64,000 nt of DNA, taken from positions 558,001-622,000 of the forward strand of contig NZ_CP028924.1 of assembly GCF_003061515.1 (NCBI RefSeq), written 5' to 3'. Position numbers and translations under genes: made by a program. Every line of letters begins with the position of its first letter. Position 1 is the first letter of the stretch. Below are positions 1 through 64,000 of this stretch, one piece after another. The stretch comes from Colwellia sp. Arc7-D (GTDB taxonomy: Bacteria > Pseudomonadota > Gammaproteobacteria > Enterobacterales > Alteromonadaceae). Below the pieces are notes generated by a model that worked only from the letters and a program-made list of their open reading frames with translations, was not told the DNA's origin and did no database searches.

Positions 1-768
1 CGTGGTAAAGAAACTTCAGATGAAACCGTTGCTGCTGTTGTAGCCTACGCTGCGAAAATGGGTAAATCACCTATCGTAGTTAACGATTGTCCTGGTTTTT
101 ATATCAACCGTGTTTTATTCCCATACTTTGCCGGCTTTAGCCAATTAGTACTTGAAGGTGCTGATTTTGTTGCTGTTGATAAAGTAATGGAAAAGCAATT
201 CGGTTGGCCAATGGGCCCTGCATATTTACTTGATGTTGTTGGTATTGATACTGCAGATCATTGTACCGGTGTTATGTCTGCTGGTTTCCCAACGCGTATG
301 TCTAAAATTGATAATGACCCAGTAAGCGCTTTATATAATAAAGATCGCTTAGGTCAGAAAAATGGTAAAGGCTTTTACGATTACGGTAAAGATAAGCGCG
401 GTCGTCCAACGAAAGTTGCGGCACAAGTGGCTTATGATTTATTTGCTGGCGTTGAGAAAAAAGATTTTAGCCAAGACGAAACTATCGCTCGTTTGATGAT
501 CCCTATGGTGAATGAAGTTGTGCGCTGTTTAGAAGAAGGTGTGGTTGATACCGCAGCTGAAGCTGACATGGGCTTGATATACGGCTTAGGTTTTCCTCCA
601 TTTAGAGGTGGTCCAATTCGTTATTTAGAAACATTAGGTTTAGATAACTTTATTGCAATGGCTGATAAATACGCGCACTTAGGCGAAATTTATCAAGTAA
701 CTGACGGTATGCGCGCAATGGCGAAATCTGGTCAGTCATATTTTACAACCGATGTTAAAACAGCTTAA
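1..768 (+). CDS. fadB: FadB, fatty acid oxidation complex alpha subunit (C-terminal part, cut by window edge)
   Basis: The reading frame is open from base 1, so this is the last 255 residues of a longer protein. The text closely matches the 3-hydroxyacyl-CoA dehydrogenase half of FadB: the segment VVNDCPGF near the start, then [20 protein letters not shown], then the C-terminal helical domain with [15 protein letters not shown] and [11 protein letters not shown]. The family enzyme carries enoyl-CoA hydratase activity in its N-terminal half (outside the window) and NAD-dependent 3-hydroxyacyl-CoA dehydrogenase activity here, in cytoplasmic beta-oxidation. The thiolase subunit gene fadA begins 15 bases downstream with its own GGAG ribosome site, the classic fadBA operon order. 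Only the 5' part is unseen; nothing looks broken. Confidence 0.97.
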
Positions 769-1947
<1,179 letters not shown>

Positions 1948-2005
1948 TTTCACTTACTCACTTTTGATGAAGAAATTTAGCTAACTTTTACTCGTTGAAT
2001 TATGT

Positions 2006-2032
2006 AAAGCCCAACTTTTGTTGGGCTTTTCT
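2006..2032 (+). terminator. Rho-independent terminator of fadBA
   Basis: A perfect 10-bp stem (AAAGCCCAAC / GTTGGGCTTT) with a TTTT loop runs straight into T residues on the + strand, 59 bases after the fadA stop. Confidence 0.9.
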
Positions 2033-2177
2033 GTTTTTTAGTTTTAATAAACTTAGTTCAACTTGAAGATACTATTATTTAAAAGCTGCGCCTTACGAAG
2101 ATAAAAAATTAATACGGGTGACCTGACAAGTTATAAATTATTTACCTACGTACAACCTTAAAAAATAGCTGAAATGC

Positions 2178-2351
2178 AAAAAAGCCAACTACTGGAGAAT
2201 AGTTGGCTTTTTAATTTAAATAACGCTATCAAGTTATTCATTGGTTAAGTACGTTGCTTAGTTGAAACACGTCCTAATTCATAACAACTAAGCTCCGCAC
2301 TTGTATCAACATTAGTCTAAGTAGTAGTGCGCCCACTTTGACCAAGAAGAT
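2178..2351 (-). ncRNA. Candidate Fur-repressed small RNA (RyhB-like by position and control)
   Basis: No protein gene starts here, yet the minus strand carries a complete transcription unit of about 170 nt: a near-consensus promoter embedded in a perfect Fur-type palindrome, a predicted start near 2351, and a strong hairpin followed by six T residues at 2180-2208. Inside lies a 9-bp inverted repeat (GCTTAGTTG at 2256-2264, CAACTAAGC at 2285-2293) able to form a second stem-loop. No reading frame with a convincing ribosome site was found in it. RyhB-type RNAs are iron-starvation RNAs arranged exactly like this. I see no clear copy of the enterobacterial RyhB pairing core, so homology is unproven; the call rests on architecture. 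A short peptide-coding transcript is the main alternative. Confidence 0.6.
2180..2212 (-). terminator. Terminator of the small RNA candidate
   Basis: Stem AGCCAACTA / TAGTTGGCT with an 8-nt loop. The minus strand continues with six T residues; the + strand also has five, so it could act both ways. Confidence 0.8.
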
Positions 2352-2386
2352 ATACAAATGATAATCATTATCATTTGTATCGTCAA
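2352..2386 (-). promoter_or_regulatory. Promoter overlapped by a perfect Fur-type palindrome
   Basis: Minus-strand -35 TTGACG (2386-2381), a 17-bp spacer and -10 TATCAT (2363-2358). A perfect palindrome of 14+1+14 bases (2352-2380, centre C at 2366; core ATGATAATCATTATC) covers spacer and -10. The core matches the E. coli Fur box consensus at about 16 of 19 positions. Iron-loaded Fur binding here would block RNA polymerase. It faces away from the nearby GNAT gene and toward the gene-free stretch, so the target is the RNA candidate. Confidence 0.8.
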
Positions 2387-2543
2387 GTGTTTATTTCAAA
2401 TTATCTTAACTTTTGATAATCAGGCCATCCATAATAGCGGTTGAAGGTGCGCCAAAAGAATATACTGACAAAATTCTATCGATAAAGTGGGCTATAGATA
2501 AATATAGGGAGAGACTTTATTTCAACAGGCACTTTTTAATTTT

Positions 2544-3086
2544 TCAGACGTTTTCTATGCTGTAAAGCACAACATCTAAATCACCCAGTTGTGAGTCAGA
2601 ATGAGTATAGGATTTTATATATTTCATACCCATTTTTTTCATTACAGCGATAGAGCCGGCATTATCCTGCATGGCAACCGCACTAAATACTTTATTTTCA
2701 GGTTGTTTAGCTAGTGCTTGGTGAATATGAATTGCTGCCTCGGAGGCATAACCTTTGCCCCAAGTGGATTGTAAAAATCGCCAGCCTAATTCAATGTCGT
2801 GCCAAATTGGGGTGTCGGAAAAAAACTCCATAGGACGTACTAAAATCCAGCCAATATCTTCTTGCGTTGTCATAACGCTAACTTTCCATAATCCCCAACC
2901 TTTATCGACATTTTTATAGGTATTAAGACGTGGGATGAATAGATCTTTAATATCTTCGCGTGTCGTCAAAACGCCGCCATTGATGTAGCGCATAACGTCT
3001 GGATTTTGATCGAGTTGAAACAGAAACTCGCTGTCAGTTTCATCAATAAGCTGATAGCTAAGGCGGGAAGAATTTTCAATATTCAT
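2544..3086 (-). CDS. GNAT-family N-acetyltransferase (RimJ/RimL-like)
   Basis: 180 residues with the layout of the Acetyltransf_3 (RimJ/RimL) branch of GNAT enzymes: an N-terminal strand-helix region with DVMRYINGG, the central DIELGWRFLQSTWGKGYASEA block that forms beta4 and the acetyl-CoA pyrophosphate loop (the WGKGYASEA stretch is the R/Q-x-x-G-x-G/A equivalent), and the C-terminal AMQDNAGSIAVMKKMGM typical of the family. Cytoplasmic. The acceptor substrate cannot be read from sequence; these enzymes acetylate protein N-termini, small amines or antibiotics. It stands alone, convergent with the fadBA side. Confidence 0.85.
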   Translation of the reverse strand: MNIENSSRLSYQLIDETDSEFLFQLDQNPDVMRYINGGVLTTREDIKDLFIPRLNTYKNVDKGWGLWKVSVMTTQEDIGWILVRPMEFFSDTPIWHDIELGWRFLQSTWGKGYASEAAIHIHQALAKQPENKVFSAVAMQDNAGSIAVMKKMGMKYIKSYTHSDSQLGDLDVVLYSIENV

Positions 3087-3434
3087 AGGTGCACCATTTT
3101 TCTTTTAATTGTTTGACGATAGTCATAGCTGACGTATTTAATCGGAACTCGGAGTAAATACGCATGATGTTTATTTAAAAACAATAGCTTATGACGTTAA
3201 CAAAGTAATGTTCAAACTTAAATCATTAATATGGTTTATCAAGGTGATCTTGTGTTTTTTATCGACGTTATAGTGCGGTTAAATAAACAAGCGGGATCTT
3301 GAATAAGGTCTGTTGCGCTTCGGTTCAGTTGTTTACAGTAACTTTCTGTTAACTTTAGTGATTTGGTAGACATCAATAATTTCCTCCCCTATGATTGCTG
3401 GCAAATAATAACAGTCTAATTTATATGGTAAATT
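3087..3434. other. Intergenic stretch without a recognisable gene
   Basis: 348 bases between the divergent GNAT gene and the prolyl oligopeptidase gene. I see no open frame with a ribosome site and no clear hairpin. It must hold both promoters, but I cannot place either with confidence. Confidence 0.6.
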
Positions 3435-5609
3435 ATGAATTCTAAAAAAATAACCTTAAGCTCGGCGGTACTGATAGCTCTATTTGGTCTTACTAGCTGT
3501 GCTGAATATTCAGCAACAGCCTCGACAGTTGAAAAAGCAGCAACTGCTAGTAATGAAAGCACAATGATAACTTACCCTGAAACGAAAAAAGGTACAGTAG
3601 TTGATGACTACTTTGGTACTAAAGTGCCCGATGCCTATCGTTGGTTAGAAGATGATATGAGCGCCGAAACAGCTGAATGGGTCACGGCACAAAATAAAAC
3701 CACTCATGACTATTTAGCACAAATTCCTTACCGCGATAAAATTAAATCACGCCTTGCCGCTTTGCTTGATTACGAGAAAGTGGGCATGCCTTTTATTGAG
3801 GGCGACTACAGTTATTTCTATAAAAATGATGGCTTACAGAATCAATATGTTTTGTATCGTCAAAAGGGTGATGCTCCAGCAAAAGTATTTTTAGATCCTA
3901 ATACTTTTAGTGAAGACGGTACCGTTTCGCTATCGAGCATTGAATTTAGTAAAGATGGTTCATTAGCAGTTTATTTAATTTCTGAAGGCGGTAGCGATTG
4001 GCGTAAAGCACGCATTATTGATACCGAAACTCAAGAAGTACTCGAGTCAGAGCTGGTTGATATTAAATTCAGCGGTTTATCATGGGTCGGTAACAAAGGT
4101 TTTTATTACTCTAGCTACGACAAGCCTAAAGGCAGTGAGTTATCAGCAAAAACTGATCAACATAAATTATATTATCATGAGTTAGGCACTGCTCAATCGA
4201 CTGATGCATTGGTATTTGGTGGTATTGAGGCTGAAAAACATCGTTATGTTAGTGGTGAAGTGACTGATGATGGCAAATACTTATTAGTGTCAGCAGCGGT
4301 TTCTACTTCAGGTAGTAAATTATTTATTAAAGACTTAACCAAAGCTGATTCAGGATTGGTTACTGTTGTGGGCAACACCGACTCTGATACTTACTTAGTG
4401 AGCAGCAAAGGTGATAGCTTACTGTTTATTACTAACATGGATGCGCCAAATAAACGCGTTGTTAAAGTTAATGCTAAGCAACCACTTGTTGATAACTGGG
4501 TAGATGTTATCCCTGAGACTGAAAATGTATTAGATGTTTCAACGGGTGGCGGTTATTTATTTGCTAAATATATGAAAGATGCCACATCTTTTATCCAGCA
4601 ATATGATCTGAGTGGCAAAAAAGTGCGTGATATCGCTTTACCTGAAGTTGGTACTGCTGGCGGCTTTAGCGGTAAAGAATTACAAAATAAGCTTTATTAC
4701 TCTTTTAGTAATCAGAAAACACCGTCAACAGTTTTCAGTTTAGATGTCACAACAGGTGAGTCTACTGTACATATGAAGTCGAAAGTTAAATTTGATAGCG
4801 ATAACTTCGAATCAAATCAAGTTTTCTATACCTCTAAAGATGGCACTAAAGTTCCTATGATCATTACTCATAATAAAGGTTTAGTGTTAGATGGTACTAA
4901 TCCAACTATTCTTTATGGTTACGGTGGCTTCAATATTAGTTTACAACCACAATTTAGCTCAACGCGTGCTGCATGGTTAGAATTAGGTGGCGTTTATGCT
5001 GTTGCTAATTTACGTGGTGGTGGTGAATACGGCAAAAAATGGCACGACGCTGGTACTCAGTTGAAAAAACAAAATGTTTTTAATGACTTTATTGCCGCTG
5101 CAGAATACTTAATTGCAGAAAAAGTTACCTCATCTGATAAGCTGGCGGTAATGGGCGGCTCTAATGGTGGTTTATTAGTAGGAGCGGTGATGACACAACG
5201 TCCTGAACTATTTAAGGTAGCATTACCAGCCGTTGGTGTACTTGATATGCTTCGTTACCATACCTTTACGTCAGGCGCTGGTTGGGCTTATGACTATGGT
5301 AAATCAGATGACAATGCTGAAATGTTTAACTATTTATTAGACTACTCGCCTGTACATAATGTTAAAGCGGGTACGCATTACCCAGCAACGATGGTAACAA
5401 CAGGTGATCATGATGATCGCGTGGTACCTGCACATTCATTTAAATTTGCTGCTGAGTTACAAGCGAAACAAGCTGGCGCTAACCCAACCTTAATTCGTAT
5501 TGAAACGGATGCGGGTCATGGTGCTGGTACGCCAATCAGTAAAACCATTGATCAATATGCTGATATTTACGGTTTTACACTATTCAATATGGGCGTGAAA
5601 GGTATTTAA
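3435..5609 (+). CDS. Prolyl oligopeptidase family serine protease (S9A), predicted lipoprotein
   Basis: 724 residues. The N-terminus is a lipoprotein signal with lipobox LTSC about residue 22, so the enzyme is probably anchored on the periplasmic side of a membrane. Residues about 45-450 are the beta-propeller that limits entry to short peptides; the C-terminal alpha/beta-hydrolase domain holds the triad: S576 in GGSNGG, Asp in HDDRVVP (D660/D661) and H695 in DAGHGAG. Family members cut after proline in short peptides, consistent with peptide scavenging. The ribosome site before the ATG is weak (GGTAA). A terminator follows 24 bases after the stop, so the gene appears monocistronic. Confidence 0.95.
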
Positions 5610-5633
5610 ACTTTTCTCGAGTAGGTAAATAAC

Positions 5634-5662
5634 AAAAGCCCAGCAACTGCTGGGCTTTTTTA
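5634..5662. terminator. Terminator between the peptidase and LysR genes
   Basis: GCCCAGCA / TGCTGGGC stem with a two-base loop, A-rich on the left and six T residues on the right. It serves the peptidase gene and, being nearly symmetrical, possibly the convergent LysR gene. Confidence 0.9.
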
Positions 5663-5673
5663 CGATGCAAATG

Positions 5674-6555
5674 CTAAGGTTTAAGTCGGTTCCGCAATAA
5701 ATTTCTCAGTGTTCTAAAAATAGCTAAGTTACTGTGTCTTTGATGCTGCAATACATCAACATTGGCATGCCAGCCCATATCACCATGCTCTAACGTTAAC
5801 TTAACTAGTTCTCCTCGCTCTATTGATTCATCTGCCACGTGATTAGGTAATAAGCACCATCCGTGTCCTTTTAAGGCGAGTTCAAGTAATAGAAAGTAAT
5901 TATCGGCATACCAAATATCGGGACTGATCTTTAATTGAAAGCTACTTGTTTGGGTATTGCGCGAGCGAATGAGTAATTGACGGTGTAGTCGCAAACCATC
6001 GATGTTTTTACACTTCAGCTTTGCTAGGCTGTGATTTTTTGCAACATACACATCAAACTTTACAGTGCCAAGGCATTCAAAATCTAAATAATTCGGCATC
6101 GCAAGTTCGCTAAAAATAATACCTGTTAATGCTTGCTCGGTTTTTAGCATGTCAATGATATCGAGACTTGAGGCACTTAAAAATTCTAAAGTTACATGAG
6201 GATATTGACGTTGTAATTGGTCAATAGCGGTTATGATTTTTTTAAACGGTATGCCTTCATCAAGTGCTATTGTTATTTCGCTCGGTGTATCGTCCGATAA
6301 TGCCAGTGCAGAATTTCTTAACCTTTGATGCTGATTTAGCAGTGCTTGTACCTGTGGTAATAAATTTTTACCGGCCTCTGTCAATAAAGGATAGCGGCCA
6401 GAGCGTTCAAAAAGCGTGGCATTGCAGTCTATTTCTAAATTAATGATGTGCTGGCTAATCACTGATTGCGCTTTATTTAAATGTCGAGCCGCCGCCGAAA
6501 ATGATCCGGTCTCTACCGTTGTAGCAAAGGCTTGAAGTTGTTCAACACTAAACAT
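5674..6555 (-). CDS. LysR-family transcriptional regulator (divergent from the PACE exporter)
   Basis: 293 residues. The N-terminal winged helix-turn-helix is plain (LQAFATTVETGSFSAAARHLNKAQSV, residues about 7-32), followed by the linker helix and a periplasmic-binding-like effector domain from about residue 90. The effector is unknown. It is divergent from a PACE-type efflux gene with 86 bases between start codons. LysR genes next to PACE pumps commonly control them (AceR/AceI is the reference pair), so I infer that this protein activates the exporter in response to an amine or biocide-like inducer. Confidence 0.9.
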   Translation of the reverse strand: MFSVEQLQAFATTVETGSFSAAARHLNKAQSVISQHIINLEIDCNATLFERSGRYPLLTEAGKNLLPQVQALLNQHQRLRNSALALSDDTPSEITIALDEGIPFKKIITAIDQLQRQYPHVTLEFLSASSLDIIDMLKTEQALTGIIFSELAMPNYLDFECLGTVKFDVYVAKNHSLAKLKCKNIDGLRLHRQLLIRSRNTQTSSFQLKISPDIWYADNYFLLLELALKGHGWCLLPNHVADESIERGELVKLTLEHGDMGWHANVDVLQHQRHSNLAIFRTLRNLLRNRLKP

Positions 6556-6566
6556 ATCGTTTTTCC

Positions 6567-6592
6567 AGATACAACCTAACTTACATGTATCT
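6567..6592. promoter_or_regulatory. Candidate LysR operator
   Basis: Inverted repeat AGATACA - 12 bases - TGTATCT in the short gap between the divergent LysR and PACE genes, where an LTTR binding site is expected. The spacing is somewhat longer than the usual T-N11-A box. Confidence 0.4.
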
Positions 6593-6641
6593 TTATTTTG
6601 GATGAAAATAGCGGCATCGTCACTATAAATAGAATTATTTT

Positions 6642-7070
6642 ATGAAAACAATTGAGAGAGTTTTTCAGGCTATCATTTTTGAAGTTACCACATTGGCCAT
6701 AACAGTACCTGCAACCGTGTTAATTGCTGGTTTTGAGCCTGATAAAATGTTGGTTGTTGGTATTGCGTTATCTGTTTTTGCTATGTTTTGGAATTACATC
6801 TACAACATAGTATTTGACCGACTAGCTGGCGGAAATCGGATTGAAAGGAGTTTAGTCACTCGAATCTGTCATGCCTGTGGTTTTGAGTTTGGTCTGTTGA
6901 TATTTACTTTGCCAACATTAGCTTGGTATTTAAATATAACCTGGTTAGCCGCTATTATTTTAGAAGCTGGATTTATAACGTTTATACTCATTTATACTTT
7001 CATGTTTAATTGGCTTTACGATAGATATCAACCTTATAAAAAGTGGTTTAGCAAAGCGCAGGTCATTTAG
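6642..7070 (+). CDS. PACE family efflux transporter (AceI-like)
   Basis: 142 residues with four transmembrane helices arranged as two copies of the bacterial transmembrane pair: first pair with FEVTTLAITVP and FWNYIYNIVFD, second with HACGFEFGLLIFTLP and FNWLYDR. E14 matches the conserved membrane-embedded glutamate (E15 in AceI) needed for proton-coupled export. The family expels chlorhexidine, acriflavine and probably short-chain diamines, its likely natural substrates, across the inner membrane. Length is typical of PACE proteins. The divergent LysR gene is the likely regulator. Confidence 0.9.
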   Translation: MKTIERVFQAIIFEVTTLAITVPATVLIAGFEPDKMLVVGIALSVFAMFWNYIYNIVFDRLAGGNRIERSLVTRICHACGFEFGLLIFTLPTLAWYLNITWLAAIILEAGFITFILIYTFMFNWLYDRYQPYKKWFSKAQVI

Positions 7071-7132
7071 AATTTTGACTTTATGCCCTAAATTTTTGAT
7101 GAAATTAAGGCATATTAAAATATCTAGAAAGT

Positions 7133-7158
7133 AAAAAGCCCAGTGATAACTGGGCTTT
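7133..7158. terminator. Bidirectional terminator between the PACE gene and ppaC
   Basis: AAAGCCCAGT / ACTGGGCTTT stem with GATA loop, flanked by A residues on one side and T residues on the other, between two convergent genes. Confidence 0.85.
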
Positions 7159-7220
7159 AAATTAAGACTCTTAGTCGCTAATAGTTAACTTCAGTGAAAT
7201 TTATTTGATTTCAGTTTTGG

Positions 7221-8147
7221 TTATTTAGCAAAAGTATCTTGTAGTGGTGGCACGACTTGCTTTTTACGACTCATGACACCAGGTAACCAAGCTTTATTGT
7301 CAACTAAGCTAATATCGTAAGCTTTTTCAATAATGCTAGTATCGTCACTAACCACTAATAGCTCAGAGCCTTCTTGCATAATGTCAGTAAGTAACAACAT
7401 TACGGTATGACGCTTACCTTCTTCTTTAACCGCTTGTAAATCAGCGTGTAAATCAGCTTTCATCTCGTCAAATAATGCTAGGTCAATAACTTCTAACTGG
7501 CCAATACCAACAATATTATCACTCATATTGAAATCTTTAAAATCACGTAACACTAGATCACGTACTGGTGTACCTTGAACAGAAGACTTAACCGTGAACA
7601 TTTCCATGCCCATACCTTTGTAATCTTCGATGCCGGCAATTTCTGCTAAAGCTTCAACACATTTAATATCAGCAGTGGTGCAAGTTGGCGATTTAAAAAT
7701 TACAGTGTCAGACAAAATGGCGCACATCATGGCACCAGCAATGTTTTTAGGAATTTCAACATCGTGAAAGTCGTACATCATTTTAATGATAGTATTTGTA
7801 CAACCCACAGGGCGAACCCAAATTTCCAACGGGGTTGAAGTAGTAATATCACCTAATTTATGGTGATCGATAATGCCTAATACCGTTGAGTCATCAATAT
7901 CGTCAGGACCTTGAATACGGTCTGAGTGATCAACAACGTAAATTCCGTCTGTATCAGCATAGCTCAATTTAAGCTCAGGTTTTTCTAAGCCAAATTTTTC
8001 TAAAATAAACGCAGTTTCAGGTGAAAGTTCACCTAAACGTGCTGGTCTCACATCTTCACCAATAGTGGTTTTTAAATATGAAAGTGCGATGGCTGAACAA
8101 ATTGAATCTGAATCTGGTACTTTGTGACCTACGGCGTAAGCTGGCAT
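7221..8147 (-). CDS. ppaC: Manganese-dependent inorganic pyrophosphatase (family II)
   Basis: 308 residues, a full-length family II pyrophosphatase of the DHH superfamily. Metal ligands are visible: H8, D12 and D14 in GHKVPDSDS, D73 in VVDHSD, and D94-H95-H96 in GIIDHHKLGD. The C-terminal DHHA2 domain ends with SRKKQVVPP, the substrate-binding signature. It hydrolyses pyrophosphate to phosphate in the cytoplasm, pulling biosynthetic reactions forward. The ribosome site is GGAGATAG, and the gene stands alone. No CBS domains are present, so nucleotide control is not expected. Confidence 0.97.
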   Translation of the reverse strand: MPAYAVGHKVPDSDSICSAIALSYLKTTIGEDVRPARLGELSPETAFILEKFGLEKPELKLSYADTDGIYVVDHSDRIQGPDDIDDSTVLGIIDHHKLGDITTSTPLEIWVRPVGCTNTIIKMMYDFHDVEIPKNIAGAMMCAILSDTVIFKSPTCTTADIKCVEALAEIAGIEDYKGMGMEMFTVKSSVQGTPVRDLVLRDFKDFNMSDNIVGIGQLEVIDLALFDEMKADLHADLQAVKEEGKRHTVMLLLTDIMQEGSELLVVSDDTSIIEKAYDISLVDNKAWLPGVMSRKKQVVPPLQDTFAK

Positions 8148-8319
8148 AAATTGCTATCTCCAAGCACCGATAATTTAATAACGGTGCGTCTAAAGTGAGT
8201 ATTGTCTAGAATATGGCGCATATTCTAGCAAAAATTCTTAGTGATAGCCTAGTGACTATTTGCACTCTTTTTGTCCAACTTTAGTCGTTAAACCAGATCG
8301 TTCAGCCTAGTAGTTAAAC

Positions 8320-9321
8320 CTAGTAGTTAAGCTTAGTGGTTTTGCCCCAGAACACTTTATAAGAAAATATTGTGTATCCAATAATCATTGGCAGCACTAC
8401 TGCAGCACCTACAAAGATAAACCATAGTGATTCTCTTGAGCTTGCCGCTTCAAATATGGTTACTTGAAAGGGCACTATGTAAGGATAAAAACTATAGCCT
8501 AAACCACAAAAGCAGAGAATAAATAACATAATAGCAGCTGAAAATGGTAACCAGCAGCCAAAGTCATTCTCCATAGGTACTTTGTCTAGATATCGGTGGA
8601 TAGTAATAAAAGTAAAACCAAGTAAGAAAGTTAATGGAAGAATCAGTATGGCTTGAACGCCACCAAACCATTTATCCATAATTTGCTGATCAATTAATAA
8701 ATTGGTTATACATACAGCGACAATACCAAACGCCATTAATACATTGGTATATTTCGCCCATTTTGCCGCTTTACGTTGTAATTCACCTTCGGTTTTCATT
8801 ACCAACCATGCTGCGCCAATAAAACAATAACCAGCTGTTACGCAAATAGCGGACAAGACAGAAAAACCGAGTGATAACCATGTATCTTCAAAGGAGGTGA
8901 TATAACGCCCCAACATGTAACCTTGCGATAATGTCGCTAATAAAGAGCCAAATTTAAACGCAAAATCCCACTTCTTTTTGTCGTTACTTGGCGCTTTTGT
9001 TCGAAAATCAAATGAAACTCCGCGTAAAATAAGCCCGGCTAACATCAGGGCTGTTGGTAAGTACAATGCTTGAAAGATAATTGAGTGTGCTTTAGGGAAG
9101 GCTATCAACAATAAGCCAATAGCCATTACCAGCCATGTTTCGTTAGCATCCCAAAATGGTCCAATGGAATAGATCATAGTGTCGCGCTGCTGCTGGTTAT
9201 CCAAAGGTAGTAAAACACCCACGCCCAAATCGTAACCATCAAGTATCGCGTAAATTAAAAACGAAAGGCCCATTAAGCCAACGAATACAATAGGCAGCCA
9301 ATCAACTGATGAAGATATCAT
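8320..9321 (-). CDS. cydB: Cytochrome bd ubiquinol oxidase subunit II
   Basis: 333 residues, about eight to nine transmembrane helices. The N-terminal YAILDGYDLGVGVLLPL and GPFWDANETWLV motifs are diagnostic of CydB. It pairs with CydA to form the inner-membrane quinol oxidase, which reduces oxygen to water without pumping protons. Its ATG shares one base with the cydA stop (TAATG), indicating translational coupling. Together with the short CydA it belongs to the cyanide-insensitive (CIO-like) branch rather than the long Q-loop E. coli type. Confidence 0.95.
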   Translation of the reverse strand: MISSSVDWLPIVFVGLMGLSFLIYAILDGYDLGVGVLLPLDNQQQRDTMIYSIGPFWDANETWLVMAIGLLLIAFPKAHSIIFQALYLPTALMLAGLILRGVSFDFRTKAPSNDKKKWDFAFKFGSLLATLSQGYMLGRYITSFEDTWLSLGFSVLSAICVTAGYCFIGAAWLVMKTEGELQRKAAKWAKYTNVLMAFGIVAVCITNLLIDQQIMDKWFGGVQAILILPLTFLLGFTFITIHRYLDKVPMENDFGCWLPFSAAIMLFILCFCGLGYSFYPYIVPFQVTIFEAASSRESLWFIFVGAAVVLPMIIGYTIFSYKVFWGKTTKLNY

Positions 9322-10724
9322 TATTTCGCTCCTTCTTCAGTTAAGGGAATTTGAGGTTCAATCGACGAGTTTGATTCGTTTAGTGATGCATTTGACTGTT
9401 CTAAAATTATCGCTCTATTTGCCATGACAAATAAAGTGCGTATGTAGGCAATAAGCAAGAAACCATAAATGACTAAATACAGCGTTAATGACATAACTAT
9501 ATTTTCTGGCGGTGTAGTGGTCACGGCGTCTTTGGTGCGTAATATTCCCGTTACTAAGTAAGGTTGTCGGCCAATTTCCGTTACATACCAACCAGCCAGT
9601 GTGGCTAACCAGCCAGAAAATGTCATAGCAACACCCACTTTTAATAACCAAGTTGGGTAGCGTTTTTTGATAACATATTGATAAGTTGCGAGCCAAGAAA
9701 ATAGTAGCATTAATACACCAACGCCTATCATTATTCTAAAGCTGAAAAATACCGGCGCAACTGGAGGGTGTTTATCTACAAAGTCATTTAAGCCTTGTAT
9801 TTCTCCTGCTGAATCATGGGTTAATATAATACTGGCCATATTAGGCACTTTTACTTCAAAGTTGTTTTCTCGTTTTTGTTCATCAGGTAATGCAAACAGT
9901 AATAACGGAACATTGGCTTCGGTGTTCCATACCCCCTCCATGGCGGCAATTTTAGCAGGTTGATTTTTAAAGGTATTTAACCCGTGTAAATCACCGACAA
10001 AAATTTGTATAGGAATTAAAACAGCCGCCAAAATGACTGAAAAATTTAACGCTTGTTTTACTGACTTTTTATTGTCGCCTTTGATTAATCTGTATGCAGA
10101 AATACCTGAAATTAAAAATGCCGTCGTTAACCCTGAGGCTATTAGCATGTGCATGAATCGATAGGGCATAGAAGGGTTAAAAATAACCTCAAGCCAACTA
10201 GTAACATGTGCTACTCCATCAATCATCTCAAAACCTGCTGGCGTATGCATCCAAGAATTAAGAGACAAAATCCAAAATGCTGATAATGTGGTGCCAAATG
10301 AAACCAGTATGGTCGCAATGGTGTGAACACGGTTAGACACTCGATCCATACCAAATAGCATAATTGAAAGAAATGAGGCTTCTAAAAAGAAAGCGGTCAT
10401 TACTTCATACCCGAGTAACGGTCCCGCAATATTACCTACGGTTTCCATGTAACCCGGCCAATTAGTACCAAACTGGAATGACATCGTAATGCCACTGACC
10501 ACGCCTATACCAAAAGTTAACGCAAATATTCTGACCCAAAATCGGTATACACGTAACCAACTATCGTCTTGGGTTTGATTAAAGCGCACTTTGAAAAACA
10601 GCAATACCCAGCACAAGGCGATATTGATAGTAGGAAATAAAATATGAAAACTAATATTGGCAGCAAATTGGATGCGGGAAAGCATGAAACTTGTGTCATT
10701 AGCAATAGCTGATGCATCTAACAC
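9321..10724 (-). CDS. cydA: Cytochrome bd ubiquinol oxidase subunit I (short Q-loop, CIO type)
   Basis: 467 residues, clearly shorter than E. coli CydA (about 520), because the C-terminal half of the quinol-binding loop is missing; this is typical of CIO-type enzymes. The N-terminal FAANISFHILFPTINIALCW carries the heme-ligand histidine, and GWYVTEIGRQP is the conserved family motif. The start is GTG with GGAG eight bases upstream. It is first gene of the cydAB unit, 96 bases downstream of a GbsR/MarR-type regulator on the same strand. Inferred role: respiration at low oxygen or with inhibitors of heme-copper oxidases present. Confidence 0.96.
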   Translation of the reverse strand: MLDASAIANDTSFMLSRIQFAANISFHILFPTINIALCWVLLFFKVRFNQTQDDSWLRVYRFWVRIFALTFGIGVVSGITMSFQFGTNWPGYMETVGNIAGPLLGYEVMTAFFLEASFLSIMLFGMDRVSNRVHTIATILVSFGTTLSAFWILSLNSWMHTPAGFEMIDGVAHVTSWLEVIFNPSMPYRFMHMLIASGLTTAFLISGISAYRLIKGDNKKSVKQALNFSVILAAVLIPIQIFVGDLHGLNTFKNQPAKIAAMEGVWNTEANVPLLLFALPDEQKRENNFEVKVPNMASIILTHDSAGEIQGLNDFVDKHPPVAPVFFSFRIMIGVGVLMLLFSWLATYQYVIKKRYPTWLLKVGVAMTFSGWLATLAGWYVTEIGRQPYLVTGILRTKDAVTTTPPENIVMSLTLYLVIYGFLLIAYIRTLFVMANRAIILEQSNASLNESNSSIEPQIPLTEEGAK

Positions 10725-10820
10725 GTGATGTACTCCACTGGGTTAAGTTATTGTAAGTTATGTTCTAAAAACTATTTAGGTCGTTTATGTTGACCTAAAT
10801 ATCAAAAATATAATGTAAGG

Positions 10821-11363
10821 TTATCGCAGTAATAATTTGTCTTTAACATCTAAGATTTTACTTATGCCTTCACCCATTTTAAGTAAGGTGGATAACTTTT
10901 CAGACGACATTCCTTGCATTTCGTTGGTCCATAAAGTGACCATTTCCATGAGGTCATGCATTTGTTTTACACGCATTTGCGTGTACTCGTCTGACTCATT
11001 ACTTGGCTGCTCCATTAGGGCGTCGCGCAATGTAGATAATGTTGGGTCTAGTTCACGCTTTCTGCGCTCTACAACTAACGTACGAGCAATTTCCCAGATG
11101 TCACTTGGCGCTGAAAAATACTCTTTTCGATCGCCGGGGATATGATGTAATTTTATTAAATTCCACGACTTAAGTTCTTTTAAGCCCATGCTGACATTCG
11201 AACGAGATATTTGTAGCGCTTCACTAATTTGATCAGCATTAAGCGGTGCTTCAGTGAGCACAATAACCGCGTACATTTGCCCTAATGTTCTGTTTAATCC
11301 CCATCGAGAGCCCATTTCACCAAAGTGTAAAACTAATGATTGTGTCATTGCTGTTATTTTCAT
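10821..11363 (-). CDS. GbsR/MarR-type winged-helix regulator, probable cydAB regulator
   Basis: 180 residues. The N-terminal half is a MarR-like winged helix (ADQISEALQISRSNVSMGLKELKSWNLI, residues about 42-70) followed by a helical C-terminal region that fits the GbsR subfamily. It lies directly upstream of cydAB on the same strand with no terminator visible between, so it may be co-transcribed or may control the oxidase genes; this is positional inference. No cysteine-rich or heme motif that would reveal the signal is seen. The start is uncertain: the ribosome site is weak, and M6 is a possible alternative. Confidence 0.8.
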   Translation of the reverse strand: MKITAMTQSLVLHFGEMGSRWGLNRTLGQMYAVIVLTEAPLNADQISEALQISRSNVSMGLKELKSWNLIKLHHIPGDRKEYFSAPSDIWEIARTLVVERRKRELDPTLSTLRDALMEQPSNESDEYTQMRVKQMHDLMEMVTLWTNEMQGMSSEKLSTLLKMGEGISKILDVKDKLLLR

Positions 11364-11378
11364 TTTCTGTACTTTCTG

Positions 11379-11402
11379 AATTTTCAGTAATTTGTGAAAA
11401 TT
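11379..11402. promoter_or_regulatory. Candidate operator of the GbsR/MarR-type regulator
   Basis: Perfect inverted repeat AATTTTCA - 8 bases - TGAAAATT starting 16 bases upstream of the regulator's start codon, where autorepression would act. The rest of the 327-base gene-free stretch (to 11690) shows only A-rich sequence and the terminator of the taxis receptor gene. Confidence 0.5.
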
Positions 11403-11627
11403 GTAATCTCTTTTTGATTTAAGTCAAGTTTTTAGCCTTGATAAAATGATTTTTAGTCAGTTATTTTAATTTGCATGACAAATTCATTACCTCTGTAAAA
11501 CATGAGTGAACATTGAAAAATAGGTGTTTATTTGTCGGGTTAGGGGTTAAGGGTCAAAGGGCGAGGTGTACTAAGTTGAAGGTAAATACTGAAATTAAGC
11601 AAAAAAAAAGCTTTATGGTGATCCAAT

Positions 11628-11655
11628 AAAAAATGACTACCTAGGTAGCCATTTT
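11628..11655 (-). terminator. Terminator of the Aer-like receptor gene
   Basis: Hairpin of 11 pairs (one G-U on the minus strand) with a two-base loop, followed on the minus strand by a run of T residues. Confidence 0.75.
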
Positions 11656-11690
11656 ATTATTAATGTATATAGCAGCAGCTTACTTAAGCG

Positions 11691-13229
11691 TTAACTAAAA
11701 TTAGTACTGAGCTCTTCAATTGCTTCGGCATTTTTATTTACTTCAATACTTTTACTAGATACTGCCGCTGCTAATTGAGTATTGCGTTGAGATATACTGT
11801 CAATATTATGAATACCTTGAGTAATTTGTTCAGCTACCGTTCTCTGATGCTCAGATGCGGTAGCAATTTGGGCGGTCATGTCATTAACATTTTGAATGTT
11901 GTCTATAATATCTTGCATGGCGTTTTTAATGGTTTTTGATTCAGTTGAACATTCATCGGCATTGGTTTTATTCGACATCATTACTTGATTCCAAGTTTTT
12001 AACGTACGTTGCAACTCAGTCACTGATAATTGTATTTGTTCTGTCGCACTTTGGGTTCTACTTGCTAGTGTTCTCACTTCATCAGCAACAACGGCGAACC
12101 CTCTGCCTTGCTCACCTGCTCTTGCTGCTTCAATTGCTGCGTTTAATGCTAGCAAGTTTGTTTGATCTGCAATCCCTTGAATTTCAGTCATAACAGTCGA
12201 TATTTTATCAACATCAGTCACTAATTCTGTCGCATTATTCGCCGCATTTTCAACGTCATTTGCGAGCTGGTCGATTTTATTTTCACTACTTTCAATAGTG
12301 GCAATATTTTGTAGGCAATCAATTTTTACTTGGGCAACTTTATCATTGGCCAAATTGGTACTTTCACTTACTTCGTTTATGGTTACACTCATTTGAGTAA
12401 TATCGGCAGAAAACTGGCTTATATATTCATTTTCTTCTTTAATACCACTAAGCATTTCATTTGACGTATGAGCAAGCTCTTCTGCGAGTTTGGCTAACCT
12501 TCTGCCTGAGTCGTTACTTCGACCTAAGACCGTCTTTATTCTAGCTTTGTATAATTCGGCAGGGTAATTAATGATATTAAGTATACCTTTACCTAGATAT
12601 ACATGGCGCGAAGGGCTATCAAATATTGATTTTGTTTTACTTAAATGACTCGGTATTTTTATCAATTCTTCGGAAAAAATAACGGTGATTAACGCGACAC
12701 AAACTAACAATATTATTGCAGAGGTCGCCGTGCCAGTGAGTACCCAAGTGATCGCAATTGCTGCGATCACACAAATAAGTGCAGCAAGGCGCTTGAGTGG
12801 AATGTTAGCGTGCAAATCTAAAATTGATTTATTATTGTTTAAGGTGTTGTAAAGTAATTGAGCTTCTTTTTTTTGTTGAACGGTAGGAAAAGCACGAACT
12901 GATTGATAGCCGGTAATTTCTCCTTTATCAAATAATGGTGTTACATAGGCATCTACCCAATAATAATCACCATTTTTGCAACGATTTTTAACCATGCCAC
13001 GCCATGAGTCTCCTCGTTTTAATTTTTCCCATAAATCTTTAAAAGCTGCTTTTGGCATATCAGGATGACGAACTACATTATGATGTTGACCAATTAACTC
13101 TTCTAAGCTGTAACCTGCCACCTCACAAAACTCAGGATTAGCATAGGTAATGGTGCCGTTTAAATCAGTGGTAGAAACTAGTTGTTCTTGTTCGGTGAAG
13201 GTACGTTCAACATTGGTGATATGACTCAT
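11691..13229 (-). CDS. Aer-like methyl-accepting chemotaxis protein with N-terminal PAS domain
   Basis: 512 residues. Residues about 20-115 form a PAS domain closely resembling the FAD-binding PAS of the energy-taxis receptor Aer ([14 protein letters not shown], then [18 protein letters not shown]). Two hydrophobic segments at about 145-190 anchor the protein with no large periplasmic domain. The C-terminal signalling hairpin carries the invariant tip ([21 protein letters not shown]) that contacts CheA and CheW. By analogy it senses redox or electron-transport state from the cytoplasmic side. It is a monocistronic unit with its own terminator. Confidence 0.9.
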
Positions 13230-13385
13230 TATTCCATCGTCCTTGTGAAAGTTTTACTCATAAAATTTAAATACTACTATAAATAACAATAGCCTCTTTT
13301 TTATAATTAACAAAGGGAAAATGGGGTTTTGTATTGTAACAGTTTGTTTTGTTGAACTTATGGTAAGGCTATAATAATTATAAAT

Positions 13386-13414
13386 AAAAGCACCTGGTAA
13401 ATTCAGGTGCTTTT
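13386..13414 (-). terminator. Terminator of fbp
   Basis: AAAAGCACCTG / CAGGTGCTTTT stem with a 7-base loop, 42 bases after the fbp stop on the minus strand and followed by T-rich sequence. Confidence 0.85.
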
Positions 13415-13455
13415 AGGTTTACTAGACGTTAAAATCGTTGAGATAGGTTAGACTT

Positions 13456-14424
13456 TTACTTGTAATAAGCTAAGCAAGCTTCTACTTCATTTTTTGAACC
13501 CATGATAACTTCTACTCGCTGGTGAATGTCTGTTGGCTCCATATCCATAATGCGACCTTTGCTAGTCATAGCTAAACCACCTGCTTGTTCTATTAAAAAG
13601 CTCATTGGATTTGCTTCATACATTAAACGTAATTTGTAAGGTTTTTCTGGGTTTTTATTATCAGCAGGGTAAGTAAATAAACCACCTCGGGTTAATACGC
13701 GATGAATATCGCCAACCATGGCGGCTATCCAACGCATGTTAAAGTTTTTTCCGCGTGGACCGGTATCACCAGCAAGTAAATCCTTAATGTAGTTTTGCAT
13801 AGGGGCTTGCCAGAAACGCTGGTTAGACATGTTAATTGCAAACTCTTGCGTGTCTTGAGGCACTTTTACATTTCGCTCAACGAGTGAAAAGCCACCATGA
13901 GTTCGGTCTAATACATAAAAGTGCGTACCTTTACCTGTGGTCATCACTAACATTGTGGCGGGCCCATAAAGCACATAACCAGCACAAACTTGATGATTAC
14001 CTGATTGTTTAAACATATCAGGATCGCTAGCTTCCATATCAGCAGGCGCTTTATGAATTGAAAAAATAGTTCCAATTAATGAGTTAATATCAATATTTGA
14101 ACTGCCATCAAGTGGGTCGAATGATACGATAAACTTGCCATGCTTTTCACCCGCAACAGAAGTATCTTCTTCTTCCGATGATATAGCTTTAACAAATCCT
14201 GACTCTAATAAAATATCTTTAAATAAATCATTAGCAACAACATCAAGTTTTTTTTGTACCTCGCCTTGAATATTTTCATCTACCGTAGATCCCATTACAT
14301 CACCTAAGTGAGCTTGACTGACAAGAAACGAAATTTCTTTTGTCGCAGTTAAAATGGTTTCTATTAATGAAATTAAATCTGCGGGTACATTATCTTCACG
14401 TAAGGCGGGAGCTAGTCGTTGCAT
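13456..14424 (-). CDS. fbp: Fructose-1,6-bisphosphatase class I
   Basis: 322 residues, normal class I FBPase length. The metal-binding and catalytic motif [11 protein letters not shown] lies near residues 105-116, with SSEEED just before it; the sugar-phosphate pocket appears as [11 protein letters not shown] and [14 protein letters not shown]. It removes the 1-phosphate from fructose 1,6-bisphosphate, the committed gluconeogenic step in the cytoplasm, fitting an organism that feeds on peptides and fatty acids (POP, fadBA nearby). The ribosome site AGGTAA precedes the ATG. It stands alone. Confidence 0.97.
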
Positions 14425-14685
14425 AGGGTTACCTAATTACTTTAGAGTCATACTCTTATGGTAGAGCATATTGTATTTAATTTTCGACGTTTTGGTGTAT
14501 TATCAAAGCATCGAAAGTGCTATTTAATCTCCACTTACCATTAAAAATAACCAATAGTTAACTAAGTGGATGTAAGCCAATTATAACAATAATAAGACGT
14601 TATTTAGTACTTCTTATCATTTTAATTTTAGCTCAAAGGTTAGGTTATCTAACTTACTCTATTTTATTTAAAACAAGGATATAAA

Positions 14686-17121
14686 ATGAAGTTTTTCATT
14701 AAGCTGTTAGTGTTATTTTTATATTGCGGTTTGTTAGCGCAAGCACAGGCAGAAACCGAAGAAAATTACGCTGATTTTGTTAAAGACAAGCAAGTTCAAC
14801 AAGGATATTTTTCTTTTTATCTTGATGAGCAAACAGGCAAAGTATTTTTAGAGATTGAGCGTTTTGAACAAGAATTTTTATTTCAAAGTGGTTTGCCACA
14901 CGGTATTGGTTCCAATGATATTGGCTTAGATCGTGGTCAACTAGGTGACACTAGGCTAGTTCGATTTGAGCGAGTAGGCAATAAAGTATTTTTACGTCAG
15001 CTCAATACCTATTTTCGTGCTACTACCGATAACAAACTTGAACAACAAGCCATAGATGAAGCATTTGCCAGCTCCATTATTTGGGGTTTTAACGTCAGTT
15101 ATACCAGTGCAGATAACAACAAAACCTTAATCGATTACACTCCGTTCTTGCTATCTGATATACATAACTTGTCAGAACAGTTACAGCGCACTAAGCAAGG
15201 GAGCTTTTCAGTTGATACCACCCGCAGCGGAGTTTATAAAAAACGTACGAAAGCCTTTCCAAATAATACCGAATTAGAAGCAACCATTACCTTTAAAGGC
15301 TCTAAAGCTGGCGAGTACTTAAGATCAGTTACCCCAGATGCATCAGCTGTTACGGTGAACTTACATCATTCGTTAATTAAGCTACCTGACAATAATTATA
15401 AAACGCGCATATTTCATCCTTACAGTGGCTTTTGGCAAGATTCATATGCTGATTATGCCAGCGCAATTGATGAACCATTAATAAAGCGAGTTATTCCACG
15501 TCATCGTTTAAACAAGAAAGATCCATCAGCTAAGGTAAGTGAAGCTGTTGAACCCATTATTTATTATTTGGATGCTGGCGTTCCTGAGCCTGTAAAAAGT
15601 GCACTGCTCGATGGCGCACGCTGGTGGGATCAAGCCTTTTCCGCTATTGGTTATAAAAATGCGTTTCAAGTGAAGATGCTGCCAAGCGATGCTGATCCAA
15701 TGGATGTTCGATACAATGTCATTCAGTGGGTACACCGAGCAACGCGTGGCTGGTCTTATGGTTCATCGGTTATTGATCCTCGTACGGGTGAAATTATCAA
15801 AGGTCATGTAACGCTAGGCTCTTTGCGCGTTCGTCAAGATTATTTAATTGCTTTAGGTTTAACTTCACCGTTTAAAAGTGCTGATACCGATACCAGTGCG
15901 ATGAAAGACATGGCTTTAGCGCGTATTCGTCAATTATCTGCACATGAGGTTGGGCATACCTTAGGTATAGCGCATAACTTCGCTGCGAGTGTAAATAATC
16001 GAGCATCTGTAATGGACTATCCACATCCTTTAATTACCCTTGATAATGGCGTAGTTAACTTAGCTAATGCTTATGCTAAAGATATTGGTGAGTGGGATAA
16101 ATATGTTGTTGCTTATGGTTATGCAGACATAGAGGAATCTCAAGAGGCGACATTTTTAGCCGAATTAATTACCAAAACGCAACAGGCGGGGCTGCAATAT
16201 GTTTCAGATCCTGATGCAAGGCCACAATCAGGTGCTCATGCCACTGGGCACTTGTGGGACAACGGTAAAGATCCTGCGGAAGAATTAACACGGGTACTTG
16301 AAGTTAGGGCGCATGCACTAGCAAACTTTGGGTTAAACAGTATTGAGATGAACACGCCAATGTCTGAGCTCGAACAAGTATTGGTGCCTATTTATAATTT
16401 TCATCGCTTTCAAGTACAAGCAGCAGCGAAACTCATTGCTGGAGTCGATTACGGCTATCAACTACGTAGTGAACAATTTACTAATCAACAAAAAATGGTT
16501 TCAGGCAAAGCACAGCGTGCTGCCCTTGATGCGCTAATCACTACTATTTCAACAAAAACATTAACATTGCCAGCTAAAATAACCGCATTAATTCCACCTA
16601 AGGCATACGGTTATAGTCGAAATAGAGAAAGCTTTATTAGCCAAACAGGTTTAACGTTTGACCCTATTAGTGCTGCGCAAGCAAGTGCAAAACATACGCT
16701 TTCGCTTCTGCTTAACGCTGAACGATTAGCGCGCTTACAGCAGCAAGCCATGATTGATGAAGATATTCCATCGGTCGCTTTTTTATTAAATAAATTAGTC
16801 ATGAACTCGGTACAGTCAACACCCAAAAAATCAACAGAGATTCTAGTACAACAACGTGTAAATCAGCAGTTTATTGAACATCTGTTAGCCCTTTGGCATA
16901 GCACAGCTGTAGTACCTGAAGTGCGAGCTGAAGTTTATCTTACGCTGACAAATTTAGCGCAATGGCTATCCGATAAACGTAGCATACGAAAATATAAAGG
17001 GTATCAAGCTCACTTTTTGTTATTAGCACAGCAAATAAATTACAGCCTAGCGCATGATAAGTCGTTTACTCCAGCGTCAAAAGTAGCACTACCACCAGGT
17101 TCACCGATTGGTAGTTATTAA
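14686..17121 (+). CDS. Exported zinc-dependent metalloprotease (DUF5117/DUF4953 type)
   Basis: 811 residues with a cleavable signal peptide (hydrophobic residues 5-20, AQA at about 21-23). The zinc site is HEVGH at 420-424 with H430 (HEVGHTLGIAH), the metzincin-like long motif, and a downstream MDYPHP turn holding the methionine. The N-terminal 350 residues match the DUF5117 region that precedes this protease domain, and the C-terminal 250 residues are helical. It probably degrades proteins in the periplasm or outside the cell; the substrate is unknown. The next gene begins about 90 bases on, past an inverted repeat. Confidence 0.88.
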   Translation: MKFFIKLLVLFLYCGLLAQAQAETEENYADFVKDKQVQQGYFSFYLDEQTGKVFLEIERFEQEFLFQSGLPHGIGSNDIGLDRGQLGDTRLVRFERVGNKVFLRQLNTYFRATTDNKLEQQAIDEAFASSIIWGFNVSYTSADNNKTLIDYTPFLLSDIHNLSEQLQRTKQGSFSVDTTRSGVYKKRTKAFPNNTELEATITFKGSKAGEYLRSVTPDASAVTVNLHHSLIKLPDNNYKTRIFHPYSGFWQDSYADYASAIDEPLIKRVIPRHRLNKKDPSAKVSEAVEPIIYYLDAGVPEPVKSALLDGARWWDQAFSAIGYKNAFQVKMLPSDADPMDVRYNVIQWVHRATRGWSYGSSVIDPRTGEIIKGHVTLGSLRVRQDYLIALGLTSPFKSADTDTSAMKDMALARIRQLSAHEVGHTLGIAHNFAASVNNRASVMDYPHPLITLDNGVVNLANAYAKDIGEWDKYVVAYGYADIEESQEATFLAELITKTQQAGLQYVSDPDARPQSGAHATGHLWDNGKDPAEELTRVLEVRAHALANFGLNSIEMNTPMSELEQVLVPIYNFHRFQVQAAAKLIAGVDYGYQLRSEQFTNQQKMVSGKAQRAALDALITTISTKTLTLPAKITALIPPKAYGYSRNRESFISQTGLTFDPISAAQASAKHTLSLLLNAERLARLQQQAMIDEDIPSVAFLLNKLVMNSVQSTPKKSTEILVQQRVNQQFIEHLLALWHSTAVVPEVRAEVYLTLTNLAQWLSDKRSIRKYKGYQAHFLLLAQQINYSLAHDKSFTPASKVALPPGSPIGSY

Positions 17122-17148
17122 AAATATTTATATCGGTTAGTTGTTTAT

Positions 17149-17185
17149 ACAAGGCATTTTCAGTGAATAATTGGAAATGCCTTGT
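17149..17185 (+). repeat. Long inverted repeat before the ureohydrolase gene
   Basis: Perfect 11-bp arms ACAAGGCATTT / AAATGCCTTGT separated by 15 bases. No T tract follows, so it is not a standard terminator. It could slow read-through from the protease gene or act as a leader structure. It overlaps an upstream in-frame ATG of the ureohydrolase, arguing against that start. Confidence 0.6.
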
Positions 17186-17212
17186 CATAAAATACGCTAT
17201 CAAGGAAAAAAC

Positions 17213-18028
17213 ATGACAGACAATCAAGCATTTAAGGTTGCGCTTCTGGGTATACCATTTGATGATAATTCTTCTTTTGAACGTGGCCCAGCACTCGCAC
17301 CAAGTAAAATTCGGGAAGTGCTTAATAATGGTTCGCTTAATGGCTCTACAGAGTTAGGTATAAACTTACGCGAGTCAAAGCTTTGGCTAGACGCTGGTAA
17401 CGTTGAAATCACTTCATCTGATAATTTTATTGAAAATATTGAACAACGCTGCGATGAATTATTGGCACAAAACACACGGTTAGTAACTTTAGGTGGCGAT
17501 CATAGTATTAGCTACCCGATACTAAAAAGTTATCGCAAGTACTTTGATAAACTGTCGATACTGCATATTGATGCCCATTCAGATTTGTACGACTCATTCA
17601 AAGGTAATCGTTATTCTAATGCTTGCCCTTTTGCGCGCGTGATGGAAGATGGTTTATGTGATCGTTTAGTCCAAGTGGGTATTCGAACGTTAAACTTGCA
17701 CCAAACGGAACAAATAAAAAAGTTTAATGTAGAGTCTTTAGAAATGAGAAACTGGCCATTATCTCAACCGTTAAAGTTCGATCATCCGGTGTATTTATCA
17801 CTAGATATTGACGGTATTGATCCCGCTTTTGCACCAGGTGTATCACATAGAGAACCCGGCGGTTTAACCACACGGGAAGTGATTAACTTGATCCATCAAA
17901 TTAATATGCCGCTAGTCGGCGCTGATATTGTTGAATATAACCCTAATAAAGACATCGATAATATGACCAGCCAATTGGCCGCAAAGTTAGTGAAAGAAGT
18001 GGCCGGTAAAATGCTATCAATAAGTTAG
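17213..18028 (+). CDS. Ureohydrolase (agmatinase/arginase/formiminoglutamase family)
   Basis: 271 residues from the ATG preceded by AAGGAAAAAAC; an ATG 42 bases earlier lies inside a hairpin without a ribosome site and adds 14 unfamily-like residues. The binuclear manganese ligands are all present: H97 in GGDHS, D120, H122 and D124 in DAHSD, and D198 and D200 in SLDIDGIDP. The enzyme hydrolyses a guanidino or formimino compound; which one (agmatine, arginine, formiminoglutamate, guanidinobutyrate) cannot be decided from motifs, and the neighbours give no pathway. Cytoplasmic. Confidence 0.9.
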   Translation: MTDNQAFKVALLGIPFDDNSSFERGPALAPSKIREVLNNGSLNGSTELGINLRESKLWLDAGNVEITSSDNFIENIEQRCDELLAQNTRLVTLGGDHSISYPILKSYRKYFDKLSILHIDAHSDLYDSFKGNRYSNACPFARVMEDGLCDRLVQVGIRTLNLHQTEQIKKFNVESLEMRNWPLSQPLKFDHPVYLSLDIDGIDPAFAPGVSHREPGGLTTREVINLIHQINMPLVGADIVEYNPNKDIDNMTSQLAAKLVKEVAGKMLSIS

Positions 18029-18069
18029 CTTAGCCATGTAGCTTGCCATGTAGTTTGGTGAATCAGGAC

Positions 18070-18109
18070 AAAAAAAACGGCACTGAATAGGAAGGTATTC
18101 AGTGCCGTT
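18070..18109 (-). terminator. Strong terminator downstream of the EamA pseudogene
   Basis: A 14-bp stem (AACGGCACTGAATA and complement) with a 6-base loop; the minus strand continues with eight T residues, the + strand does not, so it mainly ends minus-strand transcription. Confidence 0.85.
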
Positions 18110-18178
18110 GTGCAAATAGCAAATACTGTAAAGTGAACTGCGCACAAAAAAGAGTGTTTAGATGAGGTTAAGCTCGCG

Positions 18179-19143
18179 TTATAAACGCTGTGTTTCTAAT
18201 TTTGGTTTATTTATATTTAATAATTCAGTGTTACTGATATCTTCATCTAGTTTATCAATCGGTGTTATTGGTTTTTTTGAGCGAGTAAGTACCACTAAGT
18301 TTCCGGCTAAGATAAATAGCAAACCCACCATGGTATAGGTTGTCCAAGCAAAACCTTCGACTATGGTTGAAATGATCACGGCAACGGCGGGGAACATAAT
18401 TGATGCATAAGATGCTTTATGCGCACCAATACGATTCAACAATGTTAAGTAGCTAGCAAAGGCGATTACGGAGCCAAAAACGGCTAAGTAGAGTAATGAG
18501 ATAACATACGAAAATGTATAGTCAAAGCTGAAACTTTTACCTTGTAATATAAATACTACTGCCATAGCGCTTGCACCGTAAGCCATACCCCAGGCCATTG
18601 CCGGTAAAAGTGGTAATTTTTGCTTTTGATTCCTCATGGATATCATATTGCCTGTAGATGCAACCACAGTACCTGTTAAACAAAGCCCTAAGCCTAATAA
18701 AGTTTCAGCTCCTAATTGTGTATCACTTATTTGAGGCCAAAAAAGTGTCACAATACCGAATAAGCCGAGAATACCCCAACATAGACTTGCTGAGTTATTT
18801 TGGTGCCATACCAAATGCGAGCATTGAAAACATTAAAAAACATGATCATCGAAAAAGCGATACAGGTTAATGCTGAATTAATATGCTGTTGGGCTGAGTA
18901 GAGAAAATAGTAATTAAAACTGAATAACGTCAAACCAAAAATAAAAAATTGCAGATGATGACGTAATGAAAACTGCAATCTTAAACCTGCAACTTTACAG
19001 TAAGTAAATAAAATAACAGCGGCTAATGCAAAGCGATAAACTATTGATGCTTCAGGGGCTACATTACCAAGCTGGTAATTAATAGCGATCCACGTTGATC
19101 CCCATATCAGCACGGTGATGATGTATAAAAAGGTGTTGTTCAT
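18179..19143 (-). pseudogene. EamA/DMT-family transporter interrupted by a one-base frameshift
   Basis: Two overlapping minus-strand frames together make one ten-helix drug/metabolite exporter. The first frame (from 19143) gives the N-terminus with YIITVLIWGSTWIAI and runs to a stop at 18748; the family alignment then continues in another frame with CWGILGLFGIVT. Adding one G to the GGGG run (plus-strand CCCC at 18774-18777) joins them as VYVGGILGLFG and gives a normal protein of about 321 residues. So the gene carries a single-base deletion, or the assembly has a homopolymer error. It is divergent from a MocR regulator, a common pairing. If real, the exporter is inactive. Confidence 0.8.
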
Positions 19144-19269
19144 TGTAATCCCTTAGAATATCTAGCAACGAAAGTTTGCTTAGAAGCTGCTGTTAGCGAG
19201 CATAGACATTTTACTTATTTTTTGTTGTAATAACATACACAGAAAAATGAAAATGAAACCTATACAGTT

Positions 19270-20715
19270 ATGCGGCTAATCGACAAATCTTCCTCCGACT
19301 TTTTATATCAGCAGGTCATCGACTTTGTTGGGCAACAGGAAAAAAGTGGTGCTATTCGCCCAGGCGATAAATTACCTAGTTTACGAAAACTTAGTCGACA
19401 ATTTGAGATTAGTGTACCCACCGTTAAGCAGGCATATCTAGAACTTGAGCGACAAGGTACTATTTCTGCACGTCCACAATCTGGTTACTATTTGCAGGCA
19501 AAACAAGCAAGAACGCTATTACCTATGCGTGCAAAGTGGGCTGGTGGTGAACCGACAGAAATATCATGTCGTAGTTTAATCGAACAGGTTTATGATGCGG
19601 TGCACATGCCTGACTCGGTAGCATTAGGTATTTCAAACCCGGTACATGCGCATCCACCAGATAAAACACTGGCAAGATTAATGCGCTCGGTGCTGAGTAG
19701 GGTTTCTGAAAAAGCGGTGAGTTATGGACCAATTAATGGCGACCCTAAATTACGCTTGAATTTAGCCTTTCGTTATCAAGAACATGGTGTTTCGATTAAT
19801 CATGAAGATGTCATTATCACCAATGGAGCACAAGAAGCGTTATCAATTGCTTTGCAATGTGTCGCTGAACGAGGCGATATTATCGCTGTGGAATCACCTT
19901 GCTACTTTGGGCTTATCGAACTTATTGAAAGCCTAGGTATGAAAGCATTAGAAGTGTATACCTGCACTGAAGAGGGCGTTTGTGTTGCTGAATTAGCTAA
20001 GGTTATTGAACAACACAGCGTTAAAGCGTGCTTGTTTTCAACGGCGATTAGTAACCCGTTAGGTTCAATGATGACGGACAATCAACGACAAGCAATGGTC
20101 AGGTTACTTGAAAATAATAATATTGCGTTAATAGAAGACGAAGTTTACAGCGACTTATATTTTAGTGAGCGCCGACCGGTACCAGCGCAACTATATTCAG
20201 AGAAAGGCTTGGTATTAACCTGTTCTTCTTTTTCAAAAACTGCAGCACCAGGTTATCGTGTTGGTTGGTTGCTGCCAGGTAAATTTGAGGAAAAAGCCAA
20301 GCGCATAAAGCGAGCACAATCTTGTTCTACTTCGATGTTACAGCAATGGACATTAAGCGATTACTTAATGTCAGGTGAATACGACCGGCATTTGCAAGTG
20401 CTAAGAAAAACCTTGCGATATAACTGTGAACGAATGCGAGCATTAATTGCTGAACATTTCCCTGAACAGGTGTGCATTTCGAAACCCAAAGGCGGCAGTG
20501 TGTTATGGGTTAGATGCCGATCTCATGTTGATAGCAGTCAGTTTTTTAATCAGGCTATTGAACAAGGAGTCAACTTTGCGCCAGGAGAAATATTTTCCCC
20601 TTCTGGCAAATATAAAAACTATATGCGTATTAGTTATGGTGTTCAATGGAGTGATAAAATTGACCATGCAATACAAGTACTTGGGAAATTAGTTTATGAA
20701 TACCCAGAATCTTAA
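19270..20715 (+). CDS. MocR-type regulator (GntR helix-turn-helix fused to aminotransferase-like domain)
   Basis: 481 residues. Residues about 5-75 are a GntR winged helix (KLPSLRKLSRQFEISVPTVKQAYLELERQG); residues about 100-475 are a fold-type I aminotransferase domain with PLP lysine K323 in SSFSKTAAPGYRVGW. MocR proteins use PLP as a sensor cofactor and control amine or amino-acid related genes. It lies between a divergent EamA exporter and a downstream Bcr/CflA pump on the same strand 21 bases away, so both transporters are likely targets. The effector is not evident. Confidence 0.92.
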   Translation: MRLIDKSSSDFLYQQVIDFVGQQEKSGAIRPGDKLPSLRKLSRQFEISVPTVKQAYLELERQGTISARPQSGYYLQAKQARTLLPMRAKWAGGEPTEISCRSLIEQVYDAVHMPDSVALGISNPVHAHPPDKTLARLMRSVLSRVSEKAVSYGPINGDPKLRLNLAFRYQEHGVSINHEDVIITNGAQEALSIALQCVAERGDIIAVESPCYFGLIELIESLGMKALEVYTCTEEGVCVAELAKVIEQHSVKACLFSTAISNPLGSMMTDNQRQAMVRLLENNNIALIEDEVYSDLYFSERRPVPAQLYSEKGLVLTCSSFSKTAAPGYRVGWLLPGKFEEKAKRIKRAQSCSTSMLQQWTLSDYLMSGEYDRHLQVLRKTLRYNCERMRALIAEHFPEQVCISKPKGGSVLWVRCRSHVDSSQFFNQAIEQGVNFAPGEIFSPSGKYKNYMRISYGVQWSDKIDHAIQVLGKLVYEYPES

Positions 20716-20736
20716 CTATATCAGGAAATATCAAAG

Positions 20737-21924
20737 TTGAAACAAAGCAGTACAAAAACTTCATTAGCATTAATTTTACCGTTACTTGCCGCCATTATTG
20801 CGGTTTCTCCGTTGGCTATCGATATGTACCTTCCGGGTATGCCAGAAATTACTGAGTATTTTTCAACAAAAATGCCACTGGTTCAAAATAGTCTCAGTAT
20901 TTATTTGTTGGGTTACGCCGTTGGCTTGCTGGTGTTTGGTCCTATGGCTGATAAGTACTCTCGCCGTAGGTTAGTGATGATAGGGCTGCTCGGCTTTATA
21001 ATGACAACATTGGCATTAACCATTGCACAAAATATCGAACAGTTTATTGCTTTGCGATTTTTACAGGCCTTTATTAGTAGCGCTGCAACAGTTGTGGTTC
21101 CTGGTATTATTCGACAACTTTACGGTAAAGATACCGCCAAAGGATTATCTTATGTCAGTATGATCATGATGTTAGCACCCATGATTGCCCCTAGCATTGG
21201 AAGTATATTACTGCTCGATAGTTGGCAAATGATCTTTTATGTATTAGCGGGTTATGCTGGTATTGTTCTTGTGTGCAGTTATTGCTATTTACCTGATGTT
21301 AAAACGGTGAAGTCTAGCGCTAGCTATAGCGTTATTAAGCGTTATAAAATTGTATTTAGTAACCGTGCCGCACGCTTTGATCTATTAAGTATTATGCTGA
21401 TCTCATTAGCATTTTTTAGTTATATTACGGCGATTCCCTTCGTGTATTTAACCGTATTTGAAGTGTCTGAATTCGAGTTTAGTTGGCTCTTTGGGCTTAA
21501 TGTTTTTGGCTTAATGGTTGCTCACTTTATTAATACGCGACTGGTGGGAAGAATGGGCTCTAGAAGAATGCTCCGTTGTGGGGTTGTACTTTCAGTGCTG
21601 GCGGGCACGAGTTTATTGCTAGCTAATATTTTTTCTTTATCTTTAATCTTTTATGTTTTGGCAATTTTACCGCTAATGGGCAGTTTATCGATGATTTCTG
21701 TTAATGCAGATGCGCTAATTTTACAAGAATTTGCCGAGCATGCCGGAACTGCAACCGCCGTTAATGGTACGTTGCGCTTTGGTATTGGCGCATTAGCCGG
21801 TCCTATTTTAGCGGTGTTTTATGATGGCAGTGCACTACCTTTTGCATTATTGATGGTGGTACCTGTTTATTTGGTTTTGATCTGTCAGTTACTACAAAGT
21901 AAGCAGCATAAGGTAGCAGCATAG
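20737..21924 (+). CDS. Bcr/CflA-type MFS multidrug efflux transporter
   Basis: 395 residues with twelve predicted transmembrane helices. Family marks: AIDMYLPGMPEI in helix 1, LVFGPMADKYSRRRLVMIG (MFS motif A) between helices 2 and 3, and FLQAFISSAATVVVPGI with the drug-antiporter motif. The start codon is TTG, with AGGAAAT about nine bases before it. It is probably co-transcribed with the MocR gene. Drug/proton antiport at the inner membrane is the family function; the physiological substrate is unknown. Confidence 0.9.
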   Translation: MKQSSTKTSLALILPLLAAIIAVSPLAIDMYLPGMPEITEYFSTKMPLVQNSLSIYLLGYAVGLLVFGPMADKYSRRRLVMIGLLGFIMTTLALTIAQNIEQFIALRFLQAFISSAATVVVPGIIRQLYGKDTAKGLSYVSMIMMLAPMIAPSIGSILLLDSWQMIFYVLAGYAGIVLVCSYCYLPDVKTVKSSASYSVIKRYKIVFSNRAARFDLLSIMLISLAFFSYITAIPFVYLTVFEVSEFEFSWLFGLNVFGLMVAHFINTRLVGRMGSRRMLRCGVVLSVLAGTSLLLANIFSLSLIFYVLAILPLMGSLSMISVNADALILQEFAEHAGTATAVNGTLRFGIGALAGPILAVFYDGSALPFALLMVVPVYLVLICQLLQSKQHKVAA

Positions 21925-22073
21925 TTAGGAGATTATGGGGAATATAAATGACTGTGGTTGGTTAAATATACCGAAGAGATAAGAATCATAAATATAAGCT
22001 GAAGCGACGCTAATAAAAAAATATCTAACAGTTAGATTAATGTTTTTTTGAGCCATTAATATGAGCGATAAAC

Positions 22074-22247
22074 TTATGTTGTGGTATTTTGCTTATTTTT
22101 TTCTTCTGCCGCCTTTAGTTCAACTTGTTGTAAACGCCATTTTTTCCGCTCTGCGTAATAATGATCCCAAACACAAGGGTTACATGCACCACCACCACAG
22201 CAGTCATCATCGGCAGGTGGAGCAGGTTTTTCTAATAATTTAGTCAT
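22074..22247 (-). CDS. Small cysteine-rich protein, oxidoreductase-like N-terminal domain (PF09791 type)
   Basis: 57 residues, MTKLLEKPAPPADDD then CCGGGACNPCVWDHYYAE and a lysine/glutamine-rich charged tail. The CCGxGxCxxCVWDxY pattern is the signature of the Oxidored-like N-terminal domain, found alone in many gammaproteobacteria and at the N-terminus of some eukaryotic oxidoreductases. Function is not established; four clustered cysteines suggest metal or iron-sulfur binding. The plus-strand open frame over the same bases encodes a poly-His stretch that is simply the antisense of the glycine/cysteine codons. The ribosome site is weak. Confidence 0.8.
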   Translation of the reverse strand: MTKLLEKPAPPADDDCCGGGACNPCVWDHYYAERKKWRLQQVELKAAEEKNKQNTTT

Positions 22248-22290
22248 AACTTTTTAGCTTCGCCTTAAAATTTAAATGATTATAAATAAA

Positions 22291-22315
22291 AAAAGCTCTG
22301 CATGCAGAGCTTTTT
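22291..22315 (-). terminator. Terminator of the aroQ-accB-accC operon
   Basis: Perfect palindrome AAAAGCTCTGCA and complement ending in T residues, 22 bases after the accC stop on the minus strand. Confidence 0.85.
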
Positions 22316-22336
22316 ATCAAACAGTCATGATAGGTT

Positions 22337-23683
22337 TTATTCTAATTCTGAAAGTTTCTTTTCAAGGTAATGAATATTTGCACCACCATTAATAAAACCT
22401 TGGTCGCTTAAGATGTCTTGGTGTAAAGCAATGTTAGTTCTAATGCCATCAATTACCAATTCACTTAATGCATTACGCATACGTGCTATTGCTACATCAC
22501 GGTTATCACCCCAAGTGATCAATTTACCGATCATAGAGTCATAATGAGGAGGCACAGAGTAGTCAGCATAAATATGAGAGTCCCAGCGTACACCTAAACC
22601 ACCTGGCGAATGAAAACGCGTGATTTTACCCGGCGACGGAATAAAAGAACGAGGATCTTCAGCATTGATTCGACATTCAATTGAATGACCCGAAATCTTA
22701 ATATCGTCTTGCGTATAAGAAAGCGGTTGGCCAGCGGCAACACGAAGCTGTTCTTTAATTAAGTCAACACCAGTTACCATTTCAGTGACAGGGTGTTCTA
22801 CTTGAATACGTGTATTCATTTCTATGAAATAGAATTCACCATTCTCGTATAAAAACTCAAAAGTACCTGCACCACGGTAGTTGATCTTGATACAAGCATT
22901 ACAACAGCGCTCACCAATTTTAGCTCGCATTTCAGGTGTAATACCTGGTGCTGGCGCTTCTTCAACTACTTTTTGATGGCGACGTTGCATCGAACAATCA
23001 CGTTCACCTAAATGAATCGCGCCACCTTGGCCATCAGCCATGATTTGAATTTCAACGTGACGTGGATTTTCAAGGAACTTTTCCATGTAAACCATATCAT
23101 TATTGAAAGTCGAACGAGCTTCATTTTTTGTTAACTGAATCGCCTCAATTAAATCATCTTCATGGCGCACTACACGCATACCACGACCACCACCACCACC
23201 AGAGGCTTTGATGATAACAGGGTAACCAATGCGTCTGCCGTGTGCCAAGTTGGCTTCATTATCAGAAGTCAAAGGACCGTCTGAGCCAGGCACACAAGGA
23301 ACACCCGCGGCTTTCATGGCTTTTATTGCAGAAACTTTATCACCCATTAAACGAATACTTTCCGCTTTAGGGCCAATAAATGCAAAACCAGACTTTTCTA
23401 CTTGTTCAGCAAAGTCTGCGTTTTCTGCAAGGAAACCATAGCCAGGATGAATAGCCACAGCGTCGGTAACTTCAGCGGCGGTAATAATGGCAGGAATGTT
23501 TAAATAACTGTCCAGTGCTGAAGGCTTACCAATACAAATAGTTTCGTCGGCTAATAATACGTGCTTTAGACTTTTATCGGCTGTTGAGTGAACAGCAACC
23601 GTTTTAATGCCAAGCTCTTTACAAGCACGCAGTATTCTTAAGGCAATTTCGCCTCGATTGGCGATAACAACTTTATCTAACAT
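22337..23683 (-). CDS. accC: Acetyl-CoA carboxylase, biotin carboxylase subunit
   Basis: 448 residues, standard AccC length. N-terminal [24 protein letters not shown]-grasp glycine loop [12 protein letters not shown] (about residue 159-170), [13 protein letters not shown] and the active-site [19 protein letters not shown] and [14 protein letters not shown] are all present. It carboxylates biotin on AccB using ATP and bicarbonate, the first half of malonyl-CoA synthesis. It follows accB by 22 bases on the same strand, with AAGGG before the ATG. The transferase subunits AccA and AccD are encoded elsewhere. Confidence 0.98.
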
Positions 23684-23705
23684 GAAATACCCTTAATGGT
23701 TGGGC

Positions 23706-24146
23706 TTATTCAATGATGAATAGCGGTTGATCAAATTCAATAGCGTCTTCATTTGCCGCTAAAATTTGTTTGATAACACCTGATTTATCAGCTTCGATTT
23801 GGTTCATCATTTTCATTGCTTCTAGAATACATAAAGTATCGCCAGAGTTAACATGCTGACCCACTTCAACAAATGCTGGTGCATCAGGAGAGCCAGAAGC
23901 ATAAAAAGTACCTACCATTGGAGAACGAACTACATGTCCACTTATTACAGGAGCTGCAGCTTCAGCAGCTGGAGCAGCTGCGATTGGTGCAGGGGCAGCT
24001 GGGGCTGAATGCATCATAGGAGCGGCTTGCATAATTGTAGCGCCACGGCTAATACGTACTGACTCTTCGCCTTCAGAAATCTCTAATTCGTTGATTCCAG
24101 ACTCTTCAACCAATTCTATTAACTTTTTAATTTTACGAATATCCAT
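23706..24146 (-). CDS. accB: Acetyl-CoA carboxylase, biotin carboxyl carrier protein
   Basis: 146 residues from the ATG that gives [12 protein letters not shown], the conserved AccB start, with AAAGG upstream; an ATG 54 bases earlier would add an unfamily-like extension. The N-terminal domain is followed by an Ala/Pro-rich linker (about residues 45-68) and the lipoyl-like domain with biotinylation site K112 in EAMKM. It carries the carboxyl group between AccC and the transferase. Middle gene of the aroQ-accB-accC operon. Confidence 0.97.
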
Positions 24147-24220
24147 TTGAATACCTTTTTTGATCGTTATTAAATTTATGTGTGAAAACCTAACGTGCAA
24201 AATCGCACCTTAAGTCATTA

Positions 24221-24682
24221 TTAATTTTTATGTTTGTTCTTTTCTAACCAATCTGTTGCTGCAGCTAAAGCATATTCATAACCTTTAGCTCCTAAACCGC
24301 TAATAACACCTACGGCAATATCTGATAAATACGAATGTTGTCTAAAAGACTCACGTGCATGCACATTTGATAAATGAACTTCTATAAAAGGAATACTTAC
24401 CGATAATAATGCATCTCTGAGTGCTACACTGGTATGGGTGAATGCTGCAGGATTTATAATGATAAAATCTACCTTTTCAAAACTGCTATGAATTTCGTCA
24501 AGCAAAATATGCTCTGCATTTGACTGTTTATGCGTCAAATGTACATTAGCTATTTCGGCATTGTTGGCTAGATTTTCCATAATCTCAGCTAGCGATAATG
24601 CACCGTATATAGTCGGCTCACGCTTACCTAACATATTTAAGTTAGGACCATTTAGCACTAAAATGTTAAACTTTGTAGTCAT
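24221..24682 (-). CDS. aroQ: 3-dehydroquinate dehydratase, type II
   Basis: 153 residues, normal type II size. Active-site elements: R21 and Y26 in [10 protein letters not shown] on the flexible lid, NPAAFTHTS with its conserved Asn and His, H103 in EVHLSN, and R110 in VHARESFR. It converts 3-dehydroquinate to 3-dehydroshikimate in the shikimate pathway as a cytoplasmic dodecamer. The position before accB-accC is a widely conserved gene order in gammaproteobacteria. Confidence 0.97.
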
Positions 24683-24972
24683 CTTCGGTTAAAACACCTT
24701 GATTGTTAAGTAATGATAGCATCATGTCATATTTTACTTTGTGATTGAATTAAATTTGGTCTAAAACCAAAATTAAACTCATTTGACGATTATTATAGTG
24801 TTTTCGCAGAATATAGCAGCAAAATACTGGTCTAATGACTTGGTAAGGAAAATAAAGCTATGAATATTAGGTAAGTTATAATAAATTTACTAATATAAAT
24901 ATTGTAGGAATATTAATTAATTCATTGATTTAACTAATCGCTGCTCAAGGGAGCCTTTGGTTAAATGTTGTC

Positions 24973-25425
24973 ATGTCCTCTCCTGTTAATTACAAGGAAG
25001 AAAATATTAAAACCGTATTTATTCACATTGTTGTCGTTATTTTACTTTTTAGTCCGCGAGTAGATGCAATAAATATTATTTCAAATATAACGGCAGACAC
25101 CACTTCATTGTCGGTTGCACAGTTGCGCCGTATTTACTCAATGAGGCAAGTTCATTGGCAGAATGGGCTTCCTATTGTGGTATATGTTTTGCCAAGTAAA
25201 AATCCACTTCATCAACAGTTTTGTCGAGAGCAATTACGCTTATTTCCTTACCAACTTGATCGTATATGGCACAAGCTGAGCTTTTCGGGTTTCGGCGTTG
25301 CGCCAATTGAAGTTGAAAACCAACAAGCGCTTATTGAGGCTATAAGAACGACTAAAGGTGCTATTGGGTATGTTGAAAATTTATCGGAGGTCAAGGATGT
25401 TAACATCATTAAACTTGATGATTAG
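24973..25425 (+). CDS. Small exported PBP-like (phosphate-binding-type) protein
   Basis: 150 residues with an N-terminal hydrophobic export signal and a single lobe resembling periplasmic phosphate-binding (PstS-like) proteins: SVAQLRRIYSMRQVHWQNG, the SKNPLHQQFCREQL segment and TTKGAIGYVE near the end. Ligand unknown. The start is debatable: the ATG given has a poor ribosome site, while AAGGAAG lies just before an in-frame ATT at 25006, which would begin IKTVFIHIVVVILLF, a cleaner signal peptide. It overlaps the porin gene by 29 bases, and the GGDEF-EAL gene follows, so I infer a periplasmic input to c-di-GMP signalling. Confidence 0.75.
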   Translation: MSSPVNYKEENIKTVFIHIVVVILLFSPRVDAINIISNITADTTSLSVAQLRRIYSMRQVHWQNGLPIVVYVLPSKNPLHQQFCREQLRLFPYQLDRIWHKLSFSGFGVAPIEVENQQALIEAIRTTKGAIGYVENLSEVKDVNIIKLDD

Positions 25426-26626
25426 ACCAGCAAAGTTATCGAATGCATATCTAGGTGCTCTTTTTAGTTTATGTTTTGTGTTCAATTTAAGTGCTGCTGA
25501 AATTAAAAGTGAACCCTTGCAAATTCATGGGTTTGTCGCACAGGGCGTTATTGATGCCAGTCATAGTAATTTTATAAACAATGATGAAAGCTTATCGTTT
25601 GAATTAACTGAAATTGGTCTTAATGCCTCTTATCAACTGAATGATGACTTTCGCATTGCAGGCCAAGCAGTTTATCTTAATGGTGGCAATCGATATCACC
25701 CTGGCTTGCGTTTAGATTATTTGTTGTTGGAGTGGGATGCATTTCATAATGAGACTTGGCAAGCAAGTTTTTATGTTGGCCGTGTGAAAAATAATCATTG
25801 GTTATATTCAAGTACACGCGACATACCTTTTGCTCGACCATCAATCATAAATCCACAAGTGACTTATTTTGATGGCTTTCGAGATGTGGCTGTAGGCGGA
25901 GATGGTGCAGCAGTCAAGTTAAGTTATAGCGATGACTACCTTGGTGAAATTGATTTTAATTTTAGCCGCGGTAAGAGTGCTATTTCAGATGATCAGGCAG
26001 ATGTTATTCAGGGCGAATTTGCTTTAGGGGAAATCGACCACGACCTTGATATGCAAGCCAGTATTTATTGGCGTCCGGCATATTCTCAGTGGCAATTTGG
26101 TGTTTCTGCAGTAGATTCAAGTTTTATATATAAGGAAGCGCAAGTTGATAATTTTCACCAAGGTGATTTTAAATTCCAGTTTTATACCGTAAATGCACTT
26201 TATGAAGGTGAGTTTTGGCAATTAAGTGCTGAGCTTGTACAAGAAAGACAAGTATCAGACGGCTTTTATTTTACTGATTTTCATCGCGATGAAATAGGTC
26301 AGGGGTACTACGTACAAGCACGTTACCAAGTAGAAAAAGATTTATCTGTAATGCTCAGACATGAGCGATTTTATGTTAATAAAGACGATAAAAACGGCAG
26401 TGAATTAGCCAAAAATACGGGCGGTGTAATCCCTGCCTATTTTGGCTTTCATAATGACACCATGATTGGTCTTTCGTATGATTTTTCCGATAATTTTCGA
26501 ATGAATGCCGAGTACCACTGGATGAAAGGAGCAGCACGACTATCTCCTGTAATATTACCAGACCCTATCGCGAACGATAGTAAAAATTGGCAGGTTTGGG
26601 CTATTCAATTTATGTATTGGTTTTAA
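25397..26626 (+). CDS. Outer-membrane beta-barrel (porin-like) protein
   Basis: 409 residues from the ATG preceded by GGAGG six bases upstream. A signal peptide ends near NLSAAE. The mature part alternates polar and aromatic residues as in beta barrels (FVAQGVIDASHSNF, LNASYQLNDDFRIAGQAVYLNG) and ends in phenylalanine (QFMYWF), the usual outer-membrane assembly signal. The substrate is unknown. Its stop shares a base with the next gene's start (TAATG), and it overlaps the upstream binding-protein gene, so the three are translated as a coupled unit. Confidence 0.82.
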   Translation: MLTSLNLMIRPAKLSNAYLGALFSLCFVFNLSAAEIKSEPLQIHGFVAQGVIDASHSNFINNDESLSFELTEIGLNASYQLNDDFRIAGQAVYLNGGNRYHPGLRLDYLLLEWDAFHNETWQASFYVGRVKNNHWLYSSTRDIPFARPSIINPQVTYFDGFRDVAVGGDGAAVKLSYSDDYLGEIDFNFSRGKSAISDDQADVIQGEFALGEIDHDLDMQASIYWRPAYSQWQFGVSAVDSSFIYKEAQVDNFHQGDFKFQFYTVNALYEGEFWQLSAELVQERQVSDGFYFTDFHRDEIGQGYYVQARYQVEKDLSVMLRHERFYVNKDDKNGSELAKNTGGVIPAYFGFHNDTMIGLSYDFSDNFRMNAEYHWMKGAARLSPVILPDPIANDSKNWQVWAIQFMYWF

Positions 26627-29070
26627 TGATGAAAACGAGATTAGTCAGTGTTAGCGTTAAACTTTTTGTGCTCGTTGTTAGTGCATTATTACTCTTGAGT
26701 TTATCTATTTCTATATTATCAGTCAGTAGGCTAGATCAAGAGTTCTCTCAATATCAAAGCAATAAATTACGTCAAGGTAATGCACAATTTGAAACACAAA
26801 GTAAACTTGTTAGAGAACAAGTGCGTAGTTGGTTAGAGTCATTTACTGACCTTATACAACTTAAAGATCAACTTAATTTTGAGCGTGCAGCTGAAGCGCT
26901 AGAGCAACAATTTGATGCATTACAAATTAACCATAATGTAGAAGGTATATGGTTAATGTCAGACGATTTAAATCCTATTTATCAATCTTCCCCCTTAACA
27001 GAGCAAGTTATAGCAAGTGCAAAAAATGTGAAAGAAATTTATGCGCCTGTTCATCTACTAAGTTGTGTGCAGCAGTGTCAACAACTCGTGTCGATACCCA
27101 TTTTGAATGCTCAAGGAGAAATGGCTATCGTGACAATGGCAATTTCTTTGGTTGATGTTATCTATGCTATTAATCAGGCACTTGAAAACCAAGTAGCCAT
27201 TGTTGCTTTTGATAAGTCTCAAGCGGTAACGTTAGCGCAAGCCGATATTATTACCTCATCGGCAACACATTTAATGTATGCATTATTTAGATTAAATGAA
27301 CCATCAGACTTATTGTCTACGGTAAAAAAATCTGGCTTACAAGTTGATTATCAAAAAAATAGTTACTTAATCAATATGTTACCGCTGGCTTCTTCGCCTA
27401 TGCAAGACTTTTATATGGCACAAGTCGATAATGTCAGTTCATTTACAGACAAATATCAAACCTACCGTATGCAGTTTATATTGTCTACGTTAGCCATTTT
27501 TATTGTTTTAGCTTTGTTAGTGCACTTTGTCGCAGGACCTTTTACTAAAAGGCTATTAATCCTTTCAGATATACTGCCCCTATTGGCACGTAAAAAGTTT
27601 GACCAATTTCGTGCCGTTCAAATACCACAGTCTAAAATATTTCCTGATGAAATTGATGTGCTGATTAATGCCACAACGGATTTAAGTTATGAATTGGAAC
27701 AATTGAATATTGAAGTCACACAAAAAACTAAAGAATTAGAGAATATTGCCATGTATGACCTGTTAACGGGTTTACCTAATCGTAATATGCTCAACTTTCA
27801 ATTGCGTAAGCAGTTAAAAAACAAGGCAAATAACAATGTTAGTGTCGGCATTTTATTTCTTGATTTAGACGACTTTAAAAAAGTAAATGATAGTCATGGA
27901 CATGGTGAAGGTGATAAGTTGTTGGTTGAAGCAGCTAATAGAATAAACCTTAGTGTTGCGAACATTGGGATGTCATGTCGATTTGGTGGTGACGAATTCG
28001 TTGTTTTATTGAACGAAAATACGACTAATGAAGCCGCAGAAGAACTTGCTCGAGAGATATTAAAAAGCTTTCAAAAACCGATAAGAGTCAATACAGCTAT
28101 GTTTTATGTTACTTGCAGTATTGGGATCGCAATGACTGAAGGTACGGATATTCAAGCTAGTGAGCTAGTTAGTCATGCAGACATTGCAATGTACGAAGCT
28201 AAAGATCACGGTGGCGATCGTTACTTTGTCTATCATGGTGACATGTTCCAGCGTGTTGCTCATAGAGTGATGATGGAAGGAGAAGTTAAACAAGCGCTAG
28301 CGAAAGGGCAGTTTAGTTTAAGTTTACAGCCTCAGCTGGAGTCAAAAACTAACAAAGTGCATGGTTTTGAAGCCTTATTACGTTGGCAGCATCCTGAAAG
28401 AGGTATGGTATCGCCAGACGATTTCATTCCTTTATTAGAAAACTCTGAACATATGATCGAGCTAGGCTATTGGGTTATTCGACGTTGCTTTGAGATATAT
28501 GATGAAATGCGAACCGCTGGGTTAAGCGATGTTATTATTGCCATTAATTTATCAGCAGCACAGTTTGCTGATATTAACCTGCAGCACTATCTGGAAGGTT
28601 TACTCGATGAATTTCAATTAAATGCTGAAAACTTTGAGCTTGAGCTAACCGAACATACCTTGGTTAAAGATATAGATAAAGCTATCGCGACTATGGATGC
28701 GCTTCGATTAATTGGTTTTAGTTTTGCTATCGACGATTTTGGCACGGGTTATTCATCATTAGCTTACTTAAAGCGTATGCCTGTAGACGTCATTAAAATA
28801 GATAAGAGTTTTGTTGTTGGTATGCTAGAAAACCATGCTGACTTTCAAATTATTATGTCAACGATTGCCATGGTGAAGAGTTTAGGTTTGACTGTTATTG
28901 CTGAAGGCGTAGAAACTAAAGCTCAGTTGCGTACATTGACTGAAAACGATTGTGATCTCATTCAAGGTTATTATTTTTCAAAACCTATCCCAGAAGTGGG
29001 TCTCATTGATTTTATTAATCGAGAAATTATTGATGGTAACTGGAGAGTTAGAGTTAACAGCGATGGTTAA
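26626..29070 (+). CDS. Membrane GGDEF-EAL protein (c-di-GMP cyclase/phosphodiesterase) with periplasmic sensor
   Basis: 814 residues from the ATG in the TAATG overlap (a second ATG follows directly). A transmembrane helix at about 8-30, a periplasmic sensor of about 250 residues, a second helix near 283-306, then a linker. GGDEF is intact at 454-458 and the EAL motif at 582-584 (GFEALLRW), with DDFGTGYSSL and DKSFV also present, so both activities are possible. Many such dual proteins act mainly as phosphodiesterases. Operon context suggests the sensor receives input from the small binding-like protein. Confidence 0.9.
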   Translation: MMKTRLVSVSVKLFVLVVSALLLLSLSISILSVSRLDQEFSQYQSNKLRQGNAQFETQSKLVREQVRSWLESFTDLIQLKDQLNFERAAEALEQQFDALQINHNVEGIWLMSDDLNPIYQSSPLTEQVIASAKNVKEIYAPVHLLSCVQQCQQLVSIPILNAQGEMAIVTMAISLVDVIYAINQALENQVAIVAFDKSQAVTLAQADIITSSATHLMYALFRLNEPSDLLSTVKKSGLQVDYQKNSYLINMLPLASSPMQDFYMAQVDNVSSFTDKYQTYRMQFILSTLAIFIVLALLVHFVAGPFTKRLLILSDILPLLARKKFDQFRAVQIPQSKIFPDEIDVLINATTDLSYELEQLNIEVTQKTKELENIAMYDLLTGLPNRNMLNFQLRKQLKNKANNNVSVGILFLDLDDFKKVNDSHGHGEGDKLLVEAANRINLSVANIGMSCRFGGDEFVVLLNENTTNEAAEELAREILKSFQKPIRVNTAMFYVTCSIGIAMTEGTDIQASELVSHADIAMYEAKDHGGDRYFVYHGDMFQRVAHRVMMEGEVKQALAKGQFSLSLQPQLESKTNKVHGFEALLRWQHPERGMVSPDDFIPLLENSEHMIELGYWVIRRCFEIYDEMRTAGLSDVIIAINLSAAQFADINLQHYLEGLLDEFQLNAENFELELTEHTLVKDIDKAIATMDALRLIGFSFAIDDFGTGYSSLAYLKRMPVDVIKIDKSFVVGMLENHADFQIIMSTIAMVKSLGLTVIAEGVETKAQLRTLTENDCDLIQGYYFSKPIPEVGLIDFINREIIDGNWRVRVNSDG

Positions 29071-29104
29071 TTACGCGAATTGATTACCCGCAAGGATTTA
29101 AAAT

Positions 29105-29130
29105 AAAAGCGCCATATGGCGCTTTTATTT
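29105..29130. terminator. Bidirectional terminator between the GGDEF-EAL gene and dsbD
   Basis: Palindrome AAAAGCGCCAT and complement with A- and T-rich flanks between two convergent genes. Confidence 0.85.
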
Positions 29131-29175
29131 TGTGTGCTTGTTTACAGTAATGTTTTACCAGTCAAATTGACACTA

Positions 29176-31053
29176 TCACTGTGCAAAAGTGTTATTAACG
29201 TGCGTAGTAAACTCCTTTGCAGCCATAAAGCCAGTTACCCTGCGTTGAGGTAGTTCATTACCTGCTAAGTCAAAGAATAGAATTGACGGTAAACCAAATA
29301 TATCGAAGGTAGACATCAGCTCGACACTATCTTTTGAGCCTGTATCGGTTAGATCAATTTGTATTAATACTGAGTTTGAAAGTGCTTGTTGAACGTCACT
29401 TTCAAAAAAAGTGTATTCTTCAAACTCTTTACAAGCCACACACCAGTCTGCATAAAGATCAACCATAACGGTTTTGCCTTGCTCGTTTGCTTTTGCAATG
29501 GCGATATTCATTTCAGTTAAGTTTTTTACATGCTTAAAACCATTAACATCGGCTTGCTGTGACATCGTAATATTGGTTGTAGGGTAAACTAGTTGGTACG
29601 CTTTGTTTGCACCAATAAAGAAAATTAAAAAGATTAAAATACTGCGCAGACCAAATCCAAAGGTTTTTTGCGTATCTTGATTGACGGTATAAAAGTAACC
29701 CGCAGTAGCTAAAGTCAGAATTATCCATAACACGTTGATAACCATCACAGGTAAAAAACGCTCAAGTAAGAATATCGGCACGGCTAAAAGTAATAGGCCA
29801 AAGATATTTTTAATTACGTTCATCCAGTTACCTGCTTTAGGCAACAATTTACCACCCGAACTACCTAATACAAGCAAAGGCAAGCCCATGCCTAAACTCA
29901 GTGCATAAAGTGCTGACGCGCCCAGCAATATATCGCCCGATTGTGATATATACAACAGAGCACCCGTTAATGGTGCTGTAGTGCAAGGAGAGGCGACTAA
30001 ACCTGAAATAGCACCCATCACTAGCACACCAATATAAGAGCCACCTTTTTGATTGCTGCTTAGCTGGTTCAACTTGTTTTGCCAGCTACTTGGTAATGCC
30101 AAATTAAATAGACCAAACATAGAAAGTGCTAAAAATATAAACAACAGACTTAGAGCAATAAGTACTATTGGGTGTTGAAACATGGCTTGAAATTGCGCAC
30201 CAGCAATAGCAACAACAATACCGAGCAGGGTATAGGTAACGGCCATACCTTGCACATAAGCAAAAGATAAAGCGAAAGCTCGTTTAGTTGATAGTTTGTC
30301 ACCTTGGCCGACAATAATGCCGGTTAAAATAGGATACATTGGGAAAACACAAGGCGTAAATGACAATAGCAAACCACCGATAAAAAATGCCACTAGCGTT
30401 AACCAAACACTGTCACTTTTTAGCATGTCGACTAATTGGTGCTGTTCGCTGCTGTCGGTGACCTTATTAGATGAAGTTTGAGTTATTTCTGATTGTGCTG
30501 ATTCGCCGCTCGGGCTGCCAAGTGCAGATAAAATATTTTCAGCATTGTTTGCCGAAGCAGTGGTTAAATCAACCTTGCTTAAATCAAGTTTTTTCTTTGT
30601 TGGCGGATAGCATAAGCCTTTGTCGGCGCAGCCCTGATAGCGAACGGTAATATTTGCATTACTTTTAGCTTCAGTAATATCAATAGTAAAGGCTAACTGG
30701 CCAGTAAATATTTGCTGAACACCAAAAAATTCATCTTCATGGTGTTCACCTTCAGGCAAATCTACCGGTACAATTGTAGCGTTTTCTGTGGTGAATTTAA
30801 ATTGGTGACGATACAAGTAATAACCATCAGCAATATTAAAGCTGACTTGTAGTTTGTTTTTTTGTTGATGAAAATCAAAAACAAAAGCTTTATCAACTTT
30901 TAGAAACTCGCCATCATTACTAAAAAGCGATGCTGGCGAACTAAAAATTGACTCTTGAGCGTTTACAAGGGGTGAATTAGCAAATGATAAGCTTGTTAGT
31001 ATTAACCAAAAAACAGTAACAATTTTTTTCATAACCTTTATTTTAAAACTCAT
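29176..31053 (-). CDS. dsbD: Thiol:disulfide interchange protein DsbD
   Basis: 625 residues. Signal peptide, then the periplasmic DsbD-alpha domain with its cysteine pair (GCADKGLCYPP), then eight membrane helices with the redox cysteines in FTPCVFPMYP and ASPCTTAPLTG, then a C-terminal thioredoxin domain with C538-x-x-C541 (WCVAC). It passes electrons from cytoplasmic thioredoxin to periplasmic disulfide isomerases and cytochrome c maturation. All six cysteines are present. The start may be the second ATG, seven codons in (MKKIVTVFW). Confidence 0.96.
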   Translation of the reverse strand: MSFKIKVMKKIVTVFWLILTSLSFANSPLVNAQESIFSSPASLFSNDGEFLKVDKAFVFDFHQQKNKLQVSFNIADGYYLYRHQFKFTTENATIVPVDLPEGEHHEDEFFGVQQIFTGQLAFTIDITEAKSNANITVRYQGCADKGLCYPPTKKKLDLSKVDLTTASANNAENILSALGSPSGESAQSEITQTSSNKVTDSSEQHQLVDMLKSDSVWLTLVAFFIGGLLLSFTPCVFPMYPILTGIIVGQGDKLSTKRAFALSFAYVQGMAVTYTLLGIVVAIAGAQFQAMFQHPIVLIALSLLFIFLALSMFGLFNLALPSSWQNKLNQLSSNQKGGSYIGVLVMGAISGLVASPCTTAPLTGALLYISQSGDILLGASALYALSLGMGLPLLVLGSSGGKLLPKAGNWMNVIKNIFGLLLLAVPIFLLERFLPVMVINVLWIILTLATAGYFYTVNQDTQKTFGFGLRSILIFLIFFIGANKAYQLVYPTTNITMSQQADVNGFKHVKNLTEMNIAIAKANEQGKTVMVDLYADWCVACKEFEEYTFFESDVQQALSNSVLIQIDLTDTGSKDSVELMSTFDIFGLPSILFFDLAGNELPQRRVTGFMAAKEFTTHVNNTFAQ

Positions 31054-31225
31054 TGATCCAGTTTAAATAATGATGACCACTTTGCTGGATGTTCAAAGTG
31101 GTTACTACACGAATGCTGTATTTAAAAATAAAACTATATTATCAGTTTACGCTATTATTTTTCATTGAGTAAGGTGTCAGCATAATTGAGGCAACCTTAA
31201 TCAAAATACATAAAAAGCTAGCTTG

Positions 31226-31253
31226 CTTGAAAAAGACCCGTTAATCCCCATAT
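31226..31253 (+). promoter_or_regulatory. Sigma-32 (heat-shock) promoter of fxsA
   Basis: -35 CTTGAAA, 13-base spacer, -10 CCCCATAT: an essentially perfect match to the RpoH consensus, about 30 bases before the fxsA start codon. Confidence 0.85.
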
Positions 31254-31283
31254 TAGTTTCATTAAAGATTTTTAGGATCGCCC

Positions 31284-31793
31284 ATGTTTCGCATATTATT
31301 TGTATTTTTTATTATTATTCCCATTATTGAAATTACTGTTCTGATGCAGGTTGGGGCAGTGTTAGGTGTGTGGCCAACGATTGCCATGGTTATTTTAACT
31401 GCATGGTTAGGGGCAAAATATGTTCGTCAACAAGGGATTGCAACCTTAAATTCGGTACAAGAAAAAATGGCTCAAGGGCAAATGCCTTCTGATGAAATTG
31501 TTACCGGGTTAGTATTATTAGTTGCCGGTGTGCTGTTAGTTACACCTGGCTTTGTTACTGACTTTCTTGGCTTGAGTTTATTGATACCTGCGGTGCGTCA
31601 AGCGATTGCAGGCAGTGTTAAATCACACATAACAACCAACAGCGCTAGCCAGCAAAGTTTTCAGTTTAATAGCGAAGGAAATGTTTATGAACATGAAGAC
31701 GCTACCGAACAGCAAGATAGTCCGTTTCAAGCGCATATTCAGCCACCTCACAAAGCTAAGACTTTAGACGGCGAATTTGAACGTAAAGATTAA
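31284..31793 (+). CDS. fxsA: FxsA family membrane protein
   Basis: 169 residues. Two hydrophobic hairpins in the first 110 residues (FRILFVFFIIIPIIEI, then GLVLLVAGVLLVTPGFVTDFLGLSLLIPAVR, the family signature), followed by a hydrophilic cytoplasmic tail. E. coli FxsA is an inner-membrane protein that alleviates F-factor exclusion of phage T7 when overproduced; its cellular job is unclear. The sigma-32 promoter and the groESL operon just downstream place it in the heat-shock response here. Confidence 0.92.
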   Translation: MFRILFVFFIIIPIIEITVLMQVGAVLGVWPTIAMVILTAWLGAKYVRQQGIATLNSVQEKMAQGQMPSDEIVTGLVLLVAGVLLVTPGFVTDFLGLSLLIPAVRQAIAGSVKSHITTNSASQQSFQFNSEGNVYEHEDATEQQDSPFQAHIQPPHKAKTLDGEFERKD

Positions 31794-31810
31794 AAAAATA
31801 GCAAGGTGGG

Positions 31811-31838
31811 CTTGTGAAGTTTTAATTAATCCCCATCT
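31811..31838 (+). promoter_or_regulatory. Sigma-32 promoter of groESL
   Basis: -35 CTTGTGA, 13-base spacer, -10 CCCCATCT, about 75 bases upstream of groES. Slightly weaker in the -35 than the fxsA promoter, with the same spacing. Confidence 0.8.
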
Positions 31839-31912
31839 TACTTTTACTAATTAATAGCAACTAAATTAAACCCTTTAATTTATTATTAAATTGAACACCT
31901 CAGGAGAGAGCA

Positions 31913-32203
31913 ATGAGTATTCGTCCATTACATGATCGTGTGATCATTAAGCGTAAAGAAGTAGAATCAAAATCTGCAGGCGGTATCGTACTAACAGGTA
32001 GTGCGGCTGAAAAATCAACACGAGGTGAAGTTATAGCAGTTGGCAAAGGTCGTATGCTAGAAAACGGTGACGTTCGTTCGTTAGATGTTAAAGTTGGCGA
32101 CCAAATAATCTTCAGTGAAGGTTACGGCATGAAAACTGAAAAAATTGACGGTGAAGAAGTATTAATTTTGTCAGAGTCTGACATTTTAGCCATCGTTGAA
32201 TAA
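31913..32203 (+). CDS. groES: Co-chaperonin GroES
   Basis: 96 residues, typical length. [16 protein letters not shown] at the start, the mobile loop [17 protein letters not shown] (residues about 20-36) that binds GroEL, and [17 protein letters not shown] at the end. It caps the GroEL cavity as a heptamer in the cytoplasm. Ribosome site CAGGAGAGAG. Co-transcribed with groEL 71 bases downstream from a sigma-32 promoter. Confidence 0.99.
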
Positions 32204-32262
32204 TTAATAATTTTCCACTCATTTTATTGTATGGATTAAATTCGGTACAAAACAGAATATAA

Positions 32263-33924
<1,662 letters not shown>

Positions 33925-33970
33925 AAATAGAACTTTAATTCTATTTTTGTGTGATTCAAATCATTAAACG

Positions 33971-34003
33971 AAAGCCCGAATAGCGATATTCGGGCTTTTT
34001 TTT
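33971..34003 (+). terminator. Terminator of groESL
   Basis: AAAGCCCGAATA / TATTCGGGCTTT stem with GCGA loop followed by eight T residues in all on the + strand. Confidence 0.92.
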
Positions 34004-34051
34004 AACGAATTAAAATATACTTTCTAGTTAGTGATTTAATTTGTCGATTGT

Positions 34052-34477
34052 TCAAGCTTCAAGTGTTGGCCAGTTCCATGCATACCAAACAATCGCCACT
34101 GAAATTAAAACCTCTATTGCTGTTAGAAATAGGTAAAACACCCAAGTTTCTGTCAAATTAGTTGCAATAAGCATAATTATATAAAGCGTGCTCAGTATTA
34201 TATTCAACCAACGATTGATTTTAGGCTTAACCACTAAGGTAAAAAATATCATCACACTGGGTATTGCCATCAATAAAGCCACGGCAAAAAACTGAAATTG
34301 CGTTTCAGTTGTCGCCTTAACTTCCATCGCTTTTGCTAATATTCCAGGTACATAAATCTGTATATAGTCTCCATAGACATAACAAAACATAACCGCTATC
34401 CAAAGCGCCGAAATTTTTAGTTTGACGTTAATTTGAAAGTCTTCAAAAACTGCTTTTGTACTATTTATAGAACTCAT
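34052..34477 (-). CDS. DUF6326 family four-helix membrane protein
   Basis: 141 residues from the ATG with GGAG six bases upstream (an ATG 12 bases earlier overlaps the ribosome site). Four hydrophobic helices; the text KLSALW-type start (VKLKISALWIAVMFCYVYGDY) and the end IVWYAWNWP match the DUF6326 family as I recall it. Function unknown. It is divergent from an AraC-type regulator with about 285 bases between the starts, which may control it. Confidence 0.7.
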   Translation of the reverse strand: MSSINSTKAVFEDFQINVKLKISALWIAVMFCYVYGDYIQIYVPGILAKAMEVKATTETQFQFFAVALLMAIPSVMIFFTLVVKPKINRWLNIILSTLYIIMLIATNLTETWVFYLFLTAIEVLISVAIVWYAWNWPTLEA

Positions 34478-34761
34478 TTGTAACTCCATTTATTAATATA
34501 TTATAGCGCTGCTGAACAGGCCAAAGGTGATAGTTAAAAATATTAGTGAAGGACAATACCAATATTTTTATTAACACTTGCTCAGTGACAAGATAACTAA
34601 GGGGGCGTTATTGCAACTTGTCCGTGATTGATTAAATAATAGATTTTATAAGAGCTTATGTCGTCCGAGACTAGAAGCGCGGACACTTTTCTAGGTGTAT
34701 TTGTAGATAATGAGGTAGAATTAAACGCTTAAATCTTCAAGTGTGTAAAAAGGTATTAAAT

Positions 34762-35943
34762 TTGACAGACCCTGTCGTAATGATTATCAGCATGGTTATG
34801 CTAGGACAGATATTACTAAGCGTTCCTATTCTTCTTAGCCGAGCAATGAAGTCTGTAATTTTTTTACCTTTAGCAATATTCTTACTTGCCAATACCACTA
34901 TTGCACTCGTGCCAGTTGTTAATGCTCAATTTCCTGACTGGAGTCAATTGTATAGTGCGATAGTTTTTCCTACTCTTTTTTTATTGTGTCCCTGTTTATG
35001 GTTTTATATTGAAGGGATCACCGCTGAAAAACCTTGGAAGCTAAACAAAAAGCAAGCCCTCCATTTTGTTTTGTTCTGGCCTGCTCTTATTGTTGGTGTA
35101 ATGATCATGTTTTTACCAAAAGACATGTATACAGATATATTTATTAACGATATTGATGTGGTTGCTCCTTTAGCTATCGTCACCGCTATAGGCTTATTGG
35201 TTTTGATGATGCTCTGGCTTGGTCAATGTGTATATATCGCTTTTCGTATTATTTACCGTTTGGTTGATTATCGAAAACAGTTGAAAAATGTGTTCTCTAA
35301 TCATGACGATAAATCACTTAACTGGATGAACTGGCTACTGTTCATTGCTATTAGTACTTGGTTGTTTTCTTTGGTTACGGTGTTTTCTTCAAACCTATTT
35401 GATAATTTCTTATTTAATATAAGAACTGAGAGTTTGCTGTCACTGCTATTGGTATGGAGCTTGGCTCACTTTGGCTTGCAGCAAAAACCAGGATTTACTG
35501 GCTATAGTGAAAGTGAAAGCGTCGATATTGCTGTTCGAAATAATGACGACAATGTTGAAATAAGTTCTCCAATGAAGTATCAACGTTCAGCGCTAGATAA
35601 TGAGCAATCCAATCGTATTGCAGATAAAATTAATAACATTATGAGCAAAGAGACGTTATATTTAGATCCAAATCTGTCACTGCAAAAACTCGCTAACCAT
35701 TTAGCTATATCTCCTAATTATATCTCACAAACACTGAATGAAACGCTATGCACAAACTTTTTTGATTTCATCAATAAGTGGCGCATTGAAGCAGCGAAGC
35801 CGAAAATATTAGCTAATAAAGACTCAGTACTTACCATCGCACTTGAGGTTGGATTTAACGCGAGATCTTCTTTTTATAAAGCCTTTAAACAAGAAATAGG
35901 ACAAACCCCAAGTGAGTTTCGTAAGCAAAATAGTTCACATTGA
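34762..35943 (+). CDS. AraC-family regulator with N-terminal membrane domain
   Basis: About 393 residues if the TTG preceded by AAGG is the start (MTDPVVMIISMVML); a GTG 21 bases upstream is the longer alternative and has no ribosome site. The N-terminal 230 residues form about seven hydrophobic helices. After a linker, a C-terminal AraC DNA-binding domain has both helix-turn-helix units (LQKLANHLAISPNYISQTLNE and IALEVGFNARSSFYKAFKQEIG). Such regulators sit in the inner membrane and bind DNA at the cytoplasmic face. Signal unknown; the divergent DUF6326 gene is the nearest candidate target. Confidence 0.85.
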   Translation: MTDPVVMIISMVMLGQILLSVPILLSRAMKSVIFLPLAIFLLANTTIALVPVVNAQFPDWSQLYSAIVFPTLFLLCPCLWFYIEGITAEKPWKLNKKQALHFVLFWPALIVGVMIMFLPKDMYTDIFINDIDVVAPLAIVTAIGLLVLMMLWLGQCVYIAFRIIYRLVDYRKQLKNVFSNHDDKSLNWMNWLLFIAISTWLFSLVTVFSSNLFDNFLFNIRTESLLSLLLVWSLAHFGLQQKPGFTGYSESESVDIAVRNNDDNVEISSPMKYQRSALDNEQSNRIADKINNIMSKETLYLDPNLSLQKLANHLAISPNYISQTLNETLCTNFFDFINKWRIEAAKPKILANKDSVLTIALEVGFNARSSFYKAFKQEIGQTPSEFRKQNSSH

Positions 35944-36183
35944 AAATAACTGATTAGGGGCACTCGTTAACCTATAGAGCTTAACGAGTACTGCTGATAA
36001 GAGTAACTGAATATTCCGGCAATGGAAAAGCTGGCATCAATTTCAATATAAAAACGTTGCTAAATTTTATTATTTTATTGGAATTCCAACGGTTATTTTA
36101 AGTGCTTGAAAGTTAGGGGTATATAGTGGGATATCAGTAATACTTCCCATGAAACTATTTTAAAAAAACAAGTCTCTCTTTAA

Positions 36184-37119
36184 TTAACTCTGAACGCTTT
36201 TATCAATTATTCCTCGAGCAATAAGTGCCTTTAAAATAGCAGCGCTTTTTTCTCTAAATGCATCGCGAAGTAAACGTACAGCAGGAGTAATCGACTGCCT
36301 GCTTGGGCATACAAGCCAAAGTTCTGTTTGTGTCGGCGTAAAATTTGGCATAATACTGACAACATTACCCGCGAGTAAATCGTTTGACATATCTAAGCAC
36401 GATTTTACAGCAAGGCCTTTACCAGATAAACACCAGCGCCTGACTAGGTCACCATCGTTAGTTGCGTGCCTACCATTCATTTTGACTTTAAATTCGCTGT
36501 CTTCACCACTAAATTCCCATACATCTTTTATGATGTCATGGATCTGATAAAACAAGCCTTTATGAGCCACCAAATCGTGTGGGTGACTTGGTGTGCCATG
36601 CTGATCTAAATACGCCTGAGTTGCACATAAAACACGTGGAACATTACAAATTTTAAACCCATACATACTGGCATCACTAGGTTTACCGTAGCGCAGTGCT
36701 ATATCTACCGAGTCGCGGTAGAAATCGATTTTACTATCACTAACATTAGCGCGTAAGCTTAATTTGGTGTGGATTTGCATAAACTCATCAAGCCATGGAG
36801 TAACAACATTACGTCCTAAGTCTGACGACATTGCAATGCGTAGCTCACCGTCAATAATATCATCGTCGCTTTTCATTGTTTGCTTTGCTTGATCGAGCAT
36901 AGCAAGTGCTTGCTGGCATTGAGGAATATAGCGCTCCCCCGCAGCTGACAAACGCAAATGGCGGGTGGTGCGAATAAAAAGATCAAGTCCAAGCGATTTT
37001 TCTACTCTTTTAACTGCTGCACTGGCAGTAGCAGTTCGCATATCGAGATTTGAAGCAGCGGCGGTAATACTCTTAAACTCAGCTACTTTTAATATTACCT
37101 GTAGGTCTTCTAACAACAT
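36184..37119 (-). CDS. LysR-family transcriptional regulator (divergent from the oxidoreductase)
   Basis: 311 residues. Winged helix at residues 1-60 (LQVILKVAEFKSITAAASNLDMRTATASAAVKRVEKSLG), then the CrgA/DsdC-like effector domain with SDSKIDFYRDSVDIALRYGKP. Divergent from the MDR-type dehydrogenase gene with 210 bases between starts and an LTTR-type palindrome in the gap, so it probably controls that oxidoreductase. Inducer unknown, perhaps a quinone or electrophile. Confidence 0.9.
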   Translation of the reverse strand: MLLEDLQVILKVAEFKSITAAASNLDMRTATASAAVKRVEKSLGLDLFIRTTRHLRLSAAGERYIPQCQQALAMLDQAKQTMKSDDDIIDGELRIAMSSDLGRNVVTPWLDEFMQIHTKLSLRANVSDSKIDFYRDSVDIALRYGKPSDASMYGFKICNVPRVLCATQAYLDQHGTPSHPHDLVAHKGLFYQIHDIIKDVWEFSGEDSEFKVKMNGRHATNDGDLVRRWCLSGKGLAVKSCLDMSNDLLAGNVVSIMPNFTPTQTELWLVCPSRQSITPAVRLLRDAFREKSAAILKALIARGIIDKSVQS

Positions 37120-37208
37120 TTTTATAAATCCACTTTGGTTAAATCTAATTGAAGCTAATAGCTAAAAATATACTCACTATTAGTATTAAAGCATAAATCA
37201 ATATCTAG

Positions 37209-37231
37209 ATTATCAATTATTTTTTGATAAT
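37209..37231. promoter_or_regulatory. Candidate LysR operator (ATC-N9-GAT type)
   Basis: Perfect inverted repeat ATTATCAA - 7 bases - TTGATAAT between the divergent LysR and dehydrogenase genes. The inner ATC-N9-GAT spacing is the classic LTTR recognition pattern. Confidence 0.6.
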
Positions 37232-37329
37232 GTTTCAATGATTAGGTGGTTTATCTAAATGAGTGTAAAACGTAAACTAACTCCATCAGCTAGAAAGCTA
37301 TCACTTACACAATTTATTTAGGATACATA

Positions 37330-38358
37330 ATGATGAAAGCCATCGGTTATAAAAAATCTCTTCCTGTTTCAAACCCTGAGTCGCTAATTGATGTGGAGCT
37401 ACCACAACCAATTGCTACCGGTCGCGATTTACTGATAAAAGTTAAAGCCATTGCCGTTAACCCTGCAGATTACAAAGTACGTTTATTTATGCCACCAGCC
37501 GATGGCGAAGTAAAAGTAATTGGTTGGGATGCTGTTGGCGAAGTTGTTGCAACAGGTGATGCTGTAACAAGCTTTAAACCTGGTGATGCCGTTTATTATG
37601 CCGGTGATATTACTCGTTCAGGCAGTAACGCAGAATTTCAATTAGTGGATGAACGCATTGTCGGTTTTAAGCCGCAAAGCTTAAACAATGCCGAAGCTGC
37701 AGCATTACCACTGACAGCAATAACAGCATACGAATTATTATTTGAGCATTTAAACATTGTAAAACAAGCGCCTGATTCAAAAACAAAATCAGACGAAGTT
37801 ATTTTGGTTACGGGTGCAGCTGGCGGCGTTGGTTCTATCTTTATTCAATTAGCTAAAGCAATTACTGGCGCAACTGTGATTGCAACAGCATCACGCGAAA
37901 GCTCGCAAGCATGGGTTAAAAAACTAGGCGCTGATCATGTGGTTGATCACACCAAACCATTACCAGCACAAATTGAAGCGCTAAACATTGGCTCAGTAAC
38001 ACATGTGGCTAGCCTGCACAGTACTGATACTTACTTTGAAGCATATACCGAAGTACTAACACCATTTGGTAAAATTGCGATGATTGACGATCCAGAGTCA
38101 TTAGATGTTAGCAAATTAAAAATGAAAAGCTTATCGCTTCATTGGGAATTTATGTTTGCTCGTTCAATGTTTAACGCTAAAGATTTAATAGAACAAAGTA
38201 AGTTATTAAATCATGTTGCTGATTTAATTGACCAAGGCTACGTTCAAACGACTATAGGTAAAAATTTAGGTACGATTAATGCGGCTAATTTGCGCATTGC
38301 TCACGAAGAGCTAGAAGCGGGTACATCAATCGGTAAAATTGTACTTGAAGGCTTTTAA
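37330..38358 (+). CDS. Zinc-type MDR oxidoreductase (quinone oxidoreductase-like)
   Basis: 342 residues. N-terminal GroES-like fold with VKAIAVNPADYKVR, and a Rossmann NADPH site VTGAAGGVGSIFIQLAKAI at about 158-176. The cysteine and histidine residues that bind catalytic zinc in true alcohol dehydrogenases are absent, as in the zinc-binding alcohol dehydrogenase family / quinone oxidoreductase group. It probably reduces quinones or activated alkenes with NADPH. A second ATG directly follows the first. Divergent from its likely LysR regulator. Confidence 0.88.
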   Translation: MMKAIGYKKSLPVSNPESLIDVELPQPIATGRDLLIKVKAIAVNPADYKVRLFMPPADGEVKVIGWDAVGEVVATGDAVTSFKPGDAVYYAGDITRSGSNAEFQLVDERIVGFKPQSLNNAEAAALPLTAITAYELLFEHLNIVKQAPDSKTKSDEVILVTGAAGGVGSIFIQLAKAITGATVIATASRESSQAWVKKLGADHVVDHTKPLPAQIEALNIGSVTHVASLHSTDTYFEAYTEVLTPFGKIAMIDDPESLDVSKLKMKSLSLHWEFMFARSMFNAKDLIEQSKLLNHVADLIDQGYVQTTIGKNLGTINAANLRIAHEELEAGTSIGKIVLEGF

Positions 38359-38386
38359 TCACTACTTTGAAAGCCACAATTTTTAC

Positions 38387-38614
38387 ATGATAAATAAGAT
38401 ACGTGAACTTGCAGACCCTAAAGGCTTACTCGGTAGCGTTGATAGAGCGGTTTTATTGTTACGTGAAGATAAACAGGCACTTTTTAGTCAAGCGTAATTA
38501 GAGAGACTTGATAAGCTACATTTCTCGAACGATATAATTGCCGAGCTTGATTATAAAGTGAGCAAAGAGCGACAGGTAATAGATGAAGCCACTCGCCAAT
38601 GGCTCAACAAATAA
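38387..38614 (+). pseudogene. Short gene remnant with an in-frame stop
   Basis: Within the 344-base gap after the dehydrogenase, one frame reads MINKIRELADPKGLLGSVDR and on for 36 codons to a TAA at 38495, then continues coherently in the same frame for 38 more codons (LERLDKLHFSNDIIAELDYK and on) to a TAA at 38612. The amphipathic, charged composition on both sides looks like real protein, so a small gene has probably been broken by one nonsense change. I do not recognise the family. No good ribosome site is seen. Confidence 0.4.
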
Positions 38615-38702
38615 GTAATTAATTGTTATACAGGCTTTGTTTTTAATAAAACGGCTCAACATAGTAAACATCGGCTAAACAAGCCACCTAACGGAGAACC
38701 AC

Positions 38703-39356
38703 ATGACTCACCCAATTATTAGTGATTTAGAAAAACGTTACACGACTAAGCGCTATACCACCAAGCGTATTCCCCAAGATGATCTAGACATAGTTTTTCA
38801 AGCTATGCGCCTTTCTCCTTCATCAATTAACTCACAACCTTGGAAGTTTATTGTTATTGAGTCTGATGAAGCTAAAGAACGTATGCATAATATCTTTGCT
38901 AATAAATTTCAGTTTAATCAACCACATATTAAAACAGCTTCGCACGTTATTTTATTTGCTTACAACCCTAAATATACTCGCGAAGATTACGAAAAAGTCA
39001 TTGATGCAGATATTAAAAATGGTCGTACTCAAGCAGAAAATCGCGAACAATCATTTGGCGCTTTTGCTTTTGTTGATATGAATACAGACGAGCAAGGCAA
39101 CAATGCAACATGGACTAAAGCGCAAACCTACATTGCTTTAGGTAACACAATGCATGCAGCAGCACGTTTAGGTATTGATTCAACTCCAATGGAAGGCGTA
39201 GATGCTGAGCTAATTGGTGACGTTTTTGAAAAAGAATTAGACGGTTACATCTGTGACGTAGCATTAGTGCTTGGCTACCACGATGATTCTGAAGATTATA
39301 ACGCTAAGCTACCTAAGTCGCGTTTAGCGAAAGAGCAAATAATTCAAGTTTTATAA
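38703..39356 (+). CDS. NfsB-like NAD(P)H nitroreductase family protein
   Basis: 217 residues of the FMN-dependent nitroreductase fold: LSPSSINSQPWKFIVIES near residue 40 contacts FMN, and ALGNTMHAAARLGIDSTPMEG and LVLGYHDDSEDYNAKLPKSRL complete the site. It probably reduces nitroaromatics or quinones as a cytoplasmic homodimer. The N-terminus carries a five-residue tandem repeat (KRYTTKRYTTKRI) where relatives have one unit. Ribosome site ACGGAGAACC. A terminator follows. Confidence 0.9.
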   Translation: MTHPIISDLEKRYTTKRYTTKRIPQDDLDIVFQAMRLSPSSINSQPWKFIVIESDEAKERMHNIFANKFQFNQPHIKTASHVILFAYNPKYTREDYEKVIDADIKNGRTQAENREQSFGAFAFVDMNTDEQGNNATWTKAQTYIALGNTMHAAARLGIDSTPMEGVDAELIGDVFEKELDGYICDVALVLGYHDDSEDYNAKLPKSRLAKEQIIQVL

Positions 39357-39421
39357 GCTTGCTATAAAATTTTAAACGCTAACCAGCTTGAGCGTTAGTG
39401 TTCGCATTAGCTAAATAAACT

Positions 39422-39450
39422 AAGCCACTTATATTTTAAGTGGCTTTTTT
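39422..39450 (+). terminator. Terminator of the nitroreductase gene
   Basis: AAGCCACTTA / TAAGTGGCTT stem with 5-base loop and six T residues on the + strand. Confidence 0.85.
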
Positions 39451-39528
39451 GTTACCTGATTTTTTAAAGAAAAAGACCAGTGACGAAATTACTGGCCTAA
39501 AACGCAATACAAAGGGAGTCATGACCTG

Positions 39529-40923
39529 CTACTTTGCTAGTTTGAGAAAAATGTTAAAACATGTTGCTTCATCATTTGAAGTGACGTCGATTTTACCCGC
39601 ATTAGTTTCTACTAATGCTTTAACAATCGCTAGGCCTAATCCAGCACCATCGCTGTGTCGCGTTCTTGACTTATCAGGTCGATAAAAACGGTCAAATAAA
39701 TAGGGAATATGCTCAGCTGGTATCTTTTCTCCAGGGTTTATTACTGATATACAAGCTTGTCCATTGCTTGTAGTCGTCATGTTCACAGTGACTGATAAGC
39801 CTTTGGCGGTATAACGCATGGCATTTGATAACAAGTTAGATATTAATTGGCGAAAATGTAATTTATCGCAATAAAAAGTTAAATTTTCGCCTCGCTTTAT
39901 AAACGTTATATTTTTTTCTTCAGCTAGCGCATCAAAATACTCAAACAATGCCGCTATTTCGGTATCACTATTTAATATCTGCTGCTCAGGTTTGATCAGG
40001 CCATTTTGTGTTTTTGCCAGCCACAACATATCGCTGACCATCTTGGTTAATCTATCTAGCTCTTCTAAGTTAGAGAATAATAACTCCTGATACTCTTCTA
40101 GTTTTCGTGGTCTTGATAGTCCAACCTGACTTTGAGTAATAATGTTTGTTAAAGGTGTTCTGAGTTCGTGAGCGATATCGGAGGAGAAATTTGATAAACG
40201 TAAAAATTCATTTTGTAATCTATCAAGCATTAAATTAAAAGAGCGCACCATATTAATTAATTCAGTGGGCACTTTGTCTTCATCTAATCTAATTTCAAAG
40301 TTATCGCTTTGGATATCCTGCATTTTTCTACTCAGGCCCCGTAAAGGGTTTAGTCCCTGATAAACAGCAAACCAAGCAGCTAGTAAAACCATTAGCCCTG
40401 AACAAAGCATAATAATCCATAAACTTTGTTTAAAGTGACTGAGAAATTGCATATGAAAACTCATATCAATAGCAACGGTGATTTTGTAGTTGGCCTGCTG
40501 ACTACTATAATTGGTGACCAACACCCTATAAATAGACTTGCCAATACTGTGTCTGGTAATATTTTCGCCATTAAAACCAAAGGTTGTAGGCAAGGGGATG
40601 TTCAACTGGCTAAAGTCTCGGGGTGAGTTGCTATATATTAATTCACCTGCCTGGCTGTTCACTTGAAAATAAACACCGTGATGACCAGCCACGGCTTTTG
40701 ATAAAGCGTTAGCTAGTGGCATTTTGGTATTGTGCTGTTGTGATAATGTTGTTTCAATTGAATGGTTAATCACCTTAAGCTCGCCAATATCTTGCTGAAT
40801 AAAGTGGTGGTCAATAGAGCTATAGATAAGTGTACCGATAACAGAAAGGCTAAATACAGCGGTAATGGCAACAAACAACACAACTCTGAAGGTAATTGAC
40901 CGAGTCCTGAAATTAATTTTCAT
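39529..40923 (-). CDS. cusS: CusS-like heavy-metal sensor histidine kinase
   Basis: 464 residues. Two membrane helices (about 12-33 and 160-185) flank a periplasmic sensor; a HAMP domain follows; the H-box is [16 protein letters not shown] and the ATPase boxes are [12 protein letters not shown] and [14 protein letters not shown]. The layout matches the heavy-metal sensor kinase family (CusS/CopS/PcoS). The gene overlaps cusR by 11 bases, and the divergent genes are for copper resistance, so copper (or silver) in the periplasm is the likely signal. Confidence 0.9.
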
Positions 40924-41599
40924 TAAATTCAGCCTCTAATTTATAACCCATACCCCGAACAGTATGAATAAGTTTTACTCCAAACTCATCATCAATTTTT
41001 CCTCTTAATCGACGGATAGCAACGTCGATGACGTTTGTATCACTATCAAAGTTCATGTCCCAAACTTGAGAAGCAATTAATGAACGAGGTAAAACTTCGC
41101 CTTCTCGGCGGAGCAACAATTCAAGAAGGTTGAACTCTTTGTTACTTAATAGAATACGCTTACCTGCGCGCTGAACCTTGCGTTTGGGGATATCTATTTC
41201 TAAATCAGCCACTGTTAATATATCGGCAATCTTTTGGGTGCCGCCGCGGCGAATCAGTGTGCGTACTCTGGCTAATACTTCCGAAAAGGCAAACGGTTTT
41301 ATCAGATAATCATCAGCACCTAGTTCAAGACCTTTTACTCTATCATCGACACTATCTCGCGCAGATAAAAATAATACAGGGGTCTCATTATTAGCTTCAC
41401 GTAGGGATTGTAGAATTCGCCAACCGGAGACATCGGGTAACATCACATCTAAGATAATAACATCAAATAATTCAGTCATAGCGAAGTGGTGACCATCAAG
41501 GCCATTACGAGCTAACGACACCTGAAAGCCTGACTCACTTAAGCCTTGCTTTAAGTAGTCACCAGTTTTAACTTCGTCTTCAACAACTAATAAACGCAT
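40913..41599 (-). CDS. cusR: CusR/CopR-like heavy-metal response regulator
   Basis: 228 residues of the OmpR class: receiver domain with phosphoacceptor D51 ([10 protein letters not shown]) and a C-terminal winged helix ([25 protein letters not shown]). Close to CusR/CopR/PcoR. Translationally coupled to the kinase. A 42-bp perfect palindrome with a TTACAA-CT-TTGTAA centre lies 68 bases upstream, between this gene and copA, and is the obvious binding site for control of both arms. Confidence 0.93.
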
Positions 41600-41666
41600 A
41601 TAATTCCTTCAATAAAGTCCTTCATCACGGTTTCGATAACACTATGCAATATCTACTACAACAATA

Positions 41667-41708
41667 ACATGACGCGAAGATTACAACTTTGTAATCTTCG
41701 CGTCATGT
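41667..41708. promoter_or_regulatory. Copper-response operator, 42-bp perfect palindrome
   Basis: Twenty-base arms (ACATGACGCGAAGATTACAA and its exact complement) around a CT centre. The inner TTACAA-CT-TTGTAA resembles the CusR/CopR cop box pattern (GACAA-N2-TTGTC in E. coli). It sits midway between the divergent cusRS and copAB genes. The extra outer symmetry (CATGACGCG) exceeds what one regulator dimer needs. Confidence 0.8.
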
Positions 41709-41764
41709 CAATGTCAGGCAAAACACTTATACTCTAGGTATATTCTAATATCAAAGGATAAGTA

Positions 41765-43606
41765 ATGAGAGTTAAAGAGTCACTACATCCAACACATATG
41801 CCAAGAAGACGGTTTGTTCAAGGTTTAATTGCTGGCGGCGTGCTGGCGGCATGCCCTAGTATAATTTATGCTGCTTCATCACTAACCACAGGCAATAGAG
41901 GTAATGTAACAGAATTGAGCGGTAAAGTTATTGATTTGGTGATAGGTGAATCACTGGTTAATTTTACTGGTGTTGTGCGTACAGCGACAACAATTAATGG
42001 CTCTATACCTGCTCCAACCTTACGCCTTAAAGAAGGCGATGATGTCACTATTAGAGTAACCAATAATTTAAAGGTTCCTAGCTCAATTCACTGGCATGGC
42101 ATTATTTTACCGTATCAAATGGATGGCGTCCCTGGCATAAGCTTCAAAGGTATAATGCCGGGTGAAACCTTTGTCTATAAATTTAAACTTCAACAAAGTG
42201 GCACCTATTGGTATCACTCACACAGTGGTTTCCAAGAAATGACCGGCATGTACGGTGCTTTAATTATCGAGCCTCGTGAGCAAGATATTATTAGTGCCGA
42301 TAACGAATATGTCATTCAATTATCTGATTGGACTGACGAAAATCCAATGGATGTGTTTCGTAAATTAAAAGTGCAGGGTGATACCTACAATTTTAATCAA
42401 CCGACTGTGCCTGAGTTTTTTGATGATGTCGCTAGTTCCAGTGTTGCTAATGCATTACAACGTCGAGAAATGTGGAATAAGATGCGAATGAATCCTACCG
42501 ATCTCGCTGACTTATCCGCATCAACTATGACCTTTCTTATGAATGGCAGTACACCAATGGCAAATTGGCGAGGCCTATTTAAAAACGGTGAAAAGCTAAG
42601 ACTAAGATTTATTAACGGCTCAAGTAATAGTTTTTTTGATGTGCGCATACCGGAACTTAAACTAACCGTCGTGCAGGCTGATGGACAAAATATTGAACCA
42701 GTCACTGTTGATGAATTTCGCTTTGGCCCAGGTGAAACTTACGATGTGATTGTTGAACCAAAAAATGATGCTTATACCATTTTTGCCCAAAGTATGGACC
42801 GTTCAGGTTATGCCAAAGGCACATTGTCAGTAGACCCTAGCCTTGATGCGCCTGTGCCAGCACTCGATCCTGTTGAATGGTTAACAATGACGGATATGAT
42901 GGGGAACATGGCTAGTGGCGGTGAACATGGTTCAATGCCAGGTATGGCAGGCATGTCAGATATGTCGGGAAATGCTATGGATAAAGGCACTATGAAGCAA
43001 GGTGGTATGGCGATGGATCATAGCGCAATGTCTATGGATCATAGTATGCATAACATGGGTGGAAACCCATTGGCTGTCCCGAGTAATAAAGTACGTCACG
43101 CCAAAACAGAGTATGGCGCCTCGGTAGATATGCGAGTTGATATGCCGCGGACAAACTTAGACGATCCTGGTATTGGCTTACGCAATAATGGCCGTCGTGT
43201 TTTAACACTTGCAGACTTACGTTCACTTGACGGCATTGCCGATCACCAAGAGCCAGAAGCTGAAATAGAGTTGCATTTAACGGGTAATATGGAACGTTAT
43301 AGCTGGTCTTTCGATGGTTTAGAGTTTGGTAAAAGTACGCCTGTGCATATGAAACATAATCAGCGATTACGCGTTATTTTACAAAACGATACCATGATGA
43401 CACATCCTATGCATTTACATGGTATGTGGAGTGATTTGGAAAATGACCAAGGTGAGGTAATGGTTCGCCGACATACTATACCGGTGCAACCTGCGCAAAG
43501 AATTAGCTTTTTAACCACACCACATGATGTAGGTCGTTGGGCTTGGCATTGTCATCTATTGTTCCACATGGATGCCGGTATGTTTAGAGAGGTAGTTGTA
43601 TCATGA
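41765..43606 (+). CDS. copA: CopA/PcoA-type multicopper oxidase, Tat-exported
   Basis: 613 residues. Tat signal RRRFVQGL near the start, so it is exported folded to the periplasm. Copper ligands: HWHG at 109-112, HSHSG at 151-155, and C-terminal HPMHLHG and HCHLLFHMDAGM for the type 1 and trinuclear sites. Residues about 375-430 are Met/His-rich (MPGMAGMSDMSG, MDHSAMSMDHSM) and probably bind extra Cu(I). The family oxidises Cu(I) and sequesters copper. Ribosome site AAAGGATAAG. CopB overlaps its end by four bases (ATGA). Confidence 0.96.
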   Translation: MRVKESLHPTHMPRRRFVQGLIAGGVLAACPSIIYAASSLTTGNRGNVTELSGKVIDLVIGESLVNFTGVVRTATTINGSIPAPTLRLKEGDDVTIRVTNNLKVPSSIHWHGIILPYQMDGVPGISFKGIMPGETFVYKFKLQQSGTYWYHSHSGFQEMTGMYGALIIEPREQDIISADNEYVIQLSDWTDENPMDVFRKLKVQGDTYNFNQPTVPEFFDDVASSSVANALQRREMWNKMRMNPTDLADLSASTMTFLMNGSTPMANWRGLFKNGEKLRLRFINGSSNSFFDVRIPELKLTVVQADGQNIEPVTVDEFRFGPGETYDVIVEPKNDAYTIFAQSMDRSGYAKGTLSVDPSLDAPVPALDPVEWLTMTDMMGNMASGGEHGSMPGMAGMSDMSGNAMDKGTMKQGGMAMDHSAMSMDHSMHNMGGNPLAVPSNKVRHAKTEYGASVDMRVDMPRTNLDDPGIGLRNNGRRVLTLADLRSLDGIADHQEPEAEIELHLTGNMERYSWSFDGLEFGKSTPVHMKHNQRLRVILQNDTMMTHPMHLHGMWSDLENDQGEVMVRRHTIPVQPAQRISFLTTPHDVGRWAWHCHLLFHMDAGMFREVVVS

Positions 43607-44466
43607 GAAAAACAATCTTAGTTAACGCCTTAAATACGGTATTTCTCGTTGGCTTGTCGCTAGCGAGTCAACACACGCTTGCACAAAGTAATATGGCTGA
43701 AATGTCAGGTAATGAAATGCAAGCTCAAGGTGGTGATGCCCCACAAAATGCTAGGGATCCGCATGCTTACTCAGCAGGAACCACTTTAACCCAGGGGCCT
43801 TATGCTCTAGAAGGTGGTGAAAGGTTAACATTGGCTGATGAACATCGCTTTTATGCTTTATTAGGCGATCGGTTTGAATATAACGAACAAACTGATGCTG
43901 CCGTGTTTGATTTACAAGCGTGGTACGGTACTACTTTTAATCGCTTAGTGATCAAATCTGAAGGTGACATCAGTGACGGTAAGCTTGAGGAAAATCAAAC
44001 TGATATATTATGGGGACATGCTATTTCTGCGTATTGGGATGCCCAACTAGGTATTCGATCTGATTACGCTAAAGATGGTAAAAATCGCCAATGGTTAGCC
44101 GTAGGTCTGCAAGGTTTAGCGCCGTATTGGTTTGAGCTTGATATGACTGCATATTTGGGCGAAAAGGGACATAGCGCATTCACACTTGAAGCAGAATATG
44201 AACTACTATTAACCCAAAAATTGATTGTGCAACCGCGCGCTGAAATCACCCTCTATGGCAAAGACGATGAGGAAAATGAACTTGGTAGTGGCTTATCTAG
44301 TAGTGCTATTGGTTTGCGACTTCGTTATGAGTTCACTCGCCAGTTTGCGCCTTACGTAGGAGTAGAATGGAAGAATTCTTACGGTCAAACGGCCGATTAT
44401 GCCAGATTAAGAGGAGAACGCAGTAACCAAACTGAGTTTGTTACTGGTGTTAAATTTTGGTTTTAG
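43603..44466 (+). CDS. copB: CopB/PcoB-type outer-membrane copper-resistance protein
   Basis: 287 residues with a signal peptide (ASQHTLAQ cleavage region). After a short Met-rich segment (MAEMSGNEMQAQGG) the protein is a beta barrel: GDRFEYNEQTDAAVFDLQAWYGTTFNRL and an amphipathic strand pattern ending in KFWF, with terminal Phe. CopB partners with CopA in periplasmic copper handling, probably at the outer membrane. ATGA overlap with copA shows coupling. Confidence 0.93.
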   Translation: MRKTILVNALNTVFLVGLSLASQHTLAQSNMAEMSGNEMQAQGGDAPQNARDPHAYSAGTTLTQGPYALEGGERLTLADEHRFYALLGDRFEYNEQTDAAVFDLQAWYGTTFNRLVIKSEGDISDGKLEENQTDILWGHAISAYWDAQLGIRSDYAKDGKNRQWLAVGLQGLAPYWFELDMTAYLGEKGHSAFTLEAEYELLLTQKLIVQPRAEITLYGKDDEENELGSGLSSSAIGLRLRYEFTRQFAPYVGVEWKNSYGQTADYARLRGERSNQTEFVTGVKFWF

Positions 44467-44609
44467 CTAAGACACTTTATTTTATGATAAAGGTGAATTA
44501 AATGACGCTAGTCATCAAATAACGATGATTAATAAATCGATTTTTTGAAAATATTGCTTTGAGATCGAGACATAAACCCAATTAAACTTTATAAATTTAG
44601 GAGTAAACC

Positions 44610-44948
44610 ATGAAAACGTTAACAAAATTAGCTTTAGTATTAATACCAACAATGGCCTTATCACTTTCAGCAACAGCACATGATCCTTCACTGCATGTAA
44701 AAAAAGCAGAAAAGGCGGATTGTAGCAAAATGGATCACAGTAAAATGGACATGAAAAATCCTGTTGCCATTGCCATGATGAAAAAATGTATGAAACAGTC
44801 AAAAGCTGAGGATCATAAAATGGAAGAAATGGACCACAGCAAAATGAAAGAAATGGACCACAGCAAAATGAAAGAAATGGACCACAGCAAAATGAAACAA
44901 ACAGAGTCAAATGCTGCGAAGAAAGATGATCAAGAACACAATCATTAA
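44610..44948 (+). CDS. Periplasmic Met/His-rich copper-binding protein
   Basis: 112 residues: a signal peptide ending near SATAHD, then a strongly charged Met/His/Lys region with MDHSKMD, MMKKCMKQ, three exact copies of the eight-residue unit EMDHSKMK, and a tail QEHNH. No folded domain is evident. Met and His clusters of this kind bind Cu(I) and Cu(II), so it probably acts as a periplasmic copper sponge or chaperone for CopA/CopB. It lies in the cop operon 143 bases after copB. Two cysteines could add sites. Confidence 0.8.
   Translation: MKTLTKLALVLIPTMALSLSATAHDPSLHVKKAEKADCSKMDHSKMDMKNPVAIAMMKKCMKQSKAEDHKMEEMDHSKMKEMDHSKMKEMDHSKMKQTESNAAKKDDQEHNH
44826..44897 (+). repeat. Three identical 24-bp tandem repeats in the copper-binding gene
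   Basis: The unit GAAATGGACCACAGCAAAATG plus AAA repeats exactly three times in frame, each coding EMDHSKMK. The exact identity at the DNA level suggests recent expansion and possible copy-number change between strains. Confidence 0.9.
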
Positions 44949-45032
44949 GTCAACTTACTTAGTAGCTTAGCGTCTATGTCAGTATCCTGACGCTAAGTGA
45001 CTTTTGAAACCTCAGTTCTTGAAGGGAATAGT

Positions 45033-45566
45033 ATGAAAATCATTAAATTATTATTGGTACTTTTTGTTTTAGCTATCGGCTCAGCCGCTACTGTGATGTA
45101 TTCAGGTATTGTTAATGTCGCCGCTGATGAGCCGCACAGTGATCTTGTCTATTGGCTGTTAGAAGAAACCAGAGAAAACTCTATTCGCAATGCGGCAAAA
45201 AATATCAAAGTTCCTGATTTAAGTGACCCAGAGTTATTACTAACCGGCGGCACTGATTATGAATTTATGTGTTCCAGTTGCCACCTAAAACCCGGTCAAA
45301 GTGAGAGTGATATGAGTCTAGGCTTATATCCTGCGCCGCCTAACTTGGCCATATCGAGTAAAACACATGTCGGTCATGAACATGGTGACGATGATGACGC
45401 TGCTCGGAGAAATTTTTGGATAATTAAGCATGGTATTAAAGCGTCTGGTATGCCTGCGTGGGGTAAAACCCATGACGATCAGCGCATATGGGCAATGGTA
45501 GCTTTTATCAATCAGCTATACACTTTAACACCAGAACAATATCAAATACTGACAGCGATTGATTAG
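45033..45566 (+). CDS. Single-heme cytochrome c in the copper operon
   Basis: 177 residues from the ATG preceded by AAGGGAATAGT (an ATG 36 bases earlier lacks a signal peptide at its start). N-terminal hydrophobic signal or anchor (IKLLLVLFVLAIGSAATVMY), heme-binding CSSCH near residue 83, and a likely axial methionine in SGMPAWG. Acidic/His-rich segment GHEHGDDDD. A periplasmic class I c-type cytochrome, perhaps taking electrons from Cu(I) oxidation by CopA; that link is inference from operon position. Confidence 0.88.
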   Translation: MKIIKLLLVLFVLAIGSAATVMYSGIVNVAADEPHSDLVYWLLEETRENSIRNAAKNIKVPDLSDPELLLTGGTDYEFMCSSCHLKPGQSESDMSLGLYPAPPNLAISSKTHVGHEHGDDDDAARRNFWIIKHGIKASGMPAWGKTHDDQRIWAMVAFINQLYTLTPEQYQILTAID

Positions 45567-45611
45567 ATTTAACTAACAAATAAATAATAATAAATAATAA
45601 CAGGAAGAATA

Positions 45612-46097
45612 ATGATAAAAGTTAAGTTACCTACGATGCTTGTGTGTGTAATAAGTGTGTTTTTTACTAGTGTTAGTATTGCGCATGAGGCCAAGCCTAA
45701 TTCATTAGAGCAATCGCCAATGTTTATTGGTATTAAATCTGTGCCTGGTCAGGTAGTTACACAATTTCATCAGGCATTGAAAGCACAAGATAAAATAGCC
45801 GCGAGAAAATTATTAGCAGATGACGTACTAATTTTTGAAGGTGGAGGAGTTGAGCGCTCAGCCGATGAATATGCCCATCATCATATGTTATCCGATATGA
45901 AATACCTAGCCGCCACAAACAGTGAGCTACTTGAGCATAATGTTAAAGTTACGGGTAATAGTGCGGTTTCAATGTCACGTAGTAAAACCACCGGCACATA
46001 CAAAAACAAAACGCTTAATTACGAAGGCATGGAAACCATAGTGCTAGAAAAGCAACTTGGTGAGTGGAAGATAGTACATATTCACTGGTCAAATTAG
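45612..46097 (+). CDS. Exported NTF2-like (SnoaL/DUF4440-type) protein A of the copper operon
   Basis: 161 residues with a signal peptide ending near SIAHE. The rest is an NTF2-like fold: VVTQFHQALKAQDKIAARKLLADDVLIFEGGG, then central strands, then LGEWKIVHIHWSN at the end. Such domains bind small molecules or act as simple enzymes, and no catalytic residues can be claimed. Several histidines (YAHHHM, VHIHW) could bind metal. It is followed by a second protein of the same fold, and the cop context suggests a periplasmic role in copper stress. Confidence 0.75.
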   Translation: MIKVKLPTMLVCVISVFFTSVSIAHEAKPNSLEQSPMFIGIKSVPGQVVTQFHQALKAQDKIAARKLLADDVLIFEGGGVERSADEYAHHHMLSDMKYLAATNSELLEHNVKVTGNSAVSMSRSKTTGTYKNKTLNYEGMETIVLEKQLGEWKIVHIHWSN

Positions 46098-46169
46098 CAA
46101 CATGTAATGCCACTTTAGGGTTTTATTGTTCTGCAAAATATTACAACCTACAAAATAAGAGTCGTAGAT

Positions 46170-46676
46170 ATGAAGATTAAAAACATTTTAACAGCGATGA
46201 TAGTTATCTTGAGCTTCTCAGTGAATGCTCACGGTGATAAAAATCATAACGATAAAAGCAAACAAGCCATTGTTGATATTATCTCAGGTATTAAATTTGG
46301 TTGGGAAAACGGTGATGGAACGCCTTTTAGAGAAAATTACTTAGACTTTAAAGGCGCTAGATATATAGAGTCTGGCGGTCAAAATCCAGGTTTAGACAGC
46401 TTAGTTAATCACCATGTTGAACCTGAAAAAGATGCCATGGAATACCTCGAATTAAATTTTTCCAATATAGAGGTTACTTTTGAAGGTAAAGATAAAGATT
46501 TTGCTTGGGCTATTGCTGATAGCGCAGTAAAAGGAAAAGTAAGAAAATCTGGTAAGGTATTTGATAAAACCGGCTATCAAACTTTCTTATTTCGTAAAGT
46601 AGAAGGGGATTGGAAGGTTGTTCATACCCATTCTTCAACACGTGATAAACGTCCTAAAGCAGCTTACAAACATTAA
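46170..46676 (+). CDS. Exported NTF2-like protein B of the copper operon
   Basis: 168 residues with a signal peptide (SVNAHGD) and the same cone-shaped fold pattern as the preceding gene; the end [15 protein letters not shown] mirrors GEWKIVHIHWSN there. His-rich start (HGDKNHNDK). The two are distant paralogues. Function unknown; last gene of the copper operon before a terminator-like hairpin. Ligand or metal binding is a guess from composition. Confidence 0.72.
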
Positions 46677-46705
46677 CGGTTAATGGGTTGTATCTCAGTA
46701 TTAAT

Positions 46706-46740
46706 AATGCAGCTATAGCTTATGTTTTAACTGCATTTTT
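46706..46740 (+). terminator. Probable terminator of the copper operon
   Basis: AATGCAG / CTGCATT arms with an 18-base loop followed by T residues, 30 bases after the last stop. Modest stem, so confidence is limited. The rest of the 359-base gap to the LuxO-like gene holds only the next hairpin. Confidence 0.5.
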
Positions 46741-46909
46741 ATAAGCCAATTTAATATTTTATTTTGTCATATTAATAAAACTTTAACGCCAAAACAGAAA
46801 CGCTTTAAGAAGCAAAGTCAGGTTTTAAAATTTTGACGAAGCACACTCAGTTTAACCCCTCGCTGAAGTAATTATGATGGCTTAAATACCCGCATATCAT
46901 TAAAGGAGC

Positions 46910-46938
46910 AAGCACTAAGGTGACATTACTTAGTGCTT
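46910..46938 (-). terminator. Hairpin downstream of the LuxO-like gene
   Basis: AAGCACTAAG / CTTAGTGCTT arms with a 9-base loop, about 100 bases beyond the LuxO-like stop. The T tract is poor, so it may be a weak terminator or a 3' stabilising stem. Confidence 0.45.
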
Positions 46939-47035
46939 TAAATAAAAGAAACCACATCAACCGGTTTTATTAACCTTTAAGTTGTTGAAGTTTCAATATA
47001 AATACTTATGATTTAAAATGTGCGTAAAATTGGTC

Positions 47036-48469
47036 TTAAACGTTACCAGCATCCCAACTTTTCATTTTTCGGTAAATCGTTGATGCACTAACGCCTAAGT
47101 GTGCTGCAGCAAGTGGAATGTTACCGCTACAGGCTTCTATGGCATGTTCAATCGTATTTTTCTCTACTAGCCACATAGGTATTATGCCTGCGGAACTACC
47201 TTGAATAGGCTGTATTTTTTCTGCCGCCATAATATGTTGTGTGGATCTTTTCGCGACTGTTGTTGATTTAGTTATTTCACCATCTGATTGACCGAACGTT
47301 GCTGGCAACATATCTGTTGTGATGCTTTCACCGGTATGAATAACCACCATATTCTCTATGACATTTTGTAATTCACGTATATTGCCCGGCCAGTCATATT
47401 GTAAAAACAACTTTTGTACTTCTGCTGAAAACTGTTTGAAGTCTTTATTATTTTGGCTACTTTTATCCGCTAGGATGGCATTGGCTAACAATAGTATGTC
47501 GTTACCGCGCTCTCTAAGCGCAGGTAGTTGTACTGGAATTACATTCAAACGATAATATAAGTCTTCGCGAAAACGTCCTTCGCCTACTTCTTCGGCTGGA
47601 TTTCTGTTGGTTGCACATACTACACGTACATCACTTTGCAACACTTCACTACTGCCGACGCGATTAAAGGTACCTGTTTGCAAGAAGCGTAATAGCTTAG
47701 CTTGCAGGTTTAAATCCATTTCACATAATTCATCTAAAAATAAGGTGCCACCGTTTGCGACTTCAACTGCACCTTTACGGTCGGCGAGTGCGCCACTAAA
47801 CGAACCCTTAACATGGCCAAAAAATTCTGATTCAAATAAGTCTTTTGGAATAGCAGCACAGTTAATGGCGATAAGTGGGCCTACTCTGCGACTACTCGAT
47901 TGATGTAATTGCTGCGCACAAACCTCTTTTCCGGTACCACTTTCGCCCGTCACAAATACACTGGCTTTACTGCGTGATGCGCTATCGAGTAAGCGAAAAA
48001 CCGTTTGCATCGCCAATGACTCACCAACAAAGTTAATTTTGTCGGCTGGCTCAGGCGATTCTTCAATTTCTTTTGGGTTACTTTCCAGCATCAGCTGCTT
48101 TACAGCGTCATTTACTGAGGTCAACATACGTTCGCGGGTGAAAGGTTTTTCGATAAAATCAAAACCGCCTAAGCGCATGGCATCAACAGCAATTTCGATA
48201 GAGCTGTTAGAAGTAATAATAATAACCCTAGCTGGCGATGCTTGTTTATTAACGAATTGTAAAACATCTAAACCACTAATATCAGGTAAGCAGACATCTT
48301 GAATAATAACGCTGGGCATTTTTTCTTTAATGGCAACCAAAGCGGAATAACCATCAACAAAATGACGGGTTTGATAACCCACACTTTCTAGTTGTGAGCT
48401 ATATAAAGCGCCACTCGAAACACTGTCTTCTACGATATAAACCAAAGGGCTAGCTTTGTTACCTGCCAT
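47036..48469 (-). CDS. LuxO-like sigma-54 activator (response regulator) of the pilus locus
   Basis: 477 residues: receiver domain with D58 (IIQDVCLPD) and K108; AAA+ sigma-54 interaction domain with Walker A GESGTGKE (175-182) and Walker B GTLFLDEL (241-248); Fis-type helix-turn-helix at about 440-470 (GNIPLAAAHLGVSASTIYRK), very close to the LuxO DNA-binding end. The loop that contacts sigma-54 reads GSFSGA (222-227) instead of GAFTGA. The last gene after an EAL gene and a LuxU-like Hpt gene. TTGCATTTTGCAA-type sites, the LuxO recognition pattern, precede four sigma-54 promoters nearby, including that of its own operon. I infer that it activates the pilus genes. Confidence 0.88.
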   Translation of the reverse strand: MAGNKASPLVYIVEDSVSSGALYSSQLESVGYQTRHFVDGYSALVAIKEKMPSVIIQDVCLPDISGLDVLQFVNKQASPARVIIITSNSSIEIAVDAMRLGGFDFIEKPFTRERMLTSVNDAVKQLMLESNPKEIEESPEPADKINFVGESLAMQTVFRLLDSASRSKASVFVTGESGTGKEVCAQQLHQSSSRRVGPLIAINCAAIPKDLFESEFFGHVKGSFSGALADRKGAVEVANGGTLFLDELCEMDLNLQAKLLRFLQTGTFNRVGSSEVLQSDVRVVCATNRNPAEEVGEGRFREDLYYRLNVIPVQLPALRERGNDILLLANAILADKSSQNNKDFKQFSAEVQKLFLQYDWPGNIRELQNVIENMVVIHTGESITTDMLPATFGQSDGEITKSTTVAKRSTQHIMAAEKIQPIQGSSAGIIPMWLVEKNTIEHAIEACSGNIPLAAAHLGVSASTIYRKMKSWDAGNV

Positions 48470-48488
48470 TGTGCAACTCCATTAATTT

Positions 48489-48827
48489 TTAATTATATTT
48501 CTCGTTATATTGCAACAAGGTATTTTCCATCAACGACAATATAATATTGTCTGAGGCCGCTAAGGGATTATTCAATATAGTGAGCTGATCATTTATCTGT
48601 GTTGCTTTTGCTGATAGTGGCATGGCGCCATATAAGGCAGCTGAATTTTTAATAATATGGGTAATATCAGCAATGGCGTTGCTATCTAGGCCATTAAAAG
48701 CCTTCACTAATTTTAAGTGTAGATCAGTCATCTCGTCAATAAACAGCTTGATCAAGCGTAAACAGGTCTCTTCGCCTAAATCGGCAGTCATCTGTTTAAT
48801 AACGCTTTGATCCATTAAATCTGTCAT
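48489..48827 (-). CDS. LuxU-like histidine phosphotransfer (Hpt) protein
   Basis: 112 residues, all helical, about the size of LuxU. The phosphoacceptor is H57 in THIIKNSAALYGA, which resembles the LuxU site HALKSSAASFGA more than the common HxLKG form. Hpt proteins pass phosphate from the receiver of a hybrid kinase to a response regulator. It starts 19 bases upstream of the LuxO-like gene, the luxO/luxU pairing in the reverse order. The hybrid kinase at the other end of the locus ends in a receiver and has no Hpt of its own, so this protein is its likely partner. Confidence 0.85.
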   Translation of the reverse strand: MTDLMDQSVIKQMTADLGEETCLRLIKLFIDEMTDLHLKLVKAFNGLDSNAIADITHIIKNSAALYGAMPLSAKATQINDQLTILNNPLAASDNIILSLMENTLLQYNEKYN

Positions 48828-48920
48828 TTACTTCTCCAGTGGTGATGCAACTGAGTGCACTTTAGACACTATTGCAAAATGCTATGTAATACGCAAATAT
48901 CTTCAGCGAATTAATCGCTA

Positions 48921-49748
48921 TTAACTTCTACCCCAACGGCGTAAGTTCTCATCAATAGAGACTGGGCGTCCAAGTAAATAACCTTGTGCCGTATCACAAC
49001 CTAATTGATTTAGGATCTGTAGTTGGGTTTCATCTTCGATACCTTCAGCAACAATATGCATTCCTAAGCGTTGTGCCATGGCAATAATAGCACTACATAA
49101 GGTAAAGTCCTCATTACAGGTTGCTATACCGTCGACAAAGCTTTTATCGATTTTTAAACCATTAATTTTAAATTCTCGTAATAAACTTAAAGAGGCAAAA
49201 CCGGTTCCAAAGTCATCAACCCAAACCTGTATGCCTTCTTGTTGAAAGGCTTGAAAAACTTTAGCAATAACTTGTGGATTTTTAATTAATGCGGTTTCCG
49301 TCAATTCAAGTTTGATACAGCGTGTTGGAATGTCTAATTTTTTAACTAAGGTCATTATTTGCTCAAAAATATTGGTTTCTGCAATCTGTACCGCTGACAC
49401 ATTAATAGAAACGGTAATATCTTTAAGGCCATATTGTAGAAAGCGCTTTAAATCTAATAGCACTTGTTTAAATATCCAATCTCCTAGCTCAATAATTTGC
49501 CCGTTTTGCTCAGCGTGCGGAATAAATTTATCAGGTGAAATAAAACCAAACTGCGGAGATTGGCATCTTACTAATGCTTCAAAGCCGACTAATTTACTTG
49601 TTTGCATAGAGAATAAAGGTTGGTAAACCATAGAAAAATGGCGGTTTTGTAATGCATCTTCAATGATAGTGGTTAAATTATCCATTTTAGATGATGTGCG
49701 TACTTGCATATTATTTACGGCTACAGCTTGGCTAGCGTGAGTATTCAT
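48921..49748 (-). CDS. Stand-alone EAL-domain c-di-GMP phosphodiesterase
   Basis: 275 residues, one EAL domain with no membrane or sensor domain. Catalytic elements are intact: E57-A-L (GFEALVRC), NVSAVQ, ELTETALIKN, DDFGTGFASL, KIDKSF and the final EGIED and QGYLLGRP, so an active enzyme hydrolysing c-di-GMP to pGpG is expected. First gene of a likely operon with the Hpt and LuxO-like genes. Its promoter is of the -24/-12 class with two LuxO-type sites upstream. Lowering c-di-GMP while pilus genes are turned on would link attachment to the relay. Confidence 0.9.
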   Translation of the reverse strand: MNTHASQAVAVNNMQVRTSSKMDNLTTIIEDALQNRHFSMVYQPLFSMQTSKLVGFEALVRCQSPQFGFISPDKFIPHAEQNGQIIELGDWIFKQVLLDLKRFLQYGLKDITVSINVSAVQIAETNIFEQIMTLVKKLDIPTRCIKLELTETALIKNPQVIAKVFQAFQQEGIQVWVDDFGTGFASLSLLREFKINGLKIDKSFVDGIATCNEDFTLCSAIIAMAQRLGMHIVAEGIEDETQLQILNQLGCDTAQGYLLGRPVSIDENLRRWGRS

Positions 49749-49787
49749 TTTGAAGTGTCCGATTATTGTTTAAGTATCACTACTAAC

Positions 49788-49802
49788 GCAATTGATAGGC
49801 CA
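49788..49802 (-). promoter_or_regulatory. Sigma-54 promoter of the EAL-Hpt-LuxO-like operon
   Basis: Minus-strand TGGCCTATCAATTGC: GG and GC elements with exact 10-base spacing and TTGC at -12. Predicted start near 49776, 28 bases before the EAL start codon. Confidence 0.8.
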
Positions 49803-49897
49803 CAAAATTAAATTAATTTACAATTAACTTAACTTGTTGTTTATTAAGTAAAATAAAGTCCTGCTTTTTCTGGGAGTATGTTGCCTTTAATGACTAT

Positions 49898-49942
49898 TCG
49901 CAAAATGCAAAGCAAAATAGAAAGTGTATGTGCAAAATGCAA
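49898..49942. promoter_or_regulatory. Pair of LuxO-type activator sites upstream of the EAL operon
   Basis: TCGCAAAATGCAA (49898-49910) and GTGCAAAATGCAA (49930-49942), each one mismatch from the palindrome TTGCAWWWTGCAA. Centres are 32 bp apart, about three helical turns, at about -128 and -160 from the predicted start. Right beside them lies an 8-7-8 inverted repeat (ATTCACCT / AGGTGAAT, 49942-49964) of unknown use. Confidence 0.78.
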
Positions 49943-49989
49943 TTCACCTTGTTCACAGGTGAATGCGCTTGAGAAATAGTTAAACGAAT

Positions 49990-50025
49990 AAAGCAACATC
50001 GAGATAAATTTTTCGATGTTGCTTT
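49990..50025 (-). terminator. Terminator of the pilus operon
   Basis: Thirteen-pair stem (AAAGCAACATCGA and complement) with a 10-base loop, 34 bases after the last pilus gene, followed by TTTATT on the minus strand. Confidence 0.8.
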
Positions 50026-50058
50026 ATAAACTAAGGTCTTTAAGTGAAGAGGTAAGGG

Positions 50059-51120
50059 TTAATTATTACCTTCGCCAGTAGGTGGGGTTGGATACCATTC
50101 ATCACCTTCGGTTCTCCCTCCTGCGGCAGGTAAATTAATTTGAAAAGGTGGTGTAAAAGACTGTAATGCATTTTGTCCTGGATTATTAATATCTTCGACC
50201 GATTGCGCCTTACGTAAACCTAAGCCTGAGCACAATGCGCCGCCACCTGTCGCTGATGTGTAATCAGTACCGTTGGGGCAACATTGATCGGCTAGACCCA
50301 AAAAGCTCCCCGATACTTCATAGTATCCTGCTGGACAAGCACACTGGCCTTTATCGTTCGTACCACAGCCAGCATCACAGATACCAGTCTTTCCACCTAA
50401 GCCATTACCATTATTGTTACTTGCTGGGGCACAAGACATTGGAGCTTCACCCGCAGGGACCGGTAAATCAAACGGTGATTCACAAGGCTCTCCCGTGACC
50501 ACTTTTTGTGACATATAACGCGAGCCAACTGGAGAGCCGGTACCACCGACTAATTCAGGCAATTCACAGGCTTGAATAGTTTCACGAAACAAGTGACCGG
50601 GTAAACCATTTGGTGAGCGACCAATGGCATAATTAGGCGCACCTTGAAGGGCTTGGAAATAGCTTACCGCCCCGGTACCGGGCAATCGGCTCACACCAAC
50701 GTCATCCATTGCTTCGTTACTCACTGGTTTGATACAAGGGTCGCCTTGGCAGTTTAATTCAGTGTAGTAAATGGCTTCTCGACTGGTAAATCTGTCGTCG
50801 CGTACACCAATTAACGCACGATAATTTTGCTCTGGCTCCGTTGATGTGCGATCGATATAGAATAGTTGTGGTGCATCATGTTCATCTAAAGTCACCATTT
50901 CGCCCAATACCACACCGTTATCGTCAGCGACTATAATGGTATTGTCGAGCTGTTGTACTTTTTGTTTAAATAAGGCGTCACGAACAGCCACTATACCAAC
51001 AAAGCTACCGATCACTAAAATTGTAACCAGCAAAATCAGCTCAATGGTTAAGACATAACCTTGCTGTAATTTTTTATTTTGCCTCGCCGTAAAGTGACTA
51101 CCTAACGTAAACTTATTCAT
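50059..51120 (-). CDS. Large pilin-like protein with cysteine-rich C-terminal region (TadE/F/G position)
   Basis: 353 residues. A prepilin-type N-terminus, KLQQG then YVLTIELILLVTILVIG, closely parallels the Flp pilins of this locus (QGGFVMTSELLLL) and shares their Glu at +6. Then follows a long extracellular part with about twelve cysteines, including an EGF-like run CDAGCGTNDKGQCACP. Last gene of the pilus operon, where Tad loci usually encode minor pilins (TadE/F/G). I infer a minor pilin, possibly a tip adhesin stabilised by disulfides. No von Willebrand domain as in TadG is visible. Family assignment beyond the pilin N-terminus is not possible from sequence alone. Confidence 0.75.
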   Translation of the reverse strand: MNKFTLGSHFTARQNKKLQQGYVLTIELILLVTILVIGSFVGIVAVRDALFKQKVQQLDNTIIVADDNGVVLGEMVTLDEHDAPQLFYIDRTSTEPEQNYRALIGVRDDRFTSREAIYYTELNCQGDPCIKPVSNEAMDDVGVSRLPGTGAVSYFQALQGAPNYAIGRSPNGLPGHLFRETIQACELPELVGGTGSPVGSRYMSQKVVTGEPCESPFDLPVPAGEAPMSCAPASNNNGNGLGGKTGICDAGCGTNDKGQCACPAGYYEVSGSFLGLADQCCPNGTDYTSATGGGALCSGLGLRKAQSVEDINNPGQNALQSFTPPFQINLPAAGGRTEGDEWYPTPPTGEGNN

Positions 51121-51171
51121 ATTGCTCCCTCATTTAATCCATTTATGTACGGTTTCGAAGTAATGCAGCCG

Positions 51172-51987
51172 TTATAGTATCTCTCCAAGTAATGACATTA
51201 TCTCGCTAATTTGCTGTCCAGCAGGAAAAAATACCAAGACAAAAAACATTGGAAAACACACCATTGCCATTGGCAAGGTTGACTCTAGCGCCTTGCGATT
51301 TATTCTACTGGTCAGCTGCTGCTCTTGTTGTAAGCGTAGAAAATCGGCAAGTGACTGTAATCCATCACTAACTGGGCTGCCAACATTAACACCGGCCTTA
51401 ATGATCACTGCCAATTTATTTAATGAGTCAACTCCGGTTCTGTTTGATAGTTGATCAAATGCTTCGGCTCTGTCTCTACCTGCATCTAACTCATAAGCAA
51501 TTAACTCTAGTTCGGCAGCCAATGGGTTGTTTTTATGAAGACCAAATTGACCTGCTTTACGAAAAGCATTACTCAGTGACAAACCTGATTTAAGAAAGAC
51601 AATGAGTAAGTTTGTAAAAAATACTAATGAAAGTTTTATCTGGTTACGTCGAGCGTTACGCTTTAGCAACAAGCTGATATCCAGTAGAAAAAAAGCTAAT
51701 ACAGCTCCACAGCTAACTAGTAGAGAGCTATTAAAAAACTCAAGCAATAAAAAGCTGATAACTGCAACACTGCCCCATTTCACTGCCCAATACCATAACC
51801 AATAACGAGCAGATGGTATACCACATTGACGAACTAGTTTATCTGGATATATAAGGTATTGCTTTTTTTTATGGGTAAAAGGTTCTTCAATTAAGCTTTT
51901 TTCTTGCTTAAGAACTTGCACTAATAGGTATAGTGATAAACACAGCATTAACAGAAAAATAATATCAATGGTACTAAACATATTCAT
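51172..51987 (-). CDS. tadC: TadC-like inner-membrane platform protein (T2SSF domain)
   Basis: 271 residues from the ATG that overlaps the tadB stop (ATGA) and has GAGG upstream; an earlier in-frame ATG lies inside tadB. Membrane helices at about 7-25 and 65-105, then the T2SSF cytoplasmic domain (KSGLSLSNAFRKAGQFG, LNKLAVIIKAGVNVGSPVSDGLQSLADFLR), and a final helix pair near LPMAMVCFPMFFVLVFF. With TadB it forms the inner-membrane platform of the Tad machine. Fifth-from-last part of one continuous operon. Confidence 0.9.
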   Translation of the reverse strand: MNMFSTIDIIFLLMLCLSLYLLVQVLKQEKSLIEEPFTHKKKQYLIYPDKLVRQCGIPSARYWLWYWAVKWGSVAVISFLLLEFFNSSLLVSCGAVLAFFLLDISLLLKRNARRNQIKLSLVFFTNLLIVFLKSGLSLSNAFRKAGQFGLHKNNPLAAELELIAYELDAGRDRAEAFDQLSNRTGVDSLNKLAVIIKAGVNVGSPVSDGLQSLADFLRLQQEQQLTSRINRKALESTLPMAMVCFPMFFVLVFFPAGQQISEIMSLLGEIL

Positions 51988-52856
51988 TGTTCTATCCTCG
52001 CAATACGGCGTAACCATAAATAGCCACTAAATTGTAAAAATAACGCCCCGCCTAAATAAGTAGGCCCAGAGGGGTGTTGTAATAAAGCGTCAAACCAACC
52101 CGGTTGTTGCCATAATAATATAGGGATCAATATGTAAGGTAATACACCACATAACATAGCAGCATAACGAGTGCCCGATAAGTGAGTGTCTATTTGTATT
52201 TGGTGACGTTGGCGATCTCTGATGATCTGATTCACCGAATTTAGCATAAAAGTTAAATCACTCCCCGATTGATACCGGGCGATAACGACTTGCGCAAACA
52301 AACGTGTAGCGACACAATTATACTTTGTTGTTAAGCGCACAACGGCTGTTTCTGGGCTACACCCCATATCTAATCTATCCAGCATTTCGGTTAACTCTAA
52401 TTTAACTTGGCCTTTACTGGATTGTGCCGCCATAAGAATCGCTTGATGTTGAGATTGCCCACTACTTAATGCTGCCTTCATCATATCTAGAGCTTCAGCT
52501 AAATCTTTTTCAATCTTTTTTATCTTTCGTTTAGCCGCATCACTAATACTATTAAAACAAAATACTATAGCAGCCATCGCGGCAATACTTGCCACAGGTA
52601 GGTGACCAGGAAATACCTCTAATAGCAGCATGAATATAGTTGTTGCAATAAGCGCTATACCAATAACAACTGACCAAACGGGTAAGTTAAGGTTAAGCGT
52701 TTTTAACCAACCTGCTAAGGTAGAGGGAACTTTTGCGTTAACTTCTGAGCTTGCTGACTCTTCCTTACGGTGAGATCTTTTACGCCACCAAGTCAACACA
52801 ATAAAAGACATAACTGATGAGCAAAGGCTTAAGGCAATTAATTCAACATTTAACAT
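51984..52856 (-). CDS. tadB: TadB-like inner-membrane platform protein (T2SSF domain)
   Basis: 290 residues: an N-terminal helix, a helix pair near 60-105, the T2SSF domain (DLAEALDMMKAALSSGQSQHQAILMAA, TRLFAQVVIARYQSGSDLTFMLNSV) and a C-terminal pair of helices. It overlaps cpaF by 7 bases and tadC by 4, so translation of all three is coupled. The heterodimer of TadB and TadC couples the CpaF ATPase to pilin polymerisation. Confidence 0.9.
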   Translation of the reverse strand: MLNVELIALSLCSSVMSFIVLTWWRKRSHRKEESASSEVNAKVPSTLAGWLKTLNLNLPVWSVVIGIALIATTIFMLLLEVFPGHLPVASIAAMAAIVFCFNSISDAAKRKIKKIEKDLAEALDMMKAALSSGQSQHQAILMAAQSSKGQVKLELTEMLDRLDMGCSPETAVVRLTTKYNCVATRLFAQVVIARYQSGSDLTFMLNSVNQIIRDRQRHQIQIDTHLSGTRYAAMLCGVLPYILIPILLWQQPGWFDALLQHPSGPTYLGGALFLQFSGYLWLRRIARIEQ

Positions 52857-54181
52857 AAGTAATCTGCCGTCAATAAAGCATCGAACAAGTCACCGGTGTA
52901 GCCTTTAGCCTCTACTTTAGCGGCTAACTCGGTTTGTTGACCTAGGCTGATATGGCGACCACTGATTGTATCTAATGCGCTATCGTTATCATGACGAAAA
53001 GTAAATAATTCACGAATTTCGTTTTTATCATCATGGCGAACTAACTCACTGATACTAACAATGCGTCGGCTACCATCACGAAAGCGCATTACTTGTACGA
53101 TTAACTGTACTGATGCTGCAATCATCTGCCGAATAGCATCTCGCGAAAAACCACGTTCGCCCATTAAGGCTAAGGTTTCCATGCGGCTAATGACATCTTT
53201 GGGGCTGTTTGCATGTAAGGTAGTAAGACTACCGTCATGCCCAACATTCATAGCTTGTAGCATGTCTAGTACCTCAATACCTCGTACTTCACCAACAACT
53301 ATTCTATCGGCTCGCATACGCAGTGCGTTTCTTACTAGGTCACTTAAGGTTACTGCACCAAAACCTTCACTGTTTACGTGACGAGATTCTAATGGGATAA
53401 CATGAGGATGGTTTAGTTGTAATTCTGCGGTTTCTTCAACTGTAACAATACGTTCACTGACGGGAATGAAACCAGAAATTACATTAAGTAAGGTGGTTTT
53501 ACCTGCACCTGCGCTGCCTGCAATAACGATGTTGATCCCTGAAGCTACTGAAAGCTCTAAAAAATCTAGCATTGTTTGACTTAAAAAGCCTTTGTCTACT
53601 AATTGATCGGCGGTTAGCTTTTCAGAGTGAAAACGTCGAATAGAGACAATGGGACCGGTTTCACACAACGGCGGGATAATGGCATGTAAACGACTGCCAT
53701 CAGGTAACCTGGCATCCACCATCGGTTGTCGAGCATCTAACTGGCGTCCTTGAGCTCCAATAATACGATCTAAAAATAGACGTAAATGACTTTCATTATC
53801 AAACTGTAAGTCAGTGCGAGTCAAACGGCCATTTTTATCTACCCAGATTTCATCTGGACCATTAATTAGAATATCGGTAATACCAGCTTCACTCATCAGA
53901 CCTGAAATAGGTCCCATGCCGGTTAATTCTTGCATAATTTCTTGGCGTAAAAGGCTTATCTCGTCCAAGCTTAGTGCTGGTTCTAGTTTTGGGCGAATGT
54001 CTGTCAATAACTCATCAAGACGGTTTGCTAATCGTTGAGGATCTTTTAATAGATGAATACCTTCTTCTTCCATTCCATCAATAAGACGATTATGCAGAAA
54101 ACGACGTAGCTCTCGCAAGCGGCTAGTGTCTATTTCAGTTGTGTTTGTTGTGGTAAAATTTAATGTCTTTGACGATAACAT
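52850..54181 (-). CDS. cpaF: CpaF/TadA-type pilus assembly ATPase
   Basis: 443 residues, full family length. Walker A GSAGAGKTT at 222-230, Asp box VTVEETAEL near 246-254, the RHVNSEGFGAVTLSDLVRNALR stretch and Walker B region DRIVVGEVRG, and the His box TLHANSP. It is a hexameric secretion ATPase powering pilus extension (and retraction in some Tad systems) at the cytoplasmic face. Starts 31 bases after cpaB copy 1. Only one assembly ATPase is seen in the locus. Confidence 0.95.
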   Translation of the reverse strand: MLSSKTLNFTTTNTTEIDTSRLRELRRFLHNRLIDGMEEEGIHLLKDPQRLANRLDELLTDIRPKLEPALSLDEISLLRQEIMQELTGMGPISGLMSEAGITDILINGPDEIWVDKNGRLTRTDLQFDNESHLRLFLDRIIGAQGRQLDARQPMVDARLPDGSRLHAIIPPLCETGPIVSIRRFHSEKLTADQLVDKGFLSQTMLDFLELSVASGINIVIAGSAGAGKTTLLNVISGFIPVSERIVTVEETAELQLNHPHVIPLESRHVNSEGFGAVTLSDLVRNALRMRADRIVVGEVRGIEVLDMLQAMNVGHDGSLTTLHANSPKDVISRMETLALMGERGFSRDAIRQMIAASVQLIVQVMRFRDGSRRIVSISELVRHDDKNEIRELFTFRHDNDSALDTISGRHISLGQQTELAAKVEAKGYTGDLFDALLTADYLC

Positions 54182-54212
54182 GATTTATCTCCCTTCTCTG
54201 GTTAGTACCAAC

Positions 54213-54974
54213 TTAATTAAACACTCTTACGCTTGAACGTTGAACACCGGCGACCATTTCTACTTGGCGAAAGCGTTGTTTTGGATCAATATTTTGCTGA
54301 GTACCTTGCGCCAGATCGTATGCACTGTGAAAAATCATCGATACACGGTCGCTGGCACTGATGCTAGCTAGGGGATATACATCGGAAGGGCGAACCGCCA
54401 CAACTAATGATATACCTGCTTGGCTTTGTGCTTGTTTATTTTTAGGCATCAACATATTTTTCAGCCCATTGGCCTCTGCTTTTACTGCTGCAGGATGATT
54501 AATGCCGATGAGTTGTACGTCACGCGCTACTGTTCTAACACCGTTACGGCTTTTAACGATAACATCGAAGCGGTCACCGTCGCCTAATTGTCCATAAGGC
54601 AAACCTTTTTGTAAGTGGTCTAAGGTATACAGTACTCGTCCTGGTGGGATCGCATGAGATAATGATTTTTTTTCTGGTTGCTTTAAATCACGAGCAAACA
54701 CGGCACTACCACCAGATTTATTTACCTGTAAGGTTTTCCCCATCAATTGTCGAGGATTTTGAATAGTGCCATCAATGGCATCTTGGTCTATGCGCTGTTG
54801 TTTAAGAAATTCGGGTGTAATCACTTGACCGGCAGACATGTCAGCACTGATGGTCCAGGCCATATCAGTACTCAATTTGTCATACTGACGAACGCCGAGT
54901 GCTGAGGCTAACATACCTGATACAGTGAAAAGGAGCATGGCGCCAGTTGCGCCACCTGTGAACGTACTTTTCAT
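54213..54974 (-). CDS. cpaB: CpaB/RcpC-type pilus assembly protein, copy 1
   Basis: 253 residues, identical in sequence to copy 2. An N-terminal hydrophobic helix exports or anchors it; the SAF domain follows (MAWTISADMSAGQVITPEFL at about 38-57, then LMGKTLQVNKSGGSAVFARDL); the RcpC/CpaB C-terminal region runs from DRFDVIVKSRNGVRTVA to the end. CpaB works in the periplasm with the secretin, probably bridging it to the inner parts. This copy stands directly before cpaF, so it is the one inside the main assembly operon. Confidence 0.92.
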   Translation of the reverse strand: MKSTFTGGATGAMLLFTVSGMLASALGVRQYDKLSTDMAWTISADMSAGQVITPEFLKQQRIDQDAIDGTIQNPRQLMGKTLQVNKSGGSAVFARDLKQPEKKSLSHAIPPGRVLYTLDHLQKGLPYGQLGDGDRFDVIVKSRNGVRTVARDVQLIGINHPAAVKAEANGLKNMLMPKNKQAQSQAGISLVVAVRPSDVYPLASISASDRVSMIFHSAYDLAQGTQQNIDPKQRFRQVEMVAGVQRSSVRVFN

Positions 54975-55056
54975 ATATCACCTCATTAGTTAGTTAAAAG
55001 TAGACGCTTAAGACGGAAACAACTTTTGTGCGACTCCGTCTATAAGCGATGTCTCA

Positions 55057-55446
55057 TTAGTTTTTCAGGCTACCCACATTACTAGATGAGTTAGCACCAG
55101 CACTTGGCGTGCCACTGATAGCAGACGCCGACTCAGAAAAGTCAGTATTAATGAATTCAAATGTCGCACCGTCACCAGCATTTGTATCTACGGCATCAAT
55201 AAAGCCAGAGCCACTAATTTCAGCAGTACCTTCTGCGTTTTTAATACCATCGTAAGCATAACTTTGGTCGAGTGAGCCAATAGCTTCAGCGACATCTTCC
55301 ATTTCAGCCGTTACGGCATCACGCATGGTAGTTAAACCGACAACTAAGCCAATAACGATAGTAGTGGATAACAGTAATAACTCTGATGTCATCACAAATC
55401 CGCCTTGCTTCTTTTTCATTGCTTGCTTGTTTTTAATAAATTTCAT
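55057..55446 (-). CDS. flp: Flp-like major pilin, copy 1
   Basis: 129 residues: a short basic leader ending KKKQGG, then FVMTSELLLLSTTIVIGLVVGLTT (prepilin helix), then a Gly/Ser/Asp-rich extracellular half unlike short Flp pilins, which are about 60-80 residues. Cleavage is expected after GG, leaving F at +1 and Glu at +6 (most type IV and Flp pilins have Glu at +5). Protein identical to copy 2. Ribosome site GAGGTAAT. Driven by its own sigma-54 promoter; cpaB follows 82 bases later, then cpaF. Confidence 0.88.
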   Translation of the reverse strand: MKFIKNKQAMKKKQGGFVMTSELLLLSTTIVIGLVVGLTTMRDAVTAEMEDVAEAIGSLDQSYAYDGIKNAEGTAEISGSGFIDAVDTNAGDGATFEFINTDFSESASAISGTPSAGANSSSNVGSLKN

Positions 55447-55523
55447 AATTATTACCTCGGGTGATTTTAATTAGTTGTTTAGTACACTCACCAATTAATG
55501 TGGTTGAGCTTGTACTAGATAAT

Positions 55524-55538
55524 GCTAGGGCTGTGCCA
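55524..55538 (-). promoter_or_regulatory. Sigma-54 promoter of flp-1
   Basis: Minus-strand TGGCACAGCCCTAGC: full TGGCAC at -24, exact spacing, GC at -12. Predicted start near 55512, with a 66-nt leader. The 367-base gap to the SAF gene holds this promoter and its activator site. Confidence 0.85.
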
Positions 55539-55655
55539 AATGTAAGTTAAAACTCAGTAAATAATTAAAAACTCATATAAAACAGAGTGATAAAATATTT
55601 TTATTGTTTTTTATGTCATTGAGTATGACGAAGATGTTGGGCATAAATAGATTCT

Positions 55656-55674
55656 GATTTGCATTTTGCAAATC
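55656..55674. promoter_or_regulatory. LuxO-type activator site upstream of flp-1
   Basis: Perfect palindrome GATTTGCA-TTT-TGCAAATC containing the exact TTGCAWWWTGCAA pattern, centred about 153 bp upstream of the predicted flp-1 transcription start. Confidence 0.85.
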
Positions 55675-55813
55675 ACTTTCAATACAATTGTTTATATTTT
55701 CAAAATGAGAGTGATAACGTATTATTTGAGATTAATAAAGTTAAAAGCTAGTGACACGAACAAGGAAGGTGCTTGGATTGGACAATAATAAGTTATCAGT
55801 TTTTTTAATGCAT

Positions 55814-56131
55814 TTACCTTGTAATCGTTTCGAACATAACAACCTCATTAAGATAAATCGTACTACCCGCTGGTTTATATACAGTAAGTGTTTGACCAAT
55901 CAGTTTGTCATGACTTTGGATTGAACCATATATTTTCTTGGGTTTAATGTAAGCTTCAGTCAATAAATCAGCCGTAATAGTTTGGCCTGCGGCTAGCTCG
56001 GCTTTCGTTACCCAAGCTGAAACCATAAATAATTGCTCCATTTTTTTCAGAACAATATCTGAAGTGAATAATGGTAAACAAATAAATAATACCATTACGC
56101 TACAACTGCTAACTTTTATAAATTTTTTCAT
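55814..56131 (-). CDS. SAF-only CpaB-like exported protein
   Basis: 105 residues: hydrophobic N-terminus, then a SAF domain that aligns with the first third of CpaB (AWVTKAELAAGQTITADLLTEAYI against AWTISADMSAGQVITPEFL; LIGQTLTVYKPAGSTIYL against LMGKTLQVNKSGGSAVFA). The RcpC half is absent. It is well diverged from the full CpaB, so it is an old truncated paralogue rather than a by-product of the recent duplication, though it lies between the two copies. It may bind the pilus or the secretin on its own, or be decaying. No sigma-54 promoter was found for it. Confidence 0.7.
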   Translation of the reverse strand: MKKFIKVSSCSVMVLFICLPLFTSDIVLKKMEQLFMVSAWVTKAELAAGQTITADLLTEAYIKPKKIYGSIQSHDKLIGQTLTVYKPAGSTIYLNEVVMFETITR

Positions 56132-56364
56132 ATGTTACCTCGTTGAATGTATAGCTAAACTATTTATGCGCTGAGCATGCTTTCTTTGAGCTAATTGTGA
56201 ATATAGGTAAATAATATTTTAAATTGATTGAGTGTTAATTTTAACGTTTGTGAGTAAGTTACAAAGCTTGTGTCACTTGATATGTTTAAAAGTTATGTTT
56301 AAAAGTTATGGGTAAAGCTAGTGCAATGGTTTATCATTGTCTTATGTGAGCTAAGTTCTTAACT

Positions 56365-56400
56365 AAAAAAGCCCGGAACAATAAATAAACTGGCCAGGGC
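56365..56400 (-). terminator. Terminator after cpaB copy 2
   Basis: Minus-strand GCCC(T)GG / CCGGGC stem with a long loop followed by six T residues, plus a small CTCTGG / CCAGAG hairpin just before it (56406-56423). It would end the flp-2/cpaB-2 transcript before the SAF gene. The rest of the 322-base gap shows nothing else. Confidence 0.65.
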
Positions 56401-56453
56401 AAAGGCTCTGGAGAGCACCAGAGAGTTACATTTATTAGCTATATAATATGAAC

Positions 56454-57215
56454 TTAATTAAACACTCTTACGCTTGAACGTTGAACACCGGCGACCATTT
56501 CTACTTGGCGAAAACGCTGTTTTGGATCAATATTTTGCTGAGTACCTTGCGCCAGATCGTATGCACTGTGAAAAATCATCGATACACGGTCGCTGGCACT
56601 GATGCTAGCTAGGGGATATACATCGGAAGGGCGAACCGCCACAACTAATGATATACCTGCTTGGCTTTGTGCTTGTTTATTTTTAGGCATCAACATATTT
56701 TTCAGCCCATTGGCCTCTGCTTTTACTGCTGCAGGATGATTAATGCCGATGAGTTGTACGTCACGCGCTACTGTTCTAACACCGTTACGGCTTTTAACGA
56801 TAACATCGAAGCGGTCACCGTCGCCTAATTGTCCATAAGGCAAACCTTTTTGTAAGTGGTCTAAGGTATACAGTACTCGTCCTGGTGGGATCGCATGAGA
56901 TAATGATTTTTTTTCTGGTTGCTTTAAATCACGAGCAAACACGGCACTACCACCAGATTTATTTACCTGTAAGGTTTTCCCCATCAATTGTCGAGGATTT
57001 TGAATAGTGCCATCAATGGCATCTTGGTCTATGCGCTGTTGTTTAAGAAATTCGGGTGTAATCACTTGACCGGCAGACATGTCAGCACTGATGGTCCAGG
57101 CCATATCAGTACTCAATTTGTCATACTGACGAACGCCGAGTGCTGAGGCTAACATACCTGATACAGTGAAAAGGAGCATGGCGCCAGTTGCGCCACCTGT
57201 GAACGTACTTTTCAT
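56454..57215 (-). CDS. cpaB: CpaB/RcpC-type pilus assembly protein, copy 2
   Basis: 253 residues with no amino-acid difference from copy 1; two silent base changes only. Domain layout as in copy 1: membrane helix, SAF domain, RcpC C-terminal region. It is followed by a terminator rather than by cpaF, so this copy forms a two-gene unit with flp-2, adding pilin and CpaB dosage without more ATPase. Whether both copies are expressed is unknown. Confidence 0.92.
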   Translation of the reverse strand: MKSTFTGGATGAMLLFTVSGMLASALGVRQYDKLSTDMAWTISADMSAGQVITPEFLKQQRIDQDAIDGTIQNPRQLMGKTLQVNKSGGSAVFARDLKQPEKKSLSHAIPPGRVLYTLDHLQKGLPYGQLGDGDRFDVIVKSRNGVRTVARDVQLIGINHPAAVKAEANGLKNMLMPKNKQAQSQAGISLVVAVRPSDVYPLASISASDRVSMIFHSAYDLAQGTQQNIDPKQRFRQVEMVAGVQRSSVRVFN

Positions 57216-57297
57216 ATATCACCTCATTAGTTAGTTAAAAGTAGACGCTTAAGACGGAAACAACTTTTGTGCGACTCCGTCTATAAGCGATGTCTCA

Positions 57298-57687
57298 TTA
57301 GTTTTTCAGGCTACCCACATTACTAGATGAGTTAGCACCAGCACTTGGCGTGCCACTGATAGCAGACGCCGACTCAGAAAAGTCAGTATTAATGAATTCA
57401 AATGTCGCACCGTCACCAGCATTCGTATCTACGGCATCAATAAAGCCAGAGCCACTAATTTCAGCAGTACCTTCTGCGTTTTTAATACCATCGTAAGCAT
57501 AACTTTGGTCGAGTGAGCCAATAGCTTCAGCGACATCTTCCATTTCAGCCGTTACAGCATCACGCATGGTAGTTAAACCGACAACTAAGCCAATAACGAT
57601 AGTAGTGGATAACAGTAATAACTCTGATGTCATCACAAATCCGCCTTGCTTCTTTTTCATTGCTTGCTTGTTTTTAATAAATTTCAT
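57298..57687 (-). CDS. flp: Flp-like major pilin, copy 2
   Basis: 129 residues, protein identical to copy 1 with two silent base changes. Leader KKKQGG, prepilin helix starting FVMTSELLLL, acidic Gly/Ser-rich surface part. It is expressed from a second sigma-54 promoter with an identical activator site, so the same relay should switch on both pilin genes. It lies between tadD and the SAF gene. Confidence 0.88.
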   Translation of the reverse strand: MKFIKNKQAMKKKQGGFVMTSELLLLSTTIVIGLVVGLTTMRDAVTAEMEDVAEAIGSLDQSYAYDGIKNAEGTAEISGSGFIDAVDTNAGDGATFEFINTDFSESASAISGTPSAGANSSSNVGSLKN

Positions 57688-57764
57688 AATTATTACCTCG
57701 GGTTATTTTAATTAGTTGTTTAGTACACTCACCAACTAATGTGGTTGAGCTTGTACTAGATAAT

Positions 57765-57779
57765 GCGAGGTCTGTGCCA
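57765..57779 (-). promoter_or_regulatory. Sigma-54 promoter of flp-2
   Basis: Minus-strand TGGCACAGACCTCGC, same position and spacing as in copy 1 but with two base changes in the -12 half, which may change its strength. Predicted start near 57753. Confidence 0.83.
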
Positions 57780-57896
57780 AATGTAAGTTAAAACTCAGTA
57801 AATAATTAAAAACTCATATAAAACAGAGTGATAAAATATTTTTATTGTTTTTTATGTCATTGAGTATGACGAAGATATTGGGTGTAAATAGATTCT

Positions 57897-57915
57897 GATT
57901 TGCATTTTGCAAATC
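57897..57915. promoter_or_regulatory. LuxO-type activator site upstream of flp-2
   Basis: The same 19-bp palindrome as upstream of flp-1, unchanged although nearby bases differ between the copies; centre about 153 bp before the predicted start. Confidence 0.85.
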
Positions 57916-58000
57916 ACTTTCAATACGATTGTTTATATTTTATTTAACACCTAAGCCATGGTGAAGTATTGGTGTGGCTCAATGTTTTGATAGCAAATAA

Positions 58001-58037
58001 AAAAGCCGTGTTGTTGATGAGTCAACAGCACGGCTTT
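58001..58037 (-). terminator. Terminator of the secretin-tadD operon
   Basis: Long stem (AAGCCGTG plus TGTTGA and complements, one bulge) with a short loop; the minus strand ends in TTTTTTATTT, 18 bases after the tadD stop. Confidence 0.88.
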
Positions 58038-58054
58038 GTAACCAGAAACTAAAC

Positions 58055-58954
58055 TTAAAGTTGAGTGAATACAGGATAATTCGAATTTACATAACAATCT
58101 ACATGTTCATCTAACAACCTGATCTTGGCATTTATTACTCGGTTATTTGGTTGTTCTTTTAAGATTTGTTTATATTCTTTACATGCTTTATACCATTGTT
58201 CCTGTGCCTCATAAATGATGCCTCGATGATGAGCGATACGCCAATTCGGCTTCATAAAACGTTCAGCAATTTTGACTGACTGTAGGGCGTCAGTATATTT
58301 TCCTTCCATATAATAATAAGACGCTTGCATTTCATATAGGTAAGGATGATCTGGTGTAATGTTCAGTTGTTTATTTATCACTGAACGTGCCAATGTCAGG
58401 TTTCCTTCTTCCATCGCAATGCGACTACGTAATATAGCTGCCTCAGGATATGCACCACGCTTAGAAAGTAAGCTGTCGAGCAATTGTTGGCTACTGGCTG
58501 TGTTACCGAGTTCGAACTCTAGTAAAGCAGCGGCCATCATAATACGCTTACTATTAGGGTACTTTATATGCAGTCCATTTAACTCTGAAGCCAATCTATA
58601 ACAGTCTACAACCGGTTTTGCTCTATCGTGACAATTTAAATTAAGTACTAATGCCGGTTCTGGTGCTTGTGATAATTGCACATTTTGCTGACAGCTTTTT
58701 AATGTTTTACGTTGAATACCACAAACATTATTTCGCTCTGCAACGTGAGTTGATTTCAAATTACACACTGAAACCTCTCGTTGTTCTAGTTCACATGGAG
58801 GCTTAATAGGAGCAACTTTAGCATAGCGAAATAATACTTCATCAAGTTGTTCATTTGGCGCATATACCTGGCTAGAGTTTGAATTTGTTGCACAACCTGA
58901 ACTTAATAAGGTAGCGACAAAAGCACTGATAATTACTAGGGAATTGTTATTCAT
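58055..58954 (-). CDS. tadD: TadD-like TPR lipoprotein
   Basis: 299 residues from the ATG with AGGAG upstream; it overlaps the secretin gene's end by 8 bases, and an earlier in-frame ATG lies deeper in that gene. Lipoprotein signal with lipobox LSSGC. The middle has several paired cysteines, and the C-terminal half has TPR repeats (ASYYYMEGKYTDALQSVKIAERF, AHHRGIIYEAQEQWYKACKEYKQIL). TadD-type lipoproteins act like pilotins, helping the secretin reach or assemble in the outer membrane. Confidence 0.85.
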   Translation of the reverse strand: MNNNSLVIISAFVATLLSSGCATNSNSSQVYAPNEQLDEVLFRYAKVAPIKPPCELEQREVSVCNLKSTHVAERNNVCGIQRKTLKSCQQNVQLSQAPEPALVLNLNCHDRAKPVVDCYRLASELNGLHIKYPNSKRIMMAAALLEFELGNTASSQQLLDSLLSKRGAYPEAAILRSRIAMEEGNLTLARSVINKQLNITPDHPYLYEMQASYYYMEGKYTDALQSVKIAERFMKPNWRIAHHRGIIYEAQEQWYKACKEYKQILKEQPNNRVINAKIRLLDEHVDCYVNSNYPVFTQL

Positions 58955-60896
58955 TTTCTGACTCCTCTTGACTGTACTTAAATGCATGGTTGTTGTTAAA
59001 TACGGCTTGTTGCATTAAATCTTCTGAATTTGGGAACTGCCATCTATTCACGTCGTGGACTAATTCTCTAACTATGGTTGGCGTAACAACGATAAATAAT
59101 TCACGTTCGTTATCAGCTTCTGAGGTTGACTCAGTAAACTTGCCCAATAAAGGCACTTTGCTTACGCCGGGAACAAAATCTCTATTATCATTAATATCTC
59201 GGCTTACTAACCCGCCAATTACCATTGGTTGCCCATCACGTAAGCGTGTAGAAGTGCTGATACTTCTAACATTGAATGCTGAGGTATTTAAGCCACTACC
59301 GGTACTTGATGAAATTTCTTGGGTTAGCAGCGTATCGGGTGTTGAAATCGTAGGATTAAGATCCAGCGTAATGCGATCATGCTCATCAACCATGGCTCTA
59401 ACTTGTAACTGAACACCGAAAGACTTAAAGGTAGTGCCGCTAAATACGCCTGCAGTATTAGCACCTACCTGGTCACCACTTACAATACCACTTGGTGCAA
59501 AGGCTGTTGGTACGGGTACTTCACCACCCGCTGAAAATACTGCCGACTCACCGGCTAATACGGTAAGTGTTGGTCTTGATAACGTTCTTGATATACCGTC
59601 TTGTTCTAATAATGAAAATAGTAAGTCAAAAGCAAAATCTTTTGCGCCAACTTGTAAATTATTAACGAGTGCGCCTCCTAATACTTGTAAGGCATTATCA
59701 ACTTTTGTCGCTGTACCCGCGTTTGCGCCTTCAAGTCCAAAGTTTCCGCCTGTTTTATCATAACCATTACTCAGCACCGAAAAATCTGGACGCCATTGTT
59801 TAAGGCGGCGATGATTAACTTCGTACATTTGCACCGACACTCGCACTAAAGGTAAATCCTTAACTTCGATTACCGATAGTAATTTACCACCCGCTACAGA
59901 TAACAATTTTGCTCGACCAATATTTGATGCAATATTATTGTCTGTGCTTCCTGAACTACCACTGTTTAAACCACCAAGACCACCGGAAGGAGCCGACTTT
60001 TTATTATTTATTAATCCACCAGATTCATTGGCTAAAATTGAAATGATCGCTTTTTTAGCTTTTTCACTGTTCTCACCAGTGACTAAACGAGAAGCAACAG
60101 TTAATACTCGTACGAGCTCTACCTGATTGTCGACATAACCTTTTAATAACAAGGTATCTTGTTTTGCATCTGGAATATCACCATGTTGAACACGGGTAAC
60201 CGTTACCGACTCTCCACCGACTAAATCAATGGTGTTTTTTACCCGAGTAACAATATCTTCAGGTAAAGTTTCTACTGAGATCAGGTTAATAATAGCGGCG
60301 CGTTTGTTACTTTTTCCTAGCAAAGGTTGCACGTCTTGATTTTGCATACGGAAATTATTGACTAAGCTTGCTAACGCCGATGGCTGCATTAAAACATTGT
60401 CATTGTTGCCACCTTGTCCTGCTTCAAAATAATTGCGGGCAGCGGCTTCTGCAGCAATACGATACTTTATGGTTGGTACTTGACCACGTAACACTAACGC
60501 ATCGCGATCAGGTGCTAAGGTCAAGGTAATGTTCGGATGGATATCTTTAATGGCGTGATGCAATACACTCAAATCTGACGTTACAGTAAATAAAAATGTT
60601 TCAGAAGTATTATCTGAATACCAAACCATAACACTCGTACGGCCAACTTTTTTAGCTAGGGCTAAAGCTTCATTTTTACTTAGCACCTCAACTTGTAAGG
60701 TTTCTTCTTGGCCTACAGCAATACGCTCTAATGGTTTATTAAAAACTAGACGTGTGTGAGTCCATTGTACAAGCTCTCGGGTATGTTTTGATTTTATACT
60801 GTCTGCTGTTTCGACAAAATCAAGTCCATCAGCCATCACCGGCGAATTTAATAATATCCACATCAGGGTGATTAGGGATAACGTTAACTTTTTCAT
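58947..60896 (-). CDS. cpaC: CpaC/RcpA-type outer-membrane secretin
   Basis: 649 residues. Signal peptide ending near PVMADG, an N-terminal domain with ERIAVGQEETLQVEVLSKNEALALAKK (pilus-secretin N domain), BON-like segments (TLTLAPDRDALVLRGQVPT; DTLLLKGYVDN), a Gly/Ser-rich insert, then the secretin domain starting VRVSVQMYEVNHRRLKQW and ending GLVSRDINDNRDFVPGVSKVPLLGKF, the family signature. It forms the outer-membrane channel for the pilus. About 100-150 residues longer than typical CpaC because of the inserts. Ribosome site GGAGAG; sigma-54 promoter upstream. Confidence 0.9.
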   Translation of the reverse strand: MKKLTLSLITLMWILLNSPVMADGLDFVETADSIKSKHTRELVQWTHTRLVFNKPLERIAVGQEETLQVEVLSKNEALALAKKVGRTSVMVWYSDNTSETFLFTVTSDLSVLHHAIKDIHPNITLTLAPDRDALVLRGQVPTIKYRIAAEAAARNYFEAGQGGNNDNVLMQPSALASLVNNFRMQNQDVQPLLGKSNKRAAIINLISVETLPEDIVTRVKNTIDLVGGESVTVTRVQHGDIPDAKQDTLLLKGYVDNQVELVRVLTVASRLVTGENSEKAKKAIISILANESGGLINNKKSAPSGGLGGLNSGSSGSTDNNIASNIGRAKLLSVAGGKLLSVIEVKDLPLVRVSVQMYEVNHRRLKQWRPDFSVLSNGYDKTGGNFGLEGANAGTATKVDNALQVLGGALVNNLQVGAKDFAFDLLFSLLEQDGISRTLSRPTLTVLAGESAVFSAGGEVPVPTAFAPSGIVSGDQVGANTAGVFSGTTFKSFGVQLQVRAMVDEHDRITLDLNPTISTPDTLLTQEISSSTGSGLNTSAFNVRSISTSTRLRDGQPMVIGGLVSRDINDNRDFVPGVSKVPLLGKFTESTSEADNERELFIVVTPTIVRELVHDVNRWQFPNSEDLMQQAVFNNNHAFKYSQEESENE

Positions 60897-60967
60897 GCTG
60901 CTCTCCAGTTTTATGCGTATTCAGAAGTCTTTTAATAGCTTCTTGAATAACGGGTACTGGGTATATC

Positions 60968-60982
60968 GCAACATTCAGACCA
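60968..60982 (-). promoter_or_regulatory. Sigma-54 promoter of the secretin operon
   Basis: Minus-strand TGGTCTGAATGTTGC: GG-N10-GC with TTGC at -12, -24 half less perfect. Predicted start near 60956, with a 60-nt leader before the secretin. Confidence 0.75.
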
Positions 60983-61058
60983 TTCATTACCAACTTATTT
61001 AACGTTGTTTATAATCATTATTAAACAAGGGGTTATGAAATTAATTTTTTTGGAAAGA

Positions 61059-61086
61059 TTATAGTCTGGCTTAAGCCAGACTATAA
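61059..61086. repeat. 28-bp perfect palindrome, possible terminator of the hybrid kinase gene
   Basis: TTATAGTCTGGCTT joined to its exact complement, between the kinase stop and the secretin promoter. The minus-strand T tract after it is interrupted, so termination is plausible but not certain. Confidence 0.55.
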
Positions 61087-61110
61087 AGCAGGATTAATTA
61101 TTAAATTGAC

Positions 61111-61123
61111 TTGCATTTTGCAA
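61111..61123. promoter_or_regulatory. LuxO-type activator site upstream of the secretin operon
   Basis: Exact TTGCATTTTGCAA, centred about 161 bp before the predicted start. An adjacent AACGC / GCGTT inverted repeat (61122-61136) overlaps its edge. Confidence 0.85.
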
Positions 61124-61139
61124 CGCGCATTGCGTTAGT

Positions 61140-63968
61140 TTAAGTCAGGTTGTTATTGATTAAATTCTGCATGTTGTTGAGGCGGGTAATTTTACTGGTG
61201 ATTCGACTTTTCTTTTTCTCAATTGGCATATGCTTATCTAGTAAAGCGTAGAGCTCATTGCGAAATATGGGTTTGGATAAATAATCATTCATGCCGGCAC
61301 TTAAGTACTTTTCTTTATCACCATAGACCGCATCTGCTGTAACCGCAATAATCGGTACTTGTTGAAAAGCTAAGGTACTAGCTCTTATATGACGCGTAGT
61401 GGTTAAGCCGTCCATGACTGGCATCTGAATATCCATCAGAACGATATCAATTTGTTCGGTTTGTAACTTTTTCAGCGCCTCCACACCGTGATCAGCCAAT
61501 ATTACTCGACAGCCGCAGAGCTGCAAAAATTGTTGCATAACAATTTGGTTTTGCTGATTGTCTTCGACGACTAAAACATTAGCATTATGAAATTGAATGT
61601 CATTCAATGATGTTGTGCTTTTTTTACCACTTAACTCAATGCTAGCTTTTCCCATAAGCTCATGTAATTGCTCAAGGATACGGTTAAAGTGAGATGCTTT
61701 AACGGGTCCATTTACTAATATTTCGTTACTACCAATGACTTGAATACTATTACTTTTTCCTAAGGGATCCAAAGTAACTAAGCAAGGGAGGGTACCCGTG
61801 ATGAAAGTGTCCTGTAGAGTTTGTCGACATGCAGTGTTGAGTGTAACATCTGTAACTATGATAAAGTCTTCCCCTATACCTTTAATATTAGGTATTTGAT
61901 CAATACTATCAAGCTCTTCATACTTAACTTTATAACGTTCAAGCACTTGCCCAATTGCATGATTTAACCGTGGAGATTTTCCAATAATCCAGACGGTACT
62001 GTCTCTATTATCAGGAAGGTGTTTAAACATATATCTAGGGCGGGTCAGGTCGGTATCTACAGGCATTTGTACGCGAAAAGTACTGCCAACGTCGAGTGTT
62101 GATTTAACACTAATATGACCGCCAGCGGCCTCACATATTTGATGACATATTGCTAAACCAAGGCCACTGCCTCCATACTGGCGAGTGGTGGAAATATCTG
62201 ATTGCATGAAAGGTATAAATAACTGTGAAACTTTATCTTCAGCTATGCCAATACCGCTATCTTCAACTGATATATCCAAAATAAGGGTGCTCTCTTTGTT
62301 TCGATGACAATCAACCTGGATAAAAACATACCCTTTTGCCGTGAACTTAATCGCATTAGCTAGTAGGTTAATCATAACCTGACGAAGGCGCACATTGTCA
62401 CCTATGATACTTAATGGCGTATTCGCACTGATCTCTAAAACTAATTCTATATTCTTCGATAAAGCAATTTCAGAAACAATGTCAATTGCCTCATCAATAC
62501 AGACGCCCAGATTAAATTCTCGGCTTTCTAATGTAACAGCACCAGCATCGAATCTTGAATAGGTTAGCACGTCGTCTAAAATACTCAGCAAAGCACTACC
62601 GCTGGATTGAATCATGCCTGCGAAACGTTCTTGCTCTTGGTTTAATCCGGTATTTTGTAATATTTCACTCCCACCAATCATCGCGTTAAGCGGAGTACGT
62701 ATTTCATGACTGATGTTGGCGAGAAAGCGGCTTCGATCTTCAGCTAGACCTTCAGCTAGGTGTTTTGCTTTTTGTAATTCTTGTGCTGCAAAAACCCTAT
62801 CATCAACGTTGACGATAGTAGTCGCTATAGCGGTTAATTGACCTTTACCGTAATACTCTACAGGGGTCATGCTCATTTCTACCCATGTATTACTGCCATC
62901 TCCACATTCCATTTGCAATTCTAAGCGACAGCTTTTTCGATTACCTTGATGAAAACCTACTAATGCTTGAGCGACTTCTGCTTGATTGGCCTCACTGATA
63001 AATTGGCTAATATCGACACCTAAGCATTGATTTTCATGTAGCTTAACTAACTCACTCCAAGCGTGATTCATAAATAAAATACGGCCATCTGGCTGTAACC
63101 GTAAGACAACCTCACTGATGTTGTCGACCACCATACGGTAATTACTTTCTGCTTCTAAGGCGACTTTCTCAGCTTGAACTCGTGGACTAATGTCTGATTC
63201 TATGGCAATAAAATGCTTTATTTCACCGTTGTCATCTTTTACTGGAGATGCTTCAATAGAAACCCAATAAGGTTGGCCAGCTTTGTTATAGTTGATAACT
63301 TCTACGCTAAACCCTTGTTTGTTCTTAGTCGCCTCAGACATTTCTTTAATTATTGCAGGATCGCTTTGTTCACCTTGTAAAAGGGAACCAGGTTTGCGTC
63401 CATGGACCTCTTCTTTACTATACCCTGTGATGCGTTCAAAACTGCTATTTACCCATTCGATGCAACCGGCACCATCAGTAATAATAACCATATTCTTAGT
63501 GTGGCTAGCAACCAAAGATAATTTACGGGTTTCTTCTTCTTTTTGACGTAGCTTTGCTTCCATTTCTTTATGATTCTGAATATCAAATAGTGATCCAATC
63601 ATTTCTTGGTTATCACTTTTAACTATCCGTAACTCGAACCATCTGAGTACATAATTTGAAGTTAAAAGTTGTAATTCAGTGCGCTGTGGAAAGTTATTGG
63701 TGGTTTGATTTATGGCTAGCCATTGTTGTAGATCAAATTTAGGTAAAAATTGGCTTAGAGGACGACCAATAAGTTGCTCAGCTTGATAACCAAGCTGACG
63801 CGTCCATGCTGAGTTAACGTAAGTTAAAATAAGATCGCTGGAACACTCAAAGACACACTCATCCAGTAATGATAGTAATTTACTTTGTTTTTGCTGACTA
63901 GTAGAAAGCTTTTCTATTAGCGCATATTGAATTTGTGTTTGTAATTCGTCTTTGCTGTTGTTACTCAA
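61140..63968 (-). CDS. Soluble hybrid histidine kinase with three PAS domains and a C-terminal receiver
   Basis: 942 residues from a TTG start with AAGGA eight bases upstream. No membrane helix. Three PAS domains (about 30-140, 145-270, 275-395), histidine kinase core with H-box LANISHEIRTPLNAMIGG (about 415-435) and ATPase boxes NLLANAIKFTAKG and GSGLGLAICHQI, then a degenerate receiver-like segment (about 665-775) and a true receiver (VVEDNQQNQIV, IVLMDIQMPVMDG). No Hpt domain. The second PAS reads GRKPGSLLQGEQSDP, like LOV domains but without their cysteine. A cytoplasmic signal (redox, small ligand) is expected. Likely source of phosphate for the LuxU-like protein of this locus. Confidence 0.87.
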   Translation of the reverse strand: MSNNSKDELQTQIQYALIEKLSTSQQKQSKLLSLLDECVFECSSDLILTYVNSAWTRQLGYQAEQLIGRPLSQFLPKFDLQQWLAINQTTNNFPQRTELQLLTSNYVLRWFELRIVKSDNQEMIGSLFDIQNHKEMEAKLRQKEEETRKLSLVASHTKNMVIITDGAGCIEWVNSSFERITGYSKEEVHGRKPGSLLQGEQSDPAIIKEMSEATKNKQGFSVEVINYNKAGQPYWVSIEASPVKDDNGEIKHFIAIESDISPRVQAEKVALEAESNYRMVVDNISEVVLRLQPDGRILFMNHAWSELVKLHENQCLGVDISQFISEANQAEVAQALVGFHQGNRKSCRLELQMECGDGSNTWVEMSMTPVEYYGKGQLTAIATTIVNVDDRVFAAQELQKAKHLAEGLAEDRSRFLANISHEIRTPLNAMIGGSEILQNTGLNQEQERFAGMIQSSGSALLSILDDVLTYSRFDAGAVTLESREFNLGVCIDEAIDIVSEIALSKNIELVLEISANTPLSIIGDNVRLRQVMINLLANAIKFTAKGYVFIQVDCHRNKESTLILDISVEDSGIGIAEDKVSQLFIPFMQSDISTTRQYGGSGLGLAICHQICEAAGGHISVKSTLDVGSTFRVQMPVDTDLTRPRYMFKHLPDNRDSTVWIIGKSPRLNHAIGQVLERYKVKYEELDSIDQIPNIKGIGEDFIIVTDVTLNTACRQTLQDTFITGTLPCLVTLDPLGKSNSIQVIGSNEILVNGPVKASHFNRILEQLHELMGKASIELSGKKSTTSLNDIQFHNANVLVVEDNQQNQIVMQQFLQLCGCRVILADHGVEALKKLQTEQIDIVLMDIQMPVMDGLTTTRHIRASTLAFQQVPIIAVTADAVYGDKEKYLSAGMNDYLSKPIFRNELYALLDKHMPIEKKKSRITSKITRLNNMQNLINNNLT

Positions 63969-64000
63969 TGTTTTTATCCTTATTTAACTTGCTGCTTGCA

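Follow-up and report, generated by a model that had tools for sequence, protein, structure and literature searches.

Pilus operons that carry the 13-bp palindrome TTGCAWWWTGCAA of Vibrio LuxO upstream of sigma-54-like promoters, next to a gene for a LuxO-like activator, raise the question of whether such a regulator can switch a surface structure directly, rather than through small RNAs. The window analysed here is a 64,000-nucleotide stretch of the Colwellia genome (Table 1). From its sequence and that of related loci, we consider that a divergent Tad-type pilus is likely to be encoded here as a self-contained sigma-54 regulon, switched directly by the LuxO-like regulator.

Table 1. Genes, promoters and boxes of the pilus locus, in window positions.
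Feature	Position	Strand	Remarks
LuxO-like response regulator	47036..48469	minus	REC + sigma-54 AAA+ + Fis-type HTH; PF00072/PF00158/PF02954
LuxU-like Hpt phosphotransfer protein	48489..48827	minus	PF01627
Sixth box TAGCATTTTGCAA, upstream of luxU-like gene	48872..48884	.	1 mismatch; between EAL and luxU-like genes
EAL-domain protein, putative c-di-GMP phosphodiesterase	48921..49748	minus	PF00563, E 5.7e-72
Sigma-54-like promoter TGGCCTATCAATTGCG (EAL operon)	49787..49802	minus	GG-N10-GC; aligned with five relatives
LuxO-type box TTGCATTTTGCGA (EAL)	49898..49910	.	1 mismatch; 108 bp from sigma-54 element; aligned with relatives
LuxO-type box TTGCATTTTGCAC (EAL)	49930..49942	.	1 mismatch; 140 bp from sigma-54 element
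Large minor-pilin-like protein	50059..51120	minus	Pilin-like N terminus, Cys-rich C-terminal part (from translation)
TadC-like T2SSF membrane protein	51172..52017	minus	PF00482, E 8.7e-15
TadB-like T2SSF membrane protein	51984..52856	minus	PF00482, E 6.4e-10
TadA/CpaF-like ATPase	52850..54181	minus	TIGR03819, 337 bits against a cut-off of 373.15
Duplicated block: box, promoter, flp, cpaB	54210..55700	minus	99.2% identical to 56451-57941, 12 mismatches
CpaB/RcpC-like protein, copy 2	54213..54974	minus	TIGR03177, 45 bits, below cut-off 71
Flp-like pilin, copy 2	55057..55446	minus	Read from sequence; no Pfam match
Sigma-54-like promoter TGGCACAGCCCTAGCA (flp2)	55523..55538	minus	GG-N10-GC; aligned with relatives
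LuxO-type box (flp2)	55659..55671	.	Exact; 133 bp from sigma-54 element; aligned with relatives
CpaB-like protein, copy 1	56454..57215	minus	Same protein as copy 2
Flp-like pilin, copy 1	57298..57687	minus	Same protein as copy 2
Sigma-54-like promoter TGGCACAGACCTCGCA (flp1)	57764..57779	minus	GG-N10-GC; aligned with relatives
LuxO-type box (flp1)	57900..57912	.	Exact; 133 bp from sigma-54 element; aligned with relatives
TPR protein	58055..58987	minus	TPR families; TadD-like role presumed
Secretin, CpaC/RcpA-like	58947..60896	minus	PF00263, PF13629
Sigma-54-like promoter TGGTCTGAATGTTGCG (secretin operon)	60967..60982	minus	GG-N10-GC; Psychromonas counterpart TGGTCTAAATGTTGCG
LuxO-type box (secretin)	61111..61123	.	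Exact; 141 bp from sigma-54 element; aligned with relatives
Hybrid PAS histidine kinase with REC	61140..63968	minus	Last gene of presumed REC-isochorismatase-kinase operon

A putative divergent Tad-type pilus

By domain or model, the locus resembles known Tad/Flp pilus loci in encoding a TadA-type ATPase, two T2SSF proteins, a CpaC-type secretin, a CpaB-like protein and a TPR protein. It differs from them in that its Flp-like pilins have no Flp/Fap pilin domain match and in that TadA and CpaB score below their NCBIfam cut-offs; neither the Flp-like pilin nor a third pilin has any Pfam match at E<=5, and no tadZ-, tadV- or tadEFG-like gene was found among the locus ORFs scanned or read. The large minor-pilin-like protein, conserved in four species, is without a Pfam match at E<=0.001. 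Predicted structures of the pilin and the minor pilin were of too low quality to use (mean pLDDT 54.6 and 37.1). The secretin shares 81% identity with its counterpart in Psychromonas sp. SP041 and 63% with those in both Shewanella species described below. CpaB-like proteins are present in 3 of 295 genomes of the order, and a search of 369 genomes of the class matched only the genome of the Colwellia window itself. Because the flp-cpaB block is duplicated together with its box and promoter, the flp1 and flp2 sites represent one event, and the same duplication accounts for two of the three exact copies of TTGCAWWWTGCAA.

The regulator and its signalling partners

The regulator has LuxO as its best NCBIfam model (NF041946; 594.9 bits, the curated cut-off being 800 bits and passed in 18 of 295 order genomes) and as its best PDB match (5ep0). 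Phylogenetic analysis used 40 rows, namely 50 distinct rows from the fetched loci (part of 104 matches), less 11 near-duplicates removed by hand, plus one outgroup. The regulator falls in a clade of six (100/100) and the LuxO rows in another (100/100); the stem of the regulator's clade is long, and its closeness to LuxO versus SypG is not separated. A predicted LuxO-type recognition helix is carried by the activator, reading SASTIYRK in all six clade members and SPSTIYRK in 15 of the 18 LuxO rows above the NCBIfam cut-off. The AAA+ domain has the Walker motif ESGTGKE, and since GSFSGA or GAFSGA stands in place of GAFTGA in all six regulators, full activity of this sigma-54 loop is an assumption. 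Adjoining the regulator gene is that of the LuxU-like Hpt protein (NF041948 LuxU; E 7.5e-12, 45.6 bits against a cut-off of 140), and the EAL gene is presumed to be the first of an EAL-luxU-luxO operon. The sequence-only reading, which had named a LuxO homologue, was right in so far as the cluster encodes both a LuxO-like activator and a LuxU-like partner; the activator's score and separate clade show that it is not LuxO proper.

Signalling genes continue beyond the window. The REC-isochorismatase-kinase operon has its box (G000:C1:623775-623787) and promoter just past the window edge, so the promoter set extends past the four first listed. The extended locus outside the window also encodes a PhnD-like periplasmic protein and a SypF-like HAMP-HK-REC-Hpt kinase, a cassette that lies 22.7 kb away in this genome and adjoins luxO in three other loci (L006, L061 and L062). 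In this genome the boxes at phnD and at the third pilin are more degenerate, with 2 and 3 mismatches. The sensor side is as much like the SypF/SypG (syp) system as it is like quorum sensing.

It is a substantial possibility, which we rate somewhat short of even, that the regulator is in effect of SypG type, recruited from a syp/scv-like polysaccharide locus, with its likeness to LuxO and LuxU incidental and its input coming from PhnD and the SypF-like relay, not quorum sensing. This would change the origin and input of the system, not the direct control. PhnD relatives lie within 10 kb of a LuxO/SypG-like gene in 19 of the 28 order genomes having one, and a locus of a presumed Vibrio (L058; here and below, family label f21 with a LuxO above the NF041946 cut-off) reads, from translations, SypA-B-C-D-like, PhnD, hybrid kinase and SypG-like, its kinase and PhnD matching those of the extended locus at 35% and 49%. 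However, the clade of six regulators stands apart from three SypG-like rows (second copies in L057-L059, forming their own clade, with a syp-type locus confirmed from translations for L058 only), a stand-alone LuxU-like Hpt is present, and the boxes fit the LuxO consensus, whereas the SypG consensus is given as TTCTCANNNTGMDWN (excerpt of PMC10162802).

Boxes, promoters and their conservation

The five boxes and four minus-strand GG-N10-GC promoters of the sequence-only reading were all found where it had placed them, three of the boxes being exact and two having one mismatch; a sixth box (48872) had been overlooked, and owing to the flp1/flp2 duplication there are fewer than five independent sites. 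With transcription starting 26 bp downstream of the element, the measured spacings reproduce the predicted distance of 128-161 bp from box centres to start sites. All three exact copies of TTGCAWWWTGCAA in the 4.3-Mb genome are located at the pilus locus, so that a genome-wide scan for unrelated matches found none that was exact; with up to one mismatch, 37 of 44 sites lie outside the 26-kb extended locus, which holds the remaining 7 against 0.23 expected there. Within the window, 2.04 boxes with up to one mismatch are expected and 6 are present, a number reached in one shuffle out of 100; at up to two mismatches the 13 boxes do not exceed the 19.6 expected, and the box count by itself is weak against chance.

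Sigma-54 elements were scored with an approximate matrix, by which the four promoters rank 3rd, 4th, 7th and 21st on the minus strand of the window. The two best minus-strand matches fall within coding sequence, that of flp1 and that of flp2, and Psychromonas has no such match. Scanning distances of 85-180 bp, in the window and its relatives as in Markov sequences, gave 5 box and sigma-54 pairs in the window; 20 Markov sequences averaged 0.25 and had at most 3. Among the 44 genome sites, scanned at 60-180 bp, an element scoring at least 9 accompanies 6 of the 7 that belong to the extended locus, compared with 3 of the 37 elsewhere (Fisher 8e-5, or 3e-4 once the flp duplicate is merged; 5 of the 37 are paired at a score of at least 8). 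One rpoN gene is present in the genome. One site far from the locus, G000:C1:3626681, has a pairing as strong as those of the locus sites (score 14.3). A qrr-like RNA was considered there, but no Rfam match covers the site, and neither a terminator nor a same-strand ORF of 60 aa was found below it.

In the syntenic loci of Psychromonas sp. SP041, Shewanella ulleungensis and S. saliphila, the box and sigma-54 site of flp, secretin and EAL are kept, and alignments show these boxes as conserved islands within otherwise diverged intergenic DNA. These loci contain 5, 7 and 7 pairs, respectively (0 in 20 Markov sequences each), at 3, 5 and 5 distinct promoters. Gene order is rearranged in Shewanella, where EAL-luxU-luxO lies upstream of the secretin, not downstream of the pilus genes as in Colwellia, and where the boxed regulon also takes in a chaperone-usher-like (SCPU-type) pilus. 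Two genomes without the Tad-type pilus (G138 and G076, called Psychromonas by a genus label shared with G266, which was matched to Psychromonas sp. SP041) still have the module and, with 1 and 2 mismatches, the EAL box. Conservation in relatives, one of the checks named with the first proposal, favours it, sites being kept in three lineages upstream of pilus operons and EAL-luxU-luxO genes.

The earlier claim that Qrr RNAs play no part is compatible with the RNA searches. Among the candidates scored in four genomes (150 of 605-674 per genome), no Qrr exceeded the Rfam gathering score, the best in the Colwellia genome reaching 29.9 bits against 50, and a scan of 44-64 kb gave four Rfam matches, none of them a Qrr or above gathering score; a presumed Vibrio control yielded four Qrr above it. 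In a positive control, qrr1 next to three presumed-Vibrio luxO genes, the sigma-54 site stands exactly 26 bp before the gene, and exact boxes lie another 73-107 bp upstream (73-76 bp in two of the three). A second-chromosome qrr control (L068) has only a 1-mismatch box.

The regulator might bind the boxes and yet use some as repressor or autoregulatory sites, not activating enhancers, which we think unlikely. Box 48872, 44 bp before the start of the luxU-like gene, fits such a role, since a scan of 60-180 bp on both sides gave it no sigma-54-like site (best score -1.7); in contrast, the other five window boxes have, in the same scan, an element scoring 9.4-16.1 at enhancer-like distance, and most intergenic boxes in relatives also have an element at such a distance. 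In both Shewanella species luxU has an exact box and a sigma-54 site, and in Psychromonas SP041 there is no box at luxU. A role of the palindromes as hairpins or as terminators for upstream genes is very improbable: the flp boxes extend to TGATTTGCAAAATGCAAATCA, listed by a terminator scan, but the stems contain only 3 G-C pairs, followed by GAATCTATTT, and the 13-bp core is common to boxes without the TGATTTGCAAAATGCAAATCA extension and is the LuxO word from ChIP-seq at qrr genes. Least credible is a chance gathering of a few palindromes and GG-N10-GC matches in AT-rich DNA, which the shuffles and the many sites elsewhere would allow but which is opposed by the pairing statistics and by the preservation of sites across three lineages whose operons are rearranged.

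A proposed direct switch and its known relatives

In the direct LuxO-like switch that we favour, hybrid kinases would pass phosphate via the LuxU-like Hpt to the regulator, the candidates being the PAS kinase and, outside the window, the PhnD-like protein with the SypF-like kinase. The phosphorylated regulator would bind TTGCAWWWTGCAA palindromes ~95-155 bp upstream of sigma-54 elements and activate the REC/kinase operon, the secretin operon and two flp-cpaB promoters, the second of which presumably reads on through tadABC and the minor pilin. It would also activate its own EAL-luxU-luxO operon, creating positive feedback and co-inducing the putative c-di-GMP phosphodiesterase, and would act on protein-coding operons directly, without Qrr RNA. 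The predicted regulon comprises five well-supported and two weaker promoters within about 26 kb and would link pilus expression to c-di-GMP turnover. More broadly, and with confidence only slightly better than even, we propose a third LuxO/SypG-family branch that serves as a direct switch for adhesive pili, Tad-type in three lineages and SCPU-type chaperone-usher in Shewanella under the same boxes; its input would come from a periplasmic sensor of PhnD type and from several hybrid kinases via a LuxU-like protein, and it would control its own genes and a c-di-GMP phosphodiesterase, with no Qrr RNA.

The tad operon of Aliivibrio salmonicida has altered expression in quorum-sensing mutants, and its authors suggest LitR-RpoQ control, downstream of the relay; unlike here, LuxO sites at tad are not mentioned in the available portion of that report (PMC6499059). 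With the Vibrio LuxO-LuxU/qrr system, the Colwellia locus shares a REC-AAA+-Fis HTH activator, a separate Hpt, an identical 13-bp box and a sigma-54 element about 75-155 bp from it. It differs in its luxU-luxO gene order, its separate regulator clade and its proposed targets, which are structural and signalling operons and not Qrr RNAs; ChIP-seq of V. cholerae LuxO gave five peaks, qrr1-4 and one small (excerpt of PMC10328515).

SypG of V. fischeri is a LuxO-related sigma-54 activator that acts below hybrid kinases on four local operons via enhancer sites, its binding having resisted biochemical demonstration (excerpt of PMC10162802), and SypG and its orthologue ScvE are both described as LuxO-related sigma-54 regulators of local structural loci (excerpts of PMC10162802 and PMC8941931). 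This locus is thus less novel than first proposed, LuxO relatives that govern structural loci nearby having already been described. Like SypG/SypF/syp (also RbdG and ScvE), the extended locus has PhnD and SypF-like kinase homologues; unlike it, the structural cargo is a Tad-type pilus and not polysaccharide, the box follows the LuxO consensus, the Hpt stands alone and the regulator belongs to another clade. Under the proposed switch, the LuxO box and relay would not be bound to small-RNA quorum sensing and would form a portable module able to drive surface-structure loci directly, with LuxO-qrr, SypG-polysaccharide and this regulator clade with its pili as a natural series for target change within one operator/activator family.

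Boxes and sigma-54 elements in the pilus locus

The five 13-bp LuxO-type palindromes (boxes) and the four minus-strand GG-N10-GC promoters that the sequence-only reading placed before the EAL, flp1, flp2 and secretin genes were all found where it had described them. The locus is best read as a LuxO-type/sigma-54 regulon, real, conserved and extending over the whole locus, that serves a divergent Tad-type pilus, with putative direct control of the genes. A whole-genome box scan, which had been proposed as a check, places the exact box TTGCAWWWTGCAA at three sites in the 4,305,442-base genome, all three in the pilus locus. At up to one mismatch the genome has 44 box sites, six of them within the window locus; a seventh is located 1.8 kb past the right edge of the window. 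The window count is only mildly unusual (6 versus 2.04 expected; one of 100 shuffles gave 6), and at two mismatches it is not above expectation; the 26-kb extended locus, comprising the window locus and the flank beyond the right edge (L112), holds seven sites at up to one mismatch (six with the duplicate merged) versus 0.23 expected. By an approximate matrix, sigma-54 elements scoring at least 9 lie within 60-180 bp of 6 of these 7 sites versus 3 of the 37 sites elsewhere in the genome; at a score of at least 8, 5 of those 37 have one. Support for the regulon is clustering, box/sigma-54 pairing and conservation rather than the window box count.

The two top minus-strand matches of this matrix in the window (TGGCACGCCAAGTGCT) fall within the coding sequences of flp1 (57340-57355) and flp2 (55099-55114), and may be due to chance or mark an internal cpaB promoter. 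The -12 element of the flp promoters reads TCGC, not TTGC, in flp1 of this genome, Psychromonas sp. SP041 and both Shewanella relatives; flp2 of this genome has TAGC. The four loci together have 25 boxes, of which 4 show the full extension to TGATTTGCAWWWTGCAAATCA and 9 the TGAT half, which suggests a longer operator. Elsewhere in the genome (G000:C1:3626681; L103, L113), a one-mismatch box is followed 119 bp on by TGGCAAGAACTATGCA (score 14.3), with no ORF of 60 aa and no Rfam RNA in the stretch downstream.

The two flp boxes represent one event in this genome, since both sit in a 1,491-bp duplication (99.2% identity, 12 mismatches) containing only box, promoter, flp and cpaB. An orphan SAF-domain ORF with 30% identity to the N-terminal part of CpaB lies between the copies, and multicopper-oxidase/copper-resistance-like genes and a cytochrome-like gene, recognized from translations, adjoin the pilus locus.

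Features of the pilus locus, its right flank and the Shewanella relatives
Feature	Location	Strand	Remarks
flp-cpaB duplicate blocks	window 54210-55700 and 56451-57941		
Orphan SAF-domain ORF	window 55814-56131		
Copper-related and cytochrome-like genes	window 41765-45566		
REC protein	L112, outside window		own box and sigma-54 site TGGAACGTTACTTGCA (13.8)
Isochorismatase-domain protein	L112		leads into the PAS kinase of the window
Another kinase-like protein	L112		from translation
Third Flp-like pilin	L112 9466-9750	+	sigma-54 site TGGCAGAATAATTGCA, only a 3-mismatch box
PhnD-like protein	L112		
HAMP-HK-REC-Hpt kinase	L112		
SCPU/chaperone/usher-like pilus operon	L007 3538-5589; L010 15770-20753		after Tad genes

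Conservation in related loci

The CpaB-like protein is rare, occurring in 3 of 295 genomes of the order and in one of 369 in the class sample, the genome of the window itself. Across 84,980 species genomes, two CpaB peptide patterns, which detect close relatives only, identified loci in Psychromonas sp. SP041, Shewanella saliphila and S. ulleungensis; as the two Shewanella are closely related, the independent lineages number three. The order of the pilus and EAL-luxU-luxO genes in Psychromonas is that of Colwellia, and in Shewanella EAL-luxU-luxO is located upstream of the secretin gene. Boxes at up to one mismatch number 6 in Psychromonas and 7 in each Shewanella, versus 0.43-0.47 expected, one site in each Shewanella falling within the luxO coding sequence. 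Box/sigma-54 pairs number 5 in Colwellia, 5 in Psychromonas and 7 in each Shewanella; Markov sequences (20 per locus) gave a mean of 0.25 for Colwellia and 0 for each of the others. The distinct paired promoters are fewer (4, 3, 5 and 5 for Colwellia, Psychromonas, S. ulleungensis and S. saliphila), since in some cases two boxes share one promoter and since one pair per Shewanella is the luxU palindrome read in reverse, with a weak sigma-54 site. Box start and sigma-54 start are 97-154 bp apart across the four loci.

Comparison of syntenic loci, the second proposed check, supports the proposed regulon: the flp and EAL boxes with their sigma-54 elements, and the secretin box, form conserved islands in the alignments. 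The Shewanella secretin sigma-54 elements were not superposed on the others by MAFFT and were detected by the matrix. In both Shewanella a SCPU-domain gene is also preceded by a sigma-54 site and two boxes, one of them exact; downstream of this gene come another small gene, a gene for a PapD-type chaperone and an usher-like frame (usher from translation).

The regulator and its candidate sensory partners

The LuxO-like regulator combines a REC domain, a sigma-54 AAA+ domain and a Fis-type HTH. Among NCBIfam models it matches LuxO best, with a score below the cut-off, and its closest solved structure is LuxO 5ep0; the best paralogue in its own genome has 38% identity. It shares 70-75% identity with five clade relatives and 43-50% with nine other LuxO/SypG-like proteins compared. 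A tree of 40 sequences places the six regulators together beyond a long-stemmed branch (100/100), separate from the LuxO sequences and from the three second copies of presumed Vibrio. One of these second copies (L058, the one examined) sits in an apparent syp-type locus judging from translations. The recognition helix, STIYRK, is that of most LuxO sequences. The GAFTGA loop, intact in 40 of 50 sequences, reads GSFSGA (four) or GAFSGA (two) in all six clade members, a natural Thr-to-Ser variant. Elsewhere in the order, LuxO-like regulators (L049 4380, L050 13133, L052 1) have box/sigma-54 pairs near REC-type or STAS-type genes, as read from translations, hinting at further direct regulons.

Of the 28 genomes with a PhnD-like protein, 19 encode it no more than 10 kb from a LuxO/SypG-like gene; the distance is 22.7 kb in Colwellia, and 8 of the 28 have no such gene on the contig. 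The kinase and PhnD-like protein of the extended locus share 35% and 49% identity, respectively, with their L058 counterparts. Two genomes sharing the Psychromonas genus label (G138 and G076) encode EAL, luxU, luxO, PhnD and the kinase, with no CpaB match and only distant secretins (25-28% identity); the module can therefore occur in the absence of this pilus. Their EAL boxes have one (G138) and two (G076) mismatches, with a similar sigma-54 element in both. The EAL gene of G138 is split in two frames (L061 10026-10731), with box and promoter retained.

Comparison with known LuxO-type systems

No Qrr above the gathering score was found in the four genomes among the 150 of 605-674 candidates scored per genome (best in Colwellia 29.9 bits versus 50), while a presumed Vibrio control genome gave four, plus one 30.3-bit match below that score. 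Rfam places qrr1 beside three presumed Vibrio luxO genes (L042-L044), where in all three the RNA is preceded, at exactly 26 bp, by a TGGCAC-type element, and exact boxes lie another 73-107 bp upstream; for a further qrr of one control genome (L068) the sole box is a one-mismatch copy 96 bp upstream. The distance from box to sigma-54 element is on the whole larger in the pilus locus than in these controls.

Among the matches listed from the open-access literature, subscription papers being outside its scope, no title or abstract beginning dealt with LuxO sites at a Tad locus or with a sigma-54 activator dedicated to one. In a transcriptome paper on V. vulnificus, a passage names tad and rpoN next to each other and draws no connection between the two (PMC4260858). 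In A. salmonicida, tad is described as altered in quorum-sensing mutants, with LitR-RpoQ control suggested (PMC6499059). ChIP-seq of V. cholerae LuxO is reported to give five peaks, qrr1-4 and one small peak (PMC10328515). V. fischeri SypG is described, on genetic evidence, as activating four syp operons and qrr1 via sites overlapping LuxO boxes (PMC10162802), and the V. parahaemolyticus scv locus as being under ScvE control (PMC8941931). The proposed wiring thus has precedent in SypG and ScvE, which already control local structural loci; within this literature no precedent was found for a Tad-type pilus as the cargo.
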